Assembly (NCBI RefSeq): GCF_038632915.1 | Contig: NZ_CP152050.1 | Coordinates: 1,705,001 to 1,769,000, forward strand | DNA: 64,000 nucleotides | DNA from: Paenisporosarcina sp. FSL H8-0542 | Lineage (GTDB): Bacteria; Bacillota; Bacilli; Bacillales_A; Planococcaceae | Direction of reading: 5' to 3' | Shown here: piece by piece, positions 1-64,000 of the stretch | Layout of the letters: every line of letters starts with the position of its first letter | How positions within the stretch are numbered: position 1 is the first letter of the stretch | Notes under the pieces: model-generated | The model's input: the letters and a program-made list of their open reading frames with translations, nothing else | The model's database searches: none | What the model was told of the DNA's origin: nothing | Program-made: the position numbers and the translations under genes

Positions 1-151
1 AATTTATAGAATATTACAACCTTACACAAAGAAAAATTGAAATTCTATTAGCTAACAATGAAAATAATTTTTTTTGAATGTAAGAAGTGAAAGACTCGGC
101 TTTTCTCTATTATGGATTATACATTTATAAGCAGGGGGGTATACCTAAAGC

Positions 152-793
152 ATGATTCAAGTATTTTTAATTGATGATCATACCATTTGGAAACACGGGA
201 TCTGTAGTGTATTGGACAGTGAACTGGATATTAAGGTAATTGTAAAAGCTTTCTTAGAAGATGAAATTTTGGAAAAGGTGCATCAGTGTGCTCCTGACGT
301 GATTGTATTAGATATTAATCTGCGTAAGAAAGATGGGATTGAGGTCATTTCACTTGTCAAAAATTATTTTCCAAACTGTAAAGTTCTGGTGTTAACGATG
401 GATGAACATTATGAGCATTTGATGTCTGCATTTCAGGCTGGGGCCGATGGATATCTGTTGAAAGATACATCATCTAAACAAGTTGTTCATGCCATCCGGA
501 CGGTATATCATGGGAACTCAATCATTCATCCGAGCATGATGCAAAAACTTATTAACTTTCGTCAGAGTCAAAAAGAATTTACCTTAAATAAGAATGTACT
601 AACAGATCGAGAAAAAGAAATTTTATCAGGTCTTACTAAAGGAATGAGCAACAAAGAGATTGCTAATACACTGTATATCAGCGATAGTACAGTTAAAAGC
701 CATATGAGAATAATTTTCAAAAAGCTGAATGTCAATAGACGTTCACAGGCGGTTTACTATGCGATACAAAATCACCTGATTCCGCCTTATTAG
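152..793 (+). CDS. LuxR/NarL-family response regulator
   Basis: A 213-aa two-domain regulator. The receiver domain (about 1-118) has the acidic pocket D8-D9, phospho-acceptor D54 in VIVLDINL, T82 and K104 in GYLLKD. The C-terminal LuxR helix-turn-helix (about 148-208) begins LTDREKEIL and carries SNKEIANTLYISDSTVKSH. By family it is phosphorylated by a sensor kinase and binds promoter DNA as a dimer; no kinase gene is next to it here, although one could lie upstream of the window. A GGGGGG-type ribosome site sits about 10 nt before the ATG. The next gene is a secreted subtilase more than 1 kb downstream. A LuxR C-terminal remnant with the same RSQAV motif also precedes the second subtilase near 53.8 kb. 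Confidence 0.92.
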   Translation: MIQVFLIDDHTIWKHGICSVLDSELDIKVIVKAFLEDEILEKVHQCAPDVIVLDINLRKKDGIEVISLVKNYFPNCKVLVLTMDEHYEHLMSAFQAGADGYLLKDTSSKQVVHAIRTVYHGNSIIHPSMMQKLINFRQSQKEFTLNKNVLTDREKEILSGLTKGMSNKEIANTLYISDSTVKSHMRIIFKKLNVNRRSQAVYYAIQNHLIPPY

Positions 794-1974
794 CAAAGAT
801 ATTTGTGGTCTTGTTTACGAAGGATAACATCTATTATTAGTTAGTGATAGGATGAAATGAAAGCAAAGGAGAAGCGAAAAAAGATTATTGTTTCCTTTCA
901 AAGGATATTAATGACCGAGATTGATAGTAGAATAGAGCAGAGCTCCTTTTCCGTAACGGTTGAGGGGTTCTTTTTCATATACAGGATTTTCCTTTAACCT
1001 TTCAATTCTGACATGCAGATTTCCCATATCACTCCTACTAGAGTGGAATCGATTTTTAAATCATCCACATTATCATCCGGATTGAGGACACAAATCCGAA
1101 TTTCCTTGTTTGAAAAAATTTTCTCCCTAAGCCGAAAATAGTGAGGGATGTTGTATGGTAATGCTTTATTACTATTTTATTTTCATACTAATGCGCATAG
1201 AATTTGTGACTTTTGTGTAATTTTACCAATACTGAAAATTTGAAATAATTAAACAAAGTGTTAAGGAATGAGTGAGAGATTAACATAACTATTCTTTGTA
1301 ATACGTAGTGAAGATGAAGAAAAGCCAGATTCGCACTATTCAATCGTACTACAAGGATTGGAATGTTACATACATCACGCTTTGAAGATTAACCAGCACA
1401 ATCAGTTATTTCTTGCACTTTTAAAAATAGGAAGAGAGGAGGCTACTTAAATCATAAATATATAGGTAGTAAAAAAGTGATAGAGAAATGAAGTGAAAAA
1501 GAAGGAATGCATACCTATTTAAGTACTGTTCTGTCACTTAGTACGTTTCCATCATTCAATGATTTCGAAGGTTATATCTACAACTACTGCCATTACTCGA
1601 TCCATTTAAAATGCGGTACAAGCTCTAGGCCATTTTAAATTTTAGTGAGAAGCAATCCAATAGCTAAAAACAGCTGAAGAGAGCGGTCTATTTTTTACAT
1701 GATACCTATTTAGAAAGTGAAATTGAACTACTTGTCATCGAACAATACAAGTCTCATCCTACTATTAGAAAGAATTCATTTGTAAAATAGAGAGAAATCT
1801 GTACGTTTATGGTTCCTGGACTATTAAAGGATGACTGCACTTTCGCTGAGAGCGGATCCCTCTTTTAAAATTCACTTATTGTACAAAGTTAGGTAAGTGG
1901 ACATTTAGTAATGCTTGATTGGGAGAATGATTGAGGTTAAGGAAAATTTATACAAAAAGAGGAGACAGAGTAAG
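794..1974. other. Long non-coding/degraded spacer
   Basis: No intact gene is visible. On the minus strand around 960-1100 two overlapping frames read like one frameshifted gene fragment (…RICVLNPDDNVDD… then MGNLHVRIERLKEN…), which I cannot name. On the plus strand around 1545-1645 a short frame (FEGYIYNYCHYSIHLK) resembles the C-terminus of IS3/IS150-type transposases, suggesting a decayed insertion sequence. The promoter of the downstream subtilase must lie in the last few hundred bases, but I cannot define it. Confidence 0.4.
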
Positions 1975-4900
1975 ATGAGGGTAAGAAACCGTTATATCAG
2001 GTTGTTTACTGTGTTATTTTGTTTGATGCTGATCATACCTGCCAATGTATCAACAATTTCATACGCGCAATCAGATTCGAAATCACACACTATTAGTACC
2101 GAGTCGAATATTAAAGCGGAAGACAAGATTAGTAAAAGGCTTCTTAATCAATTTGATGATAAGCAATATGTGACCTTTCTGATTAAGTTTAAAGATCAGG
2201 TCGATTCTATTAAAGTGGCAGCTCAAGCTGCTGAAAATGCCAAAAGTCAGAAGCTAACAGAGGCAAAGAGCGAGCTAATGGGACGCTCAGCCGTAGTATC
2301 GTCATTAAGATCAAAAGCAATGGAAACTCAGGATAATGTAAAAGAATTTTTAGAGAATAAGAAAAAAGCCGGAAACGTAAAAGAATATGAGTCCTTCTAT
2401 ATTGTAAACGCCATGGCGGTTACCGGAACGGAAGATGTGATGAATGAGCTGGAAGCATTTGGGGAAATCGAAAAAATTCTTCCGAATGAGATAAGACAGC
2501 AGATTCAGCCGGTACAGCAAAATACTGTAAAGGAATCCGTAAAAGCAAACAATACGGCAGAAACTTCAACCATTGAATGGAACATCGAAAAAGTCGGTGC
2601 TCCACAAGCTTGGAACATGGGGATTGACGGTTCTGGAATCGTTGTTGCCAATATTGATACAGGTGTTCAATGGGATCATCCTGCGTTGAAAGAGAAATAC
2701 CGTGGGTATGACCCAGCACATCCGGATCATCCGAATAATGAGTTTAACTGGTTTGATGCAACCAATGGGGAAGACATTCCATATGACACGGGAGGCCATG
2801 GTACGCATACAATGGGCACTATGGTAGGGGCTGATAAAGAACATCATATTGGTGTTGCTCCTGGTGCAAAGTGGATTGCTGTTAAAGCATTTACGACATT
2901 AGGAGCTACAGATGCAGACTTGCTGCAATCTGGAGAATGGATTCTTGCTCCGAAAGACAGTAAAGGAAATCCCCATCCGGAAAAAGCACCGGATATTGTT
3001 AATAATTCATGGGGAGGCGGACCAGGATTAAATGAGTGGTATCGCTTAATGGTTCAAAACTGGCGTGCGGCAGATATCTTACCAGTGTTTTCTGCAGGAA
3101 ATGCCGGCTCTAGTTCCGGCACTGTCTCTGCACCTGGGAACTACCCGGAATCTTTTACAGTAGGAGCGACAGATATTGATGACAAATTAGCCAGCTTCTC
3201 ATCAAGAGGTCCAGCCCCTTATGATGAGATAAAGCCGAATCTTTCTGCACCTGGTGTTAATATTCTTTCTTCTGTTCCTGGAAACGAGTATCATGCAATG
3301 CACGGAACATCGATGGCTGCACCTCACGTAGCTGCCGCTGCGGCCTTACTGCTCCAGGCAAACTCTTCTTTGACAGTGGATGACTTGGAACAAATTTTGA
3401 TAAAAGCGGCAAAGCCTCTTACGGATAGTAAGTATACGGAAGTGCCAAATAGCGGATACGGTTATGGACTTTTAAACGTGTTCAAAGCTGTGTCTTCTAT
3501 CACTAATGGTTTTGGTACAGTAAAGGGGCAAGTGCTTCAAGAAGGGCATGATACAACAGCACCAACCTTTCAGCATTATGTTCCTGCAGAAGCATATGAT
3601 GGATTGTCTTTACCGCTTGAAATTAGTGTTAAAGACAATGTCAGTGTTCAAAAAGTGGAGCTGCAATATCGTACTGTTGAAGGACAAGACTGGAAAAATG
3701 TTGAAGCGTTACGTACCTCTGGTAATTATCTTGATGGAACGTACCAAGCAACCATTCCTGATGATACAATAGCTCAACCTTCAATTTTTTATCGTTGGAA
3801 TATTGTGGATTTTGGAGGGAATGCAGTCACAAGTGACGATTATTCTGTAAAAATTGTTTCGGGAGTTTCTGCAGGGTACAAACAGGATTTCGAAGCTATT
3901 CCAATCGGTTGGTACAGCTATGGAAAAAATAATAGTTGGGAATGGGGAGTTTTTTCAACTTCTGGACCTATAAAACCAGGGGCTGATGCCAAAAACAAAA
4001 TGTATGCCACAAACTTGAGCGGTCCTTATGGAAGAGACGCAGATATGTCATTAGCCATGCCGCCGATTAACGTGCCTGAAGGTCAAACATATTTAAACTT
4101 CAAACACTGGTATGGTTTTGAATACAAAACCGATTTTGGTCGCGTTTTCGTTTCGACGGATCAAACAAACTGGGAAAATGTTGCGGAATTTGGTACCACC
4201 GCTAGCGGATGGCAAGATGGCAAAGTCGACTTGACCAAATATGCCGGCCAAAAAATCTTCGTTATCTTCAATGTACAATCTAATTCAAGCTATCAGGCTT
4301 TTGGATGGTACTTGGACGATGTCGATGTCTCGAATACACCTTTAAATGGTTCTAATATAGAAAACTTGGTTGATGTTCAGGAGAAAACGGGCCTTGATTT
4401 AAAGTATCAGCAGAAAAAGTTAGTCAATACCGATAATGTTAAACCTGGAAAACAAATAAATATAGCACTGCCAAACGTTCAAGATGAAGATTCTAAAAAT
4501 TCTAAATCATCTGTATTGCCTCTGCAAGCACGGGTCAGCGTTCTTGAAACTGGACGCTCTGTGAATACGAATCCTGCGGATGGGAGCTACTCCTTAGGCC
4601 ATGAAAGTGGATCTTATACATTAAGAGCTGAGGCATATGGATTCCAGTCAGCTAACCATACAGTTGAAATTACTAATGGCAATGGTACTATAGAAAACTT
4701 TACGCTAGAACCAATTCCTCAGGGAACCGTGACAGGCAGGGTGATGAATAAAGCAACAGGCAAACCAATTAAGAATGCAACTCTTATGTTACTGGAAGAT
4801 GCAGTGATTCACCCAGTAAAAACGGACGAGAACGGGCAATTTACGATTACTGCTTATGAAGGAACTTACACCATGCATGTGTCGGCACCAAACAACTTTT

Positions 4901-6219
4901 ACAATCAAGATATTAAAATCACTATTTCCGGGGGCAAAAATACGGAACAAAATGTTGAGCTAAAACCATTCATTGGTCATCCTGGTGAAATTGGTTACGA
5001 CGATGGTACAGGTGAAAATGGACACGCAGGGTACCAATCTATTAAATATGCTGTTAAAATGTCTCTTCCTGAAGGAAAAGACAGGGCTTTGGTTACTTCT
5101 GGAGTATTCCGATTTTGGGAAAAAGGTTGGCCGGTACCTGGTGGAACGCAAATCCAAGTTGCCATCTATGACGCGAGTGGTCCGTATGGTAAACCAGGAA
5201 AGCAAATCGCGGGGCCAATCGACGCTACTGCACAGCTAAATGGAGAATGGACGGAAGTTGATTTGACTGGTGAAGGGATTATCGTTGAAGGCGATTTCTA
5301 TATGGTCTATATACAGCCTAACAAATTCCCTAATGTTCCTGGCATAACAGCAGACAAAGATGGGGAAATTGCCTATCGAAGCTGGATGTTTACGGAAGGA
5401 AAATGGACACCAACTCCAAATGATGTAGGAAATTTAATGATCAGGGCCCGCGTGAGTTATGAAGTGGATACGCCTATAATAACAGAACCGGTCAACGGAA
5501 CATATACAAATCAAAGCAACGTAACAGTTAAAGGTGTAACAGCTCCTTTAACACCTGTACACATTTTAAGGGACGGTAAAGAAATTGCAACAACAACAGC
5601 GAACGAGGATGGAAAGTTTATATCAGATATATCAATTGTAAGCGGGAATAATGTCATTACGGCAACAGCCTCAACGGAAACTGAAACGACAGAGACTTCA
5701 GAACCAGTTAAGGTCATTCTTGATCAAGTTAAACCGAAACTTACGATTACAAGTCCAGTTGATGGCATGAAAACGGATCGCGAAGCCGTTACTGTAGAAG
5801 GCACTGTATCAGATGAAAATTTCGATTCGGTGGAGGTTAACGGAAAAAAAGCTACAGTGAACGAAGCCGGATTTTACTCCGTACGGATCCTTTTAGAATA
5901 CGGTGAAAATAAGATTAAGGTCGTTGCTGCTGATAAATCAGGAAATATAACTACTTTATCGAGAACGGTATCCGTTGATAATGACAATGTCAAACCTGTC
6001 ATTTCGGGTGCTACAAACAAAACCATTAATATCAATTCAACATTTAATCCAAAAACAGGTGTAACAGCGAAGGATAATGTTGATGGTGATTTGACAAATA
6101 AGATTAAAATCTCAGGTACAGTTAATACGAAGAAAAAAGGGACATATACGTTAACGTACTCTGTTTCCGATAAATCAGGAAACAAAACAGAGGTTAAGAG
6201 AAAAATCACAGTTAAATAA
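1975..6219 (+). CDS. bpr: Secreted S8 subtilase, bacillopeptidase F-like
   Basis: A 1414-aa secreted serine protease of the bacillopeptidase F type, close to the usual ~1430-aa length. Numbering is from the ATG at 1975, chosen for the AGAGGAG site just upstream; an in-frame TTG at 1915 has no such site. Order: signal peptide (1-32), inhibitor I9-like propeptide (about 50-190), S8 domain with catalytic D228 (NIDTGVQ), H275 (GGHGTH) and S446 (GTSMAAPH), a MAM/immune-inhibitor-A-like domain (about 633-785), a carboxypeptidase-regulatory-like fold (about 917-990), then Ig-like repeats and a C-terminal DUF5011-like domain ending TYTLTYSVSDKSGNKT. It degrades extracellular protein. No LPXTG or SLH anchor is seen, so it is probably released. 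It stands alone and ends at a strong terminator. Confidence 0.93.
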   Translation: MRVRNRYIRLFTVLFCLMLIIPANVSTISYAQSDSKSHTISTESNIKAEDKISKRLLNQFDDKQYVTFLIKFKDQVDSIKVAAQAAENAKSQKLTEAKSELMGRSAVVSSLRSKAMETQDNVKEFLENKKKAGNVKEYESFYIVNAMAVTGTEDVMNELEAFGEIEKILPNEIRQQIQPVQQNTVKESVKANNTAETSTIEWNIEKVGAPQAWNMGIDGSGIVVANIDTGVQWDHPALKEKYRGYDPAHPDHPNNEFNWFDATNGEDIPYDTGGHGTHTMGTMVGADKEHHIGVAPGAKWIAVKAFTTLGATDADLLQSGEWILAPKDSKGNPHPEKAPDIVNNSWGGGPGLNEWYRLMVQNWRAADILPVFSAGNAGSSSGTVSAPGNYPESFTVGATDIDDKLASFSSRGPAPYDEIKPNLSAPGVNILSSVPGNEYHAMHGTSMAAPHVAAAAALLLQANSSLTVDDLEQILIKAAKPLTDSKYTEVPNSGYGYGLLNVFKAVSSITNGFGTVKGQVLQEGHDTTAPTFQHYVPAEAYDGLSLPLEISVKDNVSVQKVELQYRTVEGQDWKNVEALRTSGNYLDGTYQATIPDDTIAQPSIFYRWNIVDFGGNAVTSDDYSVKIVSGVSAGYKQDFEAIPIGWYSYGKNNSWEWGVFSTSGPIKPGADAKNKMYATNLSGPYGRDADMSLAMPPINVPEGQTYLNFKHWYGFEYKTDFGRVFVSTDQTNWENVAEFGTTASGWQDGKVDLTKYAGQKIFVIFNVQSNSSYQAFGWYLDDVDVSNTPLNGSNIENLVDVQEKTGLDLKYQQKKLVNTDNVKPGKQINIALPNVQDEDSKNSKSSVLPLQARVSVLETGRSVNTNPADGSYSLGHESGSYTLRAEAYGFQSANHTVEITNGNGTIENFTLEPIPQGTVTGRVMNKATGKPIKNATLMLLEDAVIHPVKTDENGQFTITAYEGTYTMHVSAPNNFYNQDIKITISGGKNTEQNVELKPFIGHPGEIGYDDGTGENGHAGYQSIKYAVKMSLPEGKDRALVTSGVFRFWEKGWPVPGGTQIQVAIYDASGPYGKPGKQIAGPIDATAQLNGEWTEVDLTGEGIIVEGDFYMVYIQPNKFPNVPGITADKDGEIAYRSWMFTEGKWTPTPNDVGNLMIRARVSYEVDTPIITEPVNGTYTNQSNVTVKGVTAPLTPVHILRDGKEIATTTANEDGKFISDISIVSGNNVITATASTETETTETSEPVKVILDQVKPKLTITSPVDGMKTDREAVTVEGTVSDENFDSVEVNGKKATVNEAGFYSVRILLEYGENKIKVVAADKSGNITTLSRTVSVDNDNVKPVISGATNKTININSTFNPKTGVTAKDNVDGDLTNKIKISGTVNTKKKGTYTLTYSVSDKSGNKTEVKRKITVK

Positions 6220-6311
6220 TTTAAAAATATAGGTACACATAACCAAGAATGACCTATTTAAACGGTACTGCTTAATGTGGGAAAAATTATAATTCAGGAT
6301 TTTAGATTTTT

Positions 6312-6360
6312 AAAGAGGGTGTTCCAAAAGTATAAAACTTTTGGGACACCCTCTTATTGT
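6312..6360 (+). terminator. Intrinsic terminator after subtilase
   Basis: Stem AGAGGGTGTTCCAAAAGT pairs with AACTTTTGGGACACCCTCT across an ATAA loop, followed by a short T-rich tail. It lies about 95 nt past the protease stop. Confidence 0.85.
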
Positions 6361-6478
6361 TACAAATTTTTACGAGATTTGTTACATACCCGATTATATT
6401 CAATATTTTATACCTAAATAATTTAATGGGTTAATTGGATATTTATGTTAAAATAAATCAGAGAATGTGAAGGCTTTC

Positions 6479-6512
6479 ACTTAAACTAACGGGGCAGCAT
6501 TCCTGTTTGAAG
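6479..6512 (+). repeat. Dispersed repeat, B-stem left arm (truncated)
   Basis: Left arm AAACTAAC and loop GGGGCAG of the B-stem, but the right arm is replaced by CATTCCTGTTTGAAGG. The IS110-family transposase gene starts about 100 nt downstream, so the element may have interrupted or abutted this copy. A similar variant (GGCAGCATCCCTGT) occurs at 9612-9626. Confidence 0.65.
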
Positions 6513-6603
6513 GATTTGTGCCATCTTGAAAGAAAAAAAGCCCTCTAGTATGATGTGAGTGTCAACGACCATTGACCCATCAGCTAACTAGGAGGACTTC
6601 TCT

Positions 6604-7881
6604 ATGCAGTTTAAATGCAATGAAAAAATTAATCAAGTGACTGAAAATACACTCGTTGTCGGTATGGATATTGCCAAGCGTGTTCATTATGCGTGCTTTG
6701 TCGATGAACGAGGGCGTGTGATTGAAAAATCCTTTGCAGTAAATCAATCAAAAGAAGGCTTTGAAAGTTTGTATGAAAAGATTCGTCAAACCATGAAGGA
6801 AGCTAAGAAAACAGACGTTATCGTTGGAATTGAGCCTACAGGCCACTATTGGATGAACTTGGCTTATTTCTTAGGTAACTATGGCATTCCACTCGTCATG
6901 GTAAATCCAATGCACGTCAAACGTTCGAAGGAACTGGACGATAATTTACAAACAAAGAACGACAAAAAAGATGCGTTGGTCATCGCACGCTTATTGAAGG
7001 ATGGCCGTTTTAGTTATCCACGTTTGTTAAAAGAGGTAGAAGCTGAACTTCGTATCGGATCTACTCTCCGTTCAAAGTTAACGGAAGATTTAGCGAGTAT
7101 TAAAAATCGAATCGTCCGTTGGCTTGATCGCTATTTTCCAGAGTTTACTCAAGTCTTTCCGTCTTTTGGAAAGATGGCGTTGGCGGCATTGGAAATGACT
7201 CCATTTCCACAGGATATTGAAGGGAAAACAGCTGAGGAGTTGGTTTTTCTATACCGTGAGGTAGAGGGTATGAGAACGCCACAGTTGCCGAAAGCAAAGC
7301 TTCTCATTGAAGCTTCGACTAACTCAATCGGCCTGAAAGAAGGAGAAAAGATGGCCCGACATGAAATCGCCACGCTCCTACGTCAGTATCGCTTATTAGA
7401 AACCGAAATTGCCTCTGTAAATAATCAATTAGCCGAAATGGCACAAACAACAATGGAATATGAGTTACTCAGTTCCGTTCCTGGTTTAGGAGATGCGACG
7501 ATTGTTGATTTACTTTCTGAAGTAGGGAGCTTTTCACTTTATGAAAATCCACGCCAACTTATCAAACTAGCGGGATTAACACTACGTGAAAACTCGTCTG
7601 GTCAACATAAGGGACAAAAACATATCTCGAAAAGAGGGCGAAAGAAACTCAGATATATCCTCTTCAAAGTAATAGTTCCACTCATACGTCATAACGCGGC
7701 GTTTAAACAGCTTCATGAATACTACACAACACGCAAACAAAATCCCTTACGGGGTAAGCAATCAATGGTGGTCTTGTGCGGTAAATTACTGAAAGTATTA
7801 CATGGCATATGTAAAAAGAAAGTCCATTTTAATGAGCAGTATATGATGAAGGATCTTTACTGCCTCTCAGAGGCAGCGTAA
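6604..7881 (+). CDS. IS110-family DEDD transposase
   Basis: A 425-aa transposase. The N-terminal DEDD (RuvC-like) domain shows D22 (VVGMDIAK), E77 (GIEPTGHYW), D120 and D123 (NDKKDALV). The C-terminal transposase_20 (IS116/IS110/IS902) domain carries SVPGLGDATI and the ISKRGRKKLRY region with the conserved catalytic serine. A GGAGG site 8-12 nt upstream supports the ATG. Full length and uninterrupted, so probably active. Enzymes of this family recombine DNA with a structured non-coding bridge RNA encoded in the element's flank. The larger non-coding end here is downstream, which in the family is typical of the IS1111 branch; that assignment is inferred. Confidence 0.95.
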   Translation: MQFKCNEKINQVTENTLVVGMDIAKRVHYACFVDERGRVIEKSFAVNQSKEGFESLYEKIRQTMKEAKKTDVIVGIEPTGHYWMNLAYFLGNYGIPLVMVNPMHVKRSKELDDNLQTKNDKKDALVIARLLKDGRFSYPRLLKEVEAELRIGSTLRSKLTEDLASIKNRIVRWLDRYFPEFTQVFPSFGKMALAALEMTPFPQDIEGKTAEELVFLYREVEGMRTPQLPKAKLLIEASTNSIGLKEGEKMARHEIATLLRQYRLLETEIASVNNQLAEMAQTTMEYELLSSVPGLGDATIVDLLSEVGSFSLYENPRQLIKLAGLTLRENSSGQHKGQKHISKRGRKKLRYILFKVIVPLIRHNAAFKQLHEYYTTRKQNPLRGKQSMVVLCGKLLKVLHGICKKKVHFNEQYMMKDLYCLSEAA

Positions 7882-8110
7882 ACATTTCGATGATCGATTT
7901 ATGACAAGAAGGATGACACGGAGAAGCCAGCAACATAACTAAACTAAGACCATGAGTCCCCGGGGCAGCTTAGCAGGCCTCTGCCTTATGAATAGACCAA
8001 ACGAAGGAATGTAAGCGCACTGACGCTAAGAGACATGGGAGGGTCCGTCATCATAAGTTTCGCAGAGATCCATTGTGCATCACATAATGGCAAAGAAAAG
8101 CTAATGATTT
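7882..8110 (+). ncRNA. Candidate bridge-RNA-bearing end of the IS110 element
   Basis: About 220 nt without an ORF but with several complementary segments, for example CCCCGGGGCAG, GCGCACTGACGC and paired G/C-rich patches, unlike the AT-rich surroundings. IS110-family elements encode their bridge RNA in a non-coding end, so this is the natural place for it. The RNA limits and the two binding loops were not derived. Confidence 0.3.
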
Positions 8111-8341
8111 CCATTAGTTTTAGCGAAGCGTACTCTTAAGTTGGTAATAAAAACTATATATTCAAATCTATGTTTATTGAAACCGTCAAAAATATTTTTC
8201 CTCACATCACGAAGTGATGTAAACCGTTGATACATCAATGTTTATAGAGGGAGGTTAGTTGAATAAGGAATTGGAACTTTTAGGATAAAGAAACGTATTA
8301 ATAAATGGTTTGAATTTTCCTGTCACTTAAGGGGGATGTAT

Positions 8342-8437
8342 TTGAAAACATTTATAAAGGTGTTAATGGCATTATTAGTAATTGTTTTATTAGCATTTAT
8401 ACCACAGAGGGTGAAGGACTTCGAATTTAGGAAATGA
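8342..8437 (+). CDS. Possible 31-aa membrane peptide
   Basis: A TTG start 5 nt after GGGGGATG opens a 31-codon frame, LKTFIKVLMALLVIVLLAFI and then a charged tail, predicted as one membrane helix. It precedes the lipoprotein gene by 66 nt and could be co-transcribed. It might be a genuine small protein or the start of a decayed gene. No family recognised. Confidence 0.35.
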   Translation: MKTFIKVLMALLVIVLLAFIPQRVKDFEFRK

Positions 8438-8503
8438 ACTTCAAACTAATACCACATTACCGGCGATATTTAAACAAGACCAATTCAGAGAGGGGAACAA
8501 AAG

Positions 8504-8995
8504 ATGCAAAGTAAATATTTCTTACTTTTATTAATAACTTTATTAGTTTCTGCATGTAGTAATAATAATGTTAAGGTCGTGTCCCAAAATGCTGAAGAAG
8601 CCTATACCCTCTTGTTAGAATCACTTATGAATGAAGAAGAATCATTAAATAACGATATTGAATATGTATCTATTGATTTGAGTAATATCAATGGTTTGAG
8701 AGAGGAGCAAAAACAAATAGTAAAAACTTTCTTCAAATCTCCGGACGAAGTTGAAGTTTTGGACTTAACTTTAGATGAATTAAGAGAAGAGAATTTATTT
8801 GATGCTGATTCAAATACGTTAACTGGTATTCTATTAACAATTGAGGAAATTAATTTTTACCAAGACGCTGAATTTGCTAACTTCAAGGGTTCAAAGTATA
8901 GGTCAGATGAAGATGTGGTAACTGTTGAAGGTAAAATGCAGTACACTGATGGGCAATGGGAGTTAATAGAAATCAAACAAACATCGGAAAGTTAA
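8504..8995 (+). CDS. Small lipoprotein, unknown function
   Basis: A 163-aa protein with a lipoprotein signal peptide: MQSK followed by a hydrophobic stretch and lipobox LVSAC, giving a mature protein with a lipidated cysteine at residue 18 followed by SNNN. The rest is acidic and soluble, so it should sit on the outer face of the membrane. A GAGAGGGG site precedes the ATG. It is the first gene of the repeat-punctuated array; a full repeat site follows 10 nt after its stop. I do not recognise the family; the C-terminal region (VEGKMQYTDGQWELIEIK) resembles generic beta-strand-rich secreted domains. Confidence 0.8.
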   Translation: MQSKYFLLLLITLLVSACSNNNVKVVSQNAEEAYTLLLESLMNEEESLNNDIEYVSIDLSNINGLREEQKQIVKTFFKSPDEVEVLDLTLDELREENLFDADSNTLTGILLTIEEINFYQDAEFANFKGSKYRSDEDVVTVEGKMQYTDGQWELIEIKQTSES

Positions 8996-9005
8996 TTTCT
9001 ATTTC

Positions 9006-9086
9006 AACAAGGTACTTTAGTTCAATATCATTGGGTTGCTTAGGCAGCTCTTTTTATTTAACTAACGGGGCAGGTTAGTTAAACAG
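9006..9086 (+). repeat. Dispersed repeat site (A-stem, terminator, B-stem)
   Basis: Degenerate A-stem (GGTACTTTAGTTCAA), then a GGGTTGCTTAGGCAGCTC hairpin with a T tract, then a B-stem with arms TTTAACTAAC / GTTAGTTAAA around GGGGCAG. The arm T/A here is a compensated change from the commoner GAAC/GTTC form. Confidence 0.85.
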
Positions 9087-9132
9087 TAGTATAGAATCAA
9101 TAAGGGAAAAGTTGTTGGGGGAGGATATCTTT

Positions 9133-9588
9133 ATGCAAAATAATTTATTTTTTCACATTCCGTTTTATACACACGATAATTCAGCCTTTCCAAAACCTGT
9201 GAATGGAAATTACAATTATTGGGTGTCGCTAATAAATTACTTTTTAGAAAAAACGGACACTATTGAAATTCATTGTTGGGATGAAGAAGTTGATACTATT
9301 GAAGAAATTAAAGCTCTCCCTTTAAGTACATTTAAAATGATTAAAGAAGAAAATATCACTATTTTTAAGGGCAATAAGACCTCAAATCTTTCGAATTATT
9401 TATTGAATCACTATACGAATAATATTGAAGAGTTCAAGTGGTTCACAGTTAATTTAGATTTAGGTATGGTTCCTATGTTTCATTCAGGTCACTGGGGAAC
9501 GGAATTCTTTGTTCCTAATGTTACAGAAAAAGAAATTGCAGTTATTAAAAGTGTAACCCCATCTGAAACAAGGTTTCATCAATATTAG
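9133..9588 (+). CDS. Hypothetical cassette protein
   Basis: A soluble 151-aa protein starting MQNNLFFHIPFY. The ATG at 9133 is preferred because GGGGGAGGA lies 7 nt upstream; a longer frame opening with TTG at 9112 would run through that ribosome site. No signal peptide or membrane segment. The C-terminal half contains TVNLDLGMVPMFHSGHWGTE. I do not recognise the family. It is a single-gene unit between repeat sites, with 46 nt between the preceding B-stem and its ATG. Confidence 0.75.
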   Translation: MQNNLFFHIPFYTHDNSAFPKPVNGNYNYWVSLINYFLEKTDTIEIHCWDEEVDTIEEIKALPLSTFKMIKEENITIFKGNKTSNLSNYLLNHYTNNIEEFKWFTVNLDLGMVPMFHSGHWGTEFFVPNVTEKEIAVIKSVTPSETRFHQY

Positions 9589-9655
9589 TAACATTGCATA
9601 TTCTACAAACGTGGCAGCATCCCTGTAATAAAAGTTAAGTTTGTGAAGTAATGTA

Positions 9656-9715
9656 CTTAAGCTAACGGGTGCTTTAGTTGAACAACTGGCTGCCTTTACA
9701 TGGTGGCTTTTTCTT
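9656..9715 (+). repeat. Dispersed repeat site (A-stem + terminator, no B-stem)
   Basis: A-stem AAGCTAACGGGTGCTTTAGTT, then GGCTGCC…GGTGGC with a T-rich tail. No B-stem follows before the next gene. An additional fragment (GTGGCAGCATCCCTGT) lies 40 nt upstream. Confidence 0.75.
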
Positions 9716-9912
9716 ATGGATTATGAAGTTGAATACTACCTACTCCGGGTGTTATGTCAATTTATTATGTATACATGACGCAACATGTTTGAGTAATTGA
9801 ATCGATGTTTTGCGGACGGATCATCCAGTTTCTGTTCAACTAAGGGGGAAAGGTTTGTTGAAGAGTAATGCTATAATTGGAAAAAAACTGATTTTAGGAG
9901 AGAGGATCTTTG

Positions 9913-10356
9913 ATGGAAATCCGAAAGTATAATTCTTCAGACATAGTACAATTTACAGATATAATGACAGATTTAGGCTATCCTTCATCTCTAGAAGAAA
10001 TGAAGTTAAGAATGGAACGTATCGAATCAAATCCAAATTATTTTACATTCGTAGCAATTCTGAATAAAACTGTTGTTGGGATGATTGGGATAACATTTCA
10101 TAATACATATACAAATAACAATGTAAAAACTCAAATAACATCACTTGTTACCAAGAAAGAATTTCGTGGGCAAGGGATAGCAAAAAAACTAGTTAGTTAT
10201 GTAGAAGAATGGGCCAATAGCAAAGGATCAGATTTTATATATCTATTAAGTGGGATTAGTGAACAGCGTATTACAGCACATGAATTATATAAGTATCTTG
10301 GATATGAAATAACTGGATATAGATTTGTAAAACGTTTAAAGACAGACGTCTTATAG
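9913..10356 (+). CDS. GNAT-family N-acetyltransferase
   Basis: A 147-aa single-domain GNAT. The acetyl-CoA binding motif A is visible around residues 75-98 as SLVTKKEFRGQGIAKKLVSY (R/Q-x-x-G-x-G/A), and motif B as the C-terminal ELYKYLGYEITGYRFVKRL. Substrate cannot be inferred; relatives acetylate small amines, antibiotics or protein N-termini. The ATG at 9913 lies just after AGGAGAGAGGA, better placed than the adjacent TTG. GNATs are common cargo in accessory gene arrays, and this one is a lone gene between repeat sites. Confidence 0.88.
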   Translation: MEIRKYNSSDIVQFTDIMTDLGYPSSLEEMKLRMERIESNPNYFTFVAILNKTVVGMIGITFHNTYTNNNVKTQITSLVTKKEFRGQGIAKKLVSYVEEWANSKGSDFIYLLSGISEQRITAHELYKYLGYEITGYRFVKRLKTDVL

Positions 10357-10448
10357 AAGTCAAGTAGGTGTTGCTAAGCGTAAAGGGCAGCTTTTTCTAA
10401 GGGTCTTCCTTCCTTTTGTCGAAAATGTTGATTATTATTTCATAAAAA

Positions 10449-10470
10449 AAGAGTAGCAAATGCTACTCTC
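10449..10470 (-). terminator. Terminator-like hairpin, minus-strand polarity
   Basis: GAGTAGCA / TGCTACTC with a two-base loop, preceded on the plus strand by seven A residues, so a T-tract follows it on the minus strand. No intact minus-strand gene is nearby; it may terminate a lost gene or act weakly in both directions. Confidence 0.45.
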
Positions 10471-10508
10471 TTCCATCTCGTAATTTCCTGCGGTTTACTT
10501 CTTTTTAA

Positions 10509-10619
10509 AAAACGAGCAGAAATAGCATCATATATGGAAAGATAAAAGAGGTTGCTTTAATTGATGTATCTAATAAAAATAAAGTCTCATTAATTTATTC
10601 AAAAGAGTTATTAGAGTAG
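10509..10619 (+). pseudogene. C-terminal remnant of an unknown cassette gene
   Basis: An open frame with no start or ribosome site, reading SRNSIIYGKIKEVALIDVSN and ending SKELLE before a stop, immediately followed by a full repeat site. It looks like the surviving 3' end of a cassette gene whose 5' part is gone. Confidence 0.35.
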
Positions 10620-10627
10620 CGGTGCAT

Positions 10628-10718
10628 CTTATTCAACTAACGGGTGCTTTAGTTAAAGATCATTAGGCTGCCTTGGCAGCTTTTTTTCTTCTTCAACTAA
10701 CGAGGCAGTTTAATTCAA
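10628..10718 (+). repeat. Dispersed repeat site (A-stem, T1 terminator, B-stem)
   Basis: A-stem TTCAACTAA / TTAGTTAAA, terminator GGCTGCC-TTGGCAGC-TTTTTTT, B-stem left arm CTTCTTCAACTAAC with loop GAGGCAG and an imperfect right arm (TTTAATTCAAATAAT). Confidence 0.9.
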
Positions 10719-10822
10719 ATAATTATTAGAGAAAAAAGCTACTTAATATCTCATTTGAACTGTACCCCTAATAGTGGCCACATAAGGAATAATAAAATTT
10801 TTAAAAAGTGGAGGTTGGAAGA

Positions 10823-11155
10823 ATGAAAAAAAAATCAGTGATTATAAGCATCGTTTCACTAGTAATTATTCTGGCTGCTGCTGTTGGAGGTTATTATTAC
10901 TTAACACCACGGGCATCAGTAGAAGAACAAATGGAAAAAGATGTGCGGGAATACCTTTACACAGAACGGGGATATACTGAGGAAGAAATTCGCGAAGTTG
11001 ATATTAGATTTGACGCTCTGAAAGAAACGGGGATTCAACGCTATAAAGCTATTGTTTATTTTTCAGACGAGCCAGAAACTGATTATGGATTCATGTATAT
11101 TGATGGGGAAATAGCACCGGCCTATATTGGCAATGGCAAACACAATCCGGAATAA
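10823..11155 (+). CDS. DUF3139 family small membrane-anchored protein
   Basis: A 110-aa protein: lysine-rich start MKKKSVIISI, one N-terminal membrane segment or signal peptide (about 5-27), and an extracellular alpha/beta domain with the family-like pattern VEEQMEKDVREYLYTERGY…YKAIVYFSDEPE. DUF3139 proteins are small Bacillaceae proteins of unknown function, often found as immunity-like paralogues. ATG chosen at 10823, 8 nt after GGAGGT. A single cassette gene. Confidence 0.75.
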   Translation: MKKKSVIISIVSLVIILAAAVGGYYYLTPRASVEEQMEKDVREYLYTERGYTEEEIREVDIRFDALKETGIQRYKAIVYFSDEPETDYGFMYIDGEIAPAYIGNGKHNPE

Positions 11156-11240
11156 GTGGTTGTGACTAAAAAAAGACTGTATTACCGAATAAACGCAAAA
11201 AAAAATCGTATAATTGCAATAATTTTGGGGATTTGCATGA

Positions 11241-11269
11241 GTTGTTGAACTAATGGGTGGCTTTTTTAC
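11241..11269 (+). repeat. Dispersed repeat fragment (A-stem left arm)
   Basis: TTGAACTAATGGGTGGC followed directly by a T tract; the right arm is missing. Confidence 0.55.
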
Positions 11270-11355
11270 AATAAAATTTATCGGTAGTGAACCAACTGTT
11301 GAATGCTTACACTGGGAATATATAGATATATATAGACCGTAAAATTAATCTGTCT

Positions 11356-11384
11356 AATTCAACTAACGGGTGCTTTAGTTGAAG
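11356..11384 (+). repeat. Dispersed repeat, perfect A-stem
   Basis: Arms TTCAACTAA and TTAGTTGAA pair perfectly around CGGGTGCT. No B-stem follows; the next 450 nt hold a hairpin and minus-strand remnants. Confidence 0.8.
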
Positions 11385-11441
11385 ATTCGATTTCCGAAAT
11401 AATAAAATATTTTTATAAAAGTGAATAGCAATAAACAGGTA

Positions 11442-11491
11442 AAACCTTGTATTTTGATCAAACTTTGTTCAAAATATGAGGTTTATTTTTC
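11442..11491 (+). terminator. Long hairpin, probable terminator
   Basis: AAACCTTGTATTTTGA and TCAAAATATGAGGTTT pair with two mismatches, followed by TATTTTT. It separates the plus-strand cassettes from the minus-strand genes downstream. Confidence 0.55.
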
Positions 11492-11531
11492 ACCTAAAAA
11501 TTGAGGAATCTCGCTAAATTTTAATCAATCT

Positions 11532-11699
11532 TTATTCAAAGGTTACATTGACGCCATCTAATTTAATTGTTGGTGGTTTGTTTAAGCCAATTATTTCAAT
11601 TGATATTGTTTTGAATTCATTCGCTCCATCCTTCATCCCTCCACAATCATATTTACTATTTAACCGATAGCTCGAAGATAATAGATCACTCTCCATTTC
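11532..11699 (-). pseudogene. C-terminal fragment of a secreted/lipoprotein-like gene
   Basis: A minus-strand frame of about 54 codons (…YRLNSKYDCGGMKDGANEFK… PPTIKLDGVNV) with no ribosome site and no signal peptide. The ending resembles the beta-sandwich C-terminus of small Bacillaceae lipoproteins such as the one at 28.8 kb, so I read it as a truncated relic. Confidence 0.35.
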
Positions 11700-11799
11700 T
11701 CGAATTTAACTTAGAGTATTGCAAGAATGACCACCGACCTTAATGAGCTAGAAAAAGCACCCACAATTTGTGTGCGCCTAAATGCTTCAATTTCTTTTT

Positions 11800-11832
11800 C
11801 AAGAAAATAAAAAGCACCTCCGAAGAGATGCT
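11800..11832 (-). terminator. Intrinsic terminator with TTCG loop (minus strand)
   Basis: On the minus strand GCATCTC-TTCG-GAGGTGC is followed by TTTTTATTTT. It sits 21 nt past the stop of the small secreted peptide gene. Confidence 0.8.
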
Positions 11833-11852
11833 TTAGTTCACATAATAAGTAT

Positions 11853-12005
11853 TCACGGATAGTAGCAATGTCCATTATTAGTACAGATAGGCTTAGGACC
11901 ATTACCTTCGTGATCGTCCATGGCACTTGCTCCCGTAGCAAAAGATAAACTCAATAGTAATAGAAATCCTGTAGCTACTGACAATAATCTCTTTTTCTTT
12001 TTCAT
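11853..12005 (-). CDS. Small secreted peptide precursor, 50 aa
   Basis: A minus-strand 50-codon gene with a GGAGGGTGG site 8 nt before the ATG and its own terminator. It encodes a classical Sec signal peptide (MKKKKRLLSVATGFLLLLSL…) with a likely cleavage after ATGASA, leaving about 22 residues: MDDHEGNGPKPICTNNGHCY then YP. Two cysteines six residues apart could form a loop. The size and layout suit a secreted signalling or bacteriocin-like peptide, but no receptor, immunity or processing gene adjoins it and I recognise no family. It is one of few minus-strand genes inside the array. Confidence 0.65.
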   Translation of the reverse strand: MKKKKRLLSVATGFLLLLSLSFATGASAMDDHEGNGPKPICTNNGHCYYP

Positions 12006-12231
12006 AATTTCCACCCTCCATTTTTTACCATTATTGTGTTACATTTGTTATATTCTACAAAATTTTCTAAATTCCTTTTTATTTATTAGAATTTTTAAAC
12101 TTTTCTAAAGTAAACTTAGACAGTAGTCAATCCTTAATTAATCGTGAATGAACGTATTCATATTGGATATACTTTTAAAGATGTTCTAATCAAAAATCGA
12201 ACTGATGATTATAATTGTAGTTTTGAAATAA

Positions 12232-12309
12232 AGTTGCGTTGATCCGAGCAGGATTAACGCTTTTTTTGTTGAACTTATTGAACTAACGGAGCAGTTTATT
12301 TGAAGAAGA
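12232..12309 (+). repeat. Dispersed repeat site (T2 terminator + B-stem)
   Basis: T2 terminator GCGTTGATCC-GAGCA-GGATTAACGC with seven T residues, then B-stem left arm CTTATTGAACTAAC, loop GGAGCAG and degraded right arm TTTATTTGAAGAAG. The T2 part is repeated almost exactly at 59943. Confidence 0.85.
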
Positions 12310-12348
12310 AAGTAAATGTTCTCTAGTAGAGGGGGGAAAGTAGTGGGA

Positions 12349-13053
12349 ATGATAATAACTATTTATTCAAATAAACATATTGGTATTGAAAAATATGCAA
12401 ATTCATTTTTTGATTTAATATTCGATAAAGGACTTAAAATAGAGAAAATAGGGCTCTTTGAACCCATTAACAAAACATTTGATATAGAAGATGCAATTAA
12501 GATGTGGACTAAACAAGAACCAGGTATATACGATTTTGAAACCAACAAAATGATTGGAAAGGCAGGAGGTATGCTCGGAAAGGGAAAAGGATTTTGGTTC
12601 AGTACTAATTGGTGGTTGCATCCAAATGAATTAAGTTTGAATCATTTCACATTATTCATAAACAAAAAACTATTTAATAAAATAAAGAAAGATATTTTAA
12701 CTTTATTTGGAGAGTTAGTATATAGTTTCGAAGCAATATATGGTTATGTAACAGAAGAAGTGGCTGAAGACAGGCAACACACAACAGGCAAATTGACTGA
12801 AAGAATACCAGGAGTGTTTTGGCTTAACTTCTTTTCTTCAGTTTTTGTAGACTACTTAAATAAAGATAATAATTTATTTGAATTTCCTTGGGTAAATATA
12901 AAAGATTTTAAAAAAGGCGGGATTATTACTCAATTGACTGAAAGTCCTTTCGATGAAACAATACTTGATTTCGAAAAAAAAGCACAAGAAGCATTAGGTT
13001 TAAGCAAATTTAATGGAAATGTAAATGATTATCCCAACCTACTGATTCTTTGA
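12349..13053 (+). CDS. Hypothetical cassette protein, immunity-like
   Basis: A 234-aa soluble protein. The ATG at 12349 (or GTG at 12343) follows GAGGGGGGAAA; a longer frame from 12316 would start inside the spacer before that site. No signal peptide. It contains ENKMIGKAGGM-type and STNWWLHPNELSLNHFTLF stretches and a C-terminal helical end. The size and composition resemble Imm52-like polymorphic-toxin immunity proteins, but that is a weak, pattern-level suggestion. It sits alone between a B-stem and an A-stem, next to a MafI-like immunity gene. Confidence 0.7.
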   Translation: MIITIYSNKHIGIEKYANSFFDLIFDKGLKIEKIGLFEPINKTFDIEDAIKMWTKQEPGIYDFETNKMIGKAGGMLGKGKGFWFSTNWWLHPNELSLNHFTLFINKKLFNKIKKDILTLFGELVYSFEAIYGYVTEEVAEDRQHTTGKLTERIPGVFWLNFFSSVFVDYLNKDNNLFEFPWVNIKDFKKGGIITQLTESPFDETILDFEKKAQEALGLSKFNGNVNDYPNLLIL

Positions 13054-13067
13054 TGCTTTGAAAGTTT

Positions 13068-13120
13068 CTTATTTAACTAACGAGTGCTTTAGTTCAATAT
13101 CATCGGGCTGTTAAAGTAGC
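13068..13120 (+). repeat. Dispersed repeat site (A-stem, partial terminator)
   Basis: ATTTAACTAACGAGTGCTTT followed by AGTTCAATATCATCGGGCTG; the terminator's second arm is degraded (TTAAAGTAGC) and there is no B-stem. Confidence 0.7.
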
Positions 13121-13159
13121 AATTATGGCTTATCCTATTAAAAATCAAGGTGTGGAAAA

Positions 13160-13402
13160 ATGGATTTGAATATTTTATTAAGAGATATCTTTAAGAAAAT
13201 ACAGAAATTTTCTGGAGAACACGAAAAATATATATTAGAATATTTAGAACATAGAGAATGGGAACTGGCTTTGATAAGTATCTGTAGTGCAATTGAACAA
13301 GGTAATATTACCATAGACAAGAAAGATTTTTGTAAAATTGAAGAGGCTGGTCTCTATATGGATCTGGATAAACTTTTCTGGGAATCAATACAAACACAAT
13401 GA
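13160..13402 (+). CDS. MafI-like immunity protein
   Basis: An 80-aa all-helical acidic protein. The central motif YLEHREWELALISICSAIEQ and then IDKKDFCKIEEAG matches the compact helical fold of MafI-family immunity proteins (about 80-100 aa), which neutralise MafB-type polymorphic toxins in other bacteria. An AAGGTGTGG site lies just upstream of the ATG. No cognate toxin is present, so this would be an orphan immunity gene protecting against toxins of neighbours. Identification is from motif memory only. Confidence 0.6.
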   Translation: MDLNILLRDIFKKIQKFSGEHEKYILEYLEHREWELALISICSAIEQGNITIDKKDFCKIEEAGLYMDLDKLFWESIQTQ

Positions 13403-13447
13403 ATTGGCATATAGGGCTACATTGGTAGCTTATTGTTTTATTTTCTA

Positions 13448-13516
13448 CGCGTTAATCCAAGAAGGATTAACGCTTTTTTTGTTGAACTTATTTAACTAAC
13501 GGGGCAGTTTAGTTAG
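13448..13516 (+). repeat. Dispersed repeat site (T2 terminator + B-stem)
   Basis: T2 terminator GCGTTAATCC-AAGAA-GGATTAACGC plus T7, then ATTTAACTAAC / loop GGGGCAG / TTTAGTTAGAG. The T2 stem here is fully paired where the 12236 copy has a G-T wobble. Confidence 0.85.
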
Positions 13517-13580
13517 AGATGTCCGATTAGGTGAGTGTTTTAGAAAGTTGAAGGAAATAAATTAAAGTCGGTGACATTCA

Positions 13581-14003
13581 TTGGAAAAGGATACTCAAAT
13601 AGAAATTTTTAATATGTTCCACGACGGTACATTAATTGGAATATTAAATAAGTCGGGGAATATTGAATTGAAAATTGAAATACCATATTTAGCTGAAATG
13701 ATAAATGAAAAGTTTAATTACTTTTATTGTGAATTGGTTAATTGCAAAGGGATTATGTTAGAGACCTGGAGCGATGAAAAAGAAGATACAAGTGATATAA
13801 ATACAATAATTGAATATGAATTAGAGATATTGGATGCTCAAGCTTCGAAAGAAGGGATACTTGTAGGTTGTCGAAGCGAAAAAATCATAGGTGGTAATCT
13901 CCATATTAATTCGCAAAATATCAAAATCTATGATGAGAGTAAAAAAGAAATTTCTCTAGATGATTTAACTCGCACTTTTCACTGGTATTGGAACAAATTA
14001 TAA
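13581..14003 (+). CDS. Hypothetical cassette protein
   Basis: A 140-aa soluble acidic protein from a TTG start (GGTGA upstream). It opens with FNMFHDGTLIGILNKSGNIE and continues with beta-strand-rich sequence to TRTFHWYWNKL. The 'hDGxl…G.i.l.i…yLae.i' pattern is one I associate with small uncharacterised Bacillaceae proteins, perhaps immunity-like, but I cannot name a family. Lone gene; its stop is 5 nt from the next B-stem. Confidence 0.7.
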   Translation: MEKDTQIEIFNMFHDGTLIGILNKSGNIELKIEIPYLAEMINEKFNYFYCELVNCKGIMLETWSDEKEDTSDINTIIEYELEILDAQASKEGILVGCRSEKIIGGNLHINSQNIKIYDESKKEISLDDLTRTFHWYWNKL

Positions 14004-14007
14004 ATTT

Positions 14008-14042
14008 CTTATTGAACTAACGAAGCAGGTTAGTTCAATAAG
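14008..14042 (+). repeat. Dispersed repeat, perfect B-stem
   Basis: Arms CTTATTGAACTAAC and GTTAGTTCAATAAG form a perfect 14-bp stem around GAAGCAG. It has no A-stem or terminator and begins 5 nt after the preceding stop codon. Confidence 0.95.
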
Positions 14043-14099
14043 GAATAATAATTTCCCCCAAAGATTAATGCAAAACATAAGAAAATGGTGATGAAACCG

Positions 14100-14540
14100 A
14101 TGGGAAATTATAAAGATAATGATGACCTAGAATTATACAATTCAGTGATCGAAGAACTATGTATTAACCATCGTGAAAAAAGTATTACCTTTCAAATATT
14201 AAAGACCATATCACGCTTAGATAGACATGGCGGTTTTACCTATCGTGTAAAAAAAGGGACTTTGAAATTTGAGGACGTTTTTCATGCGAACATTCCGTAT
14301 AGTTTTGAGTGGGATGAGTGGAGTGAATTTTATCGTTCGGCAGTATTGGAAAGTTCAAATGCAATTGATAATGTAAGAGAAATCGCTAAGGGAAATAAAC
14401 ATTTGAAGCATATTTATTTAGGGATTGATTATGGTGTTGAATATAAAGAAATAGACATAGTTTGCTCAAACCATTATCTATTATTAGAAGATCAAGAATA
14501 TATCCTACATGATGAATTTGACTGGTTATATGAGGAATAA
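14100..14540 (+). CDS. Hypothetical cassette protein
   Basis: A 146-aa soluble acidic protein starting MGNYKDNDDLELYN. ATG at 14100 has GGTGAT 6 nt upstream; an in-frame ATG at 14085 is possible. A positively charged patch (RLDRHGGFTYRVKKGTLKFE) is followed by acidic, beta-strand-rich sequence ending EYILHDEFDWLYEE. No signal, no membrane segment and no family recognised. A T2-type terminator follows 10 nt after the stop. Confidence 0.7.
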   Translation: MGNYKDNDDLELYNSVIEELCINHREKSITFQILKTISRLDRHGGFTYRVKKGTLKFEDVFHANIPYSFEWDEWSEFYRSAVLESSNAIDNVREIAKGNKHLKHIYLGIDYGVEYKEIDIVCSNHYLLLEDQEYILHDEFDWLYEE

Positions 14541-14550
14541 ACAAAATGGT

Positions 14551-14624
14551 ACGTTGATCCAAGAAGGATTAACGTTCTTTTTTATTGAATTAATTGAATT
14601 AACTGGGCAGGTTAATTCAATAAG
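14551..14624 (+). repeat. Dispersed repeat site (T2 terminator + covarying B-stem)
   Basis: T2 terminator ACGTTGATCC-AAGAA-GGATTAACGT with a T-rich tail, then ATTGAATTAAC / TGGGCAG / GTTAATTCAAT. The usual C-G pair of the B-stem is changed to T-A on both arms, a compensatory double change. Confidence 0.9.
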
Positions 14625-14651
14625 CATAAAACAATAAGAGGGGCTGAATAA

Positions 14652-15081
14652 TTGGGGGATCATGAGAAATATATTAGTGAAAGGTTCATAGAAATTATTC
14701 GTCAACTTGCGGCAGGCGCTTTAGAGCAGGTTAAGTCCGAAATGCCAGGTTGTATAACCTGTGATTTAATTGATGATTTTGAATTGGTATGAAGATTTCA
14801 TTAAAATTAACACTTCAACATTATCTGAGAAACAAATGTACTTACTTAATGAGATTAATCGCGTTTCAGATGAGTTGTTTAAGGATGATGCCTTCAAGTG
14901 TTTGTACATTTATTCTGAAGAGGAAATAAAACAAAGCAACTATAAAGAAATCTTAGAGTCTGTTAATTGGAGAACAATAAGATCATTGGCTAATGACTTG
15001 CTAATTACATTGGGGGAAGAAAATAAAAACTTGCATCAATTTATCCAGATTAGTGACAGTGTTTGGAGAAAAACAGAATAG
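14652..15081 (+). pseudogene. Helical cassette gene, probably frameshifted
   Basis: Two overlapping frames together look like one ~140-aa helical protein. The first (TTG at 14652, AGAGGGG upstream) reads EKYISERFIEIIRQLAAGAL and ends at a TGA at 14790. The second, open from an ATG at 14773, continues YEDFIKINTSTLSEKQMYLL to TISDSVWRKTE-like sequence at 15081. Related Bacillus proteins run continuously through both parts, so a single-base indel near 14770-14790 is likely. Alternatives are translational coupling of two short genes or programmed frameshifting. A 5'-truncated copy lies at 19209-19443. Confidence 0.6.
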
Positions 15082-15091
15082 ACAATGATTT

Positions 15092-15125
15092 TCTTATTCA
15101 ACTAATGCAGCAGTTTAATCTAAGA
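15092..15125 (+). repeat. Dispersed repeat, divergent B-stem
   Basis: CTTATTCAACTAA then TGCAGCAG and the imperfect arm TTTAATCTAAGAAG. The upstream 25 nt, including part of the left arm, match the flank of the truncated paralogue at 19443. Confidence 0.75.
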
Positions 15126-15172
15126 AGAAATAGATATTGTTATCATTTTTTTAAGAAGAATGTTGGTGAGGG

Positions 15173-15517
15173 GTGGCTTTACAAGTGACTATTTTTTCGA
15201 TAAACAATTACTTGAAATTAAAAAACCTTAATTTACACGATAGTGAACTCCACAATATACGGGTTGATTATTTGAATAAAGAAATACAAGTACAGTTTGT
15301 TACAGCCGTAACTCCAGAAGTTAATTCGAATCAAATTTTCTGGGTTTTTAAAGAGGTATACGACTTTAACATTACAATGAAAGAACCTTGGGGAAGTGGA
15401 TTTTACGTTAACTCAATCGAATTTGATGAGTTTTCGGATAGGCATATTAAGACCATAGTTTTATTGAACTCAGGAGACGAGATAAATTGTATATCTGAAA
15501 TAATAAAATTAGAGTAA
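15173..15517 (+). CDS. Hypothetical cassette protein, immunity-like
   Basis: A 114-aa soluble protein from a GTG start behind GTGAGGG. Early motif NLHDSELHNIRVDYLNKEIQ is reminiscent of the short 'hDs.l..i.id…i.i.f' pattern seen in several small immunity-like protein groups. The remainder is beta-strand-rich and ends with a short C-terminal helix. No family assigned. The A-stem begins immediately after the stop codon. Confidence 0.7.
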   Translation: MALQVTIFSINNYLKLKNLNLHDSELHNIRVDYLNKEIQVQFVTAVTPEVNSNQIFWVFKEVYDFNITMKEPWGSGFYVNSIEFDEFSDRHIKTIVLLNSGDEINCISEIIKLE

Positions 15518-15518
15518 G

Positions 15519-15612
15519 TTAATTTAACTAATGGGTGCTTTAGTTAAAGATCATCGGGCTGATTAGCGGCCCTTTCTCTTATTGAACTAACGGGGCAGGT
15601 TAGTTCAATAAG
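15519..15612 (+). repeat. Complete dispersed repeat site (A-stem, T1, B-stem)
   Basis: A-stem TTTAACTAA / TTAGTTAAA around TGGGTGCT (perfect, with T-A replacing C-G), T1 hairpin GGGCTGATTAGCGGCCC-TTTCT, B-stem CTTATTGAACTAAC / GGGGCAG / GTTAGTTCAATAAG (perfect). The B-stem from its AACTAAC onward is duplicated at 63792. Confidence 0.95.
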
Positions 15613-15688
15613 AATTATTTACAAACTAGAAGAGTTAGGACAAATTTTATGTACCACAGTTTCAACAACGCCAAAGGGATGTGTATTA

Positions 15689-16327
15689 ATGAAAGAGTAT
15701 TATCTCTCTAAAAAGAAGAAAATTAGGGGATGGAAGCGTCACAAGAGGAAAATAGAAAAATGGAGACAAAATGTAATCGACTTAGAAATTGATTACATAC
15801 GAGAAAACCAAAAAGATTACGCAAAGTTGTGGATTCATCCCTTTTATTCGTTAGTCCGTACAAACCCACCAAATTGGTATAACCGTTTATTATTAAGCAA
15901 AATGATAGATGTATATCTAAACTGGTATGAAAAAATGGCGAAAGAAAATAAAGACTTTTATCTAAAGATTTGGTTATATGAACCTGAATTTATCAATTCC
16001 CAAATTGTTGTCTCGTACAAAGACTGTATAAATTTTTACAATGATACCTTTGATAAAAACACTATTAAAAAGGTATTTCCACTTCATAAATATGAGTCAT
16101 TAAAGGATAAATTAGCAATGTTTGATTGGGAAGCCCACATTGATGCCGAAAAGTATTGGGAAGAGGAAATTAAAGAAGATATAGAGACAGGGTACAGAAC
16201 AAAAGAAGAGGTAAATGAGATACTAAATAAATCTTATAAAACCGAAAAAATTAAACTTAGCTATGGAAGTGACACCATTTATAAAGTAAATGTTGGAGAT
16301 GTTTGGGTGGGAACTTTGAAAAGATGA
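15689..16327 (+). CDS. Hypothetical cassette protein (duplicated at window end)
   Basis: A 212-aa soluble protein. A very basic N-terminus (MKEYYLSKKKKIRGWKRHKR) is followed by a helical middle (NPPNWYNRLLLSKMIDVYLN) and an acidic C-terminal third. The basic start could bind nucleic acid, but no known domain is recognised. The ATG follows GGGATG-rich sequence with a weak ribosome site. Its 5' part and upstream region recur almost unchanged at 63792-64000, and the copy begins within the repeat core. Confidence 0.75.
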   Translation: MKEYYLSKKKKIRGWKRHKRKIEKWRQNVIDLEIDYIRENQKDYAKLWIHPFYSLVRTNPPNWYNRLLLSKMIDVYLNWYEKMAKENKDFYLKIWLYEPEFINSQIVVSYKDCINFYNDTFDKNTIKKVFPLHKYESLKDKLAMFDWEAHIDAEKYWEEEIKEDIETGYRTKEEVNEILNKSYKTEKIKLSYGSDTIYKVNVGDVWVGTLKR

Positions 16328-16392
16328 TGGAGTACCCCTATGAAGAATGCTCTCAGTTCTTCATTAAAATATATACCTATACCATTTAAGCC

Positions 16393-16487
16393 ATATTGAA
16401 CTAACGGGTGCTTTAGTTGAAGATCCTCGGGCTGATTAGGTGGCTCTTTTTTCTTGTTCAACTAAAGGGGCAGTTTAGTACAATAAG
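16393..16487 (+). repeat. Complete dispersed repeat site (A-stem, T1, B-stem)
   Basis: A-stem TTGAACTAA / TTAGTTGAA with loop CGGGTGCT, T1 hairpin GGGCTGATTAGGTGGCTC plus T7, B-stem CTTGTTCAACTAA / AGGGGCAG / TTTAGTACAATAAG (imperfect). Confidence 0.9.
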
Positions 16488-16494
16488 TACTGAC

Positions 16495-16602
16495 TTGAAA
16501 TATTGTTTTGCATCTATTGAAGAAAGGGATTTACTACATTTCTTAATTGTGCAAAGAGATGAAATGCTAAGGTTTGATTTTGAACGTAATATAATTGAGT
16601 AA
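16495..16602 (+). pseudogene. Short open frame, probable gene remnant
   Basis: A 35-codon frame (LKYCFASIEERDLLHFLIVQ…) directly after a B-stem but without a ribosome site. Compared with neighbouring cassettes it looks like the 3' end of a lost cassette gene. Confidence 0.3.
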
Positions 16603-16634
16603 GCAGGTAGAAATTTTAGAGACCGTAAATAGTA

Positions 16635-16820
16635 ATGAGACTTTGTAGCAAAGTTGGTAAACCCACCAACATCTCAGTGTTGCCACAAACACTCCTCACA
16701 TGTGAAGTGTATAATATTGATGGTACGAAAAGAGATGTGACAGTACCACTCAAGGAAGTTGAAAGAAGGCAGACGAGTCACGTTGAATGCTGCGTGAGGA
16801 TTGAAAGGCTGAAAGAGTGA
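16635..16820 (+). CDS. Doubtful short ORF
   Basis: A 61-codon frame (MRLCSKVGKPTNISVLPQTL…) with only a weak upstream ribosome site and base composition less AT-rich than its neighbours. It may be a real small protein or part of the recombined junction ahead of the regulator module. No family recognised. Confidence 0.25.
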   Translation: MRLCSKVGKPTNISVLPQTLLTCEVYNIDGTKRDVTVPLKEVERRQTSHVECCVRIERLKE

Positions 16821-16929
16821 TGAATAAAGGGATGCAGGCGATTCGCAAAGCTAATAATTTAGATCCTTGAGAAGATAAAAAAGATATTTATAAAATATTG
16901 AGGTTTAATAAAAGGTGAGGGTTCAAGTT

Positions 16930-17895
16930 ATGCCAAAAAACGATAATATGCTGGCCATTCTATGGATGCTGAATTCGGGCGTGAAAATAACTGCAAAACA
17001 GATATCAGAAAAGTTAGAAATAAATATACGAACAGTTTATCGGTATATTGATGCACTATGTGCCAGTGGAGTGCCTATAATATCCGATACAGGTCATAAT
17101 GGCGGGTATAGCTTGCTGAATCATTTTATCAGAGCACCTCTGCTATTTGATATTGAAGAAAAAAAGGCACTTCTTCATGCTGCTGTTTTTGCAAAAGAAG
17201 CCGGATACCCTTTGAGTGAGGCATTAGGCAATGCGACATCAAAATTGAAAATGTATTCGAATCAGGAGCAGGAAAGTATACTTAGCCGTCATTTAGCTGG
17301 ATTTGAAGTTATAAACCGCATGGGATACCCTTCTGTTCAGCCGGTATTAGCGGAATTGGAGCAGGCTGTAGCAAACGAATTCTCTGTAGAAATTGATTAT
17401 CGCACAAGCCATGAAGAACAATCCATGAATAGGGTGATAGACCCCTATGGAATGGTTTACTGGAACAATAAATGGTATACTGTTGCATTTTGCCACCTAA
17501 GGAATGAAATGCGCAGCTTTCGGGCAGATCGGATTCTACAAATCAAGCGTACTCAAAAAATATTTAAGCGATCCGAAGCTTTTTCAGCCCGTGAATTTTT
17601 TATGCAAAATCTGTTACCTGATTTAGCGGGCAAGGATGGGTTAATTTCTTTAATTATCGGAGGCAGGTCAGAGGCATTGGATGACTTATGCCTGCATTGG
17701 TTTTTGGGACATCATCTGAAAGAGCGGACATCAAATCAAGCAATCTTTTTACTTGAGGAAAAATCAATTCATACATATGTCCCTTATTTTCTCCTATCAT
17801 ACGGGAAATCCATTCAAGTAATCGAACCACAGAGTTTGAAAGAAAAACTTGTTGCTGTTGTGTCGGAGTTAATGGAATATTATCAAATAAAATAA
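16930..17895 (+). CDS. YafY-type transcriptional regulator, HTH-11 + WYL
   Basis: A 321-aa regulator. The N-terminal winged helix (about 5-60) has ITAKQISEKLEINIRTVYRY and IISDTGHNGGYSL. The WYL domain (about 135-220) shows IDYRTSHEEQ, the VIDPYGMVYWNNKWYTVAF core and FRADRIL. The C-terminal extension follows. WYL regulators sense small ligands or nucleic acid and usually control adjacent genes. ATG at 16930 is preferred because AAGGTGAGG, containing the alternative GTG, is its ribosome site. A DJ-1/PfpI gene follows after a terminator, and a related regulator/DJ-1 pair occurs at 25.0-26.0 kb. Confidence 0.9.
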   Translation: MPKNDNMLAILWMLNSGVKITAKQISEKLEINIRTVYRYIDALCASGVPIISDTGHNGGYSLLNHFIRAPLLFDIEEKKALLHAAVFAKEAGYPLSEALGNATSKLKMYSNQEQESILSRHLAGFEVINRMGYPSVQPVLAELEQAVANEFSVEIDYRTSHEEQSMNRVIDPYGMVYWNNKWYTVAFCHLRNEMRSFRADRILQIKRTQKIFKRSEAFSAREFFMQNLLPDLAGKDGLISLIIGGRSEALDDLCLHWFLGHHLKERTSNQAIFLLEEKSIHTYVPYFLLSYGKSIQVIEPQSLKEKLVAVVSELMEYYQIK

Positions 17896-17933
17896 CTTCA
17901 CTGACAGCAGATGTCAGTGAAGTTATTTTATTA
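17891..17933 (+). terminator. Intrinsic terminator after the WYL regulator
   Basis: AATAACTTCACTGACA and TGTCAGTGAAGTTATT form a perfect stem around a short GCAGA loop, followed by TTATT. It separates the regulator from the DJ-1 gene. Confidence 0.9.
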
Positions 17934-18005
17934 TGATGATAATCATTGATTACTGATGGATGGTTGGTATCACTTGATGAATTGTAAAATAAGGAGAACT
18001 TGTAA

Positions 18006-18632
18006 ATGAATAATACGGTATATCTTTATGTGTTTGACACAATGGCAGACTGGGAAATAGGTTACTTAACTGCCGAACTGAACTCGGGAAGATATTATAA
18101 GAAAGGGTTGCCCCCATCAAAAATAGTTACCGTGGGAATTGAAAAGACTCCTGTAACTACTATGGGGGGATTGAAAATACTGCCTGACATCAAACTGGAT
18201 GAGTGCAGCATTGAATGCACAGATACATTGATTTTACCCGGTGGAGATACATGGACAGAAACAATTCACCAACCCATCTTAAAAATCGTTGAGAGGTGTT
18301 TAAAGGAAGGTATATTGGTTGTAGCGATTTGTGGTGCTACAATGGGGCTTGCCCAGACAGGATTGCTGAATTCACGTTGGCATACAAGTAATGATCTGGA
18401 ATACCTTAAAATGATCTGTCACACTTACACGGGCGAAAAGTATTACAAAATGGAGTCTGCTGTAACTGATGGAAAACTGATCACTGCATCCGGAATAGCT
18501 CCGTTGGAATTTTCTGTACAAGTCTTGAAAGCTCTGGGTGTGTTTTCTTCAAAAACATTAGATGCCTGGTACAGTCTTAATAAGACTCATGAATCCAAAT
18601 ATTTCTATGAGTTGATGAATTCAATCCAATGA
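18006..18632 (+). CDS. DJ-1/PfpI family protein (type 1 glutamine amidotransferase-like)
   Basis: A 208-aa class I glutamine-amidotransferase-like fold. The nucleophile elbow is VVAICGATMG with C109, and the family's LILPGGDTW strand lies at about 75-83. DJ-1/PfpI proteins include deglycases, proteases/chaperones and glyoxalase III-like enzymes; activity here is unassigned. An AAGGAG site precedes the ATG. It lies between the WYL regulator and a VOC-fold gene, probably one functional module. The paralogue at 25044 (minus strand) has the same C-terminal layout (TASGIAPLEF vs TANGTASLEF). Confidence 0.88.
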   Translation: MNNTVYLYVFDTMADWEIGYLTAELNSGRYYKKGLPPSKIVTVGIEKTPVTTMGGLKILPDIKLDECSIECTDTLILPGGDTWTETIHQPILKIVERCLKEGILVVAICGATMGLAQTGLLNSRWHTSNDLEYLKMICHTYTGEKYYKMESAVTDGKLITASGIAPLEFSVQVLKALGVFSSKTLDAWYSLNKTHESKYFYELMNSIQ

Positions 18633-18683
18633 AGGTATAAGCATAAAATTGATATATTATGATCATTTAAAGGAGGAGTAAAA

Positions 18684-19208
18684 ATGACTGAAAGCAAAAA
18701 ATATATGGCAGTGTCAGGTAAATATACAAAGAATGGAACACCCAACGGCTTTACATCTATTACCCCATTTATAACAGTGAAGAATCCTTCTGAAGCAATA
18801 GAGTTCTATAAAATTGTTTTCAATGCAAGGGTTAAGGATATTACTGAATATCCAAATGGAAATGGCAATAAAATAATTGTTCATGCGGAATTAAATTTTG
18901 GAAATGGTTTTTTGCAACTGGGAGCAGCGAATCCGGCATATAAATTGGCCTTGCCGCCAGATGAAGACAATGCGTGTTATTCTTTAGGAATTTACGTAAT
19001 TAATGTTGATCAGGTATTTGAAAACGCGGTAGCAAGAGGAGCAAAAGTAAGGGAACCGGTTGCAAGCTTTGTTTCAGGTGATCGATTCGGAAGTATATTG
19101 GATCCTTTTGGAGTAAGATGGTCTATTATGACTAGGATTGAAGATTTGTCAGAAGAAGAAAGTAGTCGGAGAGTTGCTGAATGGGCCAAAAGCTTTAGTG
19201 GAGAATAA
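18684..19208 (+). CDS. VOC/PhnB-like glyoxalase-fold protein
   Basis: A 174-aa protein with one vicinal-oxygen-chelate module (about 23-150): ITPFITVKNPSEAIEFYKIV, then FLQLGAANP and the C-terminal FGSILDPFGVRWSIMT typical of PhnB-like members. These bind metals or aromatic/antibiotic ligands; no substrate can be assigned. An AAGGAGGAG site precedes the ATG. It is 52 nt past the DJ-1 gene and likely co-transcribed. Its stop is followed, with a 1-2 nt gap, by a truncated cassette gene, marking a recombination junction. Confidence 0.88.
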   Translation: MTESKKYMAVSGKYTKNGTPNGFTSITPFITVKNPSEAIEFYKIVFNARVKDITEYPNGNGNKIIVHAELNFGNGFLQLGAANPAYKLALPPDEDNACYSLGIYVINVDQVFENAVARGAKVREPVASFVSGDRFGSILDPFGVRWSIMTRIEDLSEEESSRRVAEWAKSFSGE

Positions 19209-19443
19209 ACATGAGATTAATCGCGTTTCGGATGAGTTGTTTAAGGATGATGGCTTTAAGTGTTTGTACATTTATTCAGAAAGGGAAATAGAACAAAGCA
19301 ACTATAAAGAAATTTTAGAGTCAGCTAATTGGAGAACAATAAGATTATTGGCAAATGACTTGCTAGTTAACATGGGAGAAGAAAATAAAAAGTTGCAGCA
19401 ATTTGTCCAGATTAGTGACAATGTTTGGAGTAAACCAGAATAA
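19209..19443 (+). pseudogene. 5'-truncated copy of the 14652-15081 cassette gene
   Basis: From ATGAGATTAATCGCG onward the sequence matches the 3' two-thirds of the gene at 14652-15081 (EINRVSDELFKDDGFKCLYI versus EINRVSDELFKDDAFKCLYI), including the 3' flank into the repeat. The 5' part is absent and replaced by the VOC gene, so the WYL/DJ-1/VOC module is joined inside a cassette gene. There is no plausible start of its own. Confidence 0.85.
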
Positions 19444-19453
19444 CAATGATTTC

Positions 19454-19537
19454 CTTATTCAACTAACGGGTGCTTTACTTCAATAAGGGGTAAAGCCTTT
19501 TTCTTATTGAACTAACGGGGCAGGTTAGATAAAGAAG
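19454..19537 (+). repeat. Dispersed repeat site (A-stem fused to T4 terminator, B-stem)
   Basis: CTTATTCAACTAACGGGTGC leads into a T4 terminator, GCTTTACTTCAATAAGGGG pairing with GTAAAGC, plus T5. B-stem: CTTATTGAACTAAC / GGGGCAG / GTTAGATAAAGAAG. Confidence 0.9.
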
Positions 19538-19595
19538 GAGGGTGTTTTCTAATTGGTAAATTATGTTATAATTTATTTATAAGGGGGGTTGAGTG

Positions 19596-19805
19596 ATGAG
19601 AACTAAGATTTTTGAATGGATTGGTTTCATTATCGTTTGCGTCTCGATATATGCTAATGCAACATTTCGTGCAGATGGTACTAACACGGAGACAGGAATA
19701 AACTTAACAGTAATCGGGATGATTATGGGTGCAATTCTTACTTGTACTTTTTTCTATATTAGGAAGTTTGGAAATAAAGGGGTACATACGAAGTCGACAA
19801 ATTAA
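19596..19805 (+). CDS. Small membrane protein, two helices
   Basis: A 69-aa protein with two predicted membrane helices (FEWIGFIIVCVSIYANATF and LTVIGMIMGAILTCTFFY) and a short basic tail. AAGGGGGGT lies 6 nt before the ATG at 19596, which I prefer to the overlapping GTG. A TATAAT-like box at about 19566 could be its promoter. Unknown function; single cassette. Confidence 0.65.
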   Translation: MRTKIFEWIGFIIVCVSIYANATFRADGTNTETGINLTVIGMIMGAILTCTFFYIRKFGNKGVHTKSTN

Positions 19806-19813
19806 CCTGCAAT

Positions 19814-19846
19814 TTTATTTAACTAACGAGTCCGCTTTAGTGGAAG
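19814..19846 (+). repeat. Dispersed repeat, A-stem variant
   Basis: TTTAACTAACGAGTCCGCTT followed by TAGTGGAAGATCC; the loop carries an extra CC. No terminator or B-stem follows. Confidence 0.65.
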
Positions 19847-19903
19847 ATCCCTAAGTTACTTTTACAATTATAGAGTAGGTCATTTTATTAACGGGAGGAT
19901 CAT

Positions 19904-20305
19904 ATGTTCTTGATAAAGTTGGCACTCTTTGTGTTGATAGTGTTTGGTTTAAATGTGGTAGTAAAGCTTCTTTTGAAAAAAGTACTTAAGATTGAAAAAG
20001 AAAAAAACTCCTTTTTTTCTTACAACCACATAAACAATCTGCACAGGAAAATTGATTGGGGTATCAGAATTACTTCTATTATCACAATTACAATTACCAA
20101 TATATTGGTGATAGTTGAAAATTATCCAAATTACCTTTTACTAATACCAATTTTCTGCCTTGGACTAGATTATCCAGTAAGAGCATTTTTTGAGAGGAAA
20201 TATTCGCAGAACCCCAAACAATATATTCTAACTCTTAGCGAAGGGGTAATAATGTTACTTGCAATAGTAATAGTCATTCAATTTAATTTATTTATTACAC
20301 AATAA
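19904..20305 (+). CDS. DUF4181-like membrane protein (copy 1)
   Basis: A 133-aa protein: N-terminal helix (LALFVLIVFGLNVVVKLLL), a conserved cytoplasmic loop with FFSYNHINNLHRKIDWG, two closely spaced helices and a final helix. The loop signature and a second conserved stretch (RAFFERKYSQNPKQYILTL) match DUF4181 proteins of Bacillaceae, whose function is unknown. GGGAGGA precedes the ATG. A paralogue of the same length lies at 23414, so the cassette family has duplicated and diverged here. Confidence 0.75.
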   Translation: MFLIKLALFVLIVFGLNVVVKLLLKKVLKIEKEKNSFFSYNHINNLHRKIDWGIRITSIITITITNILVIVENYPNYLLLIPIFCLGLDYPVRAFFERKYSQNPKQYILTLSEGVIMLLAIVIVIQFNLFITQ

Positions 20306-20351
20306 AACTGCTTAGTTGTAGACAGTGTGGTTGCTAAGAAAGTAAGTAAGT

Positions 20352-20443
20352 CTTATTCAACTAACCGGTGCTTTAGTCAAAGATCTTCGAGTAGCTTAAT
20401 CACTCTTTTCCTTATTGAACTAACGGGGCAGTTTAGTTGAAGA
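20352..20443 (+). repeat. Complete dispersed repeat site (A-stem, T1-like, B-stem)
   Basis: A-stem TTCAACTAA / TTAGTCAAA around CCGGTGCT, degraded terminator (GAGTAGCTTAATCACTC plus T-rich tail), B-stem CTTATTGAACTAAC / GGGGCAG / TTTAGTTGAAGAG. Confidence 0.88.
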
Positions 20444-20569
20444 GCGGTAGTCAGGTACATGAAGAAGGAATTTAAACTGGATGAGTCGAATAATGAATGA
20501 GAATTTCATTGATTTTTTCATGTCTTTTAACTTTGAAAGATTACACTAAACAATGAGGAGATTGGTCTT

Positions 20570-21064
20570 ATGCAAGTTGTAACCAAAATGTTTTTAGAAC
20601 AACTCGACATGCATTGTTATGAGAATGAGTGGTTTGCATCCATGGAACAGGCACTTCATGGAGTCATCGCAGCTGAAGCAGTGTGGACATGTTCGGGAAT
20701 CAGCAATTCGATTTGGCAGATTGTCAACCACTTGATATTTTGGAATGAAGACGTGATCCATCGAATTAAGGGCACAGAGAATCCGCATAAAGCAGAAAGC
20801 AATGATGAAACTTTTGGAAATCCAGGGGATCCAGAAGACGAAATTGGGTGGGCCCAGACAGTTCAGCGCCTTTATGAAGTCATGAATAAATTAAAAACGG
20901 TCATTGCTGACCTTGACGATGAAAAGTTAACAGCTCCGTATGCAACTAACAGATACTCTATTGAGCGTTTACTCAGCAATATTATGATGCACGATACGTA
21001 TCATATTGGCCAAATTGTTCTGTTGCGAAAGTTGCAACCCTCCTGGAGTGGCGGTGATTGGTGA
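20570..21064 (+). CDS. DinB-family protein (copy 1)
   Basis: A 164-aa four-helix-bundle protein of the DinB/YfiT superfamily. Candidate metal-ligand histidines are in IWQIVNHLIFWNED (about 46-59) and the C-terminal MMHDTYHIGQIVLLRKLQ (about 138-155), the usual H…HxxxH arrangement. Members include metal-dependent thiol-S-transferases such as bacillithiol transferases; many are uncharacterised. An ATGAGGAG-type ribosome site precedes the ATG. An IS110 remnant lies directly downstream on the opposite strand. Confidence 0.85.
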   Translation: MQVVTKMFLEQLDMHCYENEWFASMEQALHGVIAAEAVWTCSGISNSIWQIVNHLIFWNEDVIHRIKGTENPHKAESNDETFGNPGDPEDEIGWAQTVQRLYEVMNKLKTVIADLDDEKLTAPYATNRYSIERLLSNIMMHDTYHIGQIVLLRKLQPSWSGGDW

Positions 21065-21083
21065 AATGAATAAGCTGTTTCCG

Positions 21084-21176
21084 TTAATCAGAACTTAAAT
21101 ACTTGTTTCCTTTTTTGGTCTTGGCCGATTTCTTCTTACCTGCACTTTCATTCTGTTCTGGTACAAGGCAGGCCCA
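21084..21176 (-). pseudogene. IS110-family transposase C-terminal remnant
   Basis: The minus strand reads WACLVPEQNESAGKKKSAKT and then KKGNKYLSSD before a stop. This matches the IS116/IS110/IS902 C-terminal domain (usual form 'aGl.Pg.neSaGkrksgkt.kGnkyLr'). The rest of the gene is gone; the break is next to a degenerate array repeat. Confidence 0.75.
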
Positions 21177-21182
21177 TATTCC

Positions 21183-21232
21183 TTTGTTCAATCATCGGGC
21201 GCTTTTCTTTAATAAGAAAGCGTAAGAAATGA
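21183..21232 (+). repeat. Degenerate dispersed repeat with terminator-like hairpin
   Basis: TTCAATCATCGGGCGCTTTT resembles the A-stem right arm plus T1 start, followed by CGCTTTTCTT-TAAT-AAGAAAGCG. It borders the IS110 remnant. Confidence 0.4.
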
Positions 21233-21308
21233 TGATTTATCCGCCGATGGTAACAAACTGACTGATACTTGTGTTTATTCTATAATAAAGTAACATTGTG
21301 AACAATTA

Positions 21309-21360
21309 CACTTAAACTAAAGGTGTGCTTTACTTCAATAAGAAGTAAAGCATTTTTTTA
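21309..21360 (+). repeat. Dispersed repeat site (A-stem fused to T4 terminator)
   Basis: CTTAAACTAAAGGTGTGC leads into GCTTTACTTCAATAAGAAG with GTAAAGC and a T7 tract. No B-stem follows. Confidence 0.8.
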
Positions 21361-21513
21361 TATTACAAAGGGACAGGATAATGAATAGGGCATTTTGTTT
21401 TATCAATATGCCCTTAGAAATGGGCATACATTAAATGGACGAAAAAATTTCTTAGGTACCTTTTGTGATGCGAACCGGTGATATATCAATAAATAAAGAG
21501 GGAGCTTTGATTC

Positions 21514-22188
21514 TTGAAAAGAAATATTGCCTTAGTAGGTACACTTGGTTGTATGTTATTGGGTGGAATATGGATTCATCATCAGCATCAAGAAATTGTA
21601 GTTGCTTCAACTGTAAAATCTGAGAAAGAACAATCGGATGAGGTTCTGATCCAGAATACCCGGATGTTATCAAAACAAATAACAACTCAACTAAAGAAGG
21701 AACAAATTTTAGATATAGCAGGAATCAGTATAAATCACCAAAGTAAAGACATTGGTGTACGGGTAAATGGTACCCCGCAGTATCTGAATAAAGTGGAAAA
21801 TGACATTAAGAGGATAGTTGAGATGTTGGCAGAAGAAACAATTTTTAAGGATTATGCAATCGGAGCTTATATTCAAATAACAAATGATAACAAAGCTGAA
21901 TTAGATCAAATGGGGCAATTGAGTAAATTAATAAATACAATTCAAGAGGACCTAAAAGGTAAAGGCTTCGTAGAAATTGAAAATGTACTTATAGAAAAAA
22001 ATTATAAGATGTTAATTGTGGTAATAAACACAACCATCCAAAAAAACGATTCAGCAAGCATCGATCGTGGAAAGGAAATTGAAAAAGAAGTTAAGGGCGC
22101 GTTAAAGGAAGTTAAATCCTCTTTAATAACTGAGACTGTAACAGTACAGGTTATAGTCAATAACTTTAGTCGCAAAAAAATAAATTAA
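21514..22188 (+). CDS. DUF4030 family membrane-anchored protein
   Basis: A 224-aa protein from a TTG start behind AGAGGGAGC. One N-terminal membrane helix or signal (IALVGTLGCMLLGGIWI), then an extracytoplasmic domain with ISINHQSKDIGVRVNGTPQY and later KGKGFVEIENVLIEKNYKML, typical of DUF4030 proteins of Bacillus, function unknown. The 5' flank (GTGATGCGAACCGGTGATAT…) resembles that at 8199-8235. A frameshifted DUF4030 segment is fused to a regulator at 25.9-26.5 kb. Confidence 0.75.
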   Translation: MKRNIALVGTLGCMLLGGIWIHHQHQEIVVASTVKSEKEQSDEVLIQNTRMLSKQITTQLKKEQILDIAGISINHQSKDIGVRVNGTPQYLNKVENDIKRIVEMLAEETIFKDYAIGAYIQITNDNKAELDQMGQLSKLINTIQEDLKGKGFVEIENVLIEKNYKMLIVVINTTIQKNDSASIDRGKEIEKEVKGALKEVKSSLITETVTVQVIVNNFSRKKIN

Positions 22189-22220
22189 ATTCAAGATAAA
22201 AGTTCATAACGTTAAATTAG

Positions 22221-22256
22221 TCTTCTTCAACTAACGGGGGCTTTAGTTAAAGAAGG
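22221..22256 (+). repeat. Dispersed repeat, A/B hybrid stem
   Basis: CTTCTTCAACTAA with loop CGGGGGCT and right arm TTAGTTAAAGAAG. The outer arms are of B type, the loop closer to A type, so this copy may be an A x B recombinant. Confidence 0.8.
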
Positions 22257-22337
22257 ATTATTATAAATAATACAGCATATAAATATTGTGGCATCAAATG
22301 TCAATACTAAATCAAGTGGAAATGGAGGGAATTTAAT

Positions 22338-22841
22338 ATGACACACCCAGCATTAAAAATGTACAACTACCACGTATGGGCAAATGGAGTTATAATTGAT
22401 CGTTTAAAAGAACTTCCAAAGGAAATTTATCATAAGGAAATTCAGAGTGGTTTTTCTTCGGTATCAAAGGTGTTGTCTCACATTTATCTCACAGATTATG
22501 CATGGTTTGACATTATCTCAGGTAAAAGTATGAATGATGCAATGGCGTTCACGAATCAATTAAGAGAACAGGTGGAAACGAAAAGTATTGAGGAAATGAA
22601 AAAAATATTTCTAGACTTAGCTGAACGAAACAAAGCACTTCTGAACAGTCAAGAAGATATTGAAAAGTTGATTGTGGTGGATAATCCATATGCTGGGTTG
22701 CTTGAAACTTCTATTTCTGAATCGGTACTACACGTTGTCACTCACGGATCATATCACCGTGGCAATATAGCTACTATGTTGCGGCAAATGGGGCACACCT
22801 CCGTTATGCAAGATTTCGGACTTTACCTATATTCAAAATAG
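22338..22841 (+). CDS. DinB-family protein (copy 2)
   Basis: A 167-aa four-helix DinB-superfamily protein, not closely similar to copy 1. N-terminal MYNYHVWANGVIIDRLKELP is the typical DinB opening. Metal-binding histidines are expected in KVLSHIYLTDYAWFDII and VLHVVTHGSYHRGNIATMLR (HxxxH). It is probably a metal-dependent thiol transferase or related enzyme. GGAGGG precedes the ATG. Single cassette gene between an A/B hybrid and a complete site. Confidence 0.9.
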   Translation: MTHPALKMYNYHVWANGVIIDRLKELPKEIYHKEIQSGFSSVSKVLSHIYLTDYAWFDIISGKSMNDAMAFTNQLREQVETKSIEEMKKIFLDLAERNKALLNSQEDIEKLIVVDNPYAGLLETSISESVLHVVTHGSYHRGNIATMLRQMGHTSVMQDFGLYLYSK

Positions 22842-22883
22842 ATGAGAGTAACTCAAGCACCATCCACTTTAAATGGAACAGTT

Positions 22884-22963
22884 CCTCAACTAAAGGGTGC
22901 TTTACTTCAATAAGGAGTGAAGCATTTTTCTTATTGAACTAACGGGGCAGGTTAGTTGAAGAG
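22884..22963 (+). repeat. Dispersed repeat site (A-stem fused to T4, B-stem)
   Basis: CTCAACTAAAGGGTGC, T4 terminator GCTTTACTTCAATAAGGAG with GTGAAGC (G-T wobble) plus T5, then B-stem CTTATTGAACTAAC / GGGGCAG / GTTAGTTGAAGAG. The two arms come from different subtypes, so the outer stem is mismatched. Confidence 0.9.
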
Positions 22964-23032
22964 GAAGGAGTTCTTTTATTTCATCGATCTTAGTCATATA
23001 ATTAAGGAATATTTAAAGAAAGGAGTAGAAAA

Positions 23033-23242
23033 ATGGAAAATAATTCTTTGCACATCAGAAATTACAATCGTCATAAAGAACATAATAAACGTGTAGCTGA
23101 ATTTCATAAAAACCACGCTTCTCAAATAGCCAATGGAGAAAACGGAAATAGTTGGTTAGCTAAACTAGAAAGATATGTTTATAACAAAGGAATGACTCTT
23201 TTTAAGATAGTAAAAAAACATTTAATCAACTGTTCCTTTTAG
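23033..23242 (+). CDS. Small basic hypothetical protein
   Basis: A 69-aa basic, helical protein rich in His, Lys and Asn (NYNRHKEHNKRVAEFHKNHA). The ATG follows AAAGGAGTAG. The last dozen residues overlap what looks like a terminator hairpin (around 23222-23252), so the natural stop may have been lost. No family recognised. Confidence 0.5.
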   Translation: MENNSLHIRNYNRHKEHNKRVAEFHKNHASQIANGENGNSWLAKLERYVYNKGMTLFKIVKKHLINCSF

Positions 23243-23308
23243 GTACAGTTCTTTTTTTTGAAATTGATGATTATTTTGTTACACAGTTTAGGTCAACTCT
23301 ACAATAAG

Positions 23309-23400
23309 TCTTCTTCAACTAACGGATGCTTTAGTTGAAACTCAAAGAGCTGTTTTATCGGTTCTTTTTCTTATTAAACTAACGGGGCAGGTTAATGGAA
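23309..23400 (+). repeat. Complete dispersed repeat site (A-stem, T1-like, B-stem)
   Basis: A-stem TTCAACTAA / TTAGTTGAA around CGGATGCT (perfect), a weak GAGCTGTTTTATCGGTTC terminator with T5, B-stem left arm CTTATTAAACTAAC with loop GGGGCAG and right arm GTTAATGGAATGG. The B-stem ends only 13 nt before the next start codon. Confidence 0.9.
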
Positions 23401-23413
23401 TGGGAGGAGTTGT

Positions 23414-23821
23414 ATGTTCTGGGTAAAATTCGGTTTAATTGCGATAATTGTTTTTGTCCTTATTTCAATAGTTAAGCTTCTTCTGAGGAAGCTACTCAAA
23501 ATTGAGAAAGTAAAAAAAGAGCTATTTTCCTATAATCATATAAACGATTTACATCGAAAAATTGAAAAAGGTTTGAGAATTTTTTCTGCGATTGCTCTAA
23601 TACTTCTATCTTGTGTGCTGTTGTATTATTTTGAAGATTTAATTTACCTGGTTTTAATTGCAGTAATCGTTTTTATGGTATTGGATTATTTGGTAAGAGC
23701 ATTTTTCGAGTGGAAATATACACAATATCCGAAACAATCTATTTTAACTTTAACTGAAATGTTTTTAATTTTAATAGCAATAATAATCGTTATTGAATTT
23801 AAATTACTTGGTTCTTATTAA
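23414..23821 (+). CDS. DUF4181-like membrane protein (copy 2)
   Basis: A 135-aa paralogue of the protein at 19904, with the same signature FSYNHINDLHRKIEKGLR and RAFFEWKYTQYPKQSILTL, four predicted helices and KLLLRKLLKIEKVKK after helix 1. Function unknown. GGGAGGAG precedes the ATG, which lies 13 nt from the B-stem. The TAA stop codon is part of the following A-stem (TTATTAAGCTAAC), so coding and repeat sequence overlap. Confidence 0.75.
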   Translation: MFWVKFGLIAIIVFVLISIVKLLLRKLLKIEKVKKELFSYNHINDLHRKIEKGLRIFSAIALILLSCVLLYYFEDLIYLVLIAVIVFMVLDYLVRAFFEWKYTQYPKQSILTLTEMFLILIAIIIVIEFKLLGSY

Positions 23822-23911
23822 GCTAACGAGGTGCTTTAGCTGAAGATTATTTAAGCTTCTTAGACAGCTCTTTTTCCCTATTCAACTAACGGGGCAGAAT
23901 ACTTGAATAAG
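23815..23911 (+). repeat. Complete dispersed repeat site with compensated A-stem
   Basis: A-stem AGCTAA / TTAGCT: relative to the common AACTAA / TTAGTT, both partners changed. T1 hairpin AGCTTCTTAGACAGCTC plus T5, then B-stem ATTCAACTAAC / GGGGCAG with degraded right arm AATACTTGAATAAG. Confidence 0.92.
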
Positions 23912-23963
23912 AAAAATGAAAAATATTGTTAAAATGAAAGTTCAAACCAATAGGGGGGTAATT

Positions 23964-24305
23964 ATGATTGATGATAAAAAAATGAACCAATTTACATTAG
24001 TTGATGTTATTGAAAGGAAAATACATTTCACAAATACAAATACTATATTCGATAAAACAGAGTTTAAAGATATTAATGAAGGTGAATTGCTGGCTTATTA
24101 TGAAATGTTGGCGGATGTTAAAGAAATGAAGGAAAATGAATTTGTAAGTAAGTACCTAAATATAATAAATAAACTTACGGTACAGTTTGAAAACGAAGAA
24201 CTTACGGATAGAAGAGAGATAGAAAAAATGTCTGGATATAATAATGCCATTGTCTCTATCTTAAAGTGTATAAACCCGATTTATGAGTATGATTTAGAAG
24301 ATTAG
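23964..24305 (+). CDS. Hypothetical cassette protein
   Basis: A 113-aa acidic, helical, soluble protein starting MIDDKKMNQFTLVDVIERK. ATG at 23964 chosen because AGGGGGGT lies 4 nt upstream; a longer frame from 23916 would translate this site. The central segment (ADVKEMKENEFVSKYLNIIN) is predicted helical. No known family. Confidence 0.65.
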   Translation: MIDDKKMNQFTLVDVIERKIHFTNTNTIFDKTEFKDINEGELLAYYEMLADVKEMKENEFVSKYLNIINKLTVQFENEELTDRREIEKMSGYNNAIVSILKCINPIYEYDLED

Positions 24306-24324
24306 TCCATCAAAATTTAATTTG

Positions 24325-24356
24325 TCTTATTGAACTAACGGGTGCTTTAGTTGAAT
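24325..24356 (+). repeat. Dispersed repeat, A-stem only
   Basis: CTTATTGAACTAA / CGGGTGCT / TTAGTTGAATAA. Terminator remains are minimal (CCAGCTGACTC) and there is no B-stem before the next gene. Confidence 0.85.
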
Positions 24357-24394
24357 AACCAGCTGACTCATTTTCAGAATAGGGGGTTTAATGT

Positions 24395-24826
24395 TTGACT
24401 AGTAAATCACGCAAAATCTTAGGTGTTATATTAATTGTTTTGGCATTGATTCCGATTAGTAATGCGGTTAAATATTTCACATCTCCTCCCATATTAGTCG
24501 GTTATTCTGAAAATAAAGATTGGAAGGTTGAATATGTTTCAACAGGACATTATTGGGAGGCTCAGTTGTTCCCCTTGAAACAGGGTTTAGGACAACCTGA
24601 AAATTTAGTTTTTATCGAAGGCAATCAAAGGAATGAATATCCAGGTAAAGGTTCGAAAAATGAAGAACCCAACGATGCAAGATTATATTACTACTGCAAT
24701 ACATTAGGAAGCAGTCCGAAAGATAATGTATCTTATAAATTTGAATTCATCTCGAACAATGGACAGAAACAAATGATAAATTTAAAAAGACAAAAAGAAG
24801 AATTTTCAATTTGGAAAATATTTTAG
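24395..24826 (+). CDS. Membrane-anchored hypothetical protein
   Basis: A 143-aa protein from a TTG start 8 nt after AGGGGG; the nearer ATG at 24391 is out of frame and ends at once. N-terminal hydrophobic segment (ILGVILIVLALIPISNAV) acting as signal or anchor, then an extracytoplasmic beta-rich domain (VGYSENKDWKVEYVSTGHYW … SYKFEFISNNGQ). No family recognised; the layout is common among small secreted Bacillaceae proteins. Confidence 0.65.
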   Translation: MTSKSRKILGVILIVLALIPISNAVKYFTSPPILVGYSENKDWKVEYVSTGHYWEAQLFPLKQGLGQPENLVFIEGNQRNEYPGKGSKNEEPNDARLYYYCNTLGSSPKDNVSYKFEFISNNGQKQMINLKRQKEEFSIWKIF

Positions 24827-24863
24827 CCTTTAATAGAGGGCATACTGAATCGATATGGTGTTC

Positions 24864-24898
24864 CTTCTTCAACTAACGGAGCAGGTTAGTTGAAGAAG
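24864..24898 (+). repeat. Dispersed repeat, perfect B-stem (CAAC/GTTG subtype)
   Basis: Arms CTTCTTCAACTAAC and GTTAGTTGAAGAAG form a perfect 14-bp stem around GGAGCAG. Compared with the perfect stem at 14008, several pairs differ on both sides (ATTG/CAAT versus CTTC/GAAG). Confidence 0.95.
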
Positions 24899-24980
24899 TA
24901 AGATAAAAATTACATCAAAATTCAAGTGAGCATAAGATTCGAATAATTTTCTTTTAGAAATGTGCTTGAGAGTAAATATT

Positions 24981-25030
24981 GTAAAGGTAAAATGCACATA
25001 AATTCCTATCTTAAGGATTATGTGCATTGT
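24981..25030 (-). terminator. Intrinsic terminator of the minus-strand DJ-1 gene
   Basis: On the minus strand AATGCACATAATCCTTA pairs with GGAATTTATGTGCATT, followed by TTA-rich sequence. It lies about 15 nt past the DJ-1 stop. Confidence 0.75.
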
Positions 25031-25043
25031 GAATATTTGATAT

Positions 25044-25649
25044 TTATGAATTAGTTTTTTTTGCCTCATAATAACCTAATTTATGGAAAGTGTAAAGTTG
25101 ATTAATATGCTCCTTAGGATATGCTTCTAATAATTCAAGAATTTCTTTTGCAAATTCTAATGAAGCTGTTCCATTTGCGGTCACAATTTTTCCGTCAGAA
25201 ACTGCTTGCTCTAGTACATAATTCATTTCATTTCTGTAGTGATCTTTTGCATAAGTTTTCAAATCATTAAGATCATTGCTTGTATGCTTTATTTCATTTA
25301 ACCATCCATTGGCTCCCATAAAAACTGTTGCATCACATATTGCCCCTACTGGAATATCCATAGTAAGTGCCTTTTCCATTATTGGAATGACGTTATTGTT
25401 TAGTGGCTTACGCCAAGAATTTCCCCCAATTAATATTAAACCATAAAAGATTTCAGGTATACTTTTTAAGGTGTAATCTGGAAGAACATTTAATCCGCCG
25501 ATTGACTTTATAACACCCTCACTTACACTAACTATCTTAGTGATGTACTTATCTGTATTATTTAAAAAAGCTGCTACATAAGACATTTCCCAATCAGCGA
25601 ATTCCTCTAACACTACAATTAAAATCTCTTTTTTCTCAGTTTGGTTCAT
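25044..25649 (-). CDS. DJ-1/PfpI family protein (paralogue)
   Basis: A 201-aa DJ-1/PfpI protein with the nucleophile elbow VGAICDATVF (C105) and the LILIGGNSW strand at about 71-79. It aligns along its length with the protein at 18006. AGGGAGG precedes the ATG on the minus strand. It is divergent from a regulator whose N-terminus resembles the WYL/YafY helix-turn-helix, so the ~100-nt gap is probably a shared control region. It is one of few minus-strand genes in the array. Confidence 0.88.
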   Translation of the reverse strand: MNQTEKKEILIVVLEEFADWEMSYVAAFLNNTDKYITKIVSVSEGVIKSIGGLNVLPDYTLKSIPEIFYGLILIGGNSWRKPLNNNVIPIMEKALTMDIPVGAICDATVFMGANGWLNEIKHTSNDLNDLKTYAKDHYRNEMNYVLEQAVSDGKIVTANGTASLEFAKEILELLEAYPKEHINQLYTFHKLGYYEAKKTNS

Positions 25650-25749
25650 TCTTAATCCCTCCTAGTTAAATTATAAAAATTCTATTAATTTGATACTGTC
25701 TTCAGTATATATTGTAATAGTGACAAATGATGACACAATTAGCAAATGA

Positions 25750-26501
25750 GTGAAAATTTTGAGTAAGGCAATTAGATTAAATGAATTAAGGTTGTATATT
25801 AATCGAGTCAACAAGTTTAAGGTAGATGATTTAGCAAAAGAATTTAATGTTTCAAGAAGAACGATTCTTAGGGATTTAGAAGAACTAAGTATTTTAGGGG
25901 TTCCACTAATTTCAGAGGTAGGAGCTAATGGAGGATATCAAGTTTTGGAAGAAAAAAATCTACTTGCTGTCTCTTTTACAAATGAAACAATAAAAACAAC
26001 ATCAGAATTATTAAATATAAAAAATTATCAATTTAGTTCAGTAAGTATTAACCCAACTACATCGAATCCAATTATTGAGATAAGAATTGAAGGAACAAAA
26101 GAGTACTTTAATGCAGTGAAGAATGAAATCAGAATACTTGTAGCTGATGCAGTTTCTTCAAAAACAAATATAAATTTTGATGTTAAAGTAAATAGAAGAA
26201 GTGAAAATGAAATAAGAGATGAAAAATGGCATCCGATTTTCACGAGCGTAAGGGAAGAAAAACCGCTAAAAATTTTGAGGAATATAAAGGATTTGCCTAT
26301 TCCTTCCACCCAGAACCTTTACAGATTATCATCAAAACAGATTTGGAAAAATCTAAGTGGTGGTGGGATTCCGATGAAAAAGTAAAAGAAATAGAAAAAT
26401 ATGTACAAGAGATAATTAAACTTAAAAGTGAAGAATTTTTAATCGAAGAAATACCTCATGAAATCATAATAAGAGGTAAAGAGAATAAGAAATTGAATTA
26501 A
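25750..26501 (+). pseudogene. Chimera: YafY-type HTH fused to frameshifted DUF4030 segment
   Basis: The first ~65 codons encode a winged helix like YafY regulators (VDDLAKEFNVSRRTILRDLE, GVPLISEVGANGGYQVLEE). The WYL domain is missing. Instead the frame continues into DUF4030-like sequence (IIEIRIEGTKEYFNAVKNEI). Near 26235-26330 the frame breaks: the original frame degenerates, while another frame continues the DUF4030 pattern (YKGFAYSFHPEPLQIIIKTD … PHEIIIRGKENK) to 26501. Start is GTG 25750 or TTG 25759. It looks like a recombination product that later frameshifted. The HTH alone might still bind the DJ-1 promoter. Confidence 0.7.
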
Positions 26502-26538
26502 AAAGAACACTTTTGATTTGTTGAGTTAAAAGCGTTTT

Positions 26539-26572
26539 TCTTATTCAACTAACGGGGCAGGTTTGTTGAAGA
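26539..26572 (+). repeat. Dispersed repeat, B-stem
   Basis: CTTATTCAACTAAC / GGGGCAG / GTTTGTTGAAGAAG: one mismatch inside and mixed outer arms. Preceded by a degraded terminator (AAAGCGTTTTTC). Confidence 0.88.
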
Positions 26573-26634
26573 AGGATTATCCTCCAAGATTATCGAATAA
26601 AAGGAAATCCCGGGTTGTGGAGGAGGAATAGCTT

Positions 26635-27597
26635 ATGAAAAAAAACAGTATTATTTTCTTTGAAAGAAATTTTCCAAGTGCAAACATGATCCTTATTAAA
26701 GATCAACTGCCCATCCTTATTGATACCGGTTTTGGGAGTGAAGCGAAAGAGACAGAGCAATTAATTAAAGAAGCAGGCGTTTCACCAGAAGAATTACATC
26801 TTATTGTGAATACGCACTATCACAGTGATCATGTAGGAGGCAATTTTCATCTTCAAAAAAATTATGGTGTTTCGATTGCTACGCATAAATGGGAAGCCGA
26901 TTTAATTAATTTTCGTGACCCTGAAGCCTGTAGTGCAGAATGGTTAGATCAGCCTGTAGAACCTTATCGAGTCGATACAAAGCTCTCAGATAACGATGAG
27001 ATTAATACAGGAAGTAGAACCTTGAAAGTCTTGCACACACCAGGTCATACGTTAGGGCATATTTCTTTATATGAACCTGAAGAAGAGATATTAATTTGCG
27101 GGGATCTCTTTCACAAAAATGATATTGGATGGTTAAATATCTTTCGAGAGGGTGTCACATCTATCCAACGATCTATAGAAAGTTTGGATCGGTTGTCCAT
27201 GCTCCGGATTCAAAAGGCATATTCAGGACATGGACCTCAAATGGAGAATCCTCTGGATGCCATTGATGCTGCAAGAGAAAGGCTTGAAAAGTGGCTCAAG
27301 ATGCCAGAAAAAATTTCATGGCATGCCTGCAAGAGAATTTTTTCATTCACGTTAATCATTAAAAACGGATTGGCAAAAGAAGAAATCGATAACTACCTGC
27401 TAACATGTGGTTGGTTCCAAGATTTTGCACGCCACTCTTTCCAACTTCAGCCAGAAGAATTTATTCAAATCCTACTCGATGAAATGATTCGCTCGGGAGC
27501 AGCAAACTGGCACAATAATCATTTAATAGCCGCCACCCCATACCAAGCACCACAAAAAAATTGGCTGAATAAGAACATAAAGCCGAAAGATTGGTAA
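26635..27597 (+). CDS. MBL-fold metallo-hydrolase
   Basis: A 320-aa metallo-beta-lactamase-fold hydrolase. The di-metal motif is THYHSDHVGG (about 60-69), with further ligands in LHTPGHTLGHISL (H about 139), ICGDLFH (D about 158) and SGHGPQ (H about 200). The C-terminal ~100 residues form a helical, winged-helix-like extension as in glyoxalase II/LACTB2-like subfamilies. The likely role is hydrolysis of a thioester or lactone; substrate unknown. GGAGGA precedes the ATG. It follows a B-stem and is followed by a structured non-coding element rather than a standard repeat. Confidence 0.9.
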   Translation: MKKNSIIFFERNFPSANMILIKDQLPILIDTGFGSEAKETEQLIKEAGVSPEELHLIVNTHYHSDHVGGNFHLQKNYGVSIATHKWEADLINFRDPEACSAEWLDQPVEPYRVDTKLSDNDEINTGSRTLKVLHTPGHTLGHISLYEPEEEILICGDLFHKNDIGWLNIFREGVTSIQRSIESLDRLSMLRIQKAYSGHGPQMENPLDAIDAARERLEKWLKMPEKISWHACKRIFSFTLIIKNGLAKEEIDNYLLTCGWFQDFARHSFQLQPEEFIQILLDEMIRSGAANWHNNHLIAATPYQAPQKNWLNKNIKPKDW

Positions 27598-27600
27598 CCT

Positions 27601-27826
27601 TAGGGATTAGGGTCTTAACTGCAAGATAGAACGTGCAAAGCACCTAAGGCTGATGCTACAACCAGAGTGGAATTAATCTCCCATGTCAGAAACTGAAGGG
27701 CTCTTTGGCACCATAGTTCATCGACCATCCTCACACATCCGCCTCGGCCTGTATCCATTTTCATCCTCTGTGGTGCAGTGCTGAATTTGTGTTGCATGGA
27801 TGGCTAACGGAACAGGATAGTTTAAC
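27601..27826 (+). repeat. Second-type repeated element, copy P
   Basis: Non-coding stretch sharing ordered blocks with 32945-33136: AATTAATCTCCCAT, AGGGCT/AGGGCTTT, GCACCATAGTTCA-N-CGACC, then TGCATGGATGG and a degenerate B-stem core (CTAACGGAACAGGATAGTTT). It is richer in G+C than neighbouring cassettes and has no convincing ORF. It may be a structured RNA, an IS end or a long variant of the array repeat. Confidence 0.6.
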
Positions 27827-27943
27827 AAGTAAATGCTAAAATGTAACTGAATTACTGTGGAAAATCCTAATCAAAAACAGCTATATGAATTCACGGGGAT
27901 AAAAAAGCACTAACAATCAGTAGTGAAAAAAGGGAGAAGAAGG

Positions 27944-28591
27944 TTGAAATATTTTAATTATAAAAACTCTGTTTCTGCTTTAATAAAGGAAGAGAGCGAG
28001 AAAATCGAAAATGTTGACATAGAAAATGTTGCATTTTTCAAAATGATGATTGAACGATATGAAATGGCGTTGAGAATTACCAGACATTCCGTAAGAAGAA
28101 AGAAAATTATTACACAAATTAATATGTTAAAAAATATGAATACGTTTTGGGCGAACGTCGTTACCGATAGTTCTAAAATTAGGGAAATATACATTGATGA
28201 AAATATAACTGAACGGGAGTTTGTTGAAATAATTTCTGAATTATACAAACAAGAATTTTTTATCTATGCGATTATTCCCGAATGGGAGGAGGAGTTACTT
28301 AATATTCTCTCCAACCAGTTCGTTTTAGTTAAAAACATTATATTACCTAACGTATTTCCAAAAAGCACAGGTTATGTTGGTTTCGTTAAAGACAGCCAAA
28401 AACAATTCGTTTATGAATTTTATTTAAGGTCTATGAGTATGGCTATAGTTTTTTCAGATGAAGATGTTTCTAAGCACTTGGATAATACAAGTAACGAAAA
28501 TATTGATATTCATAATATTTTCGAATCAAATGAAATCTCTCATATAACAATAGGCTCTGATGGTGGATGGTTAAATATAACTGAATACTAA
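27944..28591 (+). CDS. Hypothetical protein
   Basis: A 215-aa soluble protein. TTG at 27944 chosen, 7 nt after AGGGAG; an in-frame GTG at 27923 precedes that site. N-terminal half helical and charged (ERYEMALRITRHSVRRKKII), C-terminal half alternating (LPNVFPKSTGYVGFVKDSQK … ITIGSDGGWLNITEY). No family recognised. It follows element P. The next 100 nt contain a further short open stretch and a terminator. Confidence 0.6.
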   Translation: MKYFNYKNSVSALIKEESEKIENVDIENVAFFKMMIERYEMALRITRHSVRRKKIITQINMLKNMNTFWANVVTDSSKIREIYIDENITEREFVEIISELYKQEFFIYAIIPEWEEELLNILSNQFVLVKNIILPNVFPKSTGYVGFVKDSQKQFVYEFYLRSMSMAIVFSDEDVSKHLDNTSNENIDIHNIFESNEISHITIGSDGGWLNITEY

Positions 28592-28696
28592 ACAAACGTG
28601 GGTTAATAAAGTTCTGGCAGTTCCGGAAAATCTGCAATCATCTATATTTGATGGCGAAGCTGATTCAATTGAAGAGGCTAAAGCTAAGAGTTACAT

Positions 28697-28741
28697 GGAA
28701 AAAGCAGTTTTCTTCAAAGGTGAAGAAAACTGCTTTTTTAT
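28697..28741 (+). terminator. Intrinsic terminator
   Basis: AAAGCAGTTTTCTTCA and TGAAGAAAACTGCTTT form a perfect stem around AAGG, followed by T5. The 28592-28696 stretch before it holds an open frame without start (VLAVPENLQSSIFDGEADSI), probably the 3' end of a lost gene. Confidence 0.88.
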
Positions 28742-28818
28742 ATTAAACTTATCAGGAATTATGGGATTTTTAATAATTCCTTCTGTTTAATTCGGGATAT
28801 CGGGGGAAGAAGGTTATA

Positions 28819-29478
28819 TTAGATATCCAATTTTATAGTTTTCGCTTTTTCAACGTGTTCACCCACGCCATCAAGAACATCACTTGTTAGAATTTCAATT
28901 GACTTAATATCATTTGTGTTTTCCAAAATAAACCCCATATTGCCTTTCTTAACATCATTTCTTTGTATTTCACCAGTCAATTCTTCGAGAAAAATGTCTT
29001 CTTCCCATGTTTTCAGCTCACCTTTATTCGTCTTAACAAAAGCAACTGGTGTGAATTTTATGTCCTTATCAGATGTATTTTTTACTTCAATTCCTACTTT
29101 AATAAAATCAAACTCTTCTTCATGAGTATAGGAATGGAAAAAGTCAATCATGCTGTAATCCGGAACGAAATGTAGCAGCTTAGCATCTTTTAAAACCATT
29201 TCAACCCCACCTATATTAACTGTCTTATTTAAGAGTTTATATGATTTTAATGTGAGTTCGCCTTTGGCATCGGTAACGGTTTCTCCAACTGTCATAAGAT
29301 TAATGTCATCCGTTATTTGAGGATTCGGGACATATACATCTTCTTGTATATTAAGTTTTTTTTCCGTTTGGTCGATAGTTTTGACCTGATTCTCAGTAGC
29401 TTTGTCCTCGGTGGTATATACTGATGAACAGCCTGAAAGAACTAATAATAGAATCAAGAAAAACAAGTATCTCTTCAT
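28819..29478 (-). CDS. Lipoprotein, DUF4352-like
   Basis: A 219-aa lipoprotein on the minus strand. ATG at 29478, directly after AGGGGGATTCCT. Signal MKRYLFFLILLLVLSGC gives lipobox LSGC with the lipidated Cys17, then a linker and an Ig-like domain with FIKVGIEVKNTSDKDIKFTP, the pattern of DUF4352/telomeric-repeat-like beta sandwiches. Function unknown, located on the outer membrane face. It lies 65 nt downstream of the alkaline phosphatase gene on the same strand and could be co-transcribed with it. Confidence 0.82.
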   Translation of the reverse strand: MKRYLFFLILLLVLSGCSSVYTTEDKATENQVKTIDQTEKKLNIQEDVYVPNPQITDDINLMTVGETVTDAKGELTLKSYKLLNKTVNIGGVEMVLKDAKLLHFVPDYSMIDFFHSYTHEEEFDFIKVGIEVKNTSDKDIKFTPVAFVKTNKGELKTWEEDIFLEELTGEIQRNDVKKGNMGFILENTNDIKSIEILTSDVLDGVGEHVEKAKTIKLDI

Positions 29479-29542
29479 AGGAATCCCCCTAGCATAATAA
29501 AACACCCGTCGCATTTAGCAACGGGCTATTTTATTGTATCTG

Positions 29543-30937
29543 TTATTTTTTATTTTTTGTTTTATCTAAAAGATCAAAGATAATTTTGGCATTGTCTGTA
29601 TTATCAATTTGTCCTGCCAATCGTTCTTTGTAAGGTCCGTAGGCAAATACTGGCACGTCTTCACCAGTGTGACCACCAGTTGTCCAGCCTGTATGAGAAC
29701 GCTCATCAAAGATTTTTTCGATTGCATTATCGATATCAGTGACTTTTTTAGTCGTTGCAGCATCTTTAACAGATTGGATTTCTTGTGCTGTTAATGCTAA
29801 TAGATTTTGATCTATATACGTTTTTAATGTCTTTTCAACATCTTCACCTTTAGCAATTTCAGCTGCCATAAAGTCTGGTGTGCGCTTAGCTGCTTTAATA
29901 GGCTGAGCAAACCAGTTATAAATTCCATCAGAACCAATAGAGTATCCGCCAGTTGAATGGTCAGCTGTAATAACAACTAATGTATGTTTGTCCTTTTTAG
30001 CAAAATCAATAGCGGCCTTCGCAGCTTTTTCAAAGTCTGCCATTTCACTCATTGCTCCAACTATATCATTATCATGACCGGCCCAGTCTACCTGGCTTCC
30101 TTCAACCATTAAGAAGAAACCATCTTTATCCTTGCTTAAACGTTGAATAGCTGATGTCGTCATATCTTGAAGAGAGGGAACTTCTTCTGTACGATCAATC
30201 ATTTTAGGGAGACCGCCAGATGCAAACAATCCAAGAACCTGTCCTTTTTTATCTTTTGAAAGTTCCTCTTTGTTTGTTACATAACTATATCCGGATTTTT
30301 TGAATTCTTCTGTAAGATTGCGGTCAGGACGAACAAAATTTGAAGAACCGCCACCAAGGAGAACGTCAATTTTATGTTTGCCATTTATTAATTCATCGTA
30401 ATAGTCATCAGCAATTGCATTCATATTTTTACGGTTTTCATCGTGTGCACCAAATGATGCTGGTGTTGCATGGGTTATTTCAGAAGTAGCGACAAGGCCA
30501 GTTGCTTTTCCATTTTCTTTGGCAGCCTCTAAAACGGTTTTCACTTCTGATTTATCGTTATCGACCCCAATTGCTGCATTATATGTTTTTACGCCAGCAG
30601 ACATAGCTGTCGCAGCGGAAGCCGAATCAGTTATGTTTTGTGTTGGATCTTCCGGATAAGTCATCTGTTGTCCTATGAGATATTTATCAAATACTGTTCT
30701 TTCTACAACAGTTGTTGAAGGATCATCATTAAAATAACGATAACCTGAAGTATAGGTTGACCCCATCCCATCCCCGATTAAGAAAATAACGTTTTTTATT
30801 TCCTTGTTTTCATTGCTTCTCTCTTTTTCTTCAGCTTGTACGTTGATACTGGTAATTGATGCAGCCAAACCACCTAATGCAAGAGTTGATACAACACAGA
30901 TTGGAAGTAGCTTTTTCGTTATTTTAGTTTTAACCAT
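29543..30937 (-). CDS. Secreted alkaline phosphatase
   Basis: A 464-aa alkaline phosphatase of the PhoA/PhoB (Bacillus) family. A signal peptide (about 1-36, ending near INVQA) exports it. Visible motifs: FLIGDGMGSTY (Asp metal ligand), NITDSASAATAMSAG with the nucleophilic serine, HATPASFGAH, FLMVEGSQVDWAGHDND, VVITADHSTGGY and TGGHTGEDVPVFAYGP (Zn/Mg ligands). It releases inorganic phosphate from extracellular esters. The GGAGGT 8 nt before ATG 30937 fixes the start. A Pho-box-like direct repeat lies upstream. The lipoprotein gene follows. Confidence 0.95.
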   Translation of the reverse strand: MVKTKITKKLLPICVVSTLALGGLAASITSINVQAEEKERSNENKEIKNVIFLIGDGMGSTYTSGYRYFNDDPSTTVVERTVFDKYLIGQQMTYPEDPTQNITDSASAATAMSAGVKTYNAAIGVDNDKSEVKTVLEAAKENGKATGLVATSEITHATPASFGAHDENRKNMNAIADDYYDELINGKHKIDVLLGGGSSNFVRPDRNLTEEFKKSGYSYVTNKEELSKDKKGQVLGLFASGGLPKMIDRTEEVPSLQDMTTSAIQRLSKDKDGFFLMVEGSQVDWAGHDNDIVGAMSEMADFEKAAKAAIDFAKKDKHTLVVITADHSTGGYSIGSDGIYNWFAQPIKAAKRTPDFMAAEIAKGEDVEKTLKTYIDQNLLALTAQEIQSVKDAATTKKVTDIDNAIEKIFDERSHTGWTTGGHTGEDVPVFAYGPYKERLAGQIDNTDNAKIIFDLLDKTKNKK

Positions 30938-31027
30938 CTGATTAACCTCCACCATTCAATTTAATATGATAACAAGTTTTACTATAAAGGTAGATTGTTA
31001 ATATCCTATTAAACCAAAGTAAAAGTA

Positions 31028-31044
31028 AGTTAAGATGATGTAAA
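31028..31044 (-). promoter_or_regulatory. Candidate PhoP box upstream of alkaline phosphatase
   Basis: On the minus strand TTTACA-TCATC-TTAACT, two TT(A/T)AC-type hexamers with an 11-nt period, matches the direct-repeat form of Bacillus PhoP sites. About 90 nt upstream of the start codon. A further TTAACA lies at about 30997. Suggests phosphate-starvation control; untested. Confidence 0.4.
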
Positions 31045-31071
31045 TCTACAATATTCATTGAGTAACATTTG

Positions 31072-31155
31072 AAAAATAGGAGGGCTAACGATGCCCCAGG
31101 TGTCATAGTACTTGGAATGGTCATTATTTTACTGGATGTCTTATGGGAGCGTTGA
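31072..31155 (+). pseudogene. C-terminal remnant of a small membrane protein
   Basis: Open frame KNRRANDAPGVIVLGMVIIL and LDVLWER before a stop, without start codon. One membrane helix. It ends inside the first base pairs of a T2 terminator, as cassette genes do here, so it is probably the last trace of a cassette. Confidence 0.4.
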
Positions 31156-31219
31156 TCCAAGAAGGGATTAGCGTTTTTTTATTAAAATTTTTTCTAAAGA
31201 GGCAGGTTAGTTTAAGAAA
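31149..31219 (+). repeat. Dispersed repeat site (T2 terminator, degraded B-stem)
   Basis: GCGTTGATCC-AAGAA-GGGATTAGCG plus T7, then CTAAAGAGGCAG / GTTAGTTTAAGAA; the left arm of the B-stem is eroded (TTTTTTCTAAA). Confidence 0.8.
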
Positions 31220-31262
31220 GAACTTTTTTGTACTTTGTTTCTTGATTACTCATTATTGAAAG

Positions 31263-31291
31263 TTGACATAAAACAAAAGTAAGAATAAACT
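31263..31291 (+). promoter_or_regulatory. Sigma-A promoter of the wHTH-ClpP operon
   Basis: TTGACA, 17-nt spacer, TAAACT. Consensus -35 and spacing; the expected start lies at about 31298, right at the palindrome. Confidence 0.65.
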
Positions 31292-31298
31292 GAATTTA

Positions 31299-31321
31299 AC
31301 GTAAAAAAATTATTTTTACGT
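31299..31321 (+). promoter_or_regulatory. Candidate operator palindrome
   Basis: ACGTAAAAA and TTTTTACGT form a 9-bp inverted repeat over the transcription start region and just before the ribosome site. A natural autoregulatory site for the winged-helix protein encoded next; inferred from position only. Confidence 0.5.
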
Positions 31322-31333
31322 GGAGGTAATAAC

Positions 31334-31936
31334 ATGAACATAAATAAAGCAAAGAAAATGCTTGTTACAGAAACGGAACAATTGATGATGATTCGAAATC
31401 CGTTCAAATTAGAAATTTTGCAGCATTTGTCTCACCCTCATTCTGCCAGCGAAGTGGCAAAGTTTATGAACCAAAGCCCTCAAAGGATGAATTATCATTT
31501 CAAGAAGCTCGAAAATGCAGGATTAATATGGAAAGTGGGAACACGCAACATACGGAACTTGGTTGAGGTACTTTATGAATCAGTAGCCGAGCAATACGTT
31601 GTCACGGAAAAAACAGATATTCAAACGGACTTTATCCAGCAATTAAGAGATCAGGGTCCATTGATGCATTTGTATGATTTGTCTGAGCAAATCAAAAAGG
31701 ATACCGTCGAATTACTAAACATTGTAGATGATGCAGTTCATGTCCCAAGTGCCGCGTTGGATTTTCAAGTTCAATTTGTGAATGAAGATGAGCGCAAAGA
31801 GTTTTTGAACAAGTATATCGAGTTGGTTCATGAACTGGTTTCAAAATATCCGGCAGAAAAATCAACAGAAAACATTCATTTTAAAGCGCTAATCGCTGTA
31901 TATCCAAAGATAAATAAAGGAGGAAAGCTTAAATGA
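31334..31936 (+). CDS. Winged-helix (ArsR/HTH_20-like) regulator
   Basis: A 200-aa protein with an N-terminal winged helix (about 14-80): NPFKLEILQHLSHPHSASEV, QSPQRMNYHFKKLENAGLIW. The C-terminal ~120 residues are helical with a VQFVNEDERKEFLNKYIELV segment typical of HTH_20 regulators with an effector-binding helical domain. Consensus GGAGGT precedes the ATG. It is the first gene of a three-gene operon: its stop overlaps the next start by 4 nt (ATGA) and a ClpP paralogue follows. The palindrome upstream suggests autoregulation. Confidence 0.85.
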   Translation: MNINKAKKMLVTETEQLMMIRNPFKLEILQHLSHPHSASEVAKFMNQSPQRMNYHFKKLENAGLIWKVGTRNIRNLVEVLYESVAEQYVVTEKTDIQTDFIQQLRDQGPLMHLYDLSEQIKKDTVELLNIVDDAVHVPSAALDFQVQFVNEDERKEFLNKYIELVHELVSKYPAEKSTENIHFKALIAVYPKINKGGKLK

Positions 31937-32106
31937 GTAAGGTTATATATGAAAATGAAAAAGTGGTGTACATTCCTTCGGAAAAAACTGTTCAAGAACA
32001 GACACAAATTCATACGGTAGGTACAGAGAGTCGCAAAGTCGAGATTCGGCAGGTTTCTTCCGGGTTTGGCGAAAGAAATTCTATAAAAATTCAAATGGCA
32101 GCATAA
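31933..32106 (+). CDS. 57-aa protein between regulator and ClpP
   Basis: A 57-aa frame ([20 protein letters not shown] … [14 protein letters not shown]), translationally coupled to the regulator by an ATGA overlap, with AAAGGAGGAAAG upstream. Predicted mostly beta-strand and soluble. No family recognised. Its C-terminus ends in small hydrophobic residues (MAA), similar in character to ssrA-like or Clp-degraded tails, so it might be a ClpP substrate or adaptor; that is speculation from position and ending. Confidence 0.75.
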
Positions 32107-32119
32107 GGAGGTCAAACAA

Positions 32120-32698
32120 ATGAGCAATGTTCCATTTGTGGTTGAAAAAAGTAACAGTGATGAAAGGTCTTACGATATTTATTCTAGATTGTTAAAGGAT
32201 CGTATCATTCTAATCAGTGGTGAAATTGATGATTTGCTGGCAAGTAAAGTAATTGCACAGCTTCTATTCTTAAGTGGAGACAATCCTAATGAAGATATTC
32301 AACTATATATCAATTCACCTGGAGGATCTGTTACCGCAGGTTTTGCCATTTATGACACGATGCAGCATATTAAACCGGATGTCAGTACAACTTGCGTAGG
32401 AATGGCTGCATCCATGGGTGCATTTTTGCTTATCGGAGGGGAGTTGGGCAAAAGGTATGCCATGCCCAATAGCGAAGTTATGCTTCACCAACCATTAGGG
32501 GGAGTTAGGGGGCAAGCTGCGGTTATGGATATCCATGCAAGGCACATTCTTGAAACGAGGAATCGTATGAACCGCATTATGTCTGAGCGTTCTAAAGTAT
32601 CAATCGAAAAAATGAATGAACTGACAGATCGCGATCGCTTTTTCTTTGCCGAGGAAGCAAAAGAATTGGGATTGATTGATATCATCTTAAGTAAATAA
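32120..32698 (+). CDS. clpP: ClpP-family protease subunit (paralogue)
   Basis: A 192-aa ClpP peptidase with the catalytic triad: S98 in [12 protein letters not shown]123 in [10 protein letters not shown], and an Asp (about 172) in LTDRDRFFF. The oxyanion glycine-rich [10 protein letters not shown] is present. ClpP forms two heptameric rings and works with Clp ATPases. A strong AAGGAGG precedes the ATG. Housekeeping clpP normally stands alone; this copy sits in an operon with a winged-helix regulator, so it is likely an additional, conditionally expressed ClpP with a special substrate set. It ends at a strong terminator about 150 nt further on. Confidence 0.92.
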
Positions 32699-32848
32699 TA
32701 ATTTTCAATAGAGTTTCCTACTTCTGGAAAATGAAGTTAACAGACTTTGAGAACTGGCGCTACCGTCTTATAATTCAAGAGGTGCCTGTTCAAGAAACAG
32801 TCATAATATTTATAAATGATTAAACTTTCCTGTTTATTGTTCCTCTAA

Positions 32849-32885
32849 AAAACCGTTGGCGCGAACACGCCAACGGTTTTTTAGC
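32849..32885 (+). terminator. Intrinsic terminator
   Basis: AAAACCGTTGGCG and CGCCAACGGTTTT around CGAACA, followed by TT. Perfect 13-bp stem. Confidence 0.92.
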
Positions 32886-32944
32886 TTTCCTTATTAATCG
32901 GGATTATTGAGAAGTACCTGCATTAACTAGAAAATAATGGCAAT

Positions 32945-33136
32945 TCTGGTGCAGTAACAAGATCAGAATTAATCTCCCATAAGTGCTACCCATATTGGGT
33001 GCGACAGACTGTGATGCACCGTGGTCGTTGGTGTCAGACTCACGGGAGGGCTTTACCGCACCATAGTTCAGCGACCTTCATCTCCTAGCCGTAGTAATTT
33101 ATACGGCTGGTTATTGCGATGCATGGATGGCAAACG
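32945..33136 (+). repeat. Second-type repeated element, copy Q
   Basis: Shares with 27601-27826 the blocks AATTAATCTCCCAT, GTCAGACTC…AGGGCTTT, GCACCATAGTTCA-N-CGACC and TGCATGGATGG, and ends in a B-like core (CAAACGGGGGAGGTTAGTT). It also contains local hairpins (GTGCTACCCATATTGGGTGCG; GCCGTAGTAATTTATACGGC). No ORF. Possibly a structured RNA or degenerate mobile-element end. Confidence 0.6.
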
Positions 33137-33277
33137 GGGGAGGTTAGTTGTGAAATTTTGTTCTTTAAATTGGAACTTATTTGAATATTAACCGTATGAA
33201 GTAAAGGATAGCTATCACCGATAGCCGAATTTTAGGAAAACCACTACGATGATTGTGGTGTTTCATACAGAAAGGCA

Positions 33278-33766
33278 ATGAAATTTGAGCTGATTTTTAC
33301 TGAAGTTTTTTGGAAAAGCGTAAAACGGGGAGGGAAATGTATCTTTGAACAACAGTTTTATCATAAAGTAGCGAAATCATCTGCGAAATTTTTAATATTT
33401 ACAATCATCATTATTCTTTTTTTTACGGGAATCACATTTACGTTTGTGATTCCTGGATTGAAGGGATTTAGTTTGTATTTTATGATTGTTTCTTTATTGA
33501 TATATTTTGTGGTTGCGAACATATTTGTAGGGCTATCTAAAGAAAGAATATGGTTTGTCTTTATTGGCAGCTTGATTTTAAGTAGCCTTGGGATGGGATG
33601 GCGTTTATGGCTTGAATGGGGAGAATATAGTTTAGTTGAACATATGAATCCAGTAGTTTACGTTGGTTACCCAAGTATTATCGCTTTCATCATTACAGCA
33701 ATTTATAGCTTTAGTAGTTCGTATTTGGAAAGAAAGTTAAATGAAAAAAAGCGATCTGTGTTTTGA
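33278..33766 (+). CDS. Four-helix membrane protein, unknown
   Basis: A 162-aa protein with four predicted membrane helices (FLIFTIIIILFFTGITFTFV; LYFMIVSLLIYFVVANIFVG; IWFVFIGSLILSSLGMGW; VGYPSIIAFIITAIYSFSSS), a basic N-terminal segment and a Lys/Arg-rich tail. The start is uncertain: ATG 33278 has only a weak AAAGG, while GGGGAGGG at 33328 precedes an out-of-frame TTG, so a small frameshift near the 5' end is possible. No family recognised. Confidence 0.6.
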   Translation: MKFELIFTEVFWKSVKRGGKCIFEQQFYHKVAKSSAKFLIFTIIIILFFTGITFTFVIPGLKGFSLYFMIVSLLIYFVVANIFVGLSKERIWFVFIGSLILSSLGMGWRLWLEWGEYSLVEHMNPVVYVGYPSIIAFIITAIYSFSSSYLERKLNEKKRSVF

Positions 33767-33875
33767 TAGGTAGTATTCCTGGACGTTTCTGTATTAGGCA
33801 GAATGCTCTTTCGCTAACTGGCAGAATTCCGGTGTACACGAATATTGCTAATCATTATGAATGAAGATCGTATGT

Positions 33876-33925
33876 CTTTATTTAAGTAACGGGTGCTTTA
33901 CTTTAATAGAACGGTTTAGGAGGAA
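33876..33925 (+). repeat. Dispersed repeat, A-stem derived
   Basis: TATTTAAGTAACGGGTGC then TTTACTTTAATAGAAC; close to the T4-fused A-stem but with the terminator arm lost. Confidence 0.65.
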
Positions 33926-33929
33926 TGAT

Positions 33930-34169
33930 ATGAAAAATATTATACAAATTTTGTTGGGAATCACTGTTATTGGTTTGGCTACATACTCACTAATATCTCC
34001 TGAATATGACTATATATTACTTCCAATAATGAACTTGGTAATGGCTTTACTACTTGCAGTGATAGGTTTATCTGTAATGAAAGATAATCATAAAAATGTA
34101 GGTATTTTATTGTTGATTACGTCTGGACTTTTATTTGTTGTTGCAAGTGCTAAACTTATTTTAGAATAA
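33930..34169 (+). CDS. YczI/DUF3953-like small membrane protein
   Basis: A 79-aa protein with three hydrophobic stretches (IIQILLGITVIGLATYSL; IMNLVMALLLAVIGLSVM; VGILLLITSGLLFVVASA). Length and spacing resemble the DUF3953 (YczI-type) family of Bacillus, function unknown. ATG at 33930, 5 nt after TTAGGAGGAATG. A T3-type repeat site overlaps the region just after its stop. Confidence 0.6.
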   Translation: MKNIIQILLGITVIGLATYSLISPEYDYILLPIMNLVMALLLAVIGLSVMKDNHKNVGILLLITSGLLFVVASAKLILE

Positions 34170-34170
34170 C

Positions 34171-34222
34171 GGAGCCATAGTCAAGTAGAGCAACGTCATT
34201 TGAGACGTTGCTTTTTTTATAT
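34171..34222 (+). repeat. Dispersed repeat fragment with T3 terminator
   Basis: CGGAGCCATAGTCAAGTAGA then GCAACGTC-ATTT-GAGACGTTGC and T7. About 65 nt, including sequence beyond the terminator, match 53566-53635. Confidence 0.75.
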
Positions 34223-34464
34223 TTAAAAAGTAATTCCGATAAAACTTCTTCAGCAGCCTTCGAGTTAGTAGAAAACATAAACTCAAAGATCGCTTTCTCG
34301 ATAGCAAAAGTTCGATTTACCTTTACCTCCCGGTTAAATAATTGGGTATTTGCTCCTTTTTTATTTGAAAAATAATCCAATTTTTCTGTCTCCAATGATT
34401 TTTTCTAAGTACGTAATATGTAATTTGATTCAATTATTTCATAAATCTTTTAATTCAAACCCAA

Positions 34465-34501
34465 CTTGTGTTAACCTATTAATTGATTAGGTTAACACAA
34501 G
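34465..34501 (+). promoter_or_regulatory. BirA-type biotin operator
   Basis: Perfect inverted repeat CTTGTGTTAACCT-N11-AGGTTAACACAAG, matching the WTGTWAAC-N14-16-GTTWACAW biotin-protein-ligase operator of Firmicutes, about 50 nt before bioD. It should repress the operon when biotin is plentiful. Confidence 0.9.
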
Positions 34502-34549
34502 TGTTTTTTAGGTTAATCTTTAAGATAATAGGAAAATGAGGGAATTACA

Positions 34550-35230
34550 TTGCAACATTTTTGGGTGGTAGGTACTGATACAGATGTTGGAAAAACGTTT
34601 ATCACAACAGTATTCATGCGTCATCTCCAAATGCAGGGACATAGAGTAATACCTTACAAACCTGTACAAACGGGTGAAGTCATGGATAAAGGTCGCTATT
34701 ATTATCAGGACACAACCAGTTATTTAGAATATAGCTTACATCCCTTAGCTCAAGAGGCACTGAATACATACTCTTTTTCGACACCTGCATCACCGCATTT
34801 TTCAGCGGAACTTGAAGGGGAAACTATAAAAGAAGACAGGCTGCTTAAAGCGATTGAAAAGTTAAAACTAGAATATGACACGGTTATTTGTGAGGGGGCT
34901 GGAGGACTATATGTGCCACTTCATTCGGATACTACTTTGACATTGTTAGATGTTATCCAGCAATCAGCACTTCCTGTCATACTCGTAGCAAATACGAAGC
35001 TCGGCACAATCAATCACACTTTGTTGTCTGTAAATGCGCTGAAGGCACGTAATATCGAAATACTAGGTATTGTGTTCAACAAATTCGAGCAGAGTGCATT
35101 AGAAAAAAATAATATCGACACAATACGTCGATTTACCGCTGTTCCATACGTGGTAATTGAGGCGAATCGTACGATTGAAAGCTTTGATGATGAATCGGTT
35201 TTTGAAAGGTTGTTGACCGATGACATATAA
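34550..35230 (+). CDS. bioD: Dethiobiotin synthetase
   Basis: A 226-aa ATP-dependent dethiobiotin synthetase, closing the ureido ring on 7,8-diaminopelargonate with CO2. P-loop [10 protein letters not shown] at about 6-15, substrate-binding KPVQTG at about 40-45, and [13 protein letters not shown] at about 110-122. TTG start with GAGGGA upstream. First gene of bioD-bioA-bioY-bioB behind the BirA palindrome; its 3' end overlaps bioA by 11 nt. Confidence 0.96.
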
Positions 35231-36581
35231 AGAACTTCAAGCCCGTGACCTTAAACATATTTGGCATCCTTGCTCACAAATGAAAGACTATGAATCCTTT
35301 CCACCGATTGTGATAGACCATGGCAAAGGGGTGTGGTTGTACGACAATCAAGGAAATCGCTATTTAGATGCAGTTTCCTCATGGTGGGTCAATTTATTTG
35401 GTCATGCGAATCCGCGTATTAGCAAGGCTTTAGCTGAGCAAGCACAAAAATTGGAGCACGTTATTTTTGCGAACTTTACCCATGAGCCTGCGATACATGT
35501 GGCTGAGAAACTCGTTGCACTGACACCAAAAGGTTTGGAAAAAGTGTTTTTTGCCGATAACGGATCCGCCGCCATTGAGGTCGCACTAAAAATGAGCTTT
35601 CAGTACCGTGCCCAAACGAATCAGCCGAAGAAAAAACGGTTTTTAGCATTTACAAATGCCTATCATGGCGAAACACTCGGTGCCTTGTCCGTTGGAGGAG
35701 TCGGTTTATACAACGAAGTATTTGCTCCTCTGTTATTAAACGTTGTACATACACAGGGACCGGATTGTTTTCGCTGTCCTTTTGGCGAATCACCAACGAC
35801 CTGTAGCGCTCCTTGTACACAGTATGTAGAAGAACAATTGAAGCAATATGCCGATACGATTTCTGCTGCCATTATTGAACCGTTAATTCAAGCGGCAGCA
35901 GGAATGAAAATGTATCCGCCTGTTTTCCTGAAAAAATTAAGGGCATTATGCGATGAATATGATGTGCATCTAATAGCTGATGAGGTGGCGGTCGGCTTTG
36001 GCCGTACGGGTACATTCTTTGCATGCGAGCAAGCTGATATTACACCGGATTTTTTATGTTTATCCAAAGGCATTACGGGTGGCTATTTACCGCTTTCCGC
36101 TGTATTGACAACGAATGAGATATTTAACGCCTTTTATGACGACTACGGTACGATGAAGGCATTTTTACATTCGCATAGTTATTCAGGTAACCCACTCGCA
36201 CTACGTGTAGCACAAGAAGTATTGGCCATTTTTGAAGAAGAACAAGTGTTGACAAAGTTAGTAGCCAAACAAGAATTGTTAAAAAAATTAGCAAAAAGAG
36301 CATTTGAACATTTACCTTATGTAGGTGAATATCGTCAAACTGGCTTCGTTGGGGCAATTGAATTAGTTGCAAATAAAGAGACGAAGTCGTCATTCCCAAG
36401 TGAAGAGCGAATCGGCTATCAAATTTATCAGCGTGCACTAGAGAAAGGGCTCCTGATCCGTCCGCTCGGTAATATTATTTATTTCATGCCACCTTATGTC
36501 ATTTCAGAAGATGAAATCGAATGGATGATTGGGACAACGAGAGTAGTTATCGAACAATTTTTCAAAGACAGGGGAATATAA
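35220..36581 (+). CDS. bioA: Adenosylmethionine-8-amino-7-oxononanoate aminotransferase
   Basis: A 453-aa class III PLP aminotransferase making 7,8-diaminopelargonate from KAPA. N-terminal [16 protein letters not shown] is characteristic of Bio[14 protein letters not shown], the [15 protein letters not shown] cofactor region, [13 protein letters not shown] (PLP Asp) and [16 protein letters not shown] with the Schiff-base lysine follow. Overlaps bioD by 11 nt, suggesting translational coupling. bioY starts 1 nt after its stop. Confidence 0.97.
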
Positions 36582-36582
36582 A

Positions 36583-37188
36583 TTGAAAAACTCACGAACT
36601 TTATCGCTTACCCTTGTTGCGGTTTTTGCTGCAATGACCGCAATTGGCGCTTTTATTAAAATTCCGTTACCCGTTGTGCCCTTTACACTGCAAATTATTG
36701 TCGTGTATTTAGCAGGTTCATTATTAGGAAGTAAGCGAGGTCTTCAAAGTCAGTTGGTTTATGTCCTCGTCGGTTTAGCGGGACTTCCTGTCTTTACTCA
36801 AGGCGGAGGTATTATGTATGTATTACAACCGACATTTGGTTATTTAATTGGCTTCGTTGTAGGTGCATATGTGATCGGCTTCATCATTGAACGCGTCGAG
36901 CAACCTACACGCAAACACTTTATTGTTGCGAATTTGATTGGAACTGCTGTCATTTATGCGATTGGTGTACCTTATCTTTACCTGGCATTAAATCTTTGGC
37001 TGGACGTACCAACTAACCTATCACATGTACTGGCAGTAGGGCTGTTAAATACGGTAGGTGTTGACATTGCACTTGCTATTTTTACGAGTTTAATAGCTAC
37101 TCGTATATATCCATTTTTGAAAACAATACATTCAACGAAAAGAGGCACACAAAATGAACTGGCAAACATTAGCTCAGGAAGTCATTGA
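36583..37188 (+). CDS. bioY: Biotin ECF transporter S component
   Basis: A 201-aa integral membrane protein, six predicted helices, with the BioY hallmarks [20 protein letters not shown] (start of helix 1 and biotin-binding loop) and [10 protein letters not shown]…[13 protein letters not shown]. It imports biotin, with the ECF energising module encoded elsewhere. TTG start directly after bioA. Its 3' end overlaps bioB by 35 nt. Its place in the biosynthetic operon couples uptake and synthesis under BirA. Confidence 0.95.
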
Positions 37189-38152
37189 CGGTAAAGAAAT
37201 AACAAATGAAGAGGCAATGGAAATTTTAACAACGGACGATGATGAACTACTACCCCTACTGCATGGTGCTTTTACAATCCGTAAGCATTATTACGGGAAA
37301 AAAGTGAAATTAAATATGATTATGAATGCGAAAAGTGGCTATTGCCCAGAGGACTGCGGTTATTGTTCACAATCGTCAAAATCAACTGCACCAATCGAAA
37401 AATATCCGTTTATATCAAAAGAAGAAATATTGGCAGGTGCTAAGCATGCATTTGAAAATCAAATCGGTACATTTTGTATCGTTGCAAGTGGCCGTGGTCC
37501 AACACGTAAAGACGTAAATGTTGTCAGTGAGGCAGTAGAAGAAATTAAAGAGAAATACGGATTGAAAGTATGTGCTTGCTTAGGACTTTTAAGAAAAGAA
37601 CAAGCCGAGCAGCTGAAAAATGCTGGTGTCGATCGCTATAATCATAACTTAAATACATCTGAACGCCATCACGATTACATCACGACTTCACATACATATG
37701 CAGATCGTGTGAATACGGTGGAAATTGTAAAAAAACATGGTATCTCTCCATGTTCAGGAGCAATAGTTGGTATGAAAGAAACGAAGGAAGATGTAGTTGA
37801 TATTACACGTGCACTTCGCCGCCTGGATGCGGATTCGATACCAGTAAATTTCCTGCATGCGATTGATGGCACAAAACTGGAAGGTACAAACGAACTGAAT
37901 CCGCGCTATTGCTTGAAGGTACTGGCACTGTTCCGTTTTATGAATCCAACAAAAGAGATTCGTATTTCGGGTGGTCGCGAGGTGAATCTTGGTTCACTTC
38001 AACCATTGGGTCTATATGCAGCAAACAGTATTTTCGTTGGCGACTATTTAACGACAGAAGGTCAAGCGGAGAATAAAGACTATTTAATGTTGCAAGATCT
38101 AGGCTTCGAAATAGAGCTTGCAGAAAAGCAAGCATCATTATGTGAAGCTTAA
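37154..38152 (+). CDS. bioB: Biotin synthase
   Basis: A 332-aa radical-SAM enzyme inserting sulfur into dethiobiotin. The CxxxCxxC 4Fe-4S/SAM motif is CPEDCGYC (about 64-71), and the second-cluster region contains [34 protein letters not shown] and [15 protein letters not shown]. It starts inside the end of bioY (AAAAGAGG site), the last gene of the operon, which ends at a terminator 150 nt on. Genes for earlier steps (bioF, bioW or bioC/H) are not in the window. Confidence 0.97.
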
Positions 38153-38296
38153 CTTAATCAGGCAGTGACATATATTACATGTTTCACCAAACAAAAGTAG
38201 TGCTCATGGGAAAAATAGGTAAATGTGAGTTAGAAACTACTCTGTTTAGTCTAAGTAACTTTCAAAATTCTTTTTTAAAACTATTTTTTATATAGA

Positions 38297-38335
38297 AGAA
38301 ACCATTTTGATTTTTGTCAAAATGGTTTCTTTTAG
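38297..38335 (+). terminator. Terminator of the biotin operon
   Basis: AGAAACCATTTTGA / TCAAAATGGTTTCT, perfect 14-bp stem, followed by TTTT. Confidence 0.92.
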
Positions 38336-38540
38336 TTTGATGCTAAAAAAACATTCCAATATTTTGAATTTTTCGGGATGAATATTACATATATTTATGT
38401 TAAAATTTTCTAGTTAACGAGACTATATTTCATAGATAGGGAGGGTGATATAGGTTAGGAAGATATTTGAGCTAGTTTCAAATATTTGTGTTATTTGTGG
38501 ATACATATTAAATACTGAGATTAGAAGTTGAGGGATGCCA

Positions 38541-39659
38541 ATGTGGAACATTTTAAAGACTTGTTTAGTCCTAGAGAAATCAAATAAAAAAAATATTTTT
38601 GCTTGTATTTTCGTAGCAGTAGTTATTTTTGGCTTGATGTTATTTGTGAAAACTGAGGATTTAGGAAACAAAGTTAAAGAAATATCTGGTGAATCTCAAT
38701 CGCTTTCATTAGCGTTGAGTAAATTTCAAAATGTAGACGCAACTGATGACGGAAATGGCAGTGACTTATATAAGAATTTAGCACTTCAACGTCAATATGT
38801 AGCTAAGCAAAGCATGTCACTAACAATGGAACGACCAGAATTATTTGTAGATACAGCGATAGACCTTGCAAATTTAAGAGCTAACTCATTTGATATGGAG
38901 GGCTTTGATAGTGTTGCGAGTTATCTACCTACAAAAGTAGAAAATCAATTAGATCGAGTGTTTTATCAATCTATTAAGAAAACCGGAATGTCGTTTTCCA
39001 TAGATTCATTATCTTTCTTTCCATTTCTTGCTTATCTATTTGGTGTACTAGGTTCAGTTTGGTTTATTTTCACGTGTATGTATTCATGTGGAATCATGAT
39101 TGAGGACTTCCAACATACATCTTTAATTAAGGGGTATCCAATCACGTTTGATAAGTATGTAATAGCTAAATGTATCTCATTAATGCTCATAGTAGGTATA
39201 TTTCTTCTAGAGTTATTTGTTTGCAGTCTACCGTTAATTTATTTTAAGGGATTTGGTAATCCTTCATTTCCGATTGCTATCTTTGATGGTATTTTTGAAG
39301 TTTATCCAATATACCAATATCTAGGTGTATCTATGCTTTATATGATTTTGATTTCCATTTTTACAATACTATTATCAATAATATTAAATGTTTTATTGAA
39401 GAATATGTATTTGACGCTTTTTGTGCAATTATTATTGTATATTTTCCCTATATTATTTCCAAACATGATAAACCTTGTACCGTTTAATCCGTTTAATTTT
39501 TTGAATTTTCCGGGTATTTTGAATGGGCAATCTCTCGGCCTGGCAAACCCAGTCGTCCTAAATAGCACACATGGTCTTATCTATATCGGGATTAGTATTG
39601 CCATAATGGTAGTCGCTGTAAAGTACTTCTTGACTACTGGGAAACTTAAAAACATATAG
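38541..39659 (+). CDS. ABC-2 type transporter permease (subunit 1)
   Basis: A 372-aa membrane protein: N-terminal helix (IFACIFVAVVIFGLMLFV), a ~130-residue extracytoplasmic loop, then five further helices including SFFPFLAYLFGVLGSVWFIF and YMILISIFTILLSIILNVLL. This is the layout of ABC-2 permeases that export or confer immunity to peptides. ATG at 38541, 6 nt after GAGGG; an ATG two codons earlier is possible. First of three genes in an operon (permease, permease, ATPase) with 11- and 23-nt gaps. Cargo unknown. Confidence 0.82.
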   Translation: MWNILKTCLVLEKSNKKNIFACIFVAVVIFGLMLFVKTEDLGNKVKEISGESQSLSLALSKFQNVDATDDGNGSDLYKNLALQRQYVAKQSMSLTMERPELFVDTAIDLANLRANSFDMEGFDSVASYLPTKVENQLDRVFYQSIKKTGMSFSIDSLSFFPFLAYLFGVLGSVWFIFTCMYSCGIMIEDFQHTSLIKGYPITFDKYVIAKCISLMLIVGIFLLELFVCSLPLIYFKGFGNPSFPIAIFDGIFEVYPIYQYLGVSMLYMILISIFTILLSIILNVLLKNMYLTLFVQLLLYIFPILFPNMINLVPFNPFNFLNFPGILNGQSLGLANPVVLNSTHGLIYIGISIAIMVVAVKYFLTTGKLKNI

Positions 39660-39670
39660 GGGAGTGAGGA

Positions 39671-40864
39671 ATGTTGGCGTATTTTAAGTTTGAATTTTTC
39701 CAATTTATTAGGAATAAGAAAAATATTGCAATTTATGTCATTCTACTTTTTTTCTCATGTTATTATGCACTAATAATTGCTCCAACATATAACCCTATTG
39801 AAAAAGTAGATGAAAGTGAAATTGAAGCACGGTATCTAACAAGGGAGGAATTTCTAAATAATGTTGAGTTTAGTGCAGGAACACATTTTTTAACTCTTTT
39901 TGCTATAGAAATATACCCAGAATGGAATGAATATGATAAAGGACGATTAGAAGCTATTAAACATCACAATCTGAAAGAGTATGCTGAGGCCACTTCTAAG
40001 TGGTATGCGTACGCTGATAATATGATTTTTTACAGGGGAATGGGTGTCCTATTTTATAACCCGGGGTATTACACATTTGGAAATAATTATGCAACGATGG
40101 ACGGACACTATGCCTATTTACATTCTGCAAGTCGATACGAAGGATATACAGAAGGGAAATCGAGTTTATCTGTAAATGTTTTCGAAGAAAGGACAGCCTT
40201 ACAAACATTGCAACGTCTGTTACACTCTTACCTTCCGCTAATTCTCATTGTTAGCTGTATATTCTTCACGGTGGATATCGTGTTGAAGGATCGCCGGAAT
40301 TCAACACTGTTACAAGGCTTACCACTATCAAATTGGAGAAAGTTGCTTGTAAAAGGAGGAGTTGCCTTACTAGGTAGCATCCTATCAATTATTCCACTCT
40401 CTGTTGGTTTATTGATAATTGGTGGACCAAATGGATTTGGAGATTTTGATTTACCTGTACCGATATATTCTGCTGATGAAAAATTATTTTCAAATATAAT
40501 GCTATGGGAATATCTAATACAAAACATGCTCTTTATGGTTTTCTGGTTTTTATTCATCATTTCATTACTACTTCTTGTGAGTGTAATGTTAAAAAATGAG
40601 TTTGCAAATTTATTGGTAGGTAGTGTGTTTGTTATTGCTGAATTTATCTATTTTGATAGAGGTAATGGGACAGTTTGGAATGTTCAGTGGACTCCAACGA
40701 GCTATGTTCAAGTTGGGCAAATTATCTCGGGGTATCGAAACTATCTTTATAATTCCAAAGCACTCACATTTGAAGGCGGACTCTCCGTATTAGGATTGTG
40801 TACGTGTATTTTTCTGTTATCCACTTTCTTGATTAGTAATCAAAGAAAGTTTAAGCTACTTTAG
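39671..40864 (+). CDS. ABC-2 type transporter permease (subunit 2)
   Basis: A 397-aa membrane protein with an N-terminal helix (IAIYVILLFFSCYYALIIAP), a long extracytoplasmic domain, and five C-terminal helices beginning LLHSYLPLILIVSCIFFTVD, with the conserved DRRNSTLLQGLPLSNWRKLL coupling loop after the second helix. It pairs with subunit 1 to form a heterodimeric channel. GGGGAGTGAGG precedes the ATG, 11 nt after the previous gene. Confidence 0.85.
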   Translation: MLAYFKFEFFQFIRNKKNIAIYVILLFFSCYYALIIAPTYNPIEKVDESEIEARYLTREEFLNNVEFSAGTHFLTLFAIEIYPEWNEYDKGRLEAIKHHNLKEYAEATSKWYAYADNMIFYRGMGVLFYNPGYYTFGNNYATMDGHYAYLHSASRYEGYTEGKSSLSVNVFEERTALQTLQRLLHSYLPLILIVSCIFFTVDIVLKDRRNSTLLQGLPLSNWRKLLVKGGVALLGSILSIIPLSVGLLIIGGPNGFGDFDLPVPIYSADEKLFSNIMLWEYLIQNMLFMVFWFLFIISLLLLVSVMLKNEFANLLVGSVFVIAEFIYFDRGNGTVWNVQWTPTSYVQVGQIISGYRNYLYNSKALTFEGGLSVLGLCTCIFLLSTFLISNQRKFKLL

Positions 40865-40887
40865 TTTGATAGAGATGGAGTGAAGAT

Positions 40888-41796
40888 ATGATTGAATTAA
40901 AAAATATTGGTGTTCACTTTTCAAGTAGAGACATTTTAAAAGATGTTTCGGTGATGTTCAATCCGGGAGAAATTATTGGTTTGGTGGCTCCGAATGGGAC
41001 TGGAAAGTCAACGCTTATGAATGTAATCATGAATTATATCAACCCAAACAGTGGGAAAGTCATTCTAAATCATAAGTTAGAATATACAAATAAAAAGAAT
41101 GAAGTGAAAATACATCAACTAGTATCCATGATGCCTGATCAAGGTGACTTATATAATCAGATTTCGGGAAAAGAGCATTTAAAAATTTATTCCTCTATGT
41201 GGAACAGTAACCCAAAATTGATTGACAGTATAATAAATGAACTAGGAATGGCGTCATATATAGACAAGAAAACAGGAACGTATTCTTTGGGGATGCGCCA
41301 AAGACTTTGTTTTGCAATGCAAATTGTATCAGATACCCAAGTCATGTTAATGGACGAAGTGATGAACGGATTGGATCCTACTCATGTCGAACTTATTTCA
41401 AAAATACTAGTTAAAAAGAAAATCGAAGGAAAGACGATTATTGTGGCTTCTCATTTATTAGAAAACTTAGAAAAATATGCGAACCGTATTTTCTTTATGA
41501 AAAATGGAGAATTGATACTAGTCAATGCCATATCCCCAGGGTTTGAAGAAAGAGAAATCACAACCGTAAGAGTAAAAGAAATGACAGAGATGACAAAAGA
41601 AAAGTTTTCAAAAGAGTTTCCAGATACAAACGTACGATCATTGCCAAATGGCGGTACTCTATTAGATGTGCGCGGATATGATTCGGGGAAATTAGGAAAT
41701 ATAGTAGAGTTTCTTAATGAAAATCAATTAACAGAGTTTAGTTTCGGGAAAATAACATTAAATGACTTGTATTCAATGTATTATCAAGAAGGCTGA
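40888..41796 (+). CDS. ABC transporter ATP-binding protein
   Basis: A 302-aa ATPase. Walker A GLVAPNGTGKSTLMN (about 32-46), Q-loop VSMMPDQGDLY, signature YSLGMRQRLCFAMQI (the usual LSGGQ altered to YSLGMRQ), Walker B VMLMDEVMNGLDP and H-loop VASHLLENLEKYA. The ~80-residue C-terminal extension is typical of ABC-2/bacitracin-type exporters. It energises the two permeases encoded just upstream. GGAGTGAAG precedes the ATG. Confidence 0.93.
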   Translation: MIELKNIGVHFSSRDILKDVSVMFNPGEIIGLVAPNGTGKSTLMNVIMNYINPNSGKVILNHKLEYTNKKNEVKIHQLVSMMPDQGDLYNQISGKEHLKIYSSMWNSNPKLIDSIINELGMASYIDKKTGTYSLGMRQRLCFAMQIVSDTQVMLMDEVMNGLDPTHVELISKILVKKKIEGKTIIVASHLLENLEKYANRIFFMKNGELILVNAISPGFEEREITTVRVKEMTEMTKEKFSKEFPDTNVRSLPNGGTLLDVRGYDSGKLGNIVEFLNENQLTEFSFGKITLNDLYSMYYQEG

Positions 41797-41979
41797 GGTT
41801 ATAGTAAAATATCAAAGCCCCGATTATGCTTACGTTCTAAGCTATCGTAATCATACTTTTATTATCTACTATACTCTTGAATTTTTAAGACAAAGATGTA
41901 TAAGTAAGACGGTTTAATCACTATGTAGGATAGTTAAGATGGGATAAAACTCTTTATCGTGGGAAAGCTAGCCTTGGTG

Positions 41980-42789
41980 ATGAAAATGAAAAATGGATGG
42001 ATATTAATAATATTTATTGTTTTAGGAGTGTTTTCTTTATCTATACATTCTGAAGAGGCAACACTCTTCAGTGATGCATCTAATAAAGATGAAATACTGG
42101 AGAGTTCATATATTTCTTCTGATGTAAAGATGCCTGGAATTAGGGAGAAAGTATCCTTTGAAGGGTATGAAATTGTCGCAAAGTCAACTGAAGAGAATAT
42201 TTCATTGTATGCAAAAAAAATGGAGGACTTAGAGAGCCAATATCGAGATTTTAAAATCGATTTCAAAGGTGAAACTTACTCCAGACCTTTTTGGATGAAC
42301 GTTACTAACCCTACGTATGCCCCGGAAATTTTTTACGAAGATATTAACAAAGACCAGAAGAAAGAGCTAATAATAATTTTAACGCTGGGTTATGGTACTG
42401 GTGCTTTACTTGAAGAGGTTTATGTTTATAGATATACAAATGGATTGATTGACGTGCTAGTTGATGATCCTATAGCAATAATCAATAAAAACGTAAAAAC
42501 CAAGTTAACGACTGAAAAAGCAGAAATAAGAATAGGTGACAAAGAATATAAAATTGATTTGGCCCCTTTACAAATAAACCCTACAAACTTATTTGAGGAA
42601 ATTGCTTTTGGCGGTGTAATAAAATATGAAGTAAAAGACCAACAACTTACCGCTACACTCCCAGCTCAAATTACTGCAGCTGGCTATCTTGGTGAAATAG
42701 TTATTGTATATGAATTTCGTGACAAAATGTATCAAGCAAAAACAATTGAATTCCAACCTAGTGAGTTATTGAAAAAACGGGTGGAGTAG
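41980..42789 (+). CDS. Secreted/anchored hypothetical protein
   Basis: A 269-aa protein with an N-terminal signal or anchor (NGWILIIFIVLGVFSLSI) and an extracytoplasmic domain containing FYEDINKDQKKELIIILTLG, an FG-GAP/VCBS-like calcium-binding pattern (D-x-N-x-D) seen in Bacillaceae surface proteins. The rest is beta-strand-rich. ATG 41980 is the best-placed start; a GTG at 41959 and an ATG at 41986 are possible. Own terminator follows. Function unknown. Confidence 0.72.
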   Translation: MKMKNGWILIIFIVLGVFSLSIHSEEATLFSDASNKDEILESSYISSDVKMPGIREKVSFEGYEIVAKSTEENISLYAKKMEDLESQYRDFKIDFKGETYSRPFWMNVTNPTYAPEIFYEDINKDQKKELIIILTLGYGTGALLEEVYVYRYTNGLIDVLVDDPIAIINKNVKTKLTTEKAEIRIGDKEYKIDLAPLQINPTNLFEEIAFGGVIKYEVKDQQLTATLPAQITAAGYLGEIVIVYEFRDKMYQAKTIEFQPSELLKKRVE

Positions 42790-42791
42790 TT

Positions 42792-42826
42792 AAAAGAGCA
42801 GCGATTAAAAAATCATTGCTCTTTAC
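42792..42826 (+). terminator. Intrinsic terminator
   Basis: AAGAGCAGCGATT / AATCATTGCTCTT with one mismatch and T-rich tail, just after the stop at 42789. Confidence 0.75.
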
Positions 42827-42884
42827 TAATTAATTTATTTGTTCAATGAAAGGACCATTATGCATGTTTACTTCGAGTGACGGC

Positions 42885-43214
42885 TCATCTTGACGTTTCT
42901 TGAAATTTAATATTAACTACTTCTTCAGTTTCGGTATTATATTCAATTCTTACATAAACGCCGAATTCTCTGTTACCATCTTTTAACCATAATTTAAATT
43001 TTTCAATGGTTGTATTCTCTTTAGATTCGCTTCCTTCATGTAGATAGTCAATAATATCTGCATTGGGATATTTAGATTTTGTCTCTGACATAGCGAGCTG
43101 TCCCCACTTAGCGTAAGCTGGAATTTCTCCTTGTGCATTAGCAATAGACGGAATATGTGTTGGTGTTGAATTAGCTGTAATAATAATTCCAAGTGCAATA
43201 ATTGTTTTTCGCAT
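42885..43214 (-). CDS. DUF3889 family secreted protein
   Basis: A 109-aa minus-strand protein. ATG at 43214 preceded by AAGGAGTTGAG. A signal peptide (MRKTIIALGIIITANS…, cleavage near SIANA) is followed by one DUF3889-like domain: YAKWGQLAMSETKSKYPNAD, IIDYLHEGSESKENTTIEKF and FKLWLKDGNREFGVYVRIEY. Members are small secreted Bacillus proteins related in fold to PepSY-like domains; function unknown. Confidence 0.8.
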   Translation of the reverse strand: MRKTIIALGIIITANSTPTHIPSIANAQGEIPAYAKWGQLAMSETKSKYPNADIIDYLHEGSESKENTTIEKFKLWLKDGNREFGVYVRIEYNTETEEVVNIKFQETSR

Positions 43215-43328
43215 AATTAATCTCAACTCCTTTTTTATAGGATGAGTCATTTGCTTAAATTCATTCAATCCATACCTCTTTAGATGTTACTGACTCAAGG
43301 CCAGCTCGCCAATATCTCTGGTACGTAA

Positions 43329-43372
43329 GAGAACGCGCATTTTATAAAAATATAAAATGTGCGTTCTCTCAT
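43329..43372. terminator. Bidirectional terminator between two minus-strand genes
   Basis: AGAACGCGCATTTTAT / ATAAAATGTGCGTTCT with one G-T pair, around AAAAAT, flanked by T-rich (plus) sequence. Read on the minus strand it ends the oxidoreductase transcript. Confidence 0.75.
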
Positions 43373-43429
43373 TTTCATTAAATAATCAATTCTAGTTTTT
43401 TCGCTTACTATATTATTTCAACAACTCTT

Positions 43430-44398
43430 TCACACAGTGATGACAACTTTTCCTTGAGCGTGACCTTCTTCAAAATACCTGAAAGCATCAGGTACTTCAC
43501 TGAACTTATAACATCTATCAATAACCGGTTTTACTTTGCCGGCTTCAAGTAGTTCTTTCATAAAAATCAGATCTTTTTGGTTTGCACTTTGTAACATGGT
43601 ACCCATTTTTTTATTGCTGATAAATGAATGCCAAGGTCCAAGTACCATTGCCTGGGTTAGTTGTGCACCGGCACCTCCGACCATAACATAATTTCCTTTG
43701 GGATTTAATGAACGCTTATAAGCAGAAATGGGTTTGTATCCGTTAACAGCAAGAATCAGGTCATAACGCTCCGCTTTTTTTGTGAAATCTTCCTTGGTAT
43801 AGTCAATGACATGGGCTGCTCCAATCGATTGCACGATGTCCACATTTCTCGTACTGCAAACAGCAGTTACCTCAGCCCCAAAAGACTTGGCAATCTGTAC
43901 TGCGAAAGTACCCACGCCACCAGAGGCACCATTAATCAATACTTTTTGACCTGACTGAATTTTGCCTTTATCCCGGAGACCCTGTAAGGCTGTGACTCCC
44001 GCCATAGGTACAGCAGCAGCTTCCACAAAGGAAATATTGGCTGGCTTTATGGCCAATGCATTTTCAGGAACAGCTACATATTCGGCAAATCCAGACCACC
44101 CACAACTAGATAGATCTCCGAATACCTCATCGCCTGGTTGAAACTGTTTAACATATTTTCCGACTGCTTCAACACGACCCGCTATGTCACCGCCAGGTAT
44201 GGAGTATTTGGGTTTTAGAAGTCCGAAAGCAAAGCGGGCTAAGAGCGGTTCTCCTCTCAAAAGTACCAGGTTACCATAGTTCACGGATGCTGCATGAATC
44301 TTAACGAGTACTTGATTGTCCTCGGGAGTGGGTTTTTCCACCTCTAACATTTCAAGAACATCAGGTGAACCATATTTGTAACACACAATAGCTTTCAG
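43430..44398 (-). CDS. Zinc-free MDR-type NAD(P)H:quinone/alcohol oxidoreductase with CTG start
   Basis: A 322-aa medium-chain dehydrogenase/reductase. N-terminal GroES-like domain, then a Rossmann fold with INGASGGVGTFAVQIAKSFG (about 146-165). The zinc-ligand pattern is absent, as in quinone-oxidoreductase-like members. Homologues start 'MKAIV…KYGSPDVL'; here the codon in that position is CTG, 7 nt after a strong AGGAGG, so translation probably starts at CTG 44398 rather than at the later GTG. Monocistronic, minus strand, ending at a bidirectional terminator. Confidence 0.88.
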   Translation of the reverse strand: MKAIVCYKYGSPDVLEMLEVEKPTPEDNQVLVKIHAASVNYGNLVLLRGEPLLARFAFGLLKPKYSIPGGDIAGRVEAVGKYVKQFQPGDEVFGDLSSCGWSGFAEYVAVPENALAIKPANISFVEAAAVPMAGVTALQGLRDKGKIQSGQKVLINGASGGVGTFAVQIAKSFGAEVTAVCSTRNVDIVQSIGAAHVIDYTKEDFTKKAERYDLILAVNGYKPISAYKRSLNPKGNYVMVGGAGAQLTQAMVLGPWHSFISNKKMGTMLQSANQKDLIFMKELLEAGKVKPVIDRCYKFSEVPDAFRYFEEGHAQGKVVITV

Positions 44399-44676
44399 AA
44401 TTATTCCTCCTAATTCCCTTCGAATTCTTCCTTAAAGACTATAAAGATTGTCTTATTTATAGATATTCCAGTAAAGAGTTAATCAAGACTGGTATTTGTA
44501 AAAAATCACACTAGTTAGATTAACAACGATTGACTACAAGTAAGAGCTGGATACTTAAAAAATGTTAAAAAGTCACTAGCATTTTCATTTGGACAAAAAA
44601 ATGTCACAAGCATTAATGACGTCATATGACTGATTATTTGATACGATGTTAGGAGTATCGTAAAGGAGCGACTTTG

Positions 44677-45387
44677 ATGACGACAGATATCAATTTACTA
44701 TTGGCATTTGGAGCCGGATTTTTAAGCTTCATCTCGCCGTGTACTCTGCCTTTATATCCAGCATTTCTTTCTTATATAACTGGCATGACATTGGATGAAT
44801 TGAAAACGAATCGAGGCATTTTGCAAAGAAGAGGTATGTTGCATACTCTATTTTTCTTGATTGGTTTTTCAAGCATTTTTATTGCACTCGGATTTAGTAC
44901 AAGTTTGTTTTATACGTTTTTCCAGCAGAATCAAGAATTAATCCGCCAAGTTGGAGCGATTTTTATCGTATTATTTGGTCTGCTTGTTGTGGGCGTGTTC
45001 AAACCTGAGTTTTTAATGAAAGAACGAAGAATTCAGTTTAAAAACCGACCATCCGGTTATTTAGGGACGGTATTAATAGGAATGGCCTTTGCAGCTGGAT
45101 GGCAACCATGCACGGGGCCGATTTTGGCGTCAGTGTTTGTATTGGCTACAGATAACCCTGGTTCAGGTGTATGGTATATGCTTGCTTATGTTCTTGGATT
45201 CGCTATTCCGTTCTTCGTACTGTCTTTATTCATTACAAGACTTGGGTGGATTCGAAAACACAATGCGAAAATCGTGAAGATTGGCGGATATGTCATGATC
45301 GCTGTCGGGATATTACTATTCTTTGATGGGATGACATACATCATCCGTATATTAAGTCCGATTTTTGGTGACTTCCGAGGGTTTTAA
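44677..45387 (+). CDS. ccdA: Cytochrome c biogenesis protein CcdA
   Basis: A 236-aa six-helix membrane protein of the CcdA/DsbD family that passes electrons across the membrane to reduce extracytoplasmic thiols. The two redox cysteines are in [15 protein letters not shown] (helix 1) and [11 protein letters not shown] (helix 4), with symmetric prolines nearby. ATG at 44677, 8 nt after AAAGGAG. It is followed closely by a thioredoxin-like gene and ccdC, the conserved Bacillus order around cytochrome c maturation. Confidence 0.95.
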
Positions 45388-45427
45388 CAGGTAAAATAAA
45401 TGGTATGTGGCAGAGGTGGTGTTGAAG

Positions 45428-45757
45428 ATGAAATCCATATCAACTTATGAACAATGGCAGGAAGTCGTTCAACGCGAGAAGCATCTGCTGCTATTTGTGA
45501 AAACGACGAACTGCTCGGTATGTGAAGGGTTATATCCGCAAATCGCTGCACTTGAAGATGAAGTGTCTATTCCGTTTTATGTCGTGAATGCAGCAGAGGT
45601 ACCTGAACTTGCAGGGCAGCTCAGTTTATTTACAGCACCGGTTGTCATGTTGATGTTACAAGGAAAAGAGTATGCAAGGTATGCAAGGTTCGTACCTGTA
45701 AAAGAAGTACTAGGAAAATTACAAGAATTACAGAAATGGGAGGAATCCAATGTTTGA
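45428..45757 (+). CDS. Thioredoxin-like protein
   Basis: A 109-aa thioredoxin-fold protein with the active-site CxxC as CSVC in FVKTTNCSVCEGLYPQIAAL (about 26-45) and the cis-proline loop FTAPVVMLM. No signal peptide, so cytosolic; it likely supplies electrons to or cooperates with CcdA. ATG at 45428 (AGGTGG 10 nt upstream); earlier GTG/TTG codons are less well placed. Its 3' end overlaps ccdC by 8 nt. Confidence 0.85.
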   Translation: MKSISTYEQWQEVVQREKHLLLFVKTTNCSVCEGLYPQIAALEDEVSIPFYVVNAAEVPELAGQLSLFTAPVVMLMLQGKEYARYARFVPVKEVLGKLQELQKWEESNV

Positions 45758-46277
45758 ACTGTATAAACAAATTCCTTCACAATGGCTAATCATTGGTTCA
45801 ACCATCATGGCAGTGGTCATGGGGACAATTGTGATGATGGTACGCGCGAAATCTGCGAATAGACCGGTCAGTGCGAAGAAAATAATACTGCCACCATTGT
45901 TCATGTCTACAGGGGCTTTGATGTTTGTATTTGAATATTTCCGTGTTCCTCCAATGCAAATTGCAGAGGCACTTGGTGTAGGTTTGCTGTTTTCATTGGT
46001 GTTAATTTGGACGTCCAAATTCGAAGTGAAAAATAACAACATTTACTTGAAACAATCGAAAGCCTTTATTTTTATATTAATTGGTTTGCTGATTATAAGA
46101 GTCATTGCAAAAGTCATTCTAAGCTCGACGATTGATGTAGGCGAGTTAAGTGGAATGTTCTGGATCCTTGCTTTTGGCATGATAGTGCCATGGCGCATTG
46201 CGATGCTGATTCAATATAAAAATCTCGAGAAGAAAATCATCCATAATCACACAGAAAAGCCGACCTTAACTTCATAG
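45750..46277 (+). CDS. ccdC: CcdC family membrane protein
   Basis: A 175-aa protein with about five predicted helices, the CcdC (DUF1453) family. Motifs: LIIGSTIMAVVMGTIVMMVR, RPVSAKKIILPPLFMSTGAL and the C-terminal VPWRIAMLIQYK. CcdC co-occurs with CcdA in Bacillus, linked to cytochrome c assembly or sporulation-related thiol chemistry; exact role unclear. It overlaps the thioredoxin gene by 8 nt, and a terminator follows. Confidence 0.9.
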   Translation: MFELYKQIPSQWLIIGSTIMAVVMGTIVMMVRAKSANRPVSAKKIILPPLFMSTGALMFVFEYFRVPPMQIAEALGVGLLFSLVLIWTSKFEVKNNNIYLKQSKAFIFILIGLLIIRVIAKVILSSTIDVGELSGMFWILAFGMIVPWRIAMLIQYKNLEKKIIHNHTEKPTLTS

Positions 46278-46291
46278 GTCGGCTTTTTTCT
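46257..46291 (+). terminator. Terminator after ccdC
   Basis: AAGCCGACCT / AGGTCGGCTT around TAACTTCAT, then T5. It overlaps the last codons of ccdC. Confidence 0.9.
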
Positions 46292-46350
46292 ATATTTGTT
46301 AGCTATTTAGCTCAATCCGCACGGGGGCCTGACGTGAGTCGCTTTCAGGT

Positions 46351-46782
46351 TTAAAACAAATGTTCATAAGGAGTCATATCAATTTTCATAGACTCAAGCT
46401 TTTTACGTAGGAATTTATGATCCCGCTTCGGTGTTGCTTGAATATATCCTCGAATAATATGATCATGCTCAATGGAAGTCGCTTTTTCCTCCAAAGCAAT
46501 TTGACCCACTTTACCCGCAATCTTTTGTTTAGCAACTGGTCTGAATAATTCAGGAACAGGCGTGACCAGCTCATTCAACATCAACTTTGCTTGATCTCCC
46601 CATAAGTGTAGAGACTCCTGGACGTAATGCTCTTCCCAGTCAAGTACGGATTTTCCATCATCTTTCGGCAACACTTTCAAAAACTTGCGGAACATGAAGT
46701 AGCCACCAATGGCAAACAGGCCGGCAAGTACAAATACCCAAAATACAATAAACCACAAAAACCACCCATCTAAGCCCAACAT
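46351..46782 (-). CDS. yneK: YneK-like DUF2621 protein
   Basis: A 143-aa minus-strand protein: one N-terminal membrane helix (WFLWFIVFWVFVLAGLFAIG) and a cytoplasmic helical domain with PEDDGKSVLDWEEHYVQESL-like sequence. Belongs to the DUF2621 (YneK) family. In B. subtilis yneK is the neighbour of ccdA-yneI-yneJ(ccdC), so the conserved position supports the call. ATG at 46782 behind AGAGGTG. Function unknown. Confidence 0.88.
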   Translation of the reverse strand: MLGLDGWFLWFIVFWVFVLAGLFAIGGYFMFRKFLKVLPKDDGKSVLDWEEHYVQESLHLWGDQAKLMLNELVTPVPELFRPVAKQKIAGKVGQIALEEKATSIEHDHIIRGYIQATPKRDHKFLRKKLESMKIDMTPYEHLF

Positions 46783-46898
46783 TCTCACCTCTTATACACG
46801 ATTCTTCCATTATAGAAGGTTTTGACAAAAAAAACACGCCCTATGTATCTTTTTTCTTGATTTCTCTCTATGTAATGAGTGAAAGGAGGTGATGCAAC

Positions 46899-47117
46899 AT
46901 GGCAAACGTTGATTTCAAAGAAGCGGTTGTACGTTTAACGTATGACGCAGGACTCACTCAGGATGGGAAAATGATTAAAAAAGCGAAAACGTACCGCAAT
47001 GTAAAACAAACTGCAACAGCTGACCAATTATCGGAATTAACAGGCATACTATCTAGCTTTTCATCGTTTCCGATTATCGCTGCTGAGAAAATTGAAACAG
47101 GTAATATCCAAAACTAA
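46899..47117 (+). CDS. DUF1659 family protein
   Basis: A 72-aa protein, mostly beta-stranded: MANVDFKEAVVRLTYDAGLT … KKAKTYRNVKQTATADQLSE … the family's 'TYRNvk..a..d' pattern. DUF1659 and DUF2922 proteins are usually adjacent in Bacilli, function unknown. AAAGGAGGTGATG precedes the ATG. First of three short genes read rightwards. Confidence 0.9.
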   Translation: MANVDFKEAVVRLTYDAGLTQDGKMIKKAKTYRNVKQTATADQLSELTGILSSFSSFPIIAAEKIETGNIQN

Positions 47118-47137
47118 TGGAGAGAGGAGACTAACAA

Positions 47138-47350
47138 ATGGCACAAGTACTCGAAATGCAATTTGAAACAGCTGGTGGCAAAAAACTTTCTGTTTCCATC
47201 GATGATCCACGTGCGGATTTAACTGCACTGGAAGTGGAAACTGGGATGCAAGTAGTAATTGCAAGCGCAGTCTTTGAAGTGGATGGATTCGGTTTAGCCA
47301 ATGCTTATAATGCACGTTTAATCGAACGAAATGTAACGGATCTGGTGTAA
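47138..47350 (+). CDS. DUF2922 family protein
   Basis: A 70-aa beta-rich protein: LEMQFETAGGKKLSVSIDDP … LTALEVETGMQVVIASAVFE … matches DUF2922. GAGAGGAG precedes the ATG, 20 nt after the DUF1659 gene. A strong terminator directly follows, before the YvrJ gene. Confidence 0.9.
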   Translation: MAQVLEMQFETAGGKKLSVSIDDPRADLTALEVETGMQVVIASAVFEVDGFGLANAYNARLIERNVTDLV

Positions 47351-47353
47351 TAC

Positions 47354-47395
47354 CATAAAAGGCTGCCCCGCAAAGTGGGGCGGCCTTTTATTTTA
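47354..47395 (+). terminator. Intrinsic terminator/attenuator before yvrJ
   Basis: AAAGGCTGCCCCGC / GCGGGGCAGCCTTT-type stem (observed second arm GTGGGGCGGCCTTT) with T-rich tail. It lies between the DUF2922 stop and the YvrJ ribosome site, so it should lower yvrJ expression. Confidence 0.88.
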
Positions 47396-47410
47396 CAAGG
47401 AGGTTAAAAT

Positions 47411-47539
47411 ATGGAGCAATGGCTGAAGTTAATTCAAGAAGTAGGTTTTCCGATCTTCGTGTCGTTTTATTTGATGCACCGTGTGGAAACAAAACTTCAA
47501 CTCATTCACGAAGCGTTGTTATCATTAAAAAACGGATAG
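47411..47539 (+). CDS. YvrJ family small protein
   Basis: A 42-aa protein, MEQWLKLIQEVGFPIFVSFY and LMHRVETKLQLIHEALLSL, one membrane helix plus an amphipathic helix: the YvrJ family pattern. An AAGGAGG site 8 nt upstream supports it. YvrJ genes regularly follow DUF1659-DUF2922 pairs. Function unknown. Confidence 0.88.
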   Translation: MEQWLKLIQEVGFPIFVSFYLMHRVETKLQLIHEALLSLKNG

Positions 47540-47630
47540 ACACAAATTCGTTGAAATCGCTGGATACTCCCTCCTTGAATTCATAAATCCGATTCGATAA
47601 GATGAATAGGAGCGAAAGTGGGGAGAGTCC

Positions 47631-48227
47631 ATGACGAAACTAACAAAAGCGTTCATAGTCATAACTTTGAGCGTAATCTTATTGGCTGGATGTAATTCAA
47701 ATAAGTTTAAAGCAGAAACTGACTGGGAAGTAGAATCTTTTTCACATGAATCACAACGTGGGGAAGACGTATCCTTGGATAGTTTAAAAGGGAAAGTATG
47801 GTTGGCAACATTTATTTTCACTAATTGTGAAACGGTGTGTCCGCCGATGACAATGAATATGACAATGGTGCAAGATGAATTAATCAAATTGGGTGTGGAA
47901 GATTATAAAATCGTCGCATTTAGCGTAGATCCAAAAGTGGATACACCTGAAATCTTAACAGAATACTTAGCTAAATTTAACCCACCTGACGAAACCAAAT
48001 GGGAATTGCTTTCGGGTTATGATCCTGTTTATATTGAACAATTTGCGAAAGAATCATTTAAATCTTTAGTCAAAGCTGATCCTTCCTCCAATCAAGTGGT
48101 CCATGGGCAAAGCTTCTACTTAGTCGATCAAAACGGTGTAGTTGTAAAAAGCTACAATGGCTTTCAAGATGTGCAAAAAGAAGAAATCGCATCTGACATG
48201 AAAGCATTAATCGAACAAGGAAAGTAA
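47631..48227 (+). CDS. SCO1/SenC family lipoprotein
   Basis: A 198-aa thioredoxin-fold lipoprotein. Signal with lipobox LLAGC (C21). Copper-binding motif CETVC (C66, C70) after TFIFTN, and the distal histidine in VVHGQSFYLVD (H158). SCO proteins deliver copper to the CuA centre of cytochrome c oxidase on the outer membrane face. GGGAGAG precedes the ATG. It sits a few kb from ccdA/ccdC, all related to respiratory-chain assembly. A terminator follows. Confidence 0.94.
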   Translation: MTKLTKAFIVITLSVILLAGCNSNKFKAETDWEVESFSHESQRGEDVSLDSLKGKVWLATFIFTNCETVCPPMTMNMTMVQDELIKLGVEDYKIVAFSVDPKVDTPEILTEYLAKFNPPDETKWELLSGYDPVYIEQFAKESFKSLVKADPSSNQVVHGQSFYLVDQNGVVVKSYNGFQDVQKEEIASDMKALIEQGK

Positions 48228-48266
48228 AATGAACAGGCTAAGATAGATTTAGCTAATATTTAGTAG

Positions 48267-48306
48267 GATAGTTAGTCCTTTATGAGGACTAACTATCCTT
48301 TTTTTA
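48267..48306 (+). terminator. Intrinsic terminator after SCO gene
   Basis: GGATAGTTAGTCCT / AGGACTAACTATCC around TTATG, perfect 14 bp, then T7. Confidence 0.93.
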
Positions 48307-48323
48307 TTGATTGTTTTTGATTT

Positions 48324-48356
48324 TCTTCTTCAACTAATGCAGCAGGTATCTAAGGA
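48324..48356 (+). repeat. Dispersed repeat, isolated divergent B-stem
   Basis: CTTCTTCAACTAA / TGCAGCAG / GTATCTAAGGAAAAAG. The only copy between 34.3 and 53.5 kb. Its TGCAGCAG loop matches the variant at 15105. Confidence 0.65.
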
Positions 48357-48619
48357 AAAAGAATAACCATAGGTTTTCGCGTTATTTTTCCCATATACTG
48401 TATAACTTAACTGAGGAGTAGAACGTGCTGAAGTTAAGAATATGAATGAAACGTAACATCTTTGTTAATCTTAGATAATTCAGCAGGGAAAGAAAAATGA
48501 GAAGTATCTCACTTAACATTCACTAATTTCTTAAAAAAAGTCAGCTGTCTTTTCATACACGTCTGTCACAATAAGGATTGTAAGATCGTTTCACACTACA
48601 TTTTAGGAGGAATTCGGTT

Positions 48620-49255
48620 ATGAGAAAGAAATTAATCATTCCAGCATTGGCTTTAACTTTAGTGGGAGGAGCAGTCGTAGGTACAAGCCATATGATGCCT
48701 GCGTTTGCCAAAGACAATACAAGTAACACCAATCAAGAGGAACATCAAGATAAAGAGAACAGTGCACAATTGCAAAAAATCGCAAAAATTTCTAGTAAAG
48801 AAGCAGAAGCCATTGCCTTAAAAGAAGTTCCCGGAACAGTGAAAGAGTCTGAGCTGGAAGAAGAAGATGGTGTCCTTGTTTATGGATTTGAAGTGCAAAC
48901 AACTTCAGGTGATGTAAAAGACGTCAAAGTAAATGCAAAAAATGGTGATATTTTCAAAGTTGAAAATGAAGACAACGATGAAGGAGACGGTGAAGAAAAT
49001 GACGACAACATCAAAAATCTTCAAAAAAGAGCTTCATTATCAAGTAAAGAAGCAGAAGCTATTGCTTTAAAAGAAGTTCCAGGTACAGTAAAAGATTCTG
49101 AACTAGAAGACGAAGATGGCGTCGTTGTGTATGACGTTGAAGTTAAAAAGTCTGAAGGGATTATCAAGGGTGTCAAAGTAGATGCGTCTTCAGGCAAAAT
49201 CATTAAAGTTGCTGACGAAGAAGAAGATAATGATGATGAAGTCGAGAATGACTAA
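48620..49255 (+). CDS. Secreted protein with two PepSY domains
   Basis: A 211-aa exported protein: signal peptide (about 1-30, ending PAFA), then two tandem PepSY domains with near-identical starts, SSKEAEAIALKEVPGTVKES and SSKEAEAIALKEVPGTVKDS, joined by an acidic linker and ending in an acidic tail. PepSY proteins often inhibit proteases or modulate sensor kinases. AGGAGG precedes the ATG. A two-component system follows 400 nt downstream, an arrangement like ykoJ near ykoGH in B. subtilis, so a regulatory link is likely. Confidence 0.9.
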   Translation: MRKKLIIPALALTLVGGAVVGTSHMMPAFAKDNTSNTNQEEHQDKENSAQLQKIAKISSKEAEAIALKEVPGTVKESELEEEDGVLVYGFEVQTTSGDVKDVKVNAKNGDIFKVENEDNDEGDGEENDDNIKNLQKRASLSSKEAEAIALKEVPGTVKDSELEDEDGVVVYDVEVKKSEGIIKGVKVDASSGKIIKVADEEEDNDDEVEND

Positions 49256-49282
49256 CATCAAAAATAAATCTATAAATAGTTC

Positions 49283-49322
49283 AAAGGAATAGATGAGTTT
49301 ATTTCATCTATTCCTTTTTTCT
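49283..49322 (+). terminator. Intrinsic terminator after PepSY gene
   Basis: AAAGGAATAGATGA / TCATCTATTCCTTT around GTTTATT, then T4. Confidence 0.92.
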
Positions 49323-49383
49323 TGCCAATTGTTATTAGTGATTTTAATTTATTCAGGTACGATTTAGAAAAAAGAGGGTCGTT

Positions 49384-49563
49384 GTGATTAAACAAAAGGA
49401 TTTACAAAGGAGCACGAAACAGGTTAGTTGCGATGAACCACTTAAATTAGCATATAAAAAAGATGATGTTTATGGTCTTTTAGGAATAAATGGGCAGATG
49501 AGACCACGACCCTTTACAAGTTAATTGGTTATTTAAGCCTTCAAATGGCGAAGTTAAGTGTTA
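49384..49563 (+). pseudogene. Frameshifted ABC-ATPase N-terminal remnant
   Basis: GTG-started frame DEPLKLAYKKDDVYGLLGIN then, after a +1 shift, ADETTTLYKLIGYL, then after another shift KPSNGEVKC. Together they follow the Walker A region of an ABC ATPase (usual 'f.i.kgevygllG.NGAGKTT…l…G…p.sGev') with the Walker lysine replaced by Glu. Clearly dead. Confidence 0.7.
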
Positions 49564-49651
49564 AGTGAAAATAGATTGATGTCGAACAAAATTGTAAGGC
49601 TCACTGTTGTTCGATTACATAGACATTACCTGATTTCTTGGAGGGTTCATA

Positions 49652-50323
49652 TTGAAGAAAATATTGTTAATTGAAGACGAAGATAGTATCTCTGAATTTT
49701 TAGAGTTAGAACTCAAACATGAAGGTTTTGATGTCAAAGTTGTCGATGATGGGAGAGAAGGCCTGGACGCTGCGATGAATCAAGAGTTTGATTTAATTTT
49801 ACTCGACCTAATGCTTCCACATTTAAATGGAATTGAAATATGCCGTAGGTTAAGAGTGGTAAAAGATACACCGGTCATTATGTTAACTGCCAGAGATAGC
49901 GTTATGGACCGAGTCATGGGTTTAGATGTGGGTGCAGATGATTACGTTTCAAAGCCTTTTTCTATTGAAGAACTATTGGCCAGAATGCGTGTGATTTTTC
50001 GGAGACAGGAGAAGCATGAAGACAGCATCGCCAAACATTTAAAGTTCAAAGAGATTGAAGTCGACACCATCTCTCGGACTGTAAAGAATAGAAGCAAAGA
50101 GGTTACATTGACAAAAAGGGAGTATGAACTTCTCTTGATGTTTATGCAAAATGTCAATCGAGTTTTAACACGTGAAATCATTTTAGAAAAAATTTGGGGA
50201 TATGAGACATTTATTGAAACGAATGTGGTTGATGTATATGTTAGGTACTTACGTAACAAAATTAGTATCGAAGATGAAAACTACATCCAATCCGTTCGCG
50301 GGGTAGGGTATGTGATGAAATAA
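49652..50323 (+). CDS. OmpR/PhoB-family response regulator
   Basis: A 223-aa regulator with a receiver domain (acidic E8-D9, phospho-acceptor D52 in ILLDLMLP, K102 in YVSKPF) and a C-terminal winged helix (EVTLTKREYELLLMF, VDVYVRYLRNKI, SVRGVGYVMK). TTG start behind TTGGAGGG. Its stop codon overlaps the kinase start (TAATG), so the two are translationally coupled. Together with the upstream PepSY gene it resembles YkoG/H-type systems. Confidence 0.95.
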   Translation: MKKILLIEDEDSISEFLELELKHEGFDVKVVDDGREGLDAAMNQEFDLILLDLMLPHLNGIEICRRLRVVKDTPVIMLTARDSVMDRVMGLDVGADDYVSKPFSIEELLARMRVIFRRQEKHEDSIAKHLKFKEIEVDTISRTVKNRSKEVTLTKREYELLLMFMQNVNRVLTREIILEKIWGYETFIETNVVDVYVRYLRNKISIEDENYIQSVRGVGYVMK

Positions 50324-51714
50324 TGAAGTTCAAGACGAAGTTAAAACTCAAATGGAAACTTGTTTTATGGTCGACTCTCTTAATGATAGGTTTATTTCTA
50401 TCTTATAATTTATTGCAGTACTTCGTGATGAATAGTTGGATGGTTCGATATGAAGAGCAATCGATTGAGAGAAAGATGGATGCTACTCAAGAGTATTTCT
50501 CGGAGCAAGATAATCAAAACTTATCGATAAGTACGTTTAAAGAGAGTGAATCTTTTTTAGAATCTATCAATGAAAAATCAGAAACGATACGAATATATGA
50601 TCGATATGGTAGAAGCGTTGTTGCAGTAAGTCAAGAGGAGGAATTAATCGTAACCGAAAAAACTGTTCAAAATGAACAGTTTGAATTACAAAAGATTGGT
50701 GATGATAGGCTCCTCATTTTCAGAAAACCACTAGTAGGAACGAATTTTGTTGGGACAATCGAAATCGTGAAAAATCTAGAAATTTTTGATGATTTGTTAG
50801 AACAATTTGGAATGATGATGTTTTTAACAGGCATTGGCGCCTTTTTTTTAAGTTTATTAGGTGCGTTATTCCTGTCAAAACAATTTTTAAAACCCATTCA
50901 GGATATTTCATATACCTTAACGAGGATAAAGAAATATGGATTGGAAGAGAGGGTAATGGTTCATCAAAATCGAGATGAAATTGCCCAACTTGCAGTTCAT
51001 TTTAATGAGCTAATGGACCAATTAGAAGAGTCTTTTAATCAACAGAGACAATTTGTGGAGGATGCTTCTCACGAACTGAGAACACCACTATCTGTATTAC
51101 AGGGAAACCTTATGATGTTGGAGCGGTGGGGGAAGAACAATACTGAAGTTCTCAATAAATCATTAACTTCCTCATTACGAGAAGTTGAAAGAATGAATAA
51201 GTTAGTCAAAGAATTGTTAGAACTTTCAAGGCTTGATTCTGAAACAACGAATGATTCAAACATTACACAAATTGAGCCGAAACTTGTGATTGAAAAAGTA
51301 ATAAATGATTTTAGACTGACTCATCCTGATGTTGATTTTAATCTATTCTTAGCAGATAAAGCACCGATTGCGATGACAGAAAGCCATTTAGAACAAGTCG
51401 TTACCATATTAATCGATAATGCGATTAAATACTCTGACTTCAAAAGTAAGCTGGTAATTCACTATCAGTCAAAAGATCTCGAAAATGAGATAATTGTGCA
51501 AGATTTTGGAATAGGAATATCTAAAGAAGAAATCCCATTTGTCACGCACCGATTTTATCGCGTTGAAAAATCACGAAATCGTAAAAAAGGTGGTTACGGG
51601 ATTGGACTTTCCATTGCTCAAAAAATCATGGATACATACATGGGAAGTATGAGAATAGAAAGTGAGGTAGGAAAAGGAACATCCGTGACACTTACTTTTC
51701 CCAATCCAAAATGA
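50323..51714 (+). CDS. Sensor histidine kinase
   Basis: A 463-aa membrane kinase. TM1 about 12-33, extracytoplasmic sensor about 34-155, TM2 about 160-185, HAMP about 186-238, HisKA with the phospho-acceptor H250 in DASHELRTPLSVL, then HATPase with N box ILIDNAIKYS, G1 VQDFGIGIS and G2 GGYGIGLSIA. Cognate regulator immediately upstream. Signal unknown; the neighbouring secreted PepSY protein might interact with the sensor domain. Confidence 0.95.
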   Translation: MKFKTKLKLKWKLVLWSTLLMIGLFLSYNLLQYFVMNSWMVRYEEQSIERKMDATQEYFSEQDNQNLSISTFKESESFLESINEKSETIRIYDRYGRSVVAVSQEEELIVTEKTVQNEQFELQKIGDDRLLIFRKPLVGTNFVGTIEIVKNLEIFDDLLEQFGMMMFLTGIGAFFLSLLGALFLSKQFLKPIQDISYTLTRIKKYGLEERVMVHQNRDEIAQLAVHFNELMDQLEESFNQQRQFVEDASHELRTPLSVLQGNLMMLERWGKNNTEVLNKSLTSSLREVERMNKLVKELLELSRLDSETTNDSNITQIEPKLVIEKVINDFRLTHPDVDFNLFLADKAPIAMTESHLEQVVTILIDNAIKYSDFKSKLVIHYQSKDLENEIIVQDFGIGISKEEIPFVTHRFYRVEKSRNRKKGGYGIGLSIAQKIMDTYMGSMRIESEVGKGTSVTLTFPNPK

Positions 51715-51822
51715 TTCAAATCGTAATGATTTTATTCCCGGTAAATACCAAAAAAACTCTTCCATATTAAAGAGTGTAGGAGGACATTTTTTACTATTAG
51801 TTCGAAATGGTGTGATTCATGC

Positions 51823-52491
51823 ATGGATAAAAAAATTAAACTTTCGATTTTTTTAATCATCGGCTTATTTTCCTTTATCGGTTTTGGGGTAATGGCTATT
51901 TTGGTTCATGGTCAAAAAGTGATTAAATTTGATGATATAGTCATCAACTCAATTCAAGGATTAGAGACCCCTTTTTTGACGACAATCATGAGGTTTTTCA
52001 CTTTCCTTGGGTCTATTACAGCCATCGTATTGTTGGCGGTTGTAATTATGTTAATTTTCTATTTTGTGTTTAAAATCAGATCAGAATTACTTTTATTTTT
52101 AGGCGTGATTGTAGGCGCGAATATCCTTTTTATCACGTTAAAACTTATTTTTCATAGAGCACGTCCAGACCTGCATCGACTCATTGAAATTACGGGGTAT
52201 AGTTTTCCTAGTGGGCATTCCACGAATGCAATAGCTATCTATGGTATCCTCTCATTTATTCTGTGGCGACATATTCCCATCAAATGGGAACGAACTGTTG
52301 TAGTAATTTTAAGCGTTCTGATGATTTTAGCAATTGGTATTAGTCGAGTTTATTTAGGCGTTCATTATCCGAGTGATGTGATCGGTGGATATTTTGTTGG
52401 AGGTTTTTGGTTAATAATTAGCATTTGGCTATATCAGTTCTACAAAGAAAGGTTATATGAACGAAAACATAATCTCAAAGTTGATAAATAA
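51823..52491 (+). CDS. PAP2-family membrane phosphatase
   Basis: A 222-aa six-helix phosphatase with the three lipid-phosphatase motifs: KLIFHRARP (KX6RP), YSFPSGHSTNA (PSGH) and SRVYLGVHYPSDV (SRX5HX3D). Likely dephosphorylates undecaprenyl pyrophosphate or phosphatidylglycerol phosphate at the outer face. It lies 109 nt after the kinase gene and may belong to its regulon. Ribosome site weak (GTGTGAT); ATG 51823 is the natural start by homology. Confidence 0.93.
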   Translation: MDKKIKLSIFLIIGLFSFIGFGVMAILVHGQKVIKFDDIVINSIQGLETPFLTTIMRFFTFLGSITAIVLLAVVIMLIFYFVFKIRSELLLFLGVIVGANILFITLKLIFHRARPDLHRLIEITGYSFPSGHSTNAIAIYGILSFILWRHIPIKWERTVVVILSVLMILAIGISRVYLGVHYPSDVIGGYFVGGFWLIISIWLYQFYKERLYERKHNLKVDK

Positions 52492-52594
52492 GCAATGTCT
52501 TTTATCTATATCGTACAGTTTTTCATAGGACTTCACTTTTCGAAAACTCGGATGCTGCCTTTCTTACAACGCTTAACCTGAAAATTCCCAAACA

Positions 52595-52640
52595 AAAAGA
52601 CCCTCTCAAAGTGTCCCGAGAAGGTCTTTTGCATTTTTAA
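52595..52640 (+). terminator. Intrinsic terminator
   Basis: AAAAGACCCTCTC / GAGAAGGTCTTTT with one mismatch, then a T-rich tail. Confidence 0.75.
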
Positions 52641-52696
52641 TATAATTCAACCAGTGCAGGATATCCTTTGGAGTGATCAATTGGTAACGCTTTCCT

Positions 52697-53129
52697 GTGT
52701 GTGTGAAAAATTCAGTGATAAATCGTTGCCATGAAGAAAAAAGACATCAACTGGTCCGAACGGTCGATTCATATCCCGAATGGAAAACGGCCAGTATCGT
52801 CCTCTTCACGAAGGAATGTGAGGAACACTTGAAAGTCTATCTTGAACCTCAGTGGGACGACCTGCCATATCTGTTTCTGAATACATCCAATAGCGAGCAG
52901 ATTTGCAGGCGGACCATTCAAAAGCGGTTTACGCGTTAAACCAATAAGCTTGGCTTTAAGCTGACCCCACATACGCTCAGACATACGTTCGCAGCACACC
53001 TCGCCATCAAAGGGATGCCGCTCGTGTGTATCCAGACCCTGTTGGGCCATCACGATTTGAAACAGAAGCAATACTACGTAAGGCTCTACGACCATGCCCG
53101 GAAAGCCATCTATGACGAATGGATGTAAT
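52697..53129 (+). pseudogene. Tyrosine recombinase, truncated and stop-interrupted
   Basis: C-terminal half of a phage-integrase/Xer-type recombinase. Frame 1 reads ASIVLFTKECEEHLKVYLEP and DDLPYLFLN…RRTIQKRF, then an in-frame TAA (52937), then LTPHTLRHTFAAHLAIKGMP, LLGHHDLKQKQYYVRLYDHA to a final stop. Catalytic HxLRH, GHH and Tyr (YYVRLYDH) are visible, but the N-terminal half including the first Arg box is missing. GC content is higher than the surroundings, suggesting import. Inactive as it stands. Confidence 0.85.
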
Positions 53130-53190
53130 TTAGGGGATATAGGGAATCTTCGCAAAAAAATTATATTAACGCAAATAACCTACCATTCAT

Positions 53191-53238
53191 AAAATGCCCA
53201 AAACCCTTGAATATAAGGGTTTTGGGCATTTTTGTTTA
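53191..53238. terminator. Strong bidirectional hairpin
   Basis: AAAATGCCCAAAACCCTT / AAGGGTTTTGGGCATTTT, perfect 18 bp around GAATAT, T5 on the plus side and A-rich on the other. Confidence 0.88.
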
Positions 53239-53372
53239 GGTGTTAAGGTTAAGAAAAGAGGGATTAACGCAAAAACGACTGAAAATCGAGCAAATTCGAA
53301 GGAATAAATGAAGATAAGGGTTGTTTTCTATCGAGTTAAACCTGAATATAAGGTTTTTGCAGAAACGGATGA

Positions 53373-53543
53373 AATATATTTTATGAAAAAGCGAGAGTAA
53401 TCGGTGAAGCCATTGGGAATTTAATTCAATATATTGGCGACCAGTTTGTTAAATATAGAGTGAGACATTTAATAATGAATGGAGTCTTTGAAATAGAAGG
53501 TATTCCAAAAGCAATGAGGTTTTACAGTGTGAAACTCCGTTAA
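53373..53543 (+). pseudogene. C-terminal remnant, DUF1835/DUF3658-like
   Basis: Frame ARVIGEAIGNLIQYIGDQFV, YRVRHLIMNGVFEIEGIP and KAMRFYSVKLR before the stop. This is the C-terminal helical pattern of DUF1835/DUF3658 proteins of Bacillus. The upstream part is lost; its stop merges into an A-stem repeat. Confidence 0.6.
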
Positions 53544-53602
53544 TCTTCTTAAACTAACGGATGCTTTAGTCAAGTAGAGCAACGTCTTTTAAGACGTTGC
53601 TA
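53543..53602 (+). repeat. Dispersed repeat site (A-stem + T3 terminator)
   Basis: CTTAAACTAACGGATGCTTT and AGTCAAGTAGA, then T3 terminator GCAACGTC-TTTTA-GACGTTGC. Matches 34171-34222 including about 30 nt downstream. Confidence 0.85.
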
Positions 53603-53610
53603 CATTTACA

Positions 53611-53799
53611 TATAAAAGTACTTCTGATAAACAACCGGTTATAGCAGGTTCAAACATTGCAGTGGTTACAGGATTGTTTAAAAATACTTCCTACTATTTA
53701 AGAGTAAAAGTAGTAGGCGGCTTGAACGATGGTATATCTAACGTTGTTACGGTAATAACAGCAGATCCATTACTACCTGCTAAAAAGAACAACAATTAA
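53611..53799 (+). pseudogene. Fibronectin type III remnant
   Basis: Open frame PVIAGSNIAVVTGLFKNTSY, LRVKVVGGLNDGISNVVTV to a stop. It aligns with the FN3 domain of the subtilase 5 kb downstream (NSAVVTGLNENTTYKFRVTV and GGLNAGSSNVATATT). No start codon; the leftover 3' end of a related surface-protein gene. Confidence 0.8.
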
Positions 53800-53809
53800 A
53801 ACCGCAATC

Positions 53810-53893
53810 ATGAATGTGAAAAGCCGTTCACAGGCAGTCATTTATGCCGTTCGAAATCAACTTGTTCCGTTTTCTTATTTAAAAATCACTTAT
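53810..53893 (+). pseudogene. LuxR-family regulator C-terminal remnant
   Basis: MNVKSRSQAVIYAVRNQLVP matches the last helix of the regulator at 152-793 (LNVNRRSQAVYYAIQNHLIP). Only this end remains, 11 nt after the FN3 remnant. Confidence 0.75.
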
Positions 53894-54329
53894 AAAAAAA
53901 TGTCCTGTCCCTTATTATGTCCCTCTTGGTATAGCACTTTTGTTTTATGCAGGTATAGAACCAAAGAACAGCAAAAGATACATCCTATGTTTAATTTTCA
54001 GAAAAATATAAATGTGGGATGATAAGGGTTAATTGGTTTATATTTCTGAATATTTAATGAATAGATGTTGAAAACCCCAGTTGATACCAGATTAGTTGAA
54101 AAATTTTGAAAACCTGATGTTGAAAGACAGATCAGTGTATTAAATGTGAAGTTAAGTCATTGGCACGATACCTTTACATTTTTACAAATATATTAATTTA
54201 CTTTTAGTTAGATAGGGGAGAGGAATGAGGAAAAGGAGAAACAAAAAAATTATTATTAGAATCATTGTTTCGTTCGTAATTCATTGCACTAAATGTGTAA
54301 TAAAGAGACAGGGACTTGGAGGAAAGAAA

Positions 54330-57300
54330 ATGGGGAAAAAAGCAAACAATAAAAGTAAGGTCTTAAAAAGCTTATCTGTATTTGCTCTATCATCTAGAAA
54401 ACGTAAGTTAAAGTACATTTTAGCAACTACGACGATGAGTGCTTTATTATTGTCATCTGTCATTCCGTACAACGTGCTAGCGGCATCATCAACACCTATC
54501 GATCCTTTTCATCAGGATTCGAGCGTTCCACAGTTGACGAAAGAACAGATTGCGGCATTGAATCAGTACAGCATAGGTGGTCCAGAAATTTCGTCTAAGA
54601 TCAACACTTCAAGCGCGGAATCTGTTCGCGTCATTGTTGAATTCAAGCAAGCACCGGCGAAAGTAGCTGTCATGCAGGCACAATTAGCTGGAGACAAGAC
54701 AACATTAGAAGAAGAAACACAAGACGTAAGCGATTCGCACAAACAGTTTCGTGCATTTGTGGATGGATTGTCTCAGCACAAAGCTGGCCCAAGTGTTAAT
54801 GCAGTTACTAAGCAAACTTTAGCTAGTGAAGAAGATGCTGGAGATTCATCTGCCATCCAAATTACAAGAGAATATAAGAACGCGTTAAATGGGGTTGCCA
54901 TGACGCTTCCAGGAAACATGGTCGAGAGACTATTCGAATCTGGTCTTGTTAGCCATGTATTCGCAGATGAAATAGTCAAACTTGACCCGATAGAAGTGGA
55001 ACAAGTGAAGCAGCAAAGCGTTGAAGGGTTAAAAGAAAATTCGATCCCACTTCCGGGAATTGATGCGCTTCATAACGCAGGCATTAAAGGAAACGGCATT
55101 AAAGTCGGCGTGTTAGATACAGGAATCGATTACAATCATCCAGATTTAACGGATGTGTATAAAGGGTACCGAAAACAAGAAGGTGAGAACCCTAGTACAA
55201 TTGACCCGAAATCAGTTAAGGGGTGGGATTTCGTCGATAACGATGCAGATCCGATGGAAACAACATATGATGACTGGGTGAATGCAGGTAAGCCAGTAAG
55301 ACCAGGCCGTGAATACCCGACGTCCCACGGTACGCACGTATCTGGAACAATCGCAGCACAATCGAAAGCCAATGTCGAATATCCGGCACAAGGGGTTGCC
55401 CCTGGCGTTGATTTATATGTCTACCGCGTACTAGGTCCTTATGGTTCTGGTGCTTCAAGCGGGATTGTTGCAGCCATTGACAAGTCCGTTAGTGACGGCA
55501 TGAAAGTCATTAACCTGTCACTTGGTGCAGCGAGTAACGAACCATTATCAGCAGAAGCAATCGCGGTTAACAATGCGACAATCGCTGGTGTTACATGCGT
55601 CATTGCAGCAGGAAACTCAGGTAATTATGCATATACACTTGGCACACCTGGAGCAGCAGCGCTTCCGATTACGGTTGGTGCAAGTGACTTCTCGATGTCG
55701 ATTCCGACCGCAACGGCAACAGTTGGAAACGAAACGTTCACCGACTTTAAATTGCTTGGAAAAGGGTTCAATGACCACGTGGAAACACTTGCGAATAAAA
55801 CGTATCCAGTTGTGTTTGTTGGCTCAGGTGGCGAGGATGATTTCAAAGATGTTGATTTGCAGGGGAAAATAGCATTGATAGAGCGCGGAACGTATGCGCT
55901 TAGTGAAAAAATTGTGAATGCACAAAAAGCAGGCGCAGTGGCGGCAATCATGTATAACAATATCGACGGCGACATCGATAACTATTTAGCAAGTGGTGTT
56001 GGTTTTATCCCAACATTCCGGATGTCAAAAGCAGACGGCGAGCGTTTAAAAGCAGCTGCTGAAACGGATTCAATTACGTTTACCAATATCGGATCGATTG
56101 TAACAGAAGGAAACAATTTGGCCGATTTTAGTTCAAGAGGACCCGTTACGTCAACCTATGACATTAAACCGGAGGTTGTGGCTCCTGGGGTATCGGTTTA
56201 CTCGACGTATCCAGAATTTATCCACAGTCCAGAAACAGGAATTGATTACTCACAAGCATATGCTCGTATTTCGGGTACATCAATGGCTTCTCCGCACGTA
56301 GCAGCGATTGCTGCACTGATTTTACAAGCACACCCAGATTACAAACCGGCTGATGTCAAAGCAGCGTTGATGAATAGTGCGGACAAACTAAATGGCGACT
56401 ATTCCGTGTACGAAGTAGGCGCAGGTGAAGTAGATGTAGCAGAAGCTGTTCATAACGAGATGGCATTCAAGGTACAAGACACCACGATAATAGGTGATGG
56501 AAAAGGTGGCTTTATAGAGAACGCGTATGAAAAAGGCTCATTGACGTTTGGTACGGTTTACAAAAAAGACGATAGCACAAATACAACAAACCGTACGATT
56601 GTCTTTGAAAACCGCGGTACCCAAGGGAAAACATTCGACGTTTCGGCAGAATATAGTAAACCGATTGATACTGTAAGTGCACATGTAAGTGACGCAGTAG
56701 CGAACAATGTAACCGTAACGACTTCTTCAGCATCTGTGACGGTCGCTGCAGGGGAGGCAACAAATGTAACGGCAACGGTTAACATACCTGCGAGCGCAGA
56801 GATGGGACAATATGAAGGGTATGTGAACATTGTCAACCATGACAATCCAAATGAACACTATCGCATTCCGTTCGCGACTCGCTTCGTTGAAAAAGGAATC
56901 GGAGACGTTGAGATCTTGAATCCAGCAATCTCAACCCTGCCTTGGAGGCATCCATATACGGCGCCTCAAACTCGCTATATCTATTTCAGATTAAACAGCC
57001 CGATGAAAGATTTATGGCCGATTATCTATGATAAAGACGGCAAAGCACTTGGAGCAAGTTCGGTAAAACCATTTAGTTTAAACGGTGCGCCTCTTGATAC
57101 GGACCTAAGAGCAGTATTCTCGCCATCGTATTATCCGTTTATCGGCGATCCGAAAGATGAAAAAACAGACATCAAGCAGCCAATGGCGAAACTGCCAGAA
57201 GGTGAATATACAATCAAAGTTCGTACAACAGATGCAGATGCTGTGAGATACGAGGTCGTTAGTAAAAAGTTTATCATCGATAACACGTTACCGAAGTTGA

Positions 57301-59597
57301 CGTTAAAAGACCATAAACCTGGCGTCTATGAGCTAAGTGATTCGGACTTTACAAATGAAAAAGGGCCAGATGGAAATATGGCTAATGCGCATTGGGTTCA
57401 TGCCAACCTGTGGGATGAAGGAACGGCAAAATTAGCATCTTCAGACTACACACAGTCTGAAAATAAGCTATATTATTACTTTAATCAAAAAGCTGTAGTA
57501 AACGGCGATTTCCCACTTGATGCAAATGGGGATACAAAATTCGGTATTGAACCATCTGATATTGAGAATGGCCCAGCAACAATCAAACTATTCCCTATTG
57601 ATATGGCGAAAAATGGGGAAATTTTAAATGAATCCAATTTCTATGCATTCGTCAAAAAAGGTACACCTTATGTGATACCAACTTACGATAAGGAAAAAGT
57701 CTATCAAGATGAAACGTTGACGATGACATTAAATCTACATAACGTAAAGGATTTGATGGCTGGAAACTACAATGTTGAATTCTATGATTGGCTCTTCCAG
57801 TTCCAAAGCGTAAAAGTTAACCCAGCATTCCAGCAGTATGCGGATGCAAACGGATTCACAGTAAGTGTCGATGAACCCACTGTGAAGGAACACCCTTTAT
57901 ATCCAGGTATTAAAGACGAGGTGAATGCGGGCGCACATATCAGCGGTGGTGAAGATTTTAAAGGAATCAGTGGTGATACGCCATTCCTTGATGTGACATT
58001 TAAACTGATAAATGACCGTATGTACGACGTCTACTATGACACGATGAACGTCGAAGCTAATACAGTGCCATTCACGTACACACAATACGGTGAGCAAGAA
58101 CCGGTTGTCATCCAATCATTCAACCATATTAACCAATATAAAATCATACCAAAGAGCAATTATGTGGTATCCTATACCCATCTTGAAGCGTTCTATTCAA
58201 ACTTTACGATGGATTATTCCATCATAGGAGCAAAAGCATACGCGCAATTGAAAGACGGGACAAAAGTGCAAGGAACGATTGACAAAAAAGGCTTTGTAGA
58301 TATCGAGAATCTTCCTTTAACGAAAGATCCAATCGATATTGTCGTTGAAGCCCCTGGACATCTGAAGAGCATTCAGAAAGTGACGGTTGGTAAGAAAACA
58401 CCGTGGGGCGAAGACGTCGGTGAGTATATACAAAAACAAGGTGCTCAACCAGTTGCAGCAGCCGGTGATGTAAATGGAGACGGTGTCATTGACGTGTTAG
58501 ACGTGAAACAAGTTGCGAAGAAATTCGGAGTTCAAAAACAGACTGATTTCAACATCGAAGACTTGAACCACGATGGTATTGTCAATGCAACGGATATGAA
58601 CTTTCTGGTTGGGAATCTTTACAAATCAAACCCAGATGCAACAATCACACCAAAAGAAATGGTCGACGGAAAAGTTAGCACAGATTTCTTCAACGAGTTA
58701 AGTATTAAATCTCTTGTGAACACATTGAAAGCAACAACAAAAACGAATCATACAGCAACACTGAATTGGCTAGCAGCTGTTGATGCGACGAATGTAAAAA
58801 TTGAAAAATCAACTGACGGCTTATCATGGACGGCAGCTACAACAGCAAATTCTGTAGCAGTTGATTCAAACTCAGCAGTTGTGACTGGATTAAACGAAAA
58901 CACGACTTACAAATTCCGCGTAACGGTAACAGGCGGATTAAACGCTGGTTCTTCAAATGTGGCAACTGCAACAACGGATGTCACGTTACCTCCAAACCCA
59001 ACACCAACTCCGGAGCCAACGCCTGAGCCAATCACATTTGCTGATATCTCAGAACATTGGGCAAAAGAGGATATTGAATTATTAGCAACAAAAGGCATTA
59101 TTAATGGACTGAAAAATGGATTATTTGCACCCGAAAAAGATATTACACGTGCAGAATTCACAGCCCTACTTGCGCGTGCTCTCGACTTGCCAAAAGCGAC
59201 GGAGCAAGAAAACTTTACAGATGTCCGACCAACGGATTGGTATGTTTCGGAACTACAATCAGCTGTTGAAGCAGGATTAATCAATGGTTACGAAGACAAT
59301 ACATTTAAACCAAGTATGTACATCACACGTGAACAAATGGCTGCATTGATGGGTCGTGCATACAAAATTATAGAGAAACAAGCACCAACAGTGGATGTGG
59401 ATCAAGTATTGGCAAAATATATCGATCGTAAATCTATCAGTGCATGGTCCAGAGCAGACGTAGCATTAGCTATACAACTTGGCGTAATTCAAGGAAACAA
59501 GGCAAATGAATTGCAACCAAAAGAATCTGCAACAAGGGCAGAAACAGCAGTCATGCTAAAAAGATTACTGGTAGAAATTAAACTGCTGGAAGAATAG
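54330..59597 (+). CDS. Cell-surface S8 subtilase with PA, cohesin/dockerin-like, FN3 and SLH domains
   Basis: A 1755-aa Vpr-type subtilase numbered from ATG 54330 (TTGGAGG 10 nt upstream); an in-frame ATG at 54225 also has a GGGGAGAGGA site and would add 35 residues. Order: signal peptide ending near NVLA, I9-like propeptide, S8 domain with D263 (VLDTGID), H333 (SHGTHVSG) and S651 (GTSMASPH), with a PA domain inserted between H and S (GKIALIERGTYALSEKIVNA), Ig-like region, cohesin-like segment (about 1110-1273), a carboxypeptidase-regulatory-like fold, dockerin-like EF-hands (DVNGDGVIDVLD and DLNHDGIVNATD, about 1377-1435), FN3 (about 1464-1553), Pro-rich linker and three SLH domains (about 1569-1750) that bind secondary cell-wall polymer. 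Confidence 0.93.
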   Translation: MGKKANNKSKVLKSLSVFALSSRKRKLKYILATTTMSALLLSSVIPYNVLAASSTPIDPFHQDSSVPQLTKEQIAALNQYSIGGPEISSKINTSSAESVRVIVEFKQAPAKVAVMQAQLAGDKTTLEEETQDVSDSHKQFRAFVDGLSQHKAGPSVNAVTKQTLASEEDAGDSSAIQITREYKNALNGVAMTLPGNMVERLFESGLVSHVFADEIVKLDPIEVEQVKQQSVEGLKENSIPLPGIDALHNAGIKGNGIKVGVLDTGIDYNHPDLTDVYKGYRKQEGENPSTIDPKSVKGWDFVDNDADPMETTYDDWVNAGKPVRPGREYPTSHGTHVSGTIAAQSKANVEYPAQGVAPGVDLYVYRVLGPYGSGASSGIVAAIDKSVSDGMKVINLSLGAASNEPLSAEAIAVNNATIAGVTCVIAAGNSGNYAYTLGTPGAAALPITVGASDFSMSIPTATATVGNETFTDFKLLGKGFNDHVETLANKTYPVVFVGSGGEDDFKDVDLQGKIALIERGTYALSEKIVNAQKAGAVAAIMYNNIDGDIDNYLASGVGFIPTFRMSKADGERLKAAAETDSITFTNIGSIVTEGNNLADFSSRGPVTSTYDIKPEVVAPGVSVYSTYPEFIHSPETGIDYSQAYARISGTSMASPHVAAIAALILQAHPDYKPADVKAALMNSADKLNGDYSVYEVGAGEVDVAEAVHNEMAFKVQDTTIIGDGKGGFIENAYEKGSLTFGTVYKKDDSTNTTNRTIVFENRGTQGKTFDVSAEYSKPIDTVSAHVSDAVANNVTVTTSSASVTVAAGEATNVTATVNIPASAEMGQYEGYVNIVNHDNPNEHYRIPFATRFVEKGIGDVEILNPAISTLPWRHPYTAPQTRYIYFRLNSPMKDLWPIIYDKDGKALGASSVKPFSLNGAPLDTDLRAVFSPSYYPFIGDPKDEKTDIKQPMAKLPEGEYTIKVRTTDADAVRYEVVSKKFIIDNTLPKLTLKDHKPGVYELSDSDFTNEKGPDGNMANAHWVHANLWDEGTAKLASSDYTQSENKLYYYFNQKAVVNGDFPLDANGDTKFGIEPSDIENGPATIKLFPIDMAKNGEILNESNFYAFVKKGTPYVIPTYDKEKVYQDETLTMTLNLHNVKDLMAGNYNVEFYDWLFQFQSVKVNPAFQQYADANGFTVSVDEPTVKEHPLYPGIKDEVNAGAHISGGEDFKGISGDTPFLDVTFKLINDRMYDVYYDTMNVEANTVPFTYTQYGEQEPVVIQSFNHINQYKIIPKSNYVVSYTHLEAFYSNFTMDYSIIGAKAYAQLKDGTKVQGTIDKKGFVDIENLPLTKDPIDIVVEAPGHLKSIQKVTVGKKTPWGEDVGEYIQKQGAQPVAAAGDVNGDGVIDVLDVKQVAKKFGVQKQTDFNIEDLNHDGIVNATDMNFLVGNLYKSNPDATITPKEMVDGKVSTDFFNELSIKSLVNTLKATTKTNHTATLNWLAAVDATNVKIEKSTDGLSWTAATTANSVAVDSNSAVVTGLNENTTYKFRVTVTGGLNAGSSNVATATTDVTLPPNPTPTPEPTPEPITFADISEHWAKEDIELLATKGIINGLKNGLFAPEKDITRAEFTALLARALDLPKATEQENFTDVRPTDWYVSELQSAVEAGLINGYEDNTFKPSMYITREQMAALMGRAYKIIEKQAPTVDVDQVLAKYIDRKSISAWSRADVALAIQLGVIQGNKANELQPKESATRAETAVMLKRLLVEIKLLEE

Positions 59598-59640
59598 ATT
59601 TGCATAAAGCGATATCCATCAAATAAAATGACAAATTATC

Positions 59641-59684
59641 AAAAAGGGTATGTTCAAAGTGATTTCGAACATACCCTTTTTTGC
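59641..59684 (+). terminator. Terminator after surface subtilase
   Basis: AAAAGGGTATGTTC / GAACATACCCTTTT around AAAGTGATTTC, then TT. Confidence 0.9.
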
Positions 59685-59942
59685 CTCCTTCCGGCATTAA
59701 AGAGGAAAACTAAACCGGCATTGACAGAAGAATTGAATATATCGAATTTCATCGTATTTATGATGGGAAAATCAGCCAAGTTGAATGGCTATTTTATATA
59801 CGTTGTAAAACAGGTTTGTCTTAGTTTTCATATTACTTAGAAACTGTAAGCATTAAAACTAAGTATACAATGACACCAATGTATGTATTTTTGAAATAAA
59901 GATGCGATATTTTGAATAATGTCGCGACGTTTGCAAAAAAGT

Positions 59943-60014
59943 TGCGTTGATCCGAGCAGGATTAACGCTTTTTTGTTGAACTTATCGAACTAACGGGGCA
60001 GGTTAGTTCAAGAA
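59943..60014 (+). repeat. Dispersed repeat site (T2 terminator + B-stem)
   Basis: T2 terminator GCGTTGATCC-GAGCA-GGATTAACGC plus T6, identical to that at 12236, then B-stem TTATCGAACTAAC / GGGGCAG / GTTAGTTCAAGAAG. The preceding ~250 nt contain no convincing gene. Confidence 0.93.
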
Positions 60015-60090
60015 GAATTTTTCATTTATTGGAACTATTTGGGTTAAATAACGTAATAATTATAAAGGATTAAATTAAGGAGGATAACCC

Positions 60091-60339
60091 TTGAACAAAT
60101 TCGGTGTTATCTCATTGCTAATGTTTATTAGTAGTATTATTGCTTTTTATATTTTGAGAGGACCTAATGCTGATATATATGTTGGTATAAAAATTTTTAG
60201 TGTTCTATCAATTATTGGGATTGTGTTTGCATTTATTTCAGGAAACAAGTTGTGGTTTTTTATCGGGGGGATTCTAAATATTTGTATGCTGGTGTTCACT
60301 TTTTTTCTATTACTCGCAATGGGTATAGGTGAGCCTTAA
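60091..60339 (+). CDS. Small membrane protein, three helices
   Basis: An 82-aa protein from a TTG start after TAAGGAGGA, with three hydrophobic segments (VISLLMFISSIIAFYIL; IKIFSVLSIIGIVFAFISG; WFFIGGILNICMLVFTFF). No family recognised; typical size for this array. Lone gene between two repeat sites. Confidence 0.65.
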   Translation: MNKFGVISLLMFISSIIAFYILRGPNADIYVGIKIFSVLSIIGIVFAFISGNKLWFFIGGILNICMLVFTFFLLLAMGIGEP

Positions 60340-60401
60340 ACTATCGGAAAAAAATTAAAAGATGAAATGGTTGATATATTATTTACTTATACAGCTAATT
60401 T

Positions 60402-60435
60402 CTTATTGAACTAACGGGGCAGTTTAGGTGAAGAT
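60402..60435 (+). repeat. Dispersed repeat, B-stem
   Basis: CTTATTGAACTAAC / GGGGCAG / TTTAGGTGAAGAT; imperfect right arm. No A-stem or terminator. Confidence 0.85.
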
Positions 60436-60535
60436 GCAATGTTATAATTATTATCAAATCGATTATTTATGTAGACAAATCCAAACCTTTTTCGGATACC
60501 TTGAATTCGATGTAAATGAAAGCGAGAATGAGTAA

Positions 60536-61216
60536 ATGAACATATTGGACTATCTTAAGGGAAGGTTTCCAACTGTCGAATTAATCCCAAGCATTTATTA
60601 TCAATGGGACATTGGCATCCACTTTTCACTTGGTGGGGAAATCTATCAATTCAAAGATAATGATGATCTCAATCTTAATCGATTTCGACTTGTATATAAG
60701 CAAACCTCAACAATTTTCAATGAGTTGTTTGAGCAAAATGACGAGCTGTTCTTCGTGACGAATGTTTATAATCACAAAACAAAAGAGAAACATACTAGAA
60801 AACTGAAGGTATACCAGCCGTTTCTGAAGTGTAAAAATAAATTGAATCGAATTCAGGTGAAAACGTACCCTTATCCGTTCGAGTCGGACGAAGCAGAAGA
60901 ATTCGAGTTGCAACAATTTTCCTTGTTGTGTAAGCGAGGAGACATACGTGTGAATGAATTACTTAAGGCAGCGAGTAATGAAGATTTTCCATTGAAACCA
61001 AAGTTCGGAAGGTACTCCATCGATTATCCCGATGTTTTCTTAGTGAACATCACAAAAGACATTATTTTCTTTGTCTACGACGACCGAGGGTGCGAAGTTA
61101 TAGCCCGTGAAGCAGATCGAATACGTCCACTTTATGAGAAATACTACGATTGGGTAGAAGAAGTTGATAGAAAAAGGATTGAACAAGGGTTAGGAGGAAG
61201 AGGATTGAAAAAATGA
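60536..61216 (+). CDS. DUF3885 family protein
   Basis: A 226-aa soluble protein. The C-terminal part (IIFFVYDDRGCEVIAREADR, then PLYEKYYDWVEEVDR) is the DUF3885 signature. The N-terminal half (YYQWDIGIHFSLGGEIYQFK) is the substrate-unknown domain found with it. DUF3885 proteins are frequent in Bacilli in variable regions, function unknown, immunity-like by context. GAAAGCGAGAATGAG is a modest ribosome site. Confidence 0.8.
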   Translation: MNILDYLKGRFPTVELIPSIYYQWDIGIHFSLGGEIYQFKDNDDLNLNRFRLVYKQTSTIFNELFEQNDELFFVTNVYNHKTKEKHTRKLKVYQPFLKCKNKLNRIQVKTYPYPFESDEAEEFELQQFSLLCKRGDIRVNELLKAASNEDFPLKPKFGRYSIDYPDVFLVNITKDIIFFVYDDRGCEVIAREADRIRPLYEKYYDWVEEVDRKRIEQGLGGRGLKK

Positions 61217-61244
61217 AAACAATCAAAGTATTCATCTATTTTCT

Positions 61245-61335
61245 CTTGTTCAACTAACGGTGCTTTAGTTGAAGATCAAGTGCTCCTTAGACAATACTTT
61301 TCTTATCAAACTAACGGGGCTGGTTTGTTGAATAA
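61245..61335 (+). repeat. Complete dispersed repeat site (A-stem, T1-like, B-stem)
   Basis: A-stem TTCAACTAA / CGGTGCT / TTAGTTGAA (one-base shorter loop), weak terminator (AAGTGCTCCTTAGACAATAC plus T-rich tail), B-stem CTTATCAAACTAAC / GGGGCTG / GTTTGTTGAATAA. Confidence 0.9.
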
Positions 61336-61386
61336 TCAATTAGTAATATAGGTTTTGATTTTTTGAGGAGTTTGGAGAGGAATAGA

Positions 61387-61857
61387 TTGAAAAAGTTTCG
61401 TGGAAAAAGGAGTTATTTTCGTAATTTATGGTGGACGGTAGCAGTAGAGCATAATGATTTGGACTTTGGAAACGAGGGATGGTTTGATTTATGGCATACC
61501 CATCTAGACTTTTTCGGGGTTGGAAATAATAGTTTAAAGATAAGAAGAGAGCATGTAAAAGCACATTTAGCTATATATGAAAACTTATTAGAAAGGCTCG
61601 ACACACTTGATAAACCTTATCAATCGTGGATTGAATTAGATGATGAAGATGCTGGTAAAGATGCAGTTTATATTCATACTCCTAATCCTAATGAAAATAA
61701 TTTCCCTCTTAAAATAGAAAATTTAAACTGGGATTGCATTATCCCGAAATATTTCAAGGATTTAATAGACCTGAAGGAATTTAATGTGGGTCACTATAAG
61801 TGGGAATGCAATAGCAGCTATTTAATCCAGTCTAAAAATAAGGGGATTAAATTGTAG
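61387..61857 (+). CDS. Hypothetical cassette protein
   Basis: A 156-aa soluble protein. TTG at 61387 preferred (GAGAGG upstream) over ATG 61363, which lies before that site. N-terminal basic stretch KKFRGKRSYFRN, then DLDFGNEGWFDLWHTHLDFF, an aromatic- and His-rich segment of a family I have seen as uncharacterised Bacillaceae proteins, perhaps immunity-like. No membrane segment. Single gene between complete repeat sites. Confidence 0.72.
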   Translation: MKKFRGKRSYFRNLWWTVAVEHNDLDFGNEGWFDLWHTHLDFFGVGNNSLKIRREHVKAHLAIYENLLERLDTLDKPYQSWIELDDEDAGKDAVYIHTPNPNENNFPLKIENLNWDCIIPKYFKDLIDLKEFNVGHYKWECNSSYLIQSKNKGIKL

Positions 61858-61862
61858 GACTT

Positions 61863-61943
61863 AAAGAACTAACTGGTGCTTTACTTCAATAAGGGGTAAA
61901 GCCTTTTTCTTATTCAACTAACGGGGCAGTTTAGTTTAACAAG
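61863..61943 (+). repeat. Dispersed repeat site (A-stem fused to T4, B-stem)
   Basis: AAAGAACTAACTGGTGC, T4 terminator GCTTTACTTCAATAAGGGG with GTAAAGC plus T5, B-stem CTTATTCAACTAAC / GGGGCAG / TTTAGTTTAACAAG. From the T4 stem onward it closely matches the site at 19470. Confidence 0.92.
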
Positions 61944-61991
61944 AATGCTAAAATGAATTAATTGTAAAGCGGTTAAATTGGGGAGTGAAAC

Positions 61992-62219
61992 ATGAATATA
62001 ATCCTTTGGCTTGTAAATGCTGTTATGTTATTTGGTGTTTGGTTGTTTGCTTCTGTCTTTCTGTCGACAGGGGATGAATGGTGGTCCTTATACACTTTTA
62101 ATATGGAGGAAATATCTCCTTTCAATCTAGAAATATCTTGGCTAAATGTCTTTATATTTGGATTCATTTCTTTGGTAATTTCTTTCTTCCTTGTAAAGAT
62201 AACTTCAGTAAAAAAATAA
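61992..62219 (+). CDS. Small membrane protein, two helices
   Basis: A 75-aa protein with helices at about 4-26 (ILWLVNAVMLFGVWLFASVF) and 52-70 (LNVFIFGFISLVISFFLV) and a short acidic loop between them. GGGGAGTG precedes the ATG. No family recognised. Confidence 0.65.
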   Translation: MNIILWLVNAVMLFGVWLFASVFLSTGDEWWSLYTFNMEEISPFNLEISWLNVFIFGFISLVISFFLVKITSVKK

Positions 62220-62228
62220 CAACTTAGT

Positions 62229-62324
62229 TCTTCTTCAACTAACGGGTGCTTTAGTTAAAAATCATCGGGCTGTTTAAACAGCCCTTTTTCTTATTGAACT
62301 AACGGGGCAGGTTAGTTCAATAAG
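62229..62324 (+). repeat. Complete, nearly canonical dispersed repeat site
   Basis: A-stem TTCAACTAA / CGGGTGCT / TTAGTTAAA, T1 terminator GGGCTGTTTAAACAGCCC plus T5 (perfect), B-stem CTTATTGAACTAAC / GGGGCAG / GTTAGTTCAATAAG (perfect 14 bp). Confidence 0.96.
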
Positions 62325-62334
62325 AAAAAGAGTT

Positions 62335-62895
62335 ATGGACAGAATAAGGGGTAGAAAATTAAATAAAAGGAAGTGGGATTGCATGGTTAATATCGACGAT
62401 GAAACCAACTTTGTAAATAATCAAATAGACTTTTGGGATTGTGAGTGTACTGAAAACCCATTATTTATGTACAACGTGGACGGTGAGTTTAGAGAAACGT
62501 TAACTGCATTTTGGAGGAACTATAATAGCTTTCCACTAAAAGTAGTTCATAATTTTGTACGAGAAATAGATGATTTAGATTCGGATGATAAAGTATATAA
62601 ATTAAGAATTGATACAGTAAATACAATAGATGAACTGGTTAAAATGTTAGATGAAATAGGATGGAAATTAACTGAAGAAAACTTCTTTATAACTAATTCA
62701 TCCAAAGAAATTGTTTTTAAAACAACAGAGATAGATATATTAAAGGGAAAAGTATTTGCACAGAAACCGATTTTTGAATTAGATACAAGGGAGACCTTAA
62801 CAGAAGTCATTTTACATGGGTATTCCTTTTTGATAGGTACAAATGATACTAAGTTATCTACTAAGGAAATGGTTAAAGATATTTCCCTTCGTTAA
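62335..62895 (+). CDS. Hypothetical cassette protein
   Basis: A 186-aa soluble acidic protein (INDET­-rich; e.g. NNQIDFWDCECTENPLFMYN, EMVKDISLR end). The start is uncertain: ATG 62335 lies 10 nt after the B-stem, while ATG 62383 has a better ribosome site (AAGGAAGTGGG) and would give 170 aa. No signal peptide or family recognised. Confidence 0.68.
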   Translation: MDRIRGRKLNKRKWDCMVNIDDETNFVNNQIDFWDCECTENPLFMYNVDGEFRETLTAFWRNYNSFPLKVVHNFVREIDDLDSDDKVYKLRIDTVNTIDELVKMLDEIGWKLTEENFFITNSSKEIVFKTTEIDILKGKVFAQKPIFELDTRETLTEVILHGYSFLIGTNDTKLSTKEMVKDISLR

Positions 62896-62909
62896 AGTAG
62901 TCTTTAGGT

Positions 62910-62988
62910 AATTCAACTAATGAAGATCATCGGGTTGCTATGCAGCCCTTTTTCTTATTGAACTAACGGGGCAGAATAGTTCAACAAG
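62910..62988 (+). repeat. Dispersed repeat site (shortened A-stem, T1, B-stem)
   Basis: A-stem reduced to ATTCAACTAATGAAGATC (loop and right arm lost), T1 terminator GGGTTGCTATGCAGCCC plus T5, B-stem CTTATTGAACTAAC / GGGGCAG with right arm AATAGTTCAACAAG. Confidence 0.9.
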
Positions 62989-63035
62989 ATTTTTAGTTTA
63001 AATGGTAAGATATGTTTATAAAAGGGGGGAGTTAA

Positions 63036-63329
63036 ATGAGTGATTTTTTCTTAATCCTTATGGGCTTTTTTATTGTTGTTGCAAATATTATTGGATTTAT
63101 ATCTTACAAAAAAAAGAAAAATCTATACTTTGCGGCTTTGACAATATTATTATTAGCAGTTTTATTTGGGACAATCGGTGGTGTATTAGCACTTTTTGTT
63201 ATTCGTGATGCTTTTGCAATATTCTATGGCATGCAGCTAGGATACTATTTAATAATAAATAGCGTCATCGTTTTTTTAATTGCAATTTTAGCAACTGTAA
63301 TAAACAAATTTAACAACAGAAAAATGTAA
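63036..63329 (+). CDS. Membrane protein, three helices
   Basis: A 97-aa protein with helices at about 4-22, 32-55 and 70-90, separated by a basic loop KKKKNLYFAALT. GGGGGGAG precedes the ATG. No family recognised; similar in build to the other small membrane proteins of the array. Confidence 0.65.
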   Translation: MSDFFLILMGFFIVVANIIGFISYKKKKNLYFAALTILLLAVLFGTIGGVLALFVIRDAFAIFYGMQLGYYLIINSVIVFLIAILATVINKFNNRKM

Positions 63330-63340
63330 TTCATGATTAT

Positions 63341-63425
63341 ATTCTACTAACGAGTGCTTTAGTTAAAGATCCTCGTGCCACTTAGCCAGCTCTATTTCTT
63401 ATTGAACTAACAAAGCAGTTTAGTA
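63341..63425 (+). repeat. Dispersed repeat site (A-stem, weak T1, B-stem)
   Basis: A-stem TTCTACTAA / CGAGTGCT / TTAGTTAAA, terminator GTGCCACTTAGCCAGCTC with degraded pairing, B-stem CTTATTGAACTAAC / AAAGCAG / TTTAGTAGCTTGAGG. Confidence 0.85.
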
Positions 63426-63501
63426 GCTTGAGGAAAATCTTGATGCTAAGAAATATCTTATAAAGGATACATTAATAGCAATCGAATAGGAGTAACCAAC
63501 T

Positions 63502-63780
63502 TTGAATTATGTTAGATTTTGTATTTATCAATTCATCTTATTTTCCTCAATTTTTGTTATCAGCTTTTACCAAGATCAATACTTAGGTAAACCATTTACT
63601 TCTGTTGATTTAATAGCAATATGTATAAGTTTATTTATCGCAATAATCGGTTACCGATTAGTAAATAAGATATATAAACGATTCGAGAATATTAGGTTGC
63701 AAAATAAGATATTAATTTCAATACCAACTGTAATATTATCAATCCTGTTTATTGGCTTACTTGAGCAATTACTCGTTTAG
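63502..63780 (+). CDS. Membrane protein, three helices
   Basis: A 92-aa protein from a TTG start after GGAGTAACC, with segments FILFSSIFVISFYQDQY, VDLIAICISLFIAIIGYRLV and ILISIPTVILSILFIGLLEQ. No family recognised. Confidence 0.6.
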   Translation: MNYVRFCIYQFILFSSIFVISFYQDQYLGKPFTSVDLIAICISLFIAIIGYRLVNKIYKRFENIRLQNKILISIPTVILSILFIGLLEQLLV

Positions 63781-63785
63781 TTTTC

Positions 63786-63820
63786 TTACTCAACTAACGG
63801 GGCAGGTTAGTTCAATAAGA
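63786..63820 (+). repeat. Dispersed repeat, B-stem (start of duplicated segment)
   Basis: Left arm CTTACTCAACTAAC, loop GGGGCAG, right arm GTTAGTTCAATAAG. The left arm is of mixed type while everything from AACTAAC (63792) onward equals 15585 onward, so the copy joins at the core. Confidence 0.93.
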
Positions 63821-63895
63821 ATTATTTACAAACTAGTTGAGTTAGGACAAATTTTATGTACCACAGTTTCAACAACGCCAAAGGGATGTGTATTA

Positions 63896-64000
63896 ATGAA
63901 AGAGTATTATCACTCTAAAAAGAAGAAAATTAGGGGATGGAAGCGTCACAAGAGGAAAATAGAAAAATGGAGACAAAATGTAATCGACTTAGAAATTGAT
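63896..64000 (+). CDS. Duplicate of the 15689 cassette gene (runs off the window)
   Basis: The first 35 codons (MKEYYHSKKKKIRGWKRHKR…) match the gene at 15689 with one codon changed (Leu to His at residue 6). The window ends inside it. Over the shared 209 nt, including non-coding sequence back to the repeat core, I see only three substitutions, so the copy is recent. Confidence 0.9.
   Translation, partial: MKEYYHSKKKKIRGWKRHKRKIEKWRQNVIDLEID

Follow-up and report, generated by a model that had tools for sequence, protein, structure and literature searches.

The window, by which we mean the whole stretch of 64,000 nucleotides analysed (G000:C1:1705001-1769000), belongs to the 3.63 Mb, one-contig genome of a Paenisporosarcina of the Planococcaceae (here G000). 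It carries cassettes bounded by short core sites of two recurring types, B (AACTAAC GGGGCAG GTTAGTT) and A (AACTAAC GGGTGC TTTAGTT), in which inner arms of 6-7 bp, AACTAAC/GTTAGTT, enclose an asymmetric spacer, GGGGCAG in B and GGGTGC in A, and the outer arms are usually CTTATTS-like on the left and SAATAAG-like on the right. The features that matter here are these.

6498-8260, + strand: IS110-family insertion inside a B core, as are 7/7 of the copies in the genome
9060-26567, + strand: cassette array 1, with A/B cores from 9060 to 26547
15526-15572, + strand: A core and intrinsic-terminator-like stem before cassette copy 1, which joins the B core at 15585 in an A-T-B composite
15585-15605, + strand: B core bounding copy 1 on the left, consisting of arms and GGGGCAG spacer
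15585-16422, + strand: cassette copy 1, from B core to A-core end, 838 bp with a single ORF
15689-16327, + strand: cassette ORF of 212 aa, without Pfam family
16399-16418, + strand: A core at the right end of copy 1, spacer GGGTGC
16429-16480, + strand: downstream of copy 1, terminator-like stem and the next B core, differing from what follows copy 2
34161-34272, + strand: second remnant of a recombinase-module 3' end (76%)
53548-53630, + strand: remnant of a recombinase-module 3' end (A core and terminator), 88% identical to the module that is intact in G061
59988-64000, + strand: cassette array 2, extending beyond the window to about the equivalent of 82840
63792-63812, + strand: B core bounding copy 2 on the left, whose left arm, CTTACTC, does not complement its right arm, CAATAAG
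63792-64000, + strand: cassette copy 2, which the window truncates and which goes on to G000:C1:1769629

Two very large secreted subtilases, one of them with SLH and PA domains, lie near the arrays (1915-6219 and 54225-59597) and are not part of them.

A cassette present twice

The first-pass annotation had drawn attention to the match of 63792-64000 with 15585-15793, three substitutions in 209 nt, with identity setting in at AACTAAC inside the B-stem between unlike left flanks (CTTATTG versus CTTACTC), and all of this stands. When the comparison is carried past 64000 on the genome sequence the copy reaches the A core and then diverges; homology neither runs well beyond that core nor begins upstream of the B stem. 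The unit starts at the B core (AACTAACGGGGCAGGTTAGTT) and ends in the A core (AACTAACGGGTGCTTTAGTT followed by GAAG), the last shared letters being TTTAGTT GAAG at window 16422 in one copy and the right end lying at G000:C1:1769629 (window-equivalent 64629) in the other. Window 15577-16422 and its counterpart agree at 98.9% over 846 bp, which cannot be chance. Since the copy stops just past the A core and diverges at once, within the terminator, the comparison confirms a full cassette with one 212-aa ORF and not a segmental duplication.

Two 98.9% copies on one contig are what plain segmental duplication, or an artefact of assembly, could also leave behind, but both ends of the copy lie inside cores with unrelated flanks outside, several further cassettes do the same, and the pattern recurs in independently assembled relatives; that reading is refuted by the extent of the copy. 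The left cassette boundary that had been proposed at the repeat core is borne out genome-wide, many other cassette copies breaking at the same cores, and so is the proposed copying between arrays, with core-bounded copies within the genome, between strains and between species. Only the word ‘recent’ needs softening, for 98.9% is about the divergence of two strains of the species, shared blocks of G000 and G061 being 98.6-99.8% identical. The 212-aa ORF is present in its own genome in two copies only; it is absent from G061 (the same species), G003 and G006, and homologues at 54-61% occur in four genomes of other genera. G061 does have the A core of window 16399 together with the sequence downstream, and to the left of that core it has other sequence.

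Core sites, arrays and the place of exchange

The genome has about 290-300 cores, set in arrays of one-gene cassettes. In the regions of G000 examined, 288 were counted at no more than 4 mismatches, 132 of them on the + strand below 1.9 Mb and 151 on the - strand above, so that 283/288 are co-oriented with the direction of replication as presumed from coordinates and 5 run against it. Between cores the longest ORF points along the array in 142/159 segments (median gap 645 bp), and 130 cassette ORFs match 90 different Pfam families, among them GNATs, DinB, glyoxalase, colicin-immunity-like and DUF proteins. A B core trails about half of the A cores, mostly at 28-42 nt, with a terminator-like stem between. 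Terminators in cassettes exceed those in shuffled sequence (20 vs 8.8); matches to promoter consensus do not (75 vs 84.8). An Rfam search of the cores gave no match. Several cassettes end TGTGAAG..N..ACTTA directly before AACTAACGGG, where a TAA stop would overlap the core (e.g. G000 1194566, 1601031 and 1711484; G61 593021 and 597985; L222:1596), possibly a second type of cassette end.

Two ideas about what such arrays might be for were considered and set aside: arrays of immunity genes to polymorphic toxins, the large proteins nearby being subtilases and the cassette ORFs falling into 90 mostly different Pfam families, and anti-phage islands, PADLOC matches being only scattered and weak.

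Where does exchange take place? The break-point test drew 106 homologous segments from the arrays of four related genomes, leaving out IS copies, and against a null of randomly shifted ends (2.3 ± 1.5, maximum 7 in 500 trials) 85/212 homology ends fell at a core in both copies. These break points cluster within the cores of about 20 bp and not along the longer shared terminators. Whole genes are replaced: between one B core and one A core that both strains share, G061 (108130-108896) and G000 (1197992-1198641) carry different genes. There are further swaps at cores between these strains, and other blocks begin or end at cores. The right end of one and the same gene may run into an A or a B core past a common AACTAACGG, 9/41 right-end clusters being mixed, and at the left end the core type is kept in 35/38 clusters. 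Because right ends are mixed in core type and left ends mostly fixed, the exchange point would be placed near the left side of the spacer, with one cluster (1598480/2578524), whose core type changes at the left end, clearly disagreeing with a single fixed crossover point. At the G061 junction 97593 a core is joined to non-core sequence.

The arms of a core tell a related story. Within a core, the complementarity of the two arms does not exceed that of same-column shuffled arms (z -1.7 to 2.1), so core half-sites appear to reassort, and selection on a folded single-stranded site finds no support in the arms. An attC-like long hairpin of A-left with B-right arms was also entertained and rejected, the minimum free energy fold of the A-T-B composite being three separate hairpins, not one attC-like hairpin, and the arms being without covariation. 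The unit boundaries, the exchange at cores and the reassortment of arms can thus be read from sequence directly.

That the core hairpins fold strongly (z -8.5), are numerous and are intergenic invites comparison with REP/BIME-like repeats spread by a Y1 transposase, with gene copies carried along. However, the RAYT-type Y1 transposase that defines REP/BIME has no match (Y1_Tnp, PF01797) in G000, G003, G012 or G030, of which G003 and G012 are core-rich; the two arms of a core are not copied together, and the boundaries cut through the hairpins. This reading is largely refuted and we regard it as most improbable.

An IS110-family element has also found the cores. Its 7 copies in G000, identical at about 99.7-100%, lie at window 6498-8260 and at G000 1034232, 1601091, 2136657, 2159782, 2467786 and 3474961, and 7/7 sit inside a B core with AACTAACGGGGCAG before the IS and GGTTAGTT after it. 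The 3' non-coding part of the element has CGGGGCAG at window 7961, a candidate target loop of a bridge/seekRNA. IS1111/IS110 elements with programmable site choice are known, including ones that target integron attC (PMC11187229); an array core is targeted here as there, but it is a B core and not attC.

A recombinase embedded in the arrays of relatives

PF00589 matches in core-rich relatives include one subfamily located inside arrays, a Xer-type tyrosine recombinase of about 280 aa that runs opposite to the cassettes. With P0002 as query and a hand-assigned list at ≥75% identity, the recombinase is present in 39/250 genomes of the family. A cores accompany it in 38/39; another 35 family genomes carry A cores but no close recombinase, and 176 have neither (Fisher p about 2e-23, a statistic that ignores phylogeny). 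The catalytic R-K-H-R-H-Y (R140, K164, H230, R233, H256, Y265) is invariant. The best sequence relatives are XerA/XerD, and the scores are XerA/XerD-like while falling below the XerC and XerD cut-offs; the integron integrase model TIGR02249 gives 93-97 bits against a cut-off of 265, and a clade member aligns to XerD almost without gaps and with no IntI-type insertion.

Cores flanking the recombinase loci are nearly all on the opposite strand (0-1 on the same, up to 31 on the opposite). In most loci the recombinase start has a core 69-75 bp upstream, and in most an A core follows the stop at about 41-48 bp; at some (e.g. L245, L284, L286) no core was recognised in the customary upstream position. 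Aligned upstream regions share a conserved block that ends abruptly at the core, in TTTTACTAACG.GGCAG.TTAGTT, and become variable on the cassette side beyond it, so that this core would look like an attI-like insertion point. In G061 the whole recombinase module occurs twice, core to core, at 99.4% over 1262 bp. Comparison of loci at the sequence level thus demonstrates a recombinase embedded in the arrays and opposite to them, with a conserved, seemingly attI-like site of its own.

Several other families of the class have more distant relatives (48-78%), and some of these lie among related cores. In a deeper clade (48-63% identity; L305, L307, L308, L313) related cores, CTAACGGGCAGGTTAGTT and CTAACGGGAAACGTTAG, are on the recombinase strand; these same-strand cores are partly closely spaced pairs. 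Around homologues at 61-65% in other Planococcaceae genera (L278, L279, L281, L282) there are no A/B cores, and comparable repeats are absent in the three of these that were checked, so the association with arrays is not general for that branch.

In G000 no intact recombinase of the array type was found. Besides the two 3' ends in the window there are remnants at 1782215-1782505, an N-terminal part with attI-like region at 96.6% to the G061 module and in the same array as cassette copy 2, and at 2145148-2145597. As the recombinase survives in G000 only as remnants, its arrays may now be immobile or dependent on a recombinase from elsewhere. Other tyrosine recombinases occur in G000 too: a fragment with an internal stop and about 30% identity to P0002 lies at window 52799-53125, just upstream of a module remnant, and three in tandem (RIT/Tn554-like) lie at G000:C1:2454841-2457347 beside the 2460-2480 kb array, on the opposite strand.

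We put at roughly three in four the probability that this is an integron-like system, in which the array recombinase, which is not IntI, mediates cassette exchange at cores that are not attC. The Xer-type recombinase would act within the core, exchanging DNA close to the spacer's left side; cassettes would be excised and then reinserted at other cores or, alternatively, at the attI-like core about 70 bp upstream of the divergent recombinase gene, with the terminator segment between A and B cores separating neighbouring cassettes. Catalysis by this recombinase, a circular intermediate and the strand chemistry are what we infer.

The main rival dispenses with a dedicated enzyme: RecA-type or annealing recombination, together with gene conversion, acting on cores and terminators as short repeats, with donor DNA from other arrays or uptake and the recombinase as just another cassette. 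G000, with its many varied arrays and mere recombinase remnants, fits such an account, as do the 35 genomes that have A cores and lack a close recombinase, and a double crossover in the repeats on either side would produce just such a B-to-A unit, leaving the two outer terminators as they were. Against it, breaks cluster in the cores and not along the longer terminators that are shared, the same genes are joined to different core types, all but one of the recombinase-bearing genomes have cores, and a fixed orientation with a conserved attI-like site of its own would be needless for an idle passenger. As a general explanation we therefore hold the rival to be unlikely, if worth keeping in mind. 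For the duplicated cassette itself RecA-type exchange remains a real alternative, because the lineage has dead recombinase genes and the unit is B-to-A: it differs from the simple product of same-core (B-to-B) excision and takes two exchanges to make, or a single one that accepts unlike spacers.

A probable counterpart of the integron

With sedentary chromosomal integrons the integron-like system favoured here shares a recombinase gene opposite the array with an adjacent recombination site, and many one-gene cassettes in one orientation with GNATs, glyoxalases and DUFs among them; with CALINs it shares arrays lacking an integrase. Of the features by which integrons are recognised, the same-orientation array of one-gene cassettes is present, and a divergent recombinase with a neighbouring attI-like site is found in most loci, the same-strand cores of the deeper clade being the exception. 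However, integrons are defined by an IntI-type integrase with a specific insertion in its catalytic domain (PMC8138268), whereas the array recombinase is Xer-like without that insertion. The cores are off the attC consensus, RYYYAAC occurring in 17-26% of them and GTTRRRY in 12-22%; they are of two types, there are terminators between cassettes, and the recombinase module has cores at its own ends and is duplicated, all unlike an integron. The system works like an integron and is not filed as one, because the IntI and attC tests both come out negative. Xer/dif and pdif modules offer the other obvious comparison, with a Xer-type recombinase, short inverted-arm sites with a spacer and site-bounded modules, but here there is a dedicated recombinase inside the array, below the XerC/XerD cut-offs, and nearly all sites have one orientation, the comparison covering the recombinase and the layout of the sites.

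Firmicutes are considered almost free of integrons: the IntegronFinder 2.0 survey found one complete integron there, in Limnochorda pilosa, and a few CALINs (PMC9024848). A literature search, with preprints and most subscription journals outside its scope, gave no description of this core/recombinase system, which is weak evidence of novelty. The broader proposal, to which we give somewhat less credence than to the integron-like mechanism and which we still think probable, is of a Gram-positive counterpart of the integron across Bacilli that evolved independently of IntI/attC and has a Xer-derived integrase, an attI-like platform, palindromic cores of two types and chromosomal arrays with hundreds of cassettes.

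If this is true, the problem that integrons solve would have been solved a second time and independently, and it would become testable which integron features are essential; the system could also be usable as a recombination tool. For the organisms themselves it would mean a large and hitherto unrecorded gene-capture system in environmental Bacilli, with more than 100 cassettes in some genomes, that would account for much of the strain-specific gene content in these genera.
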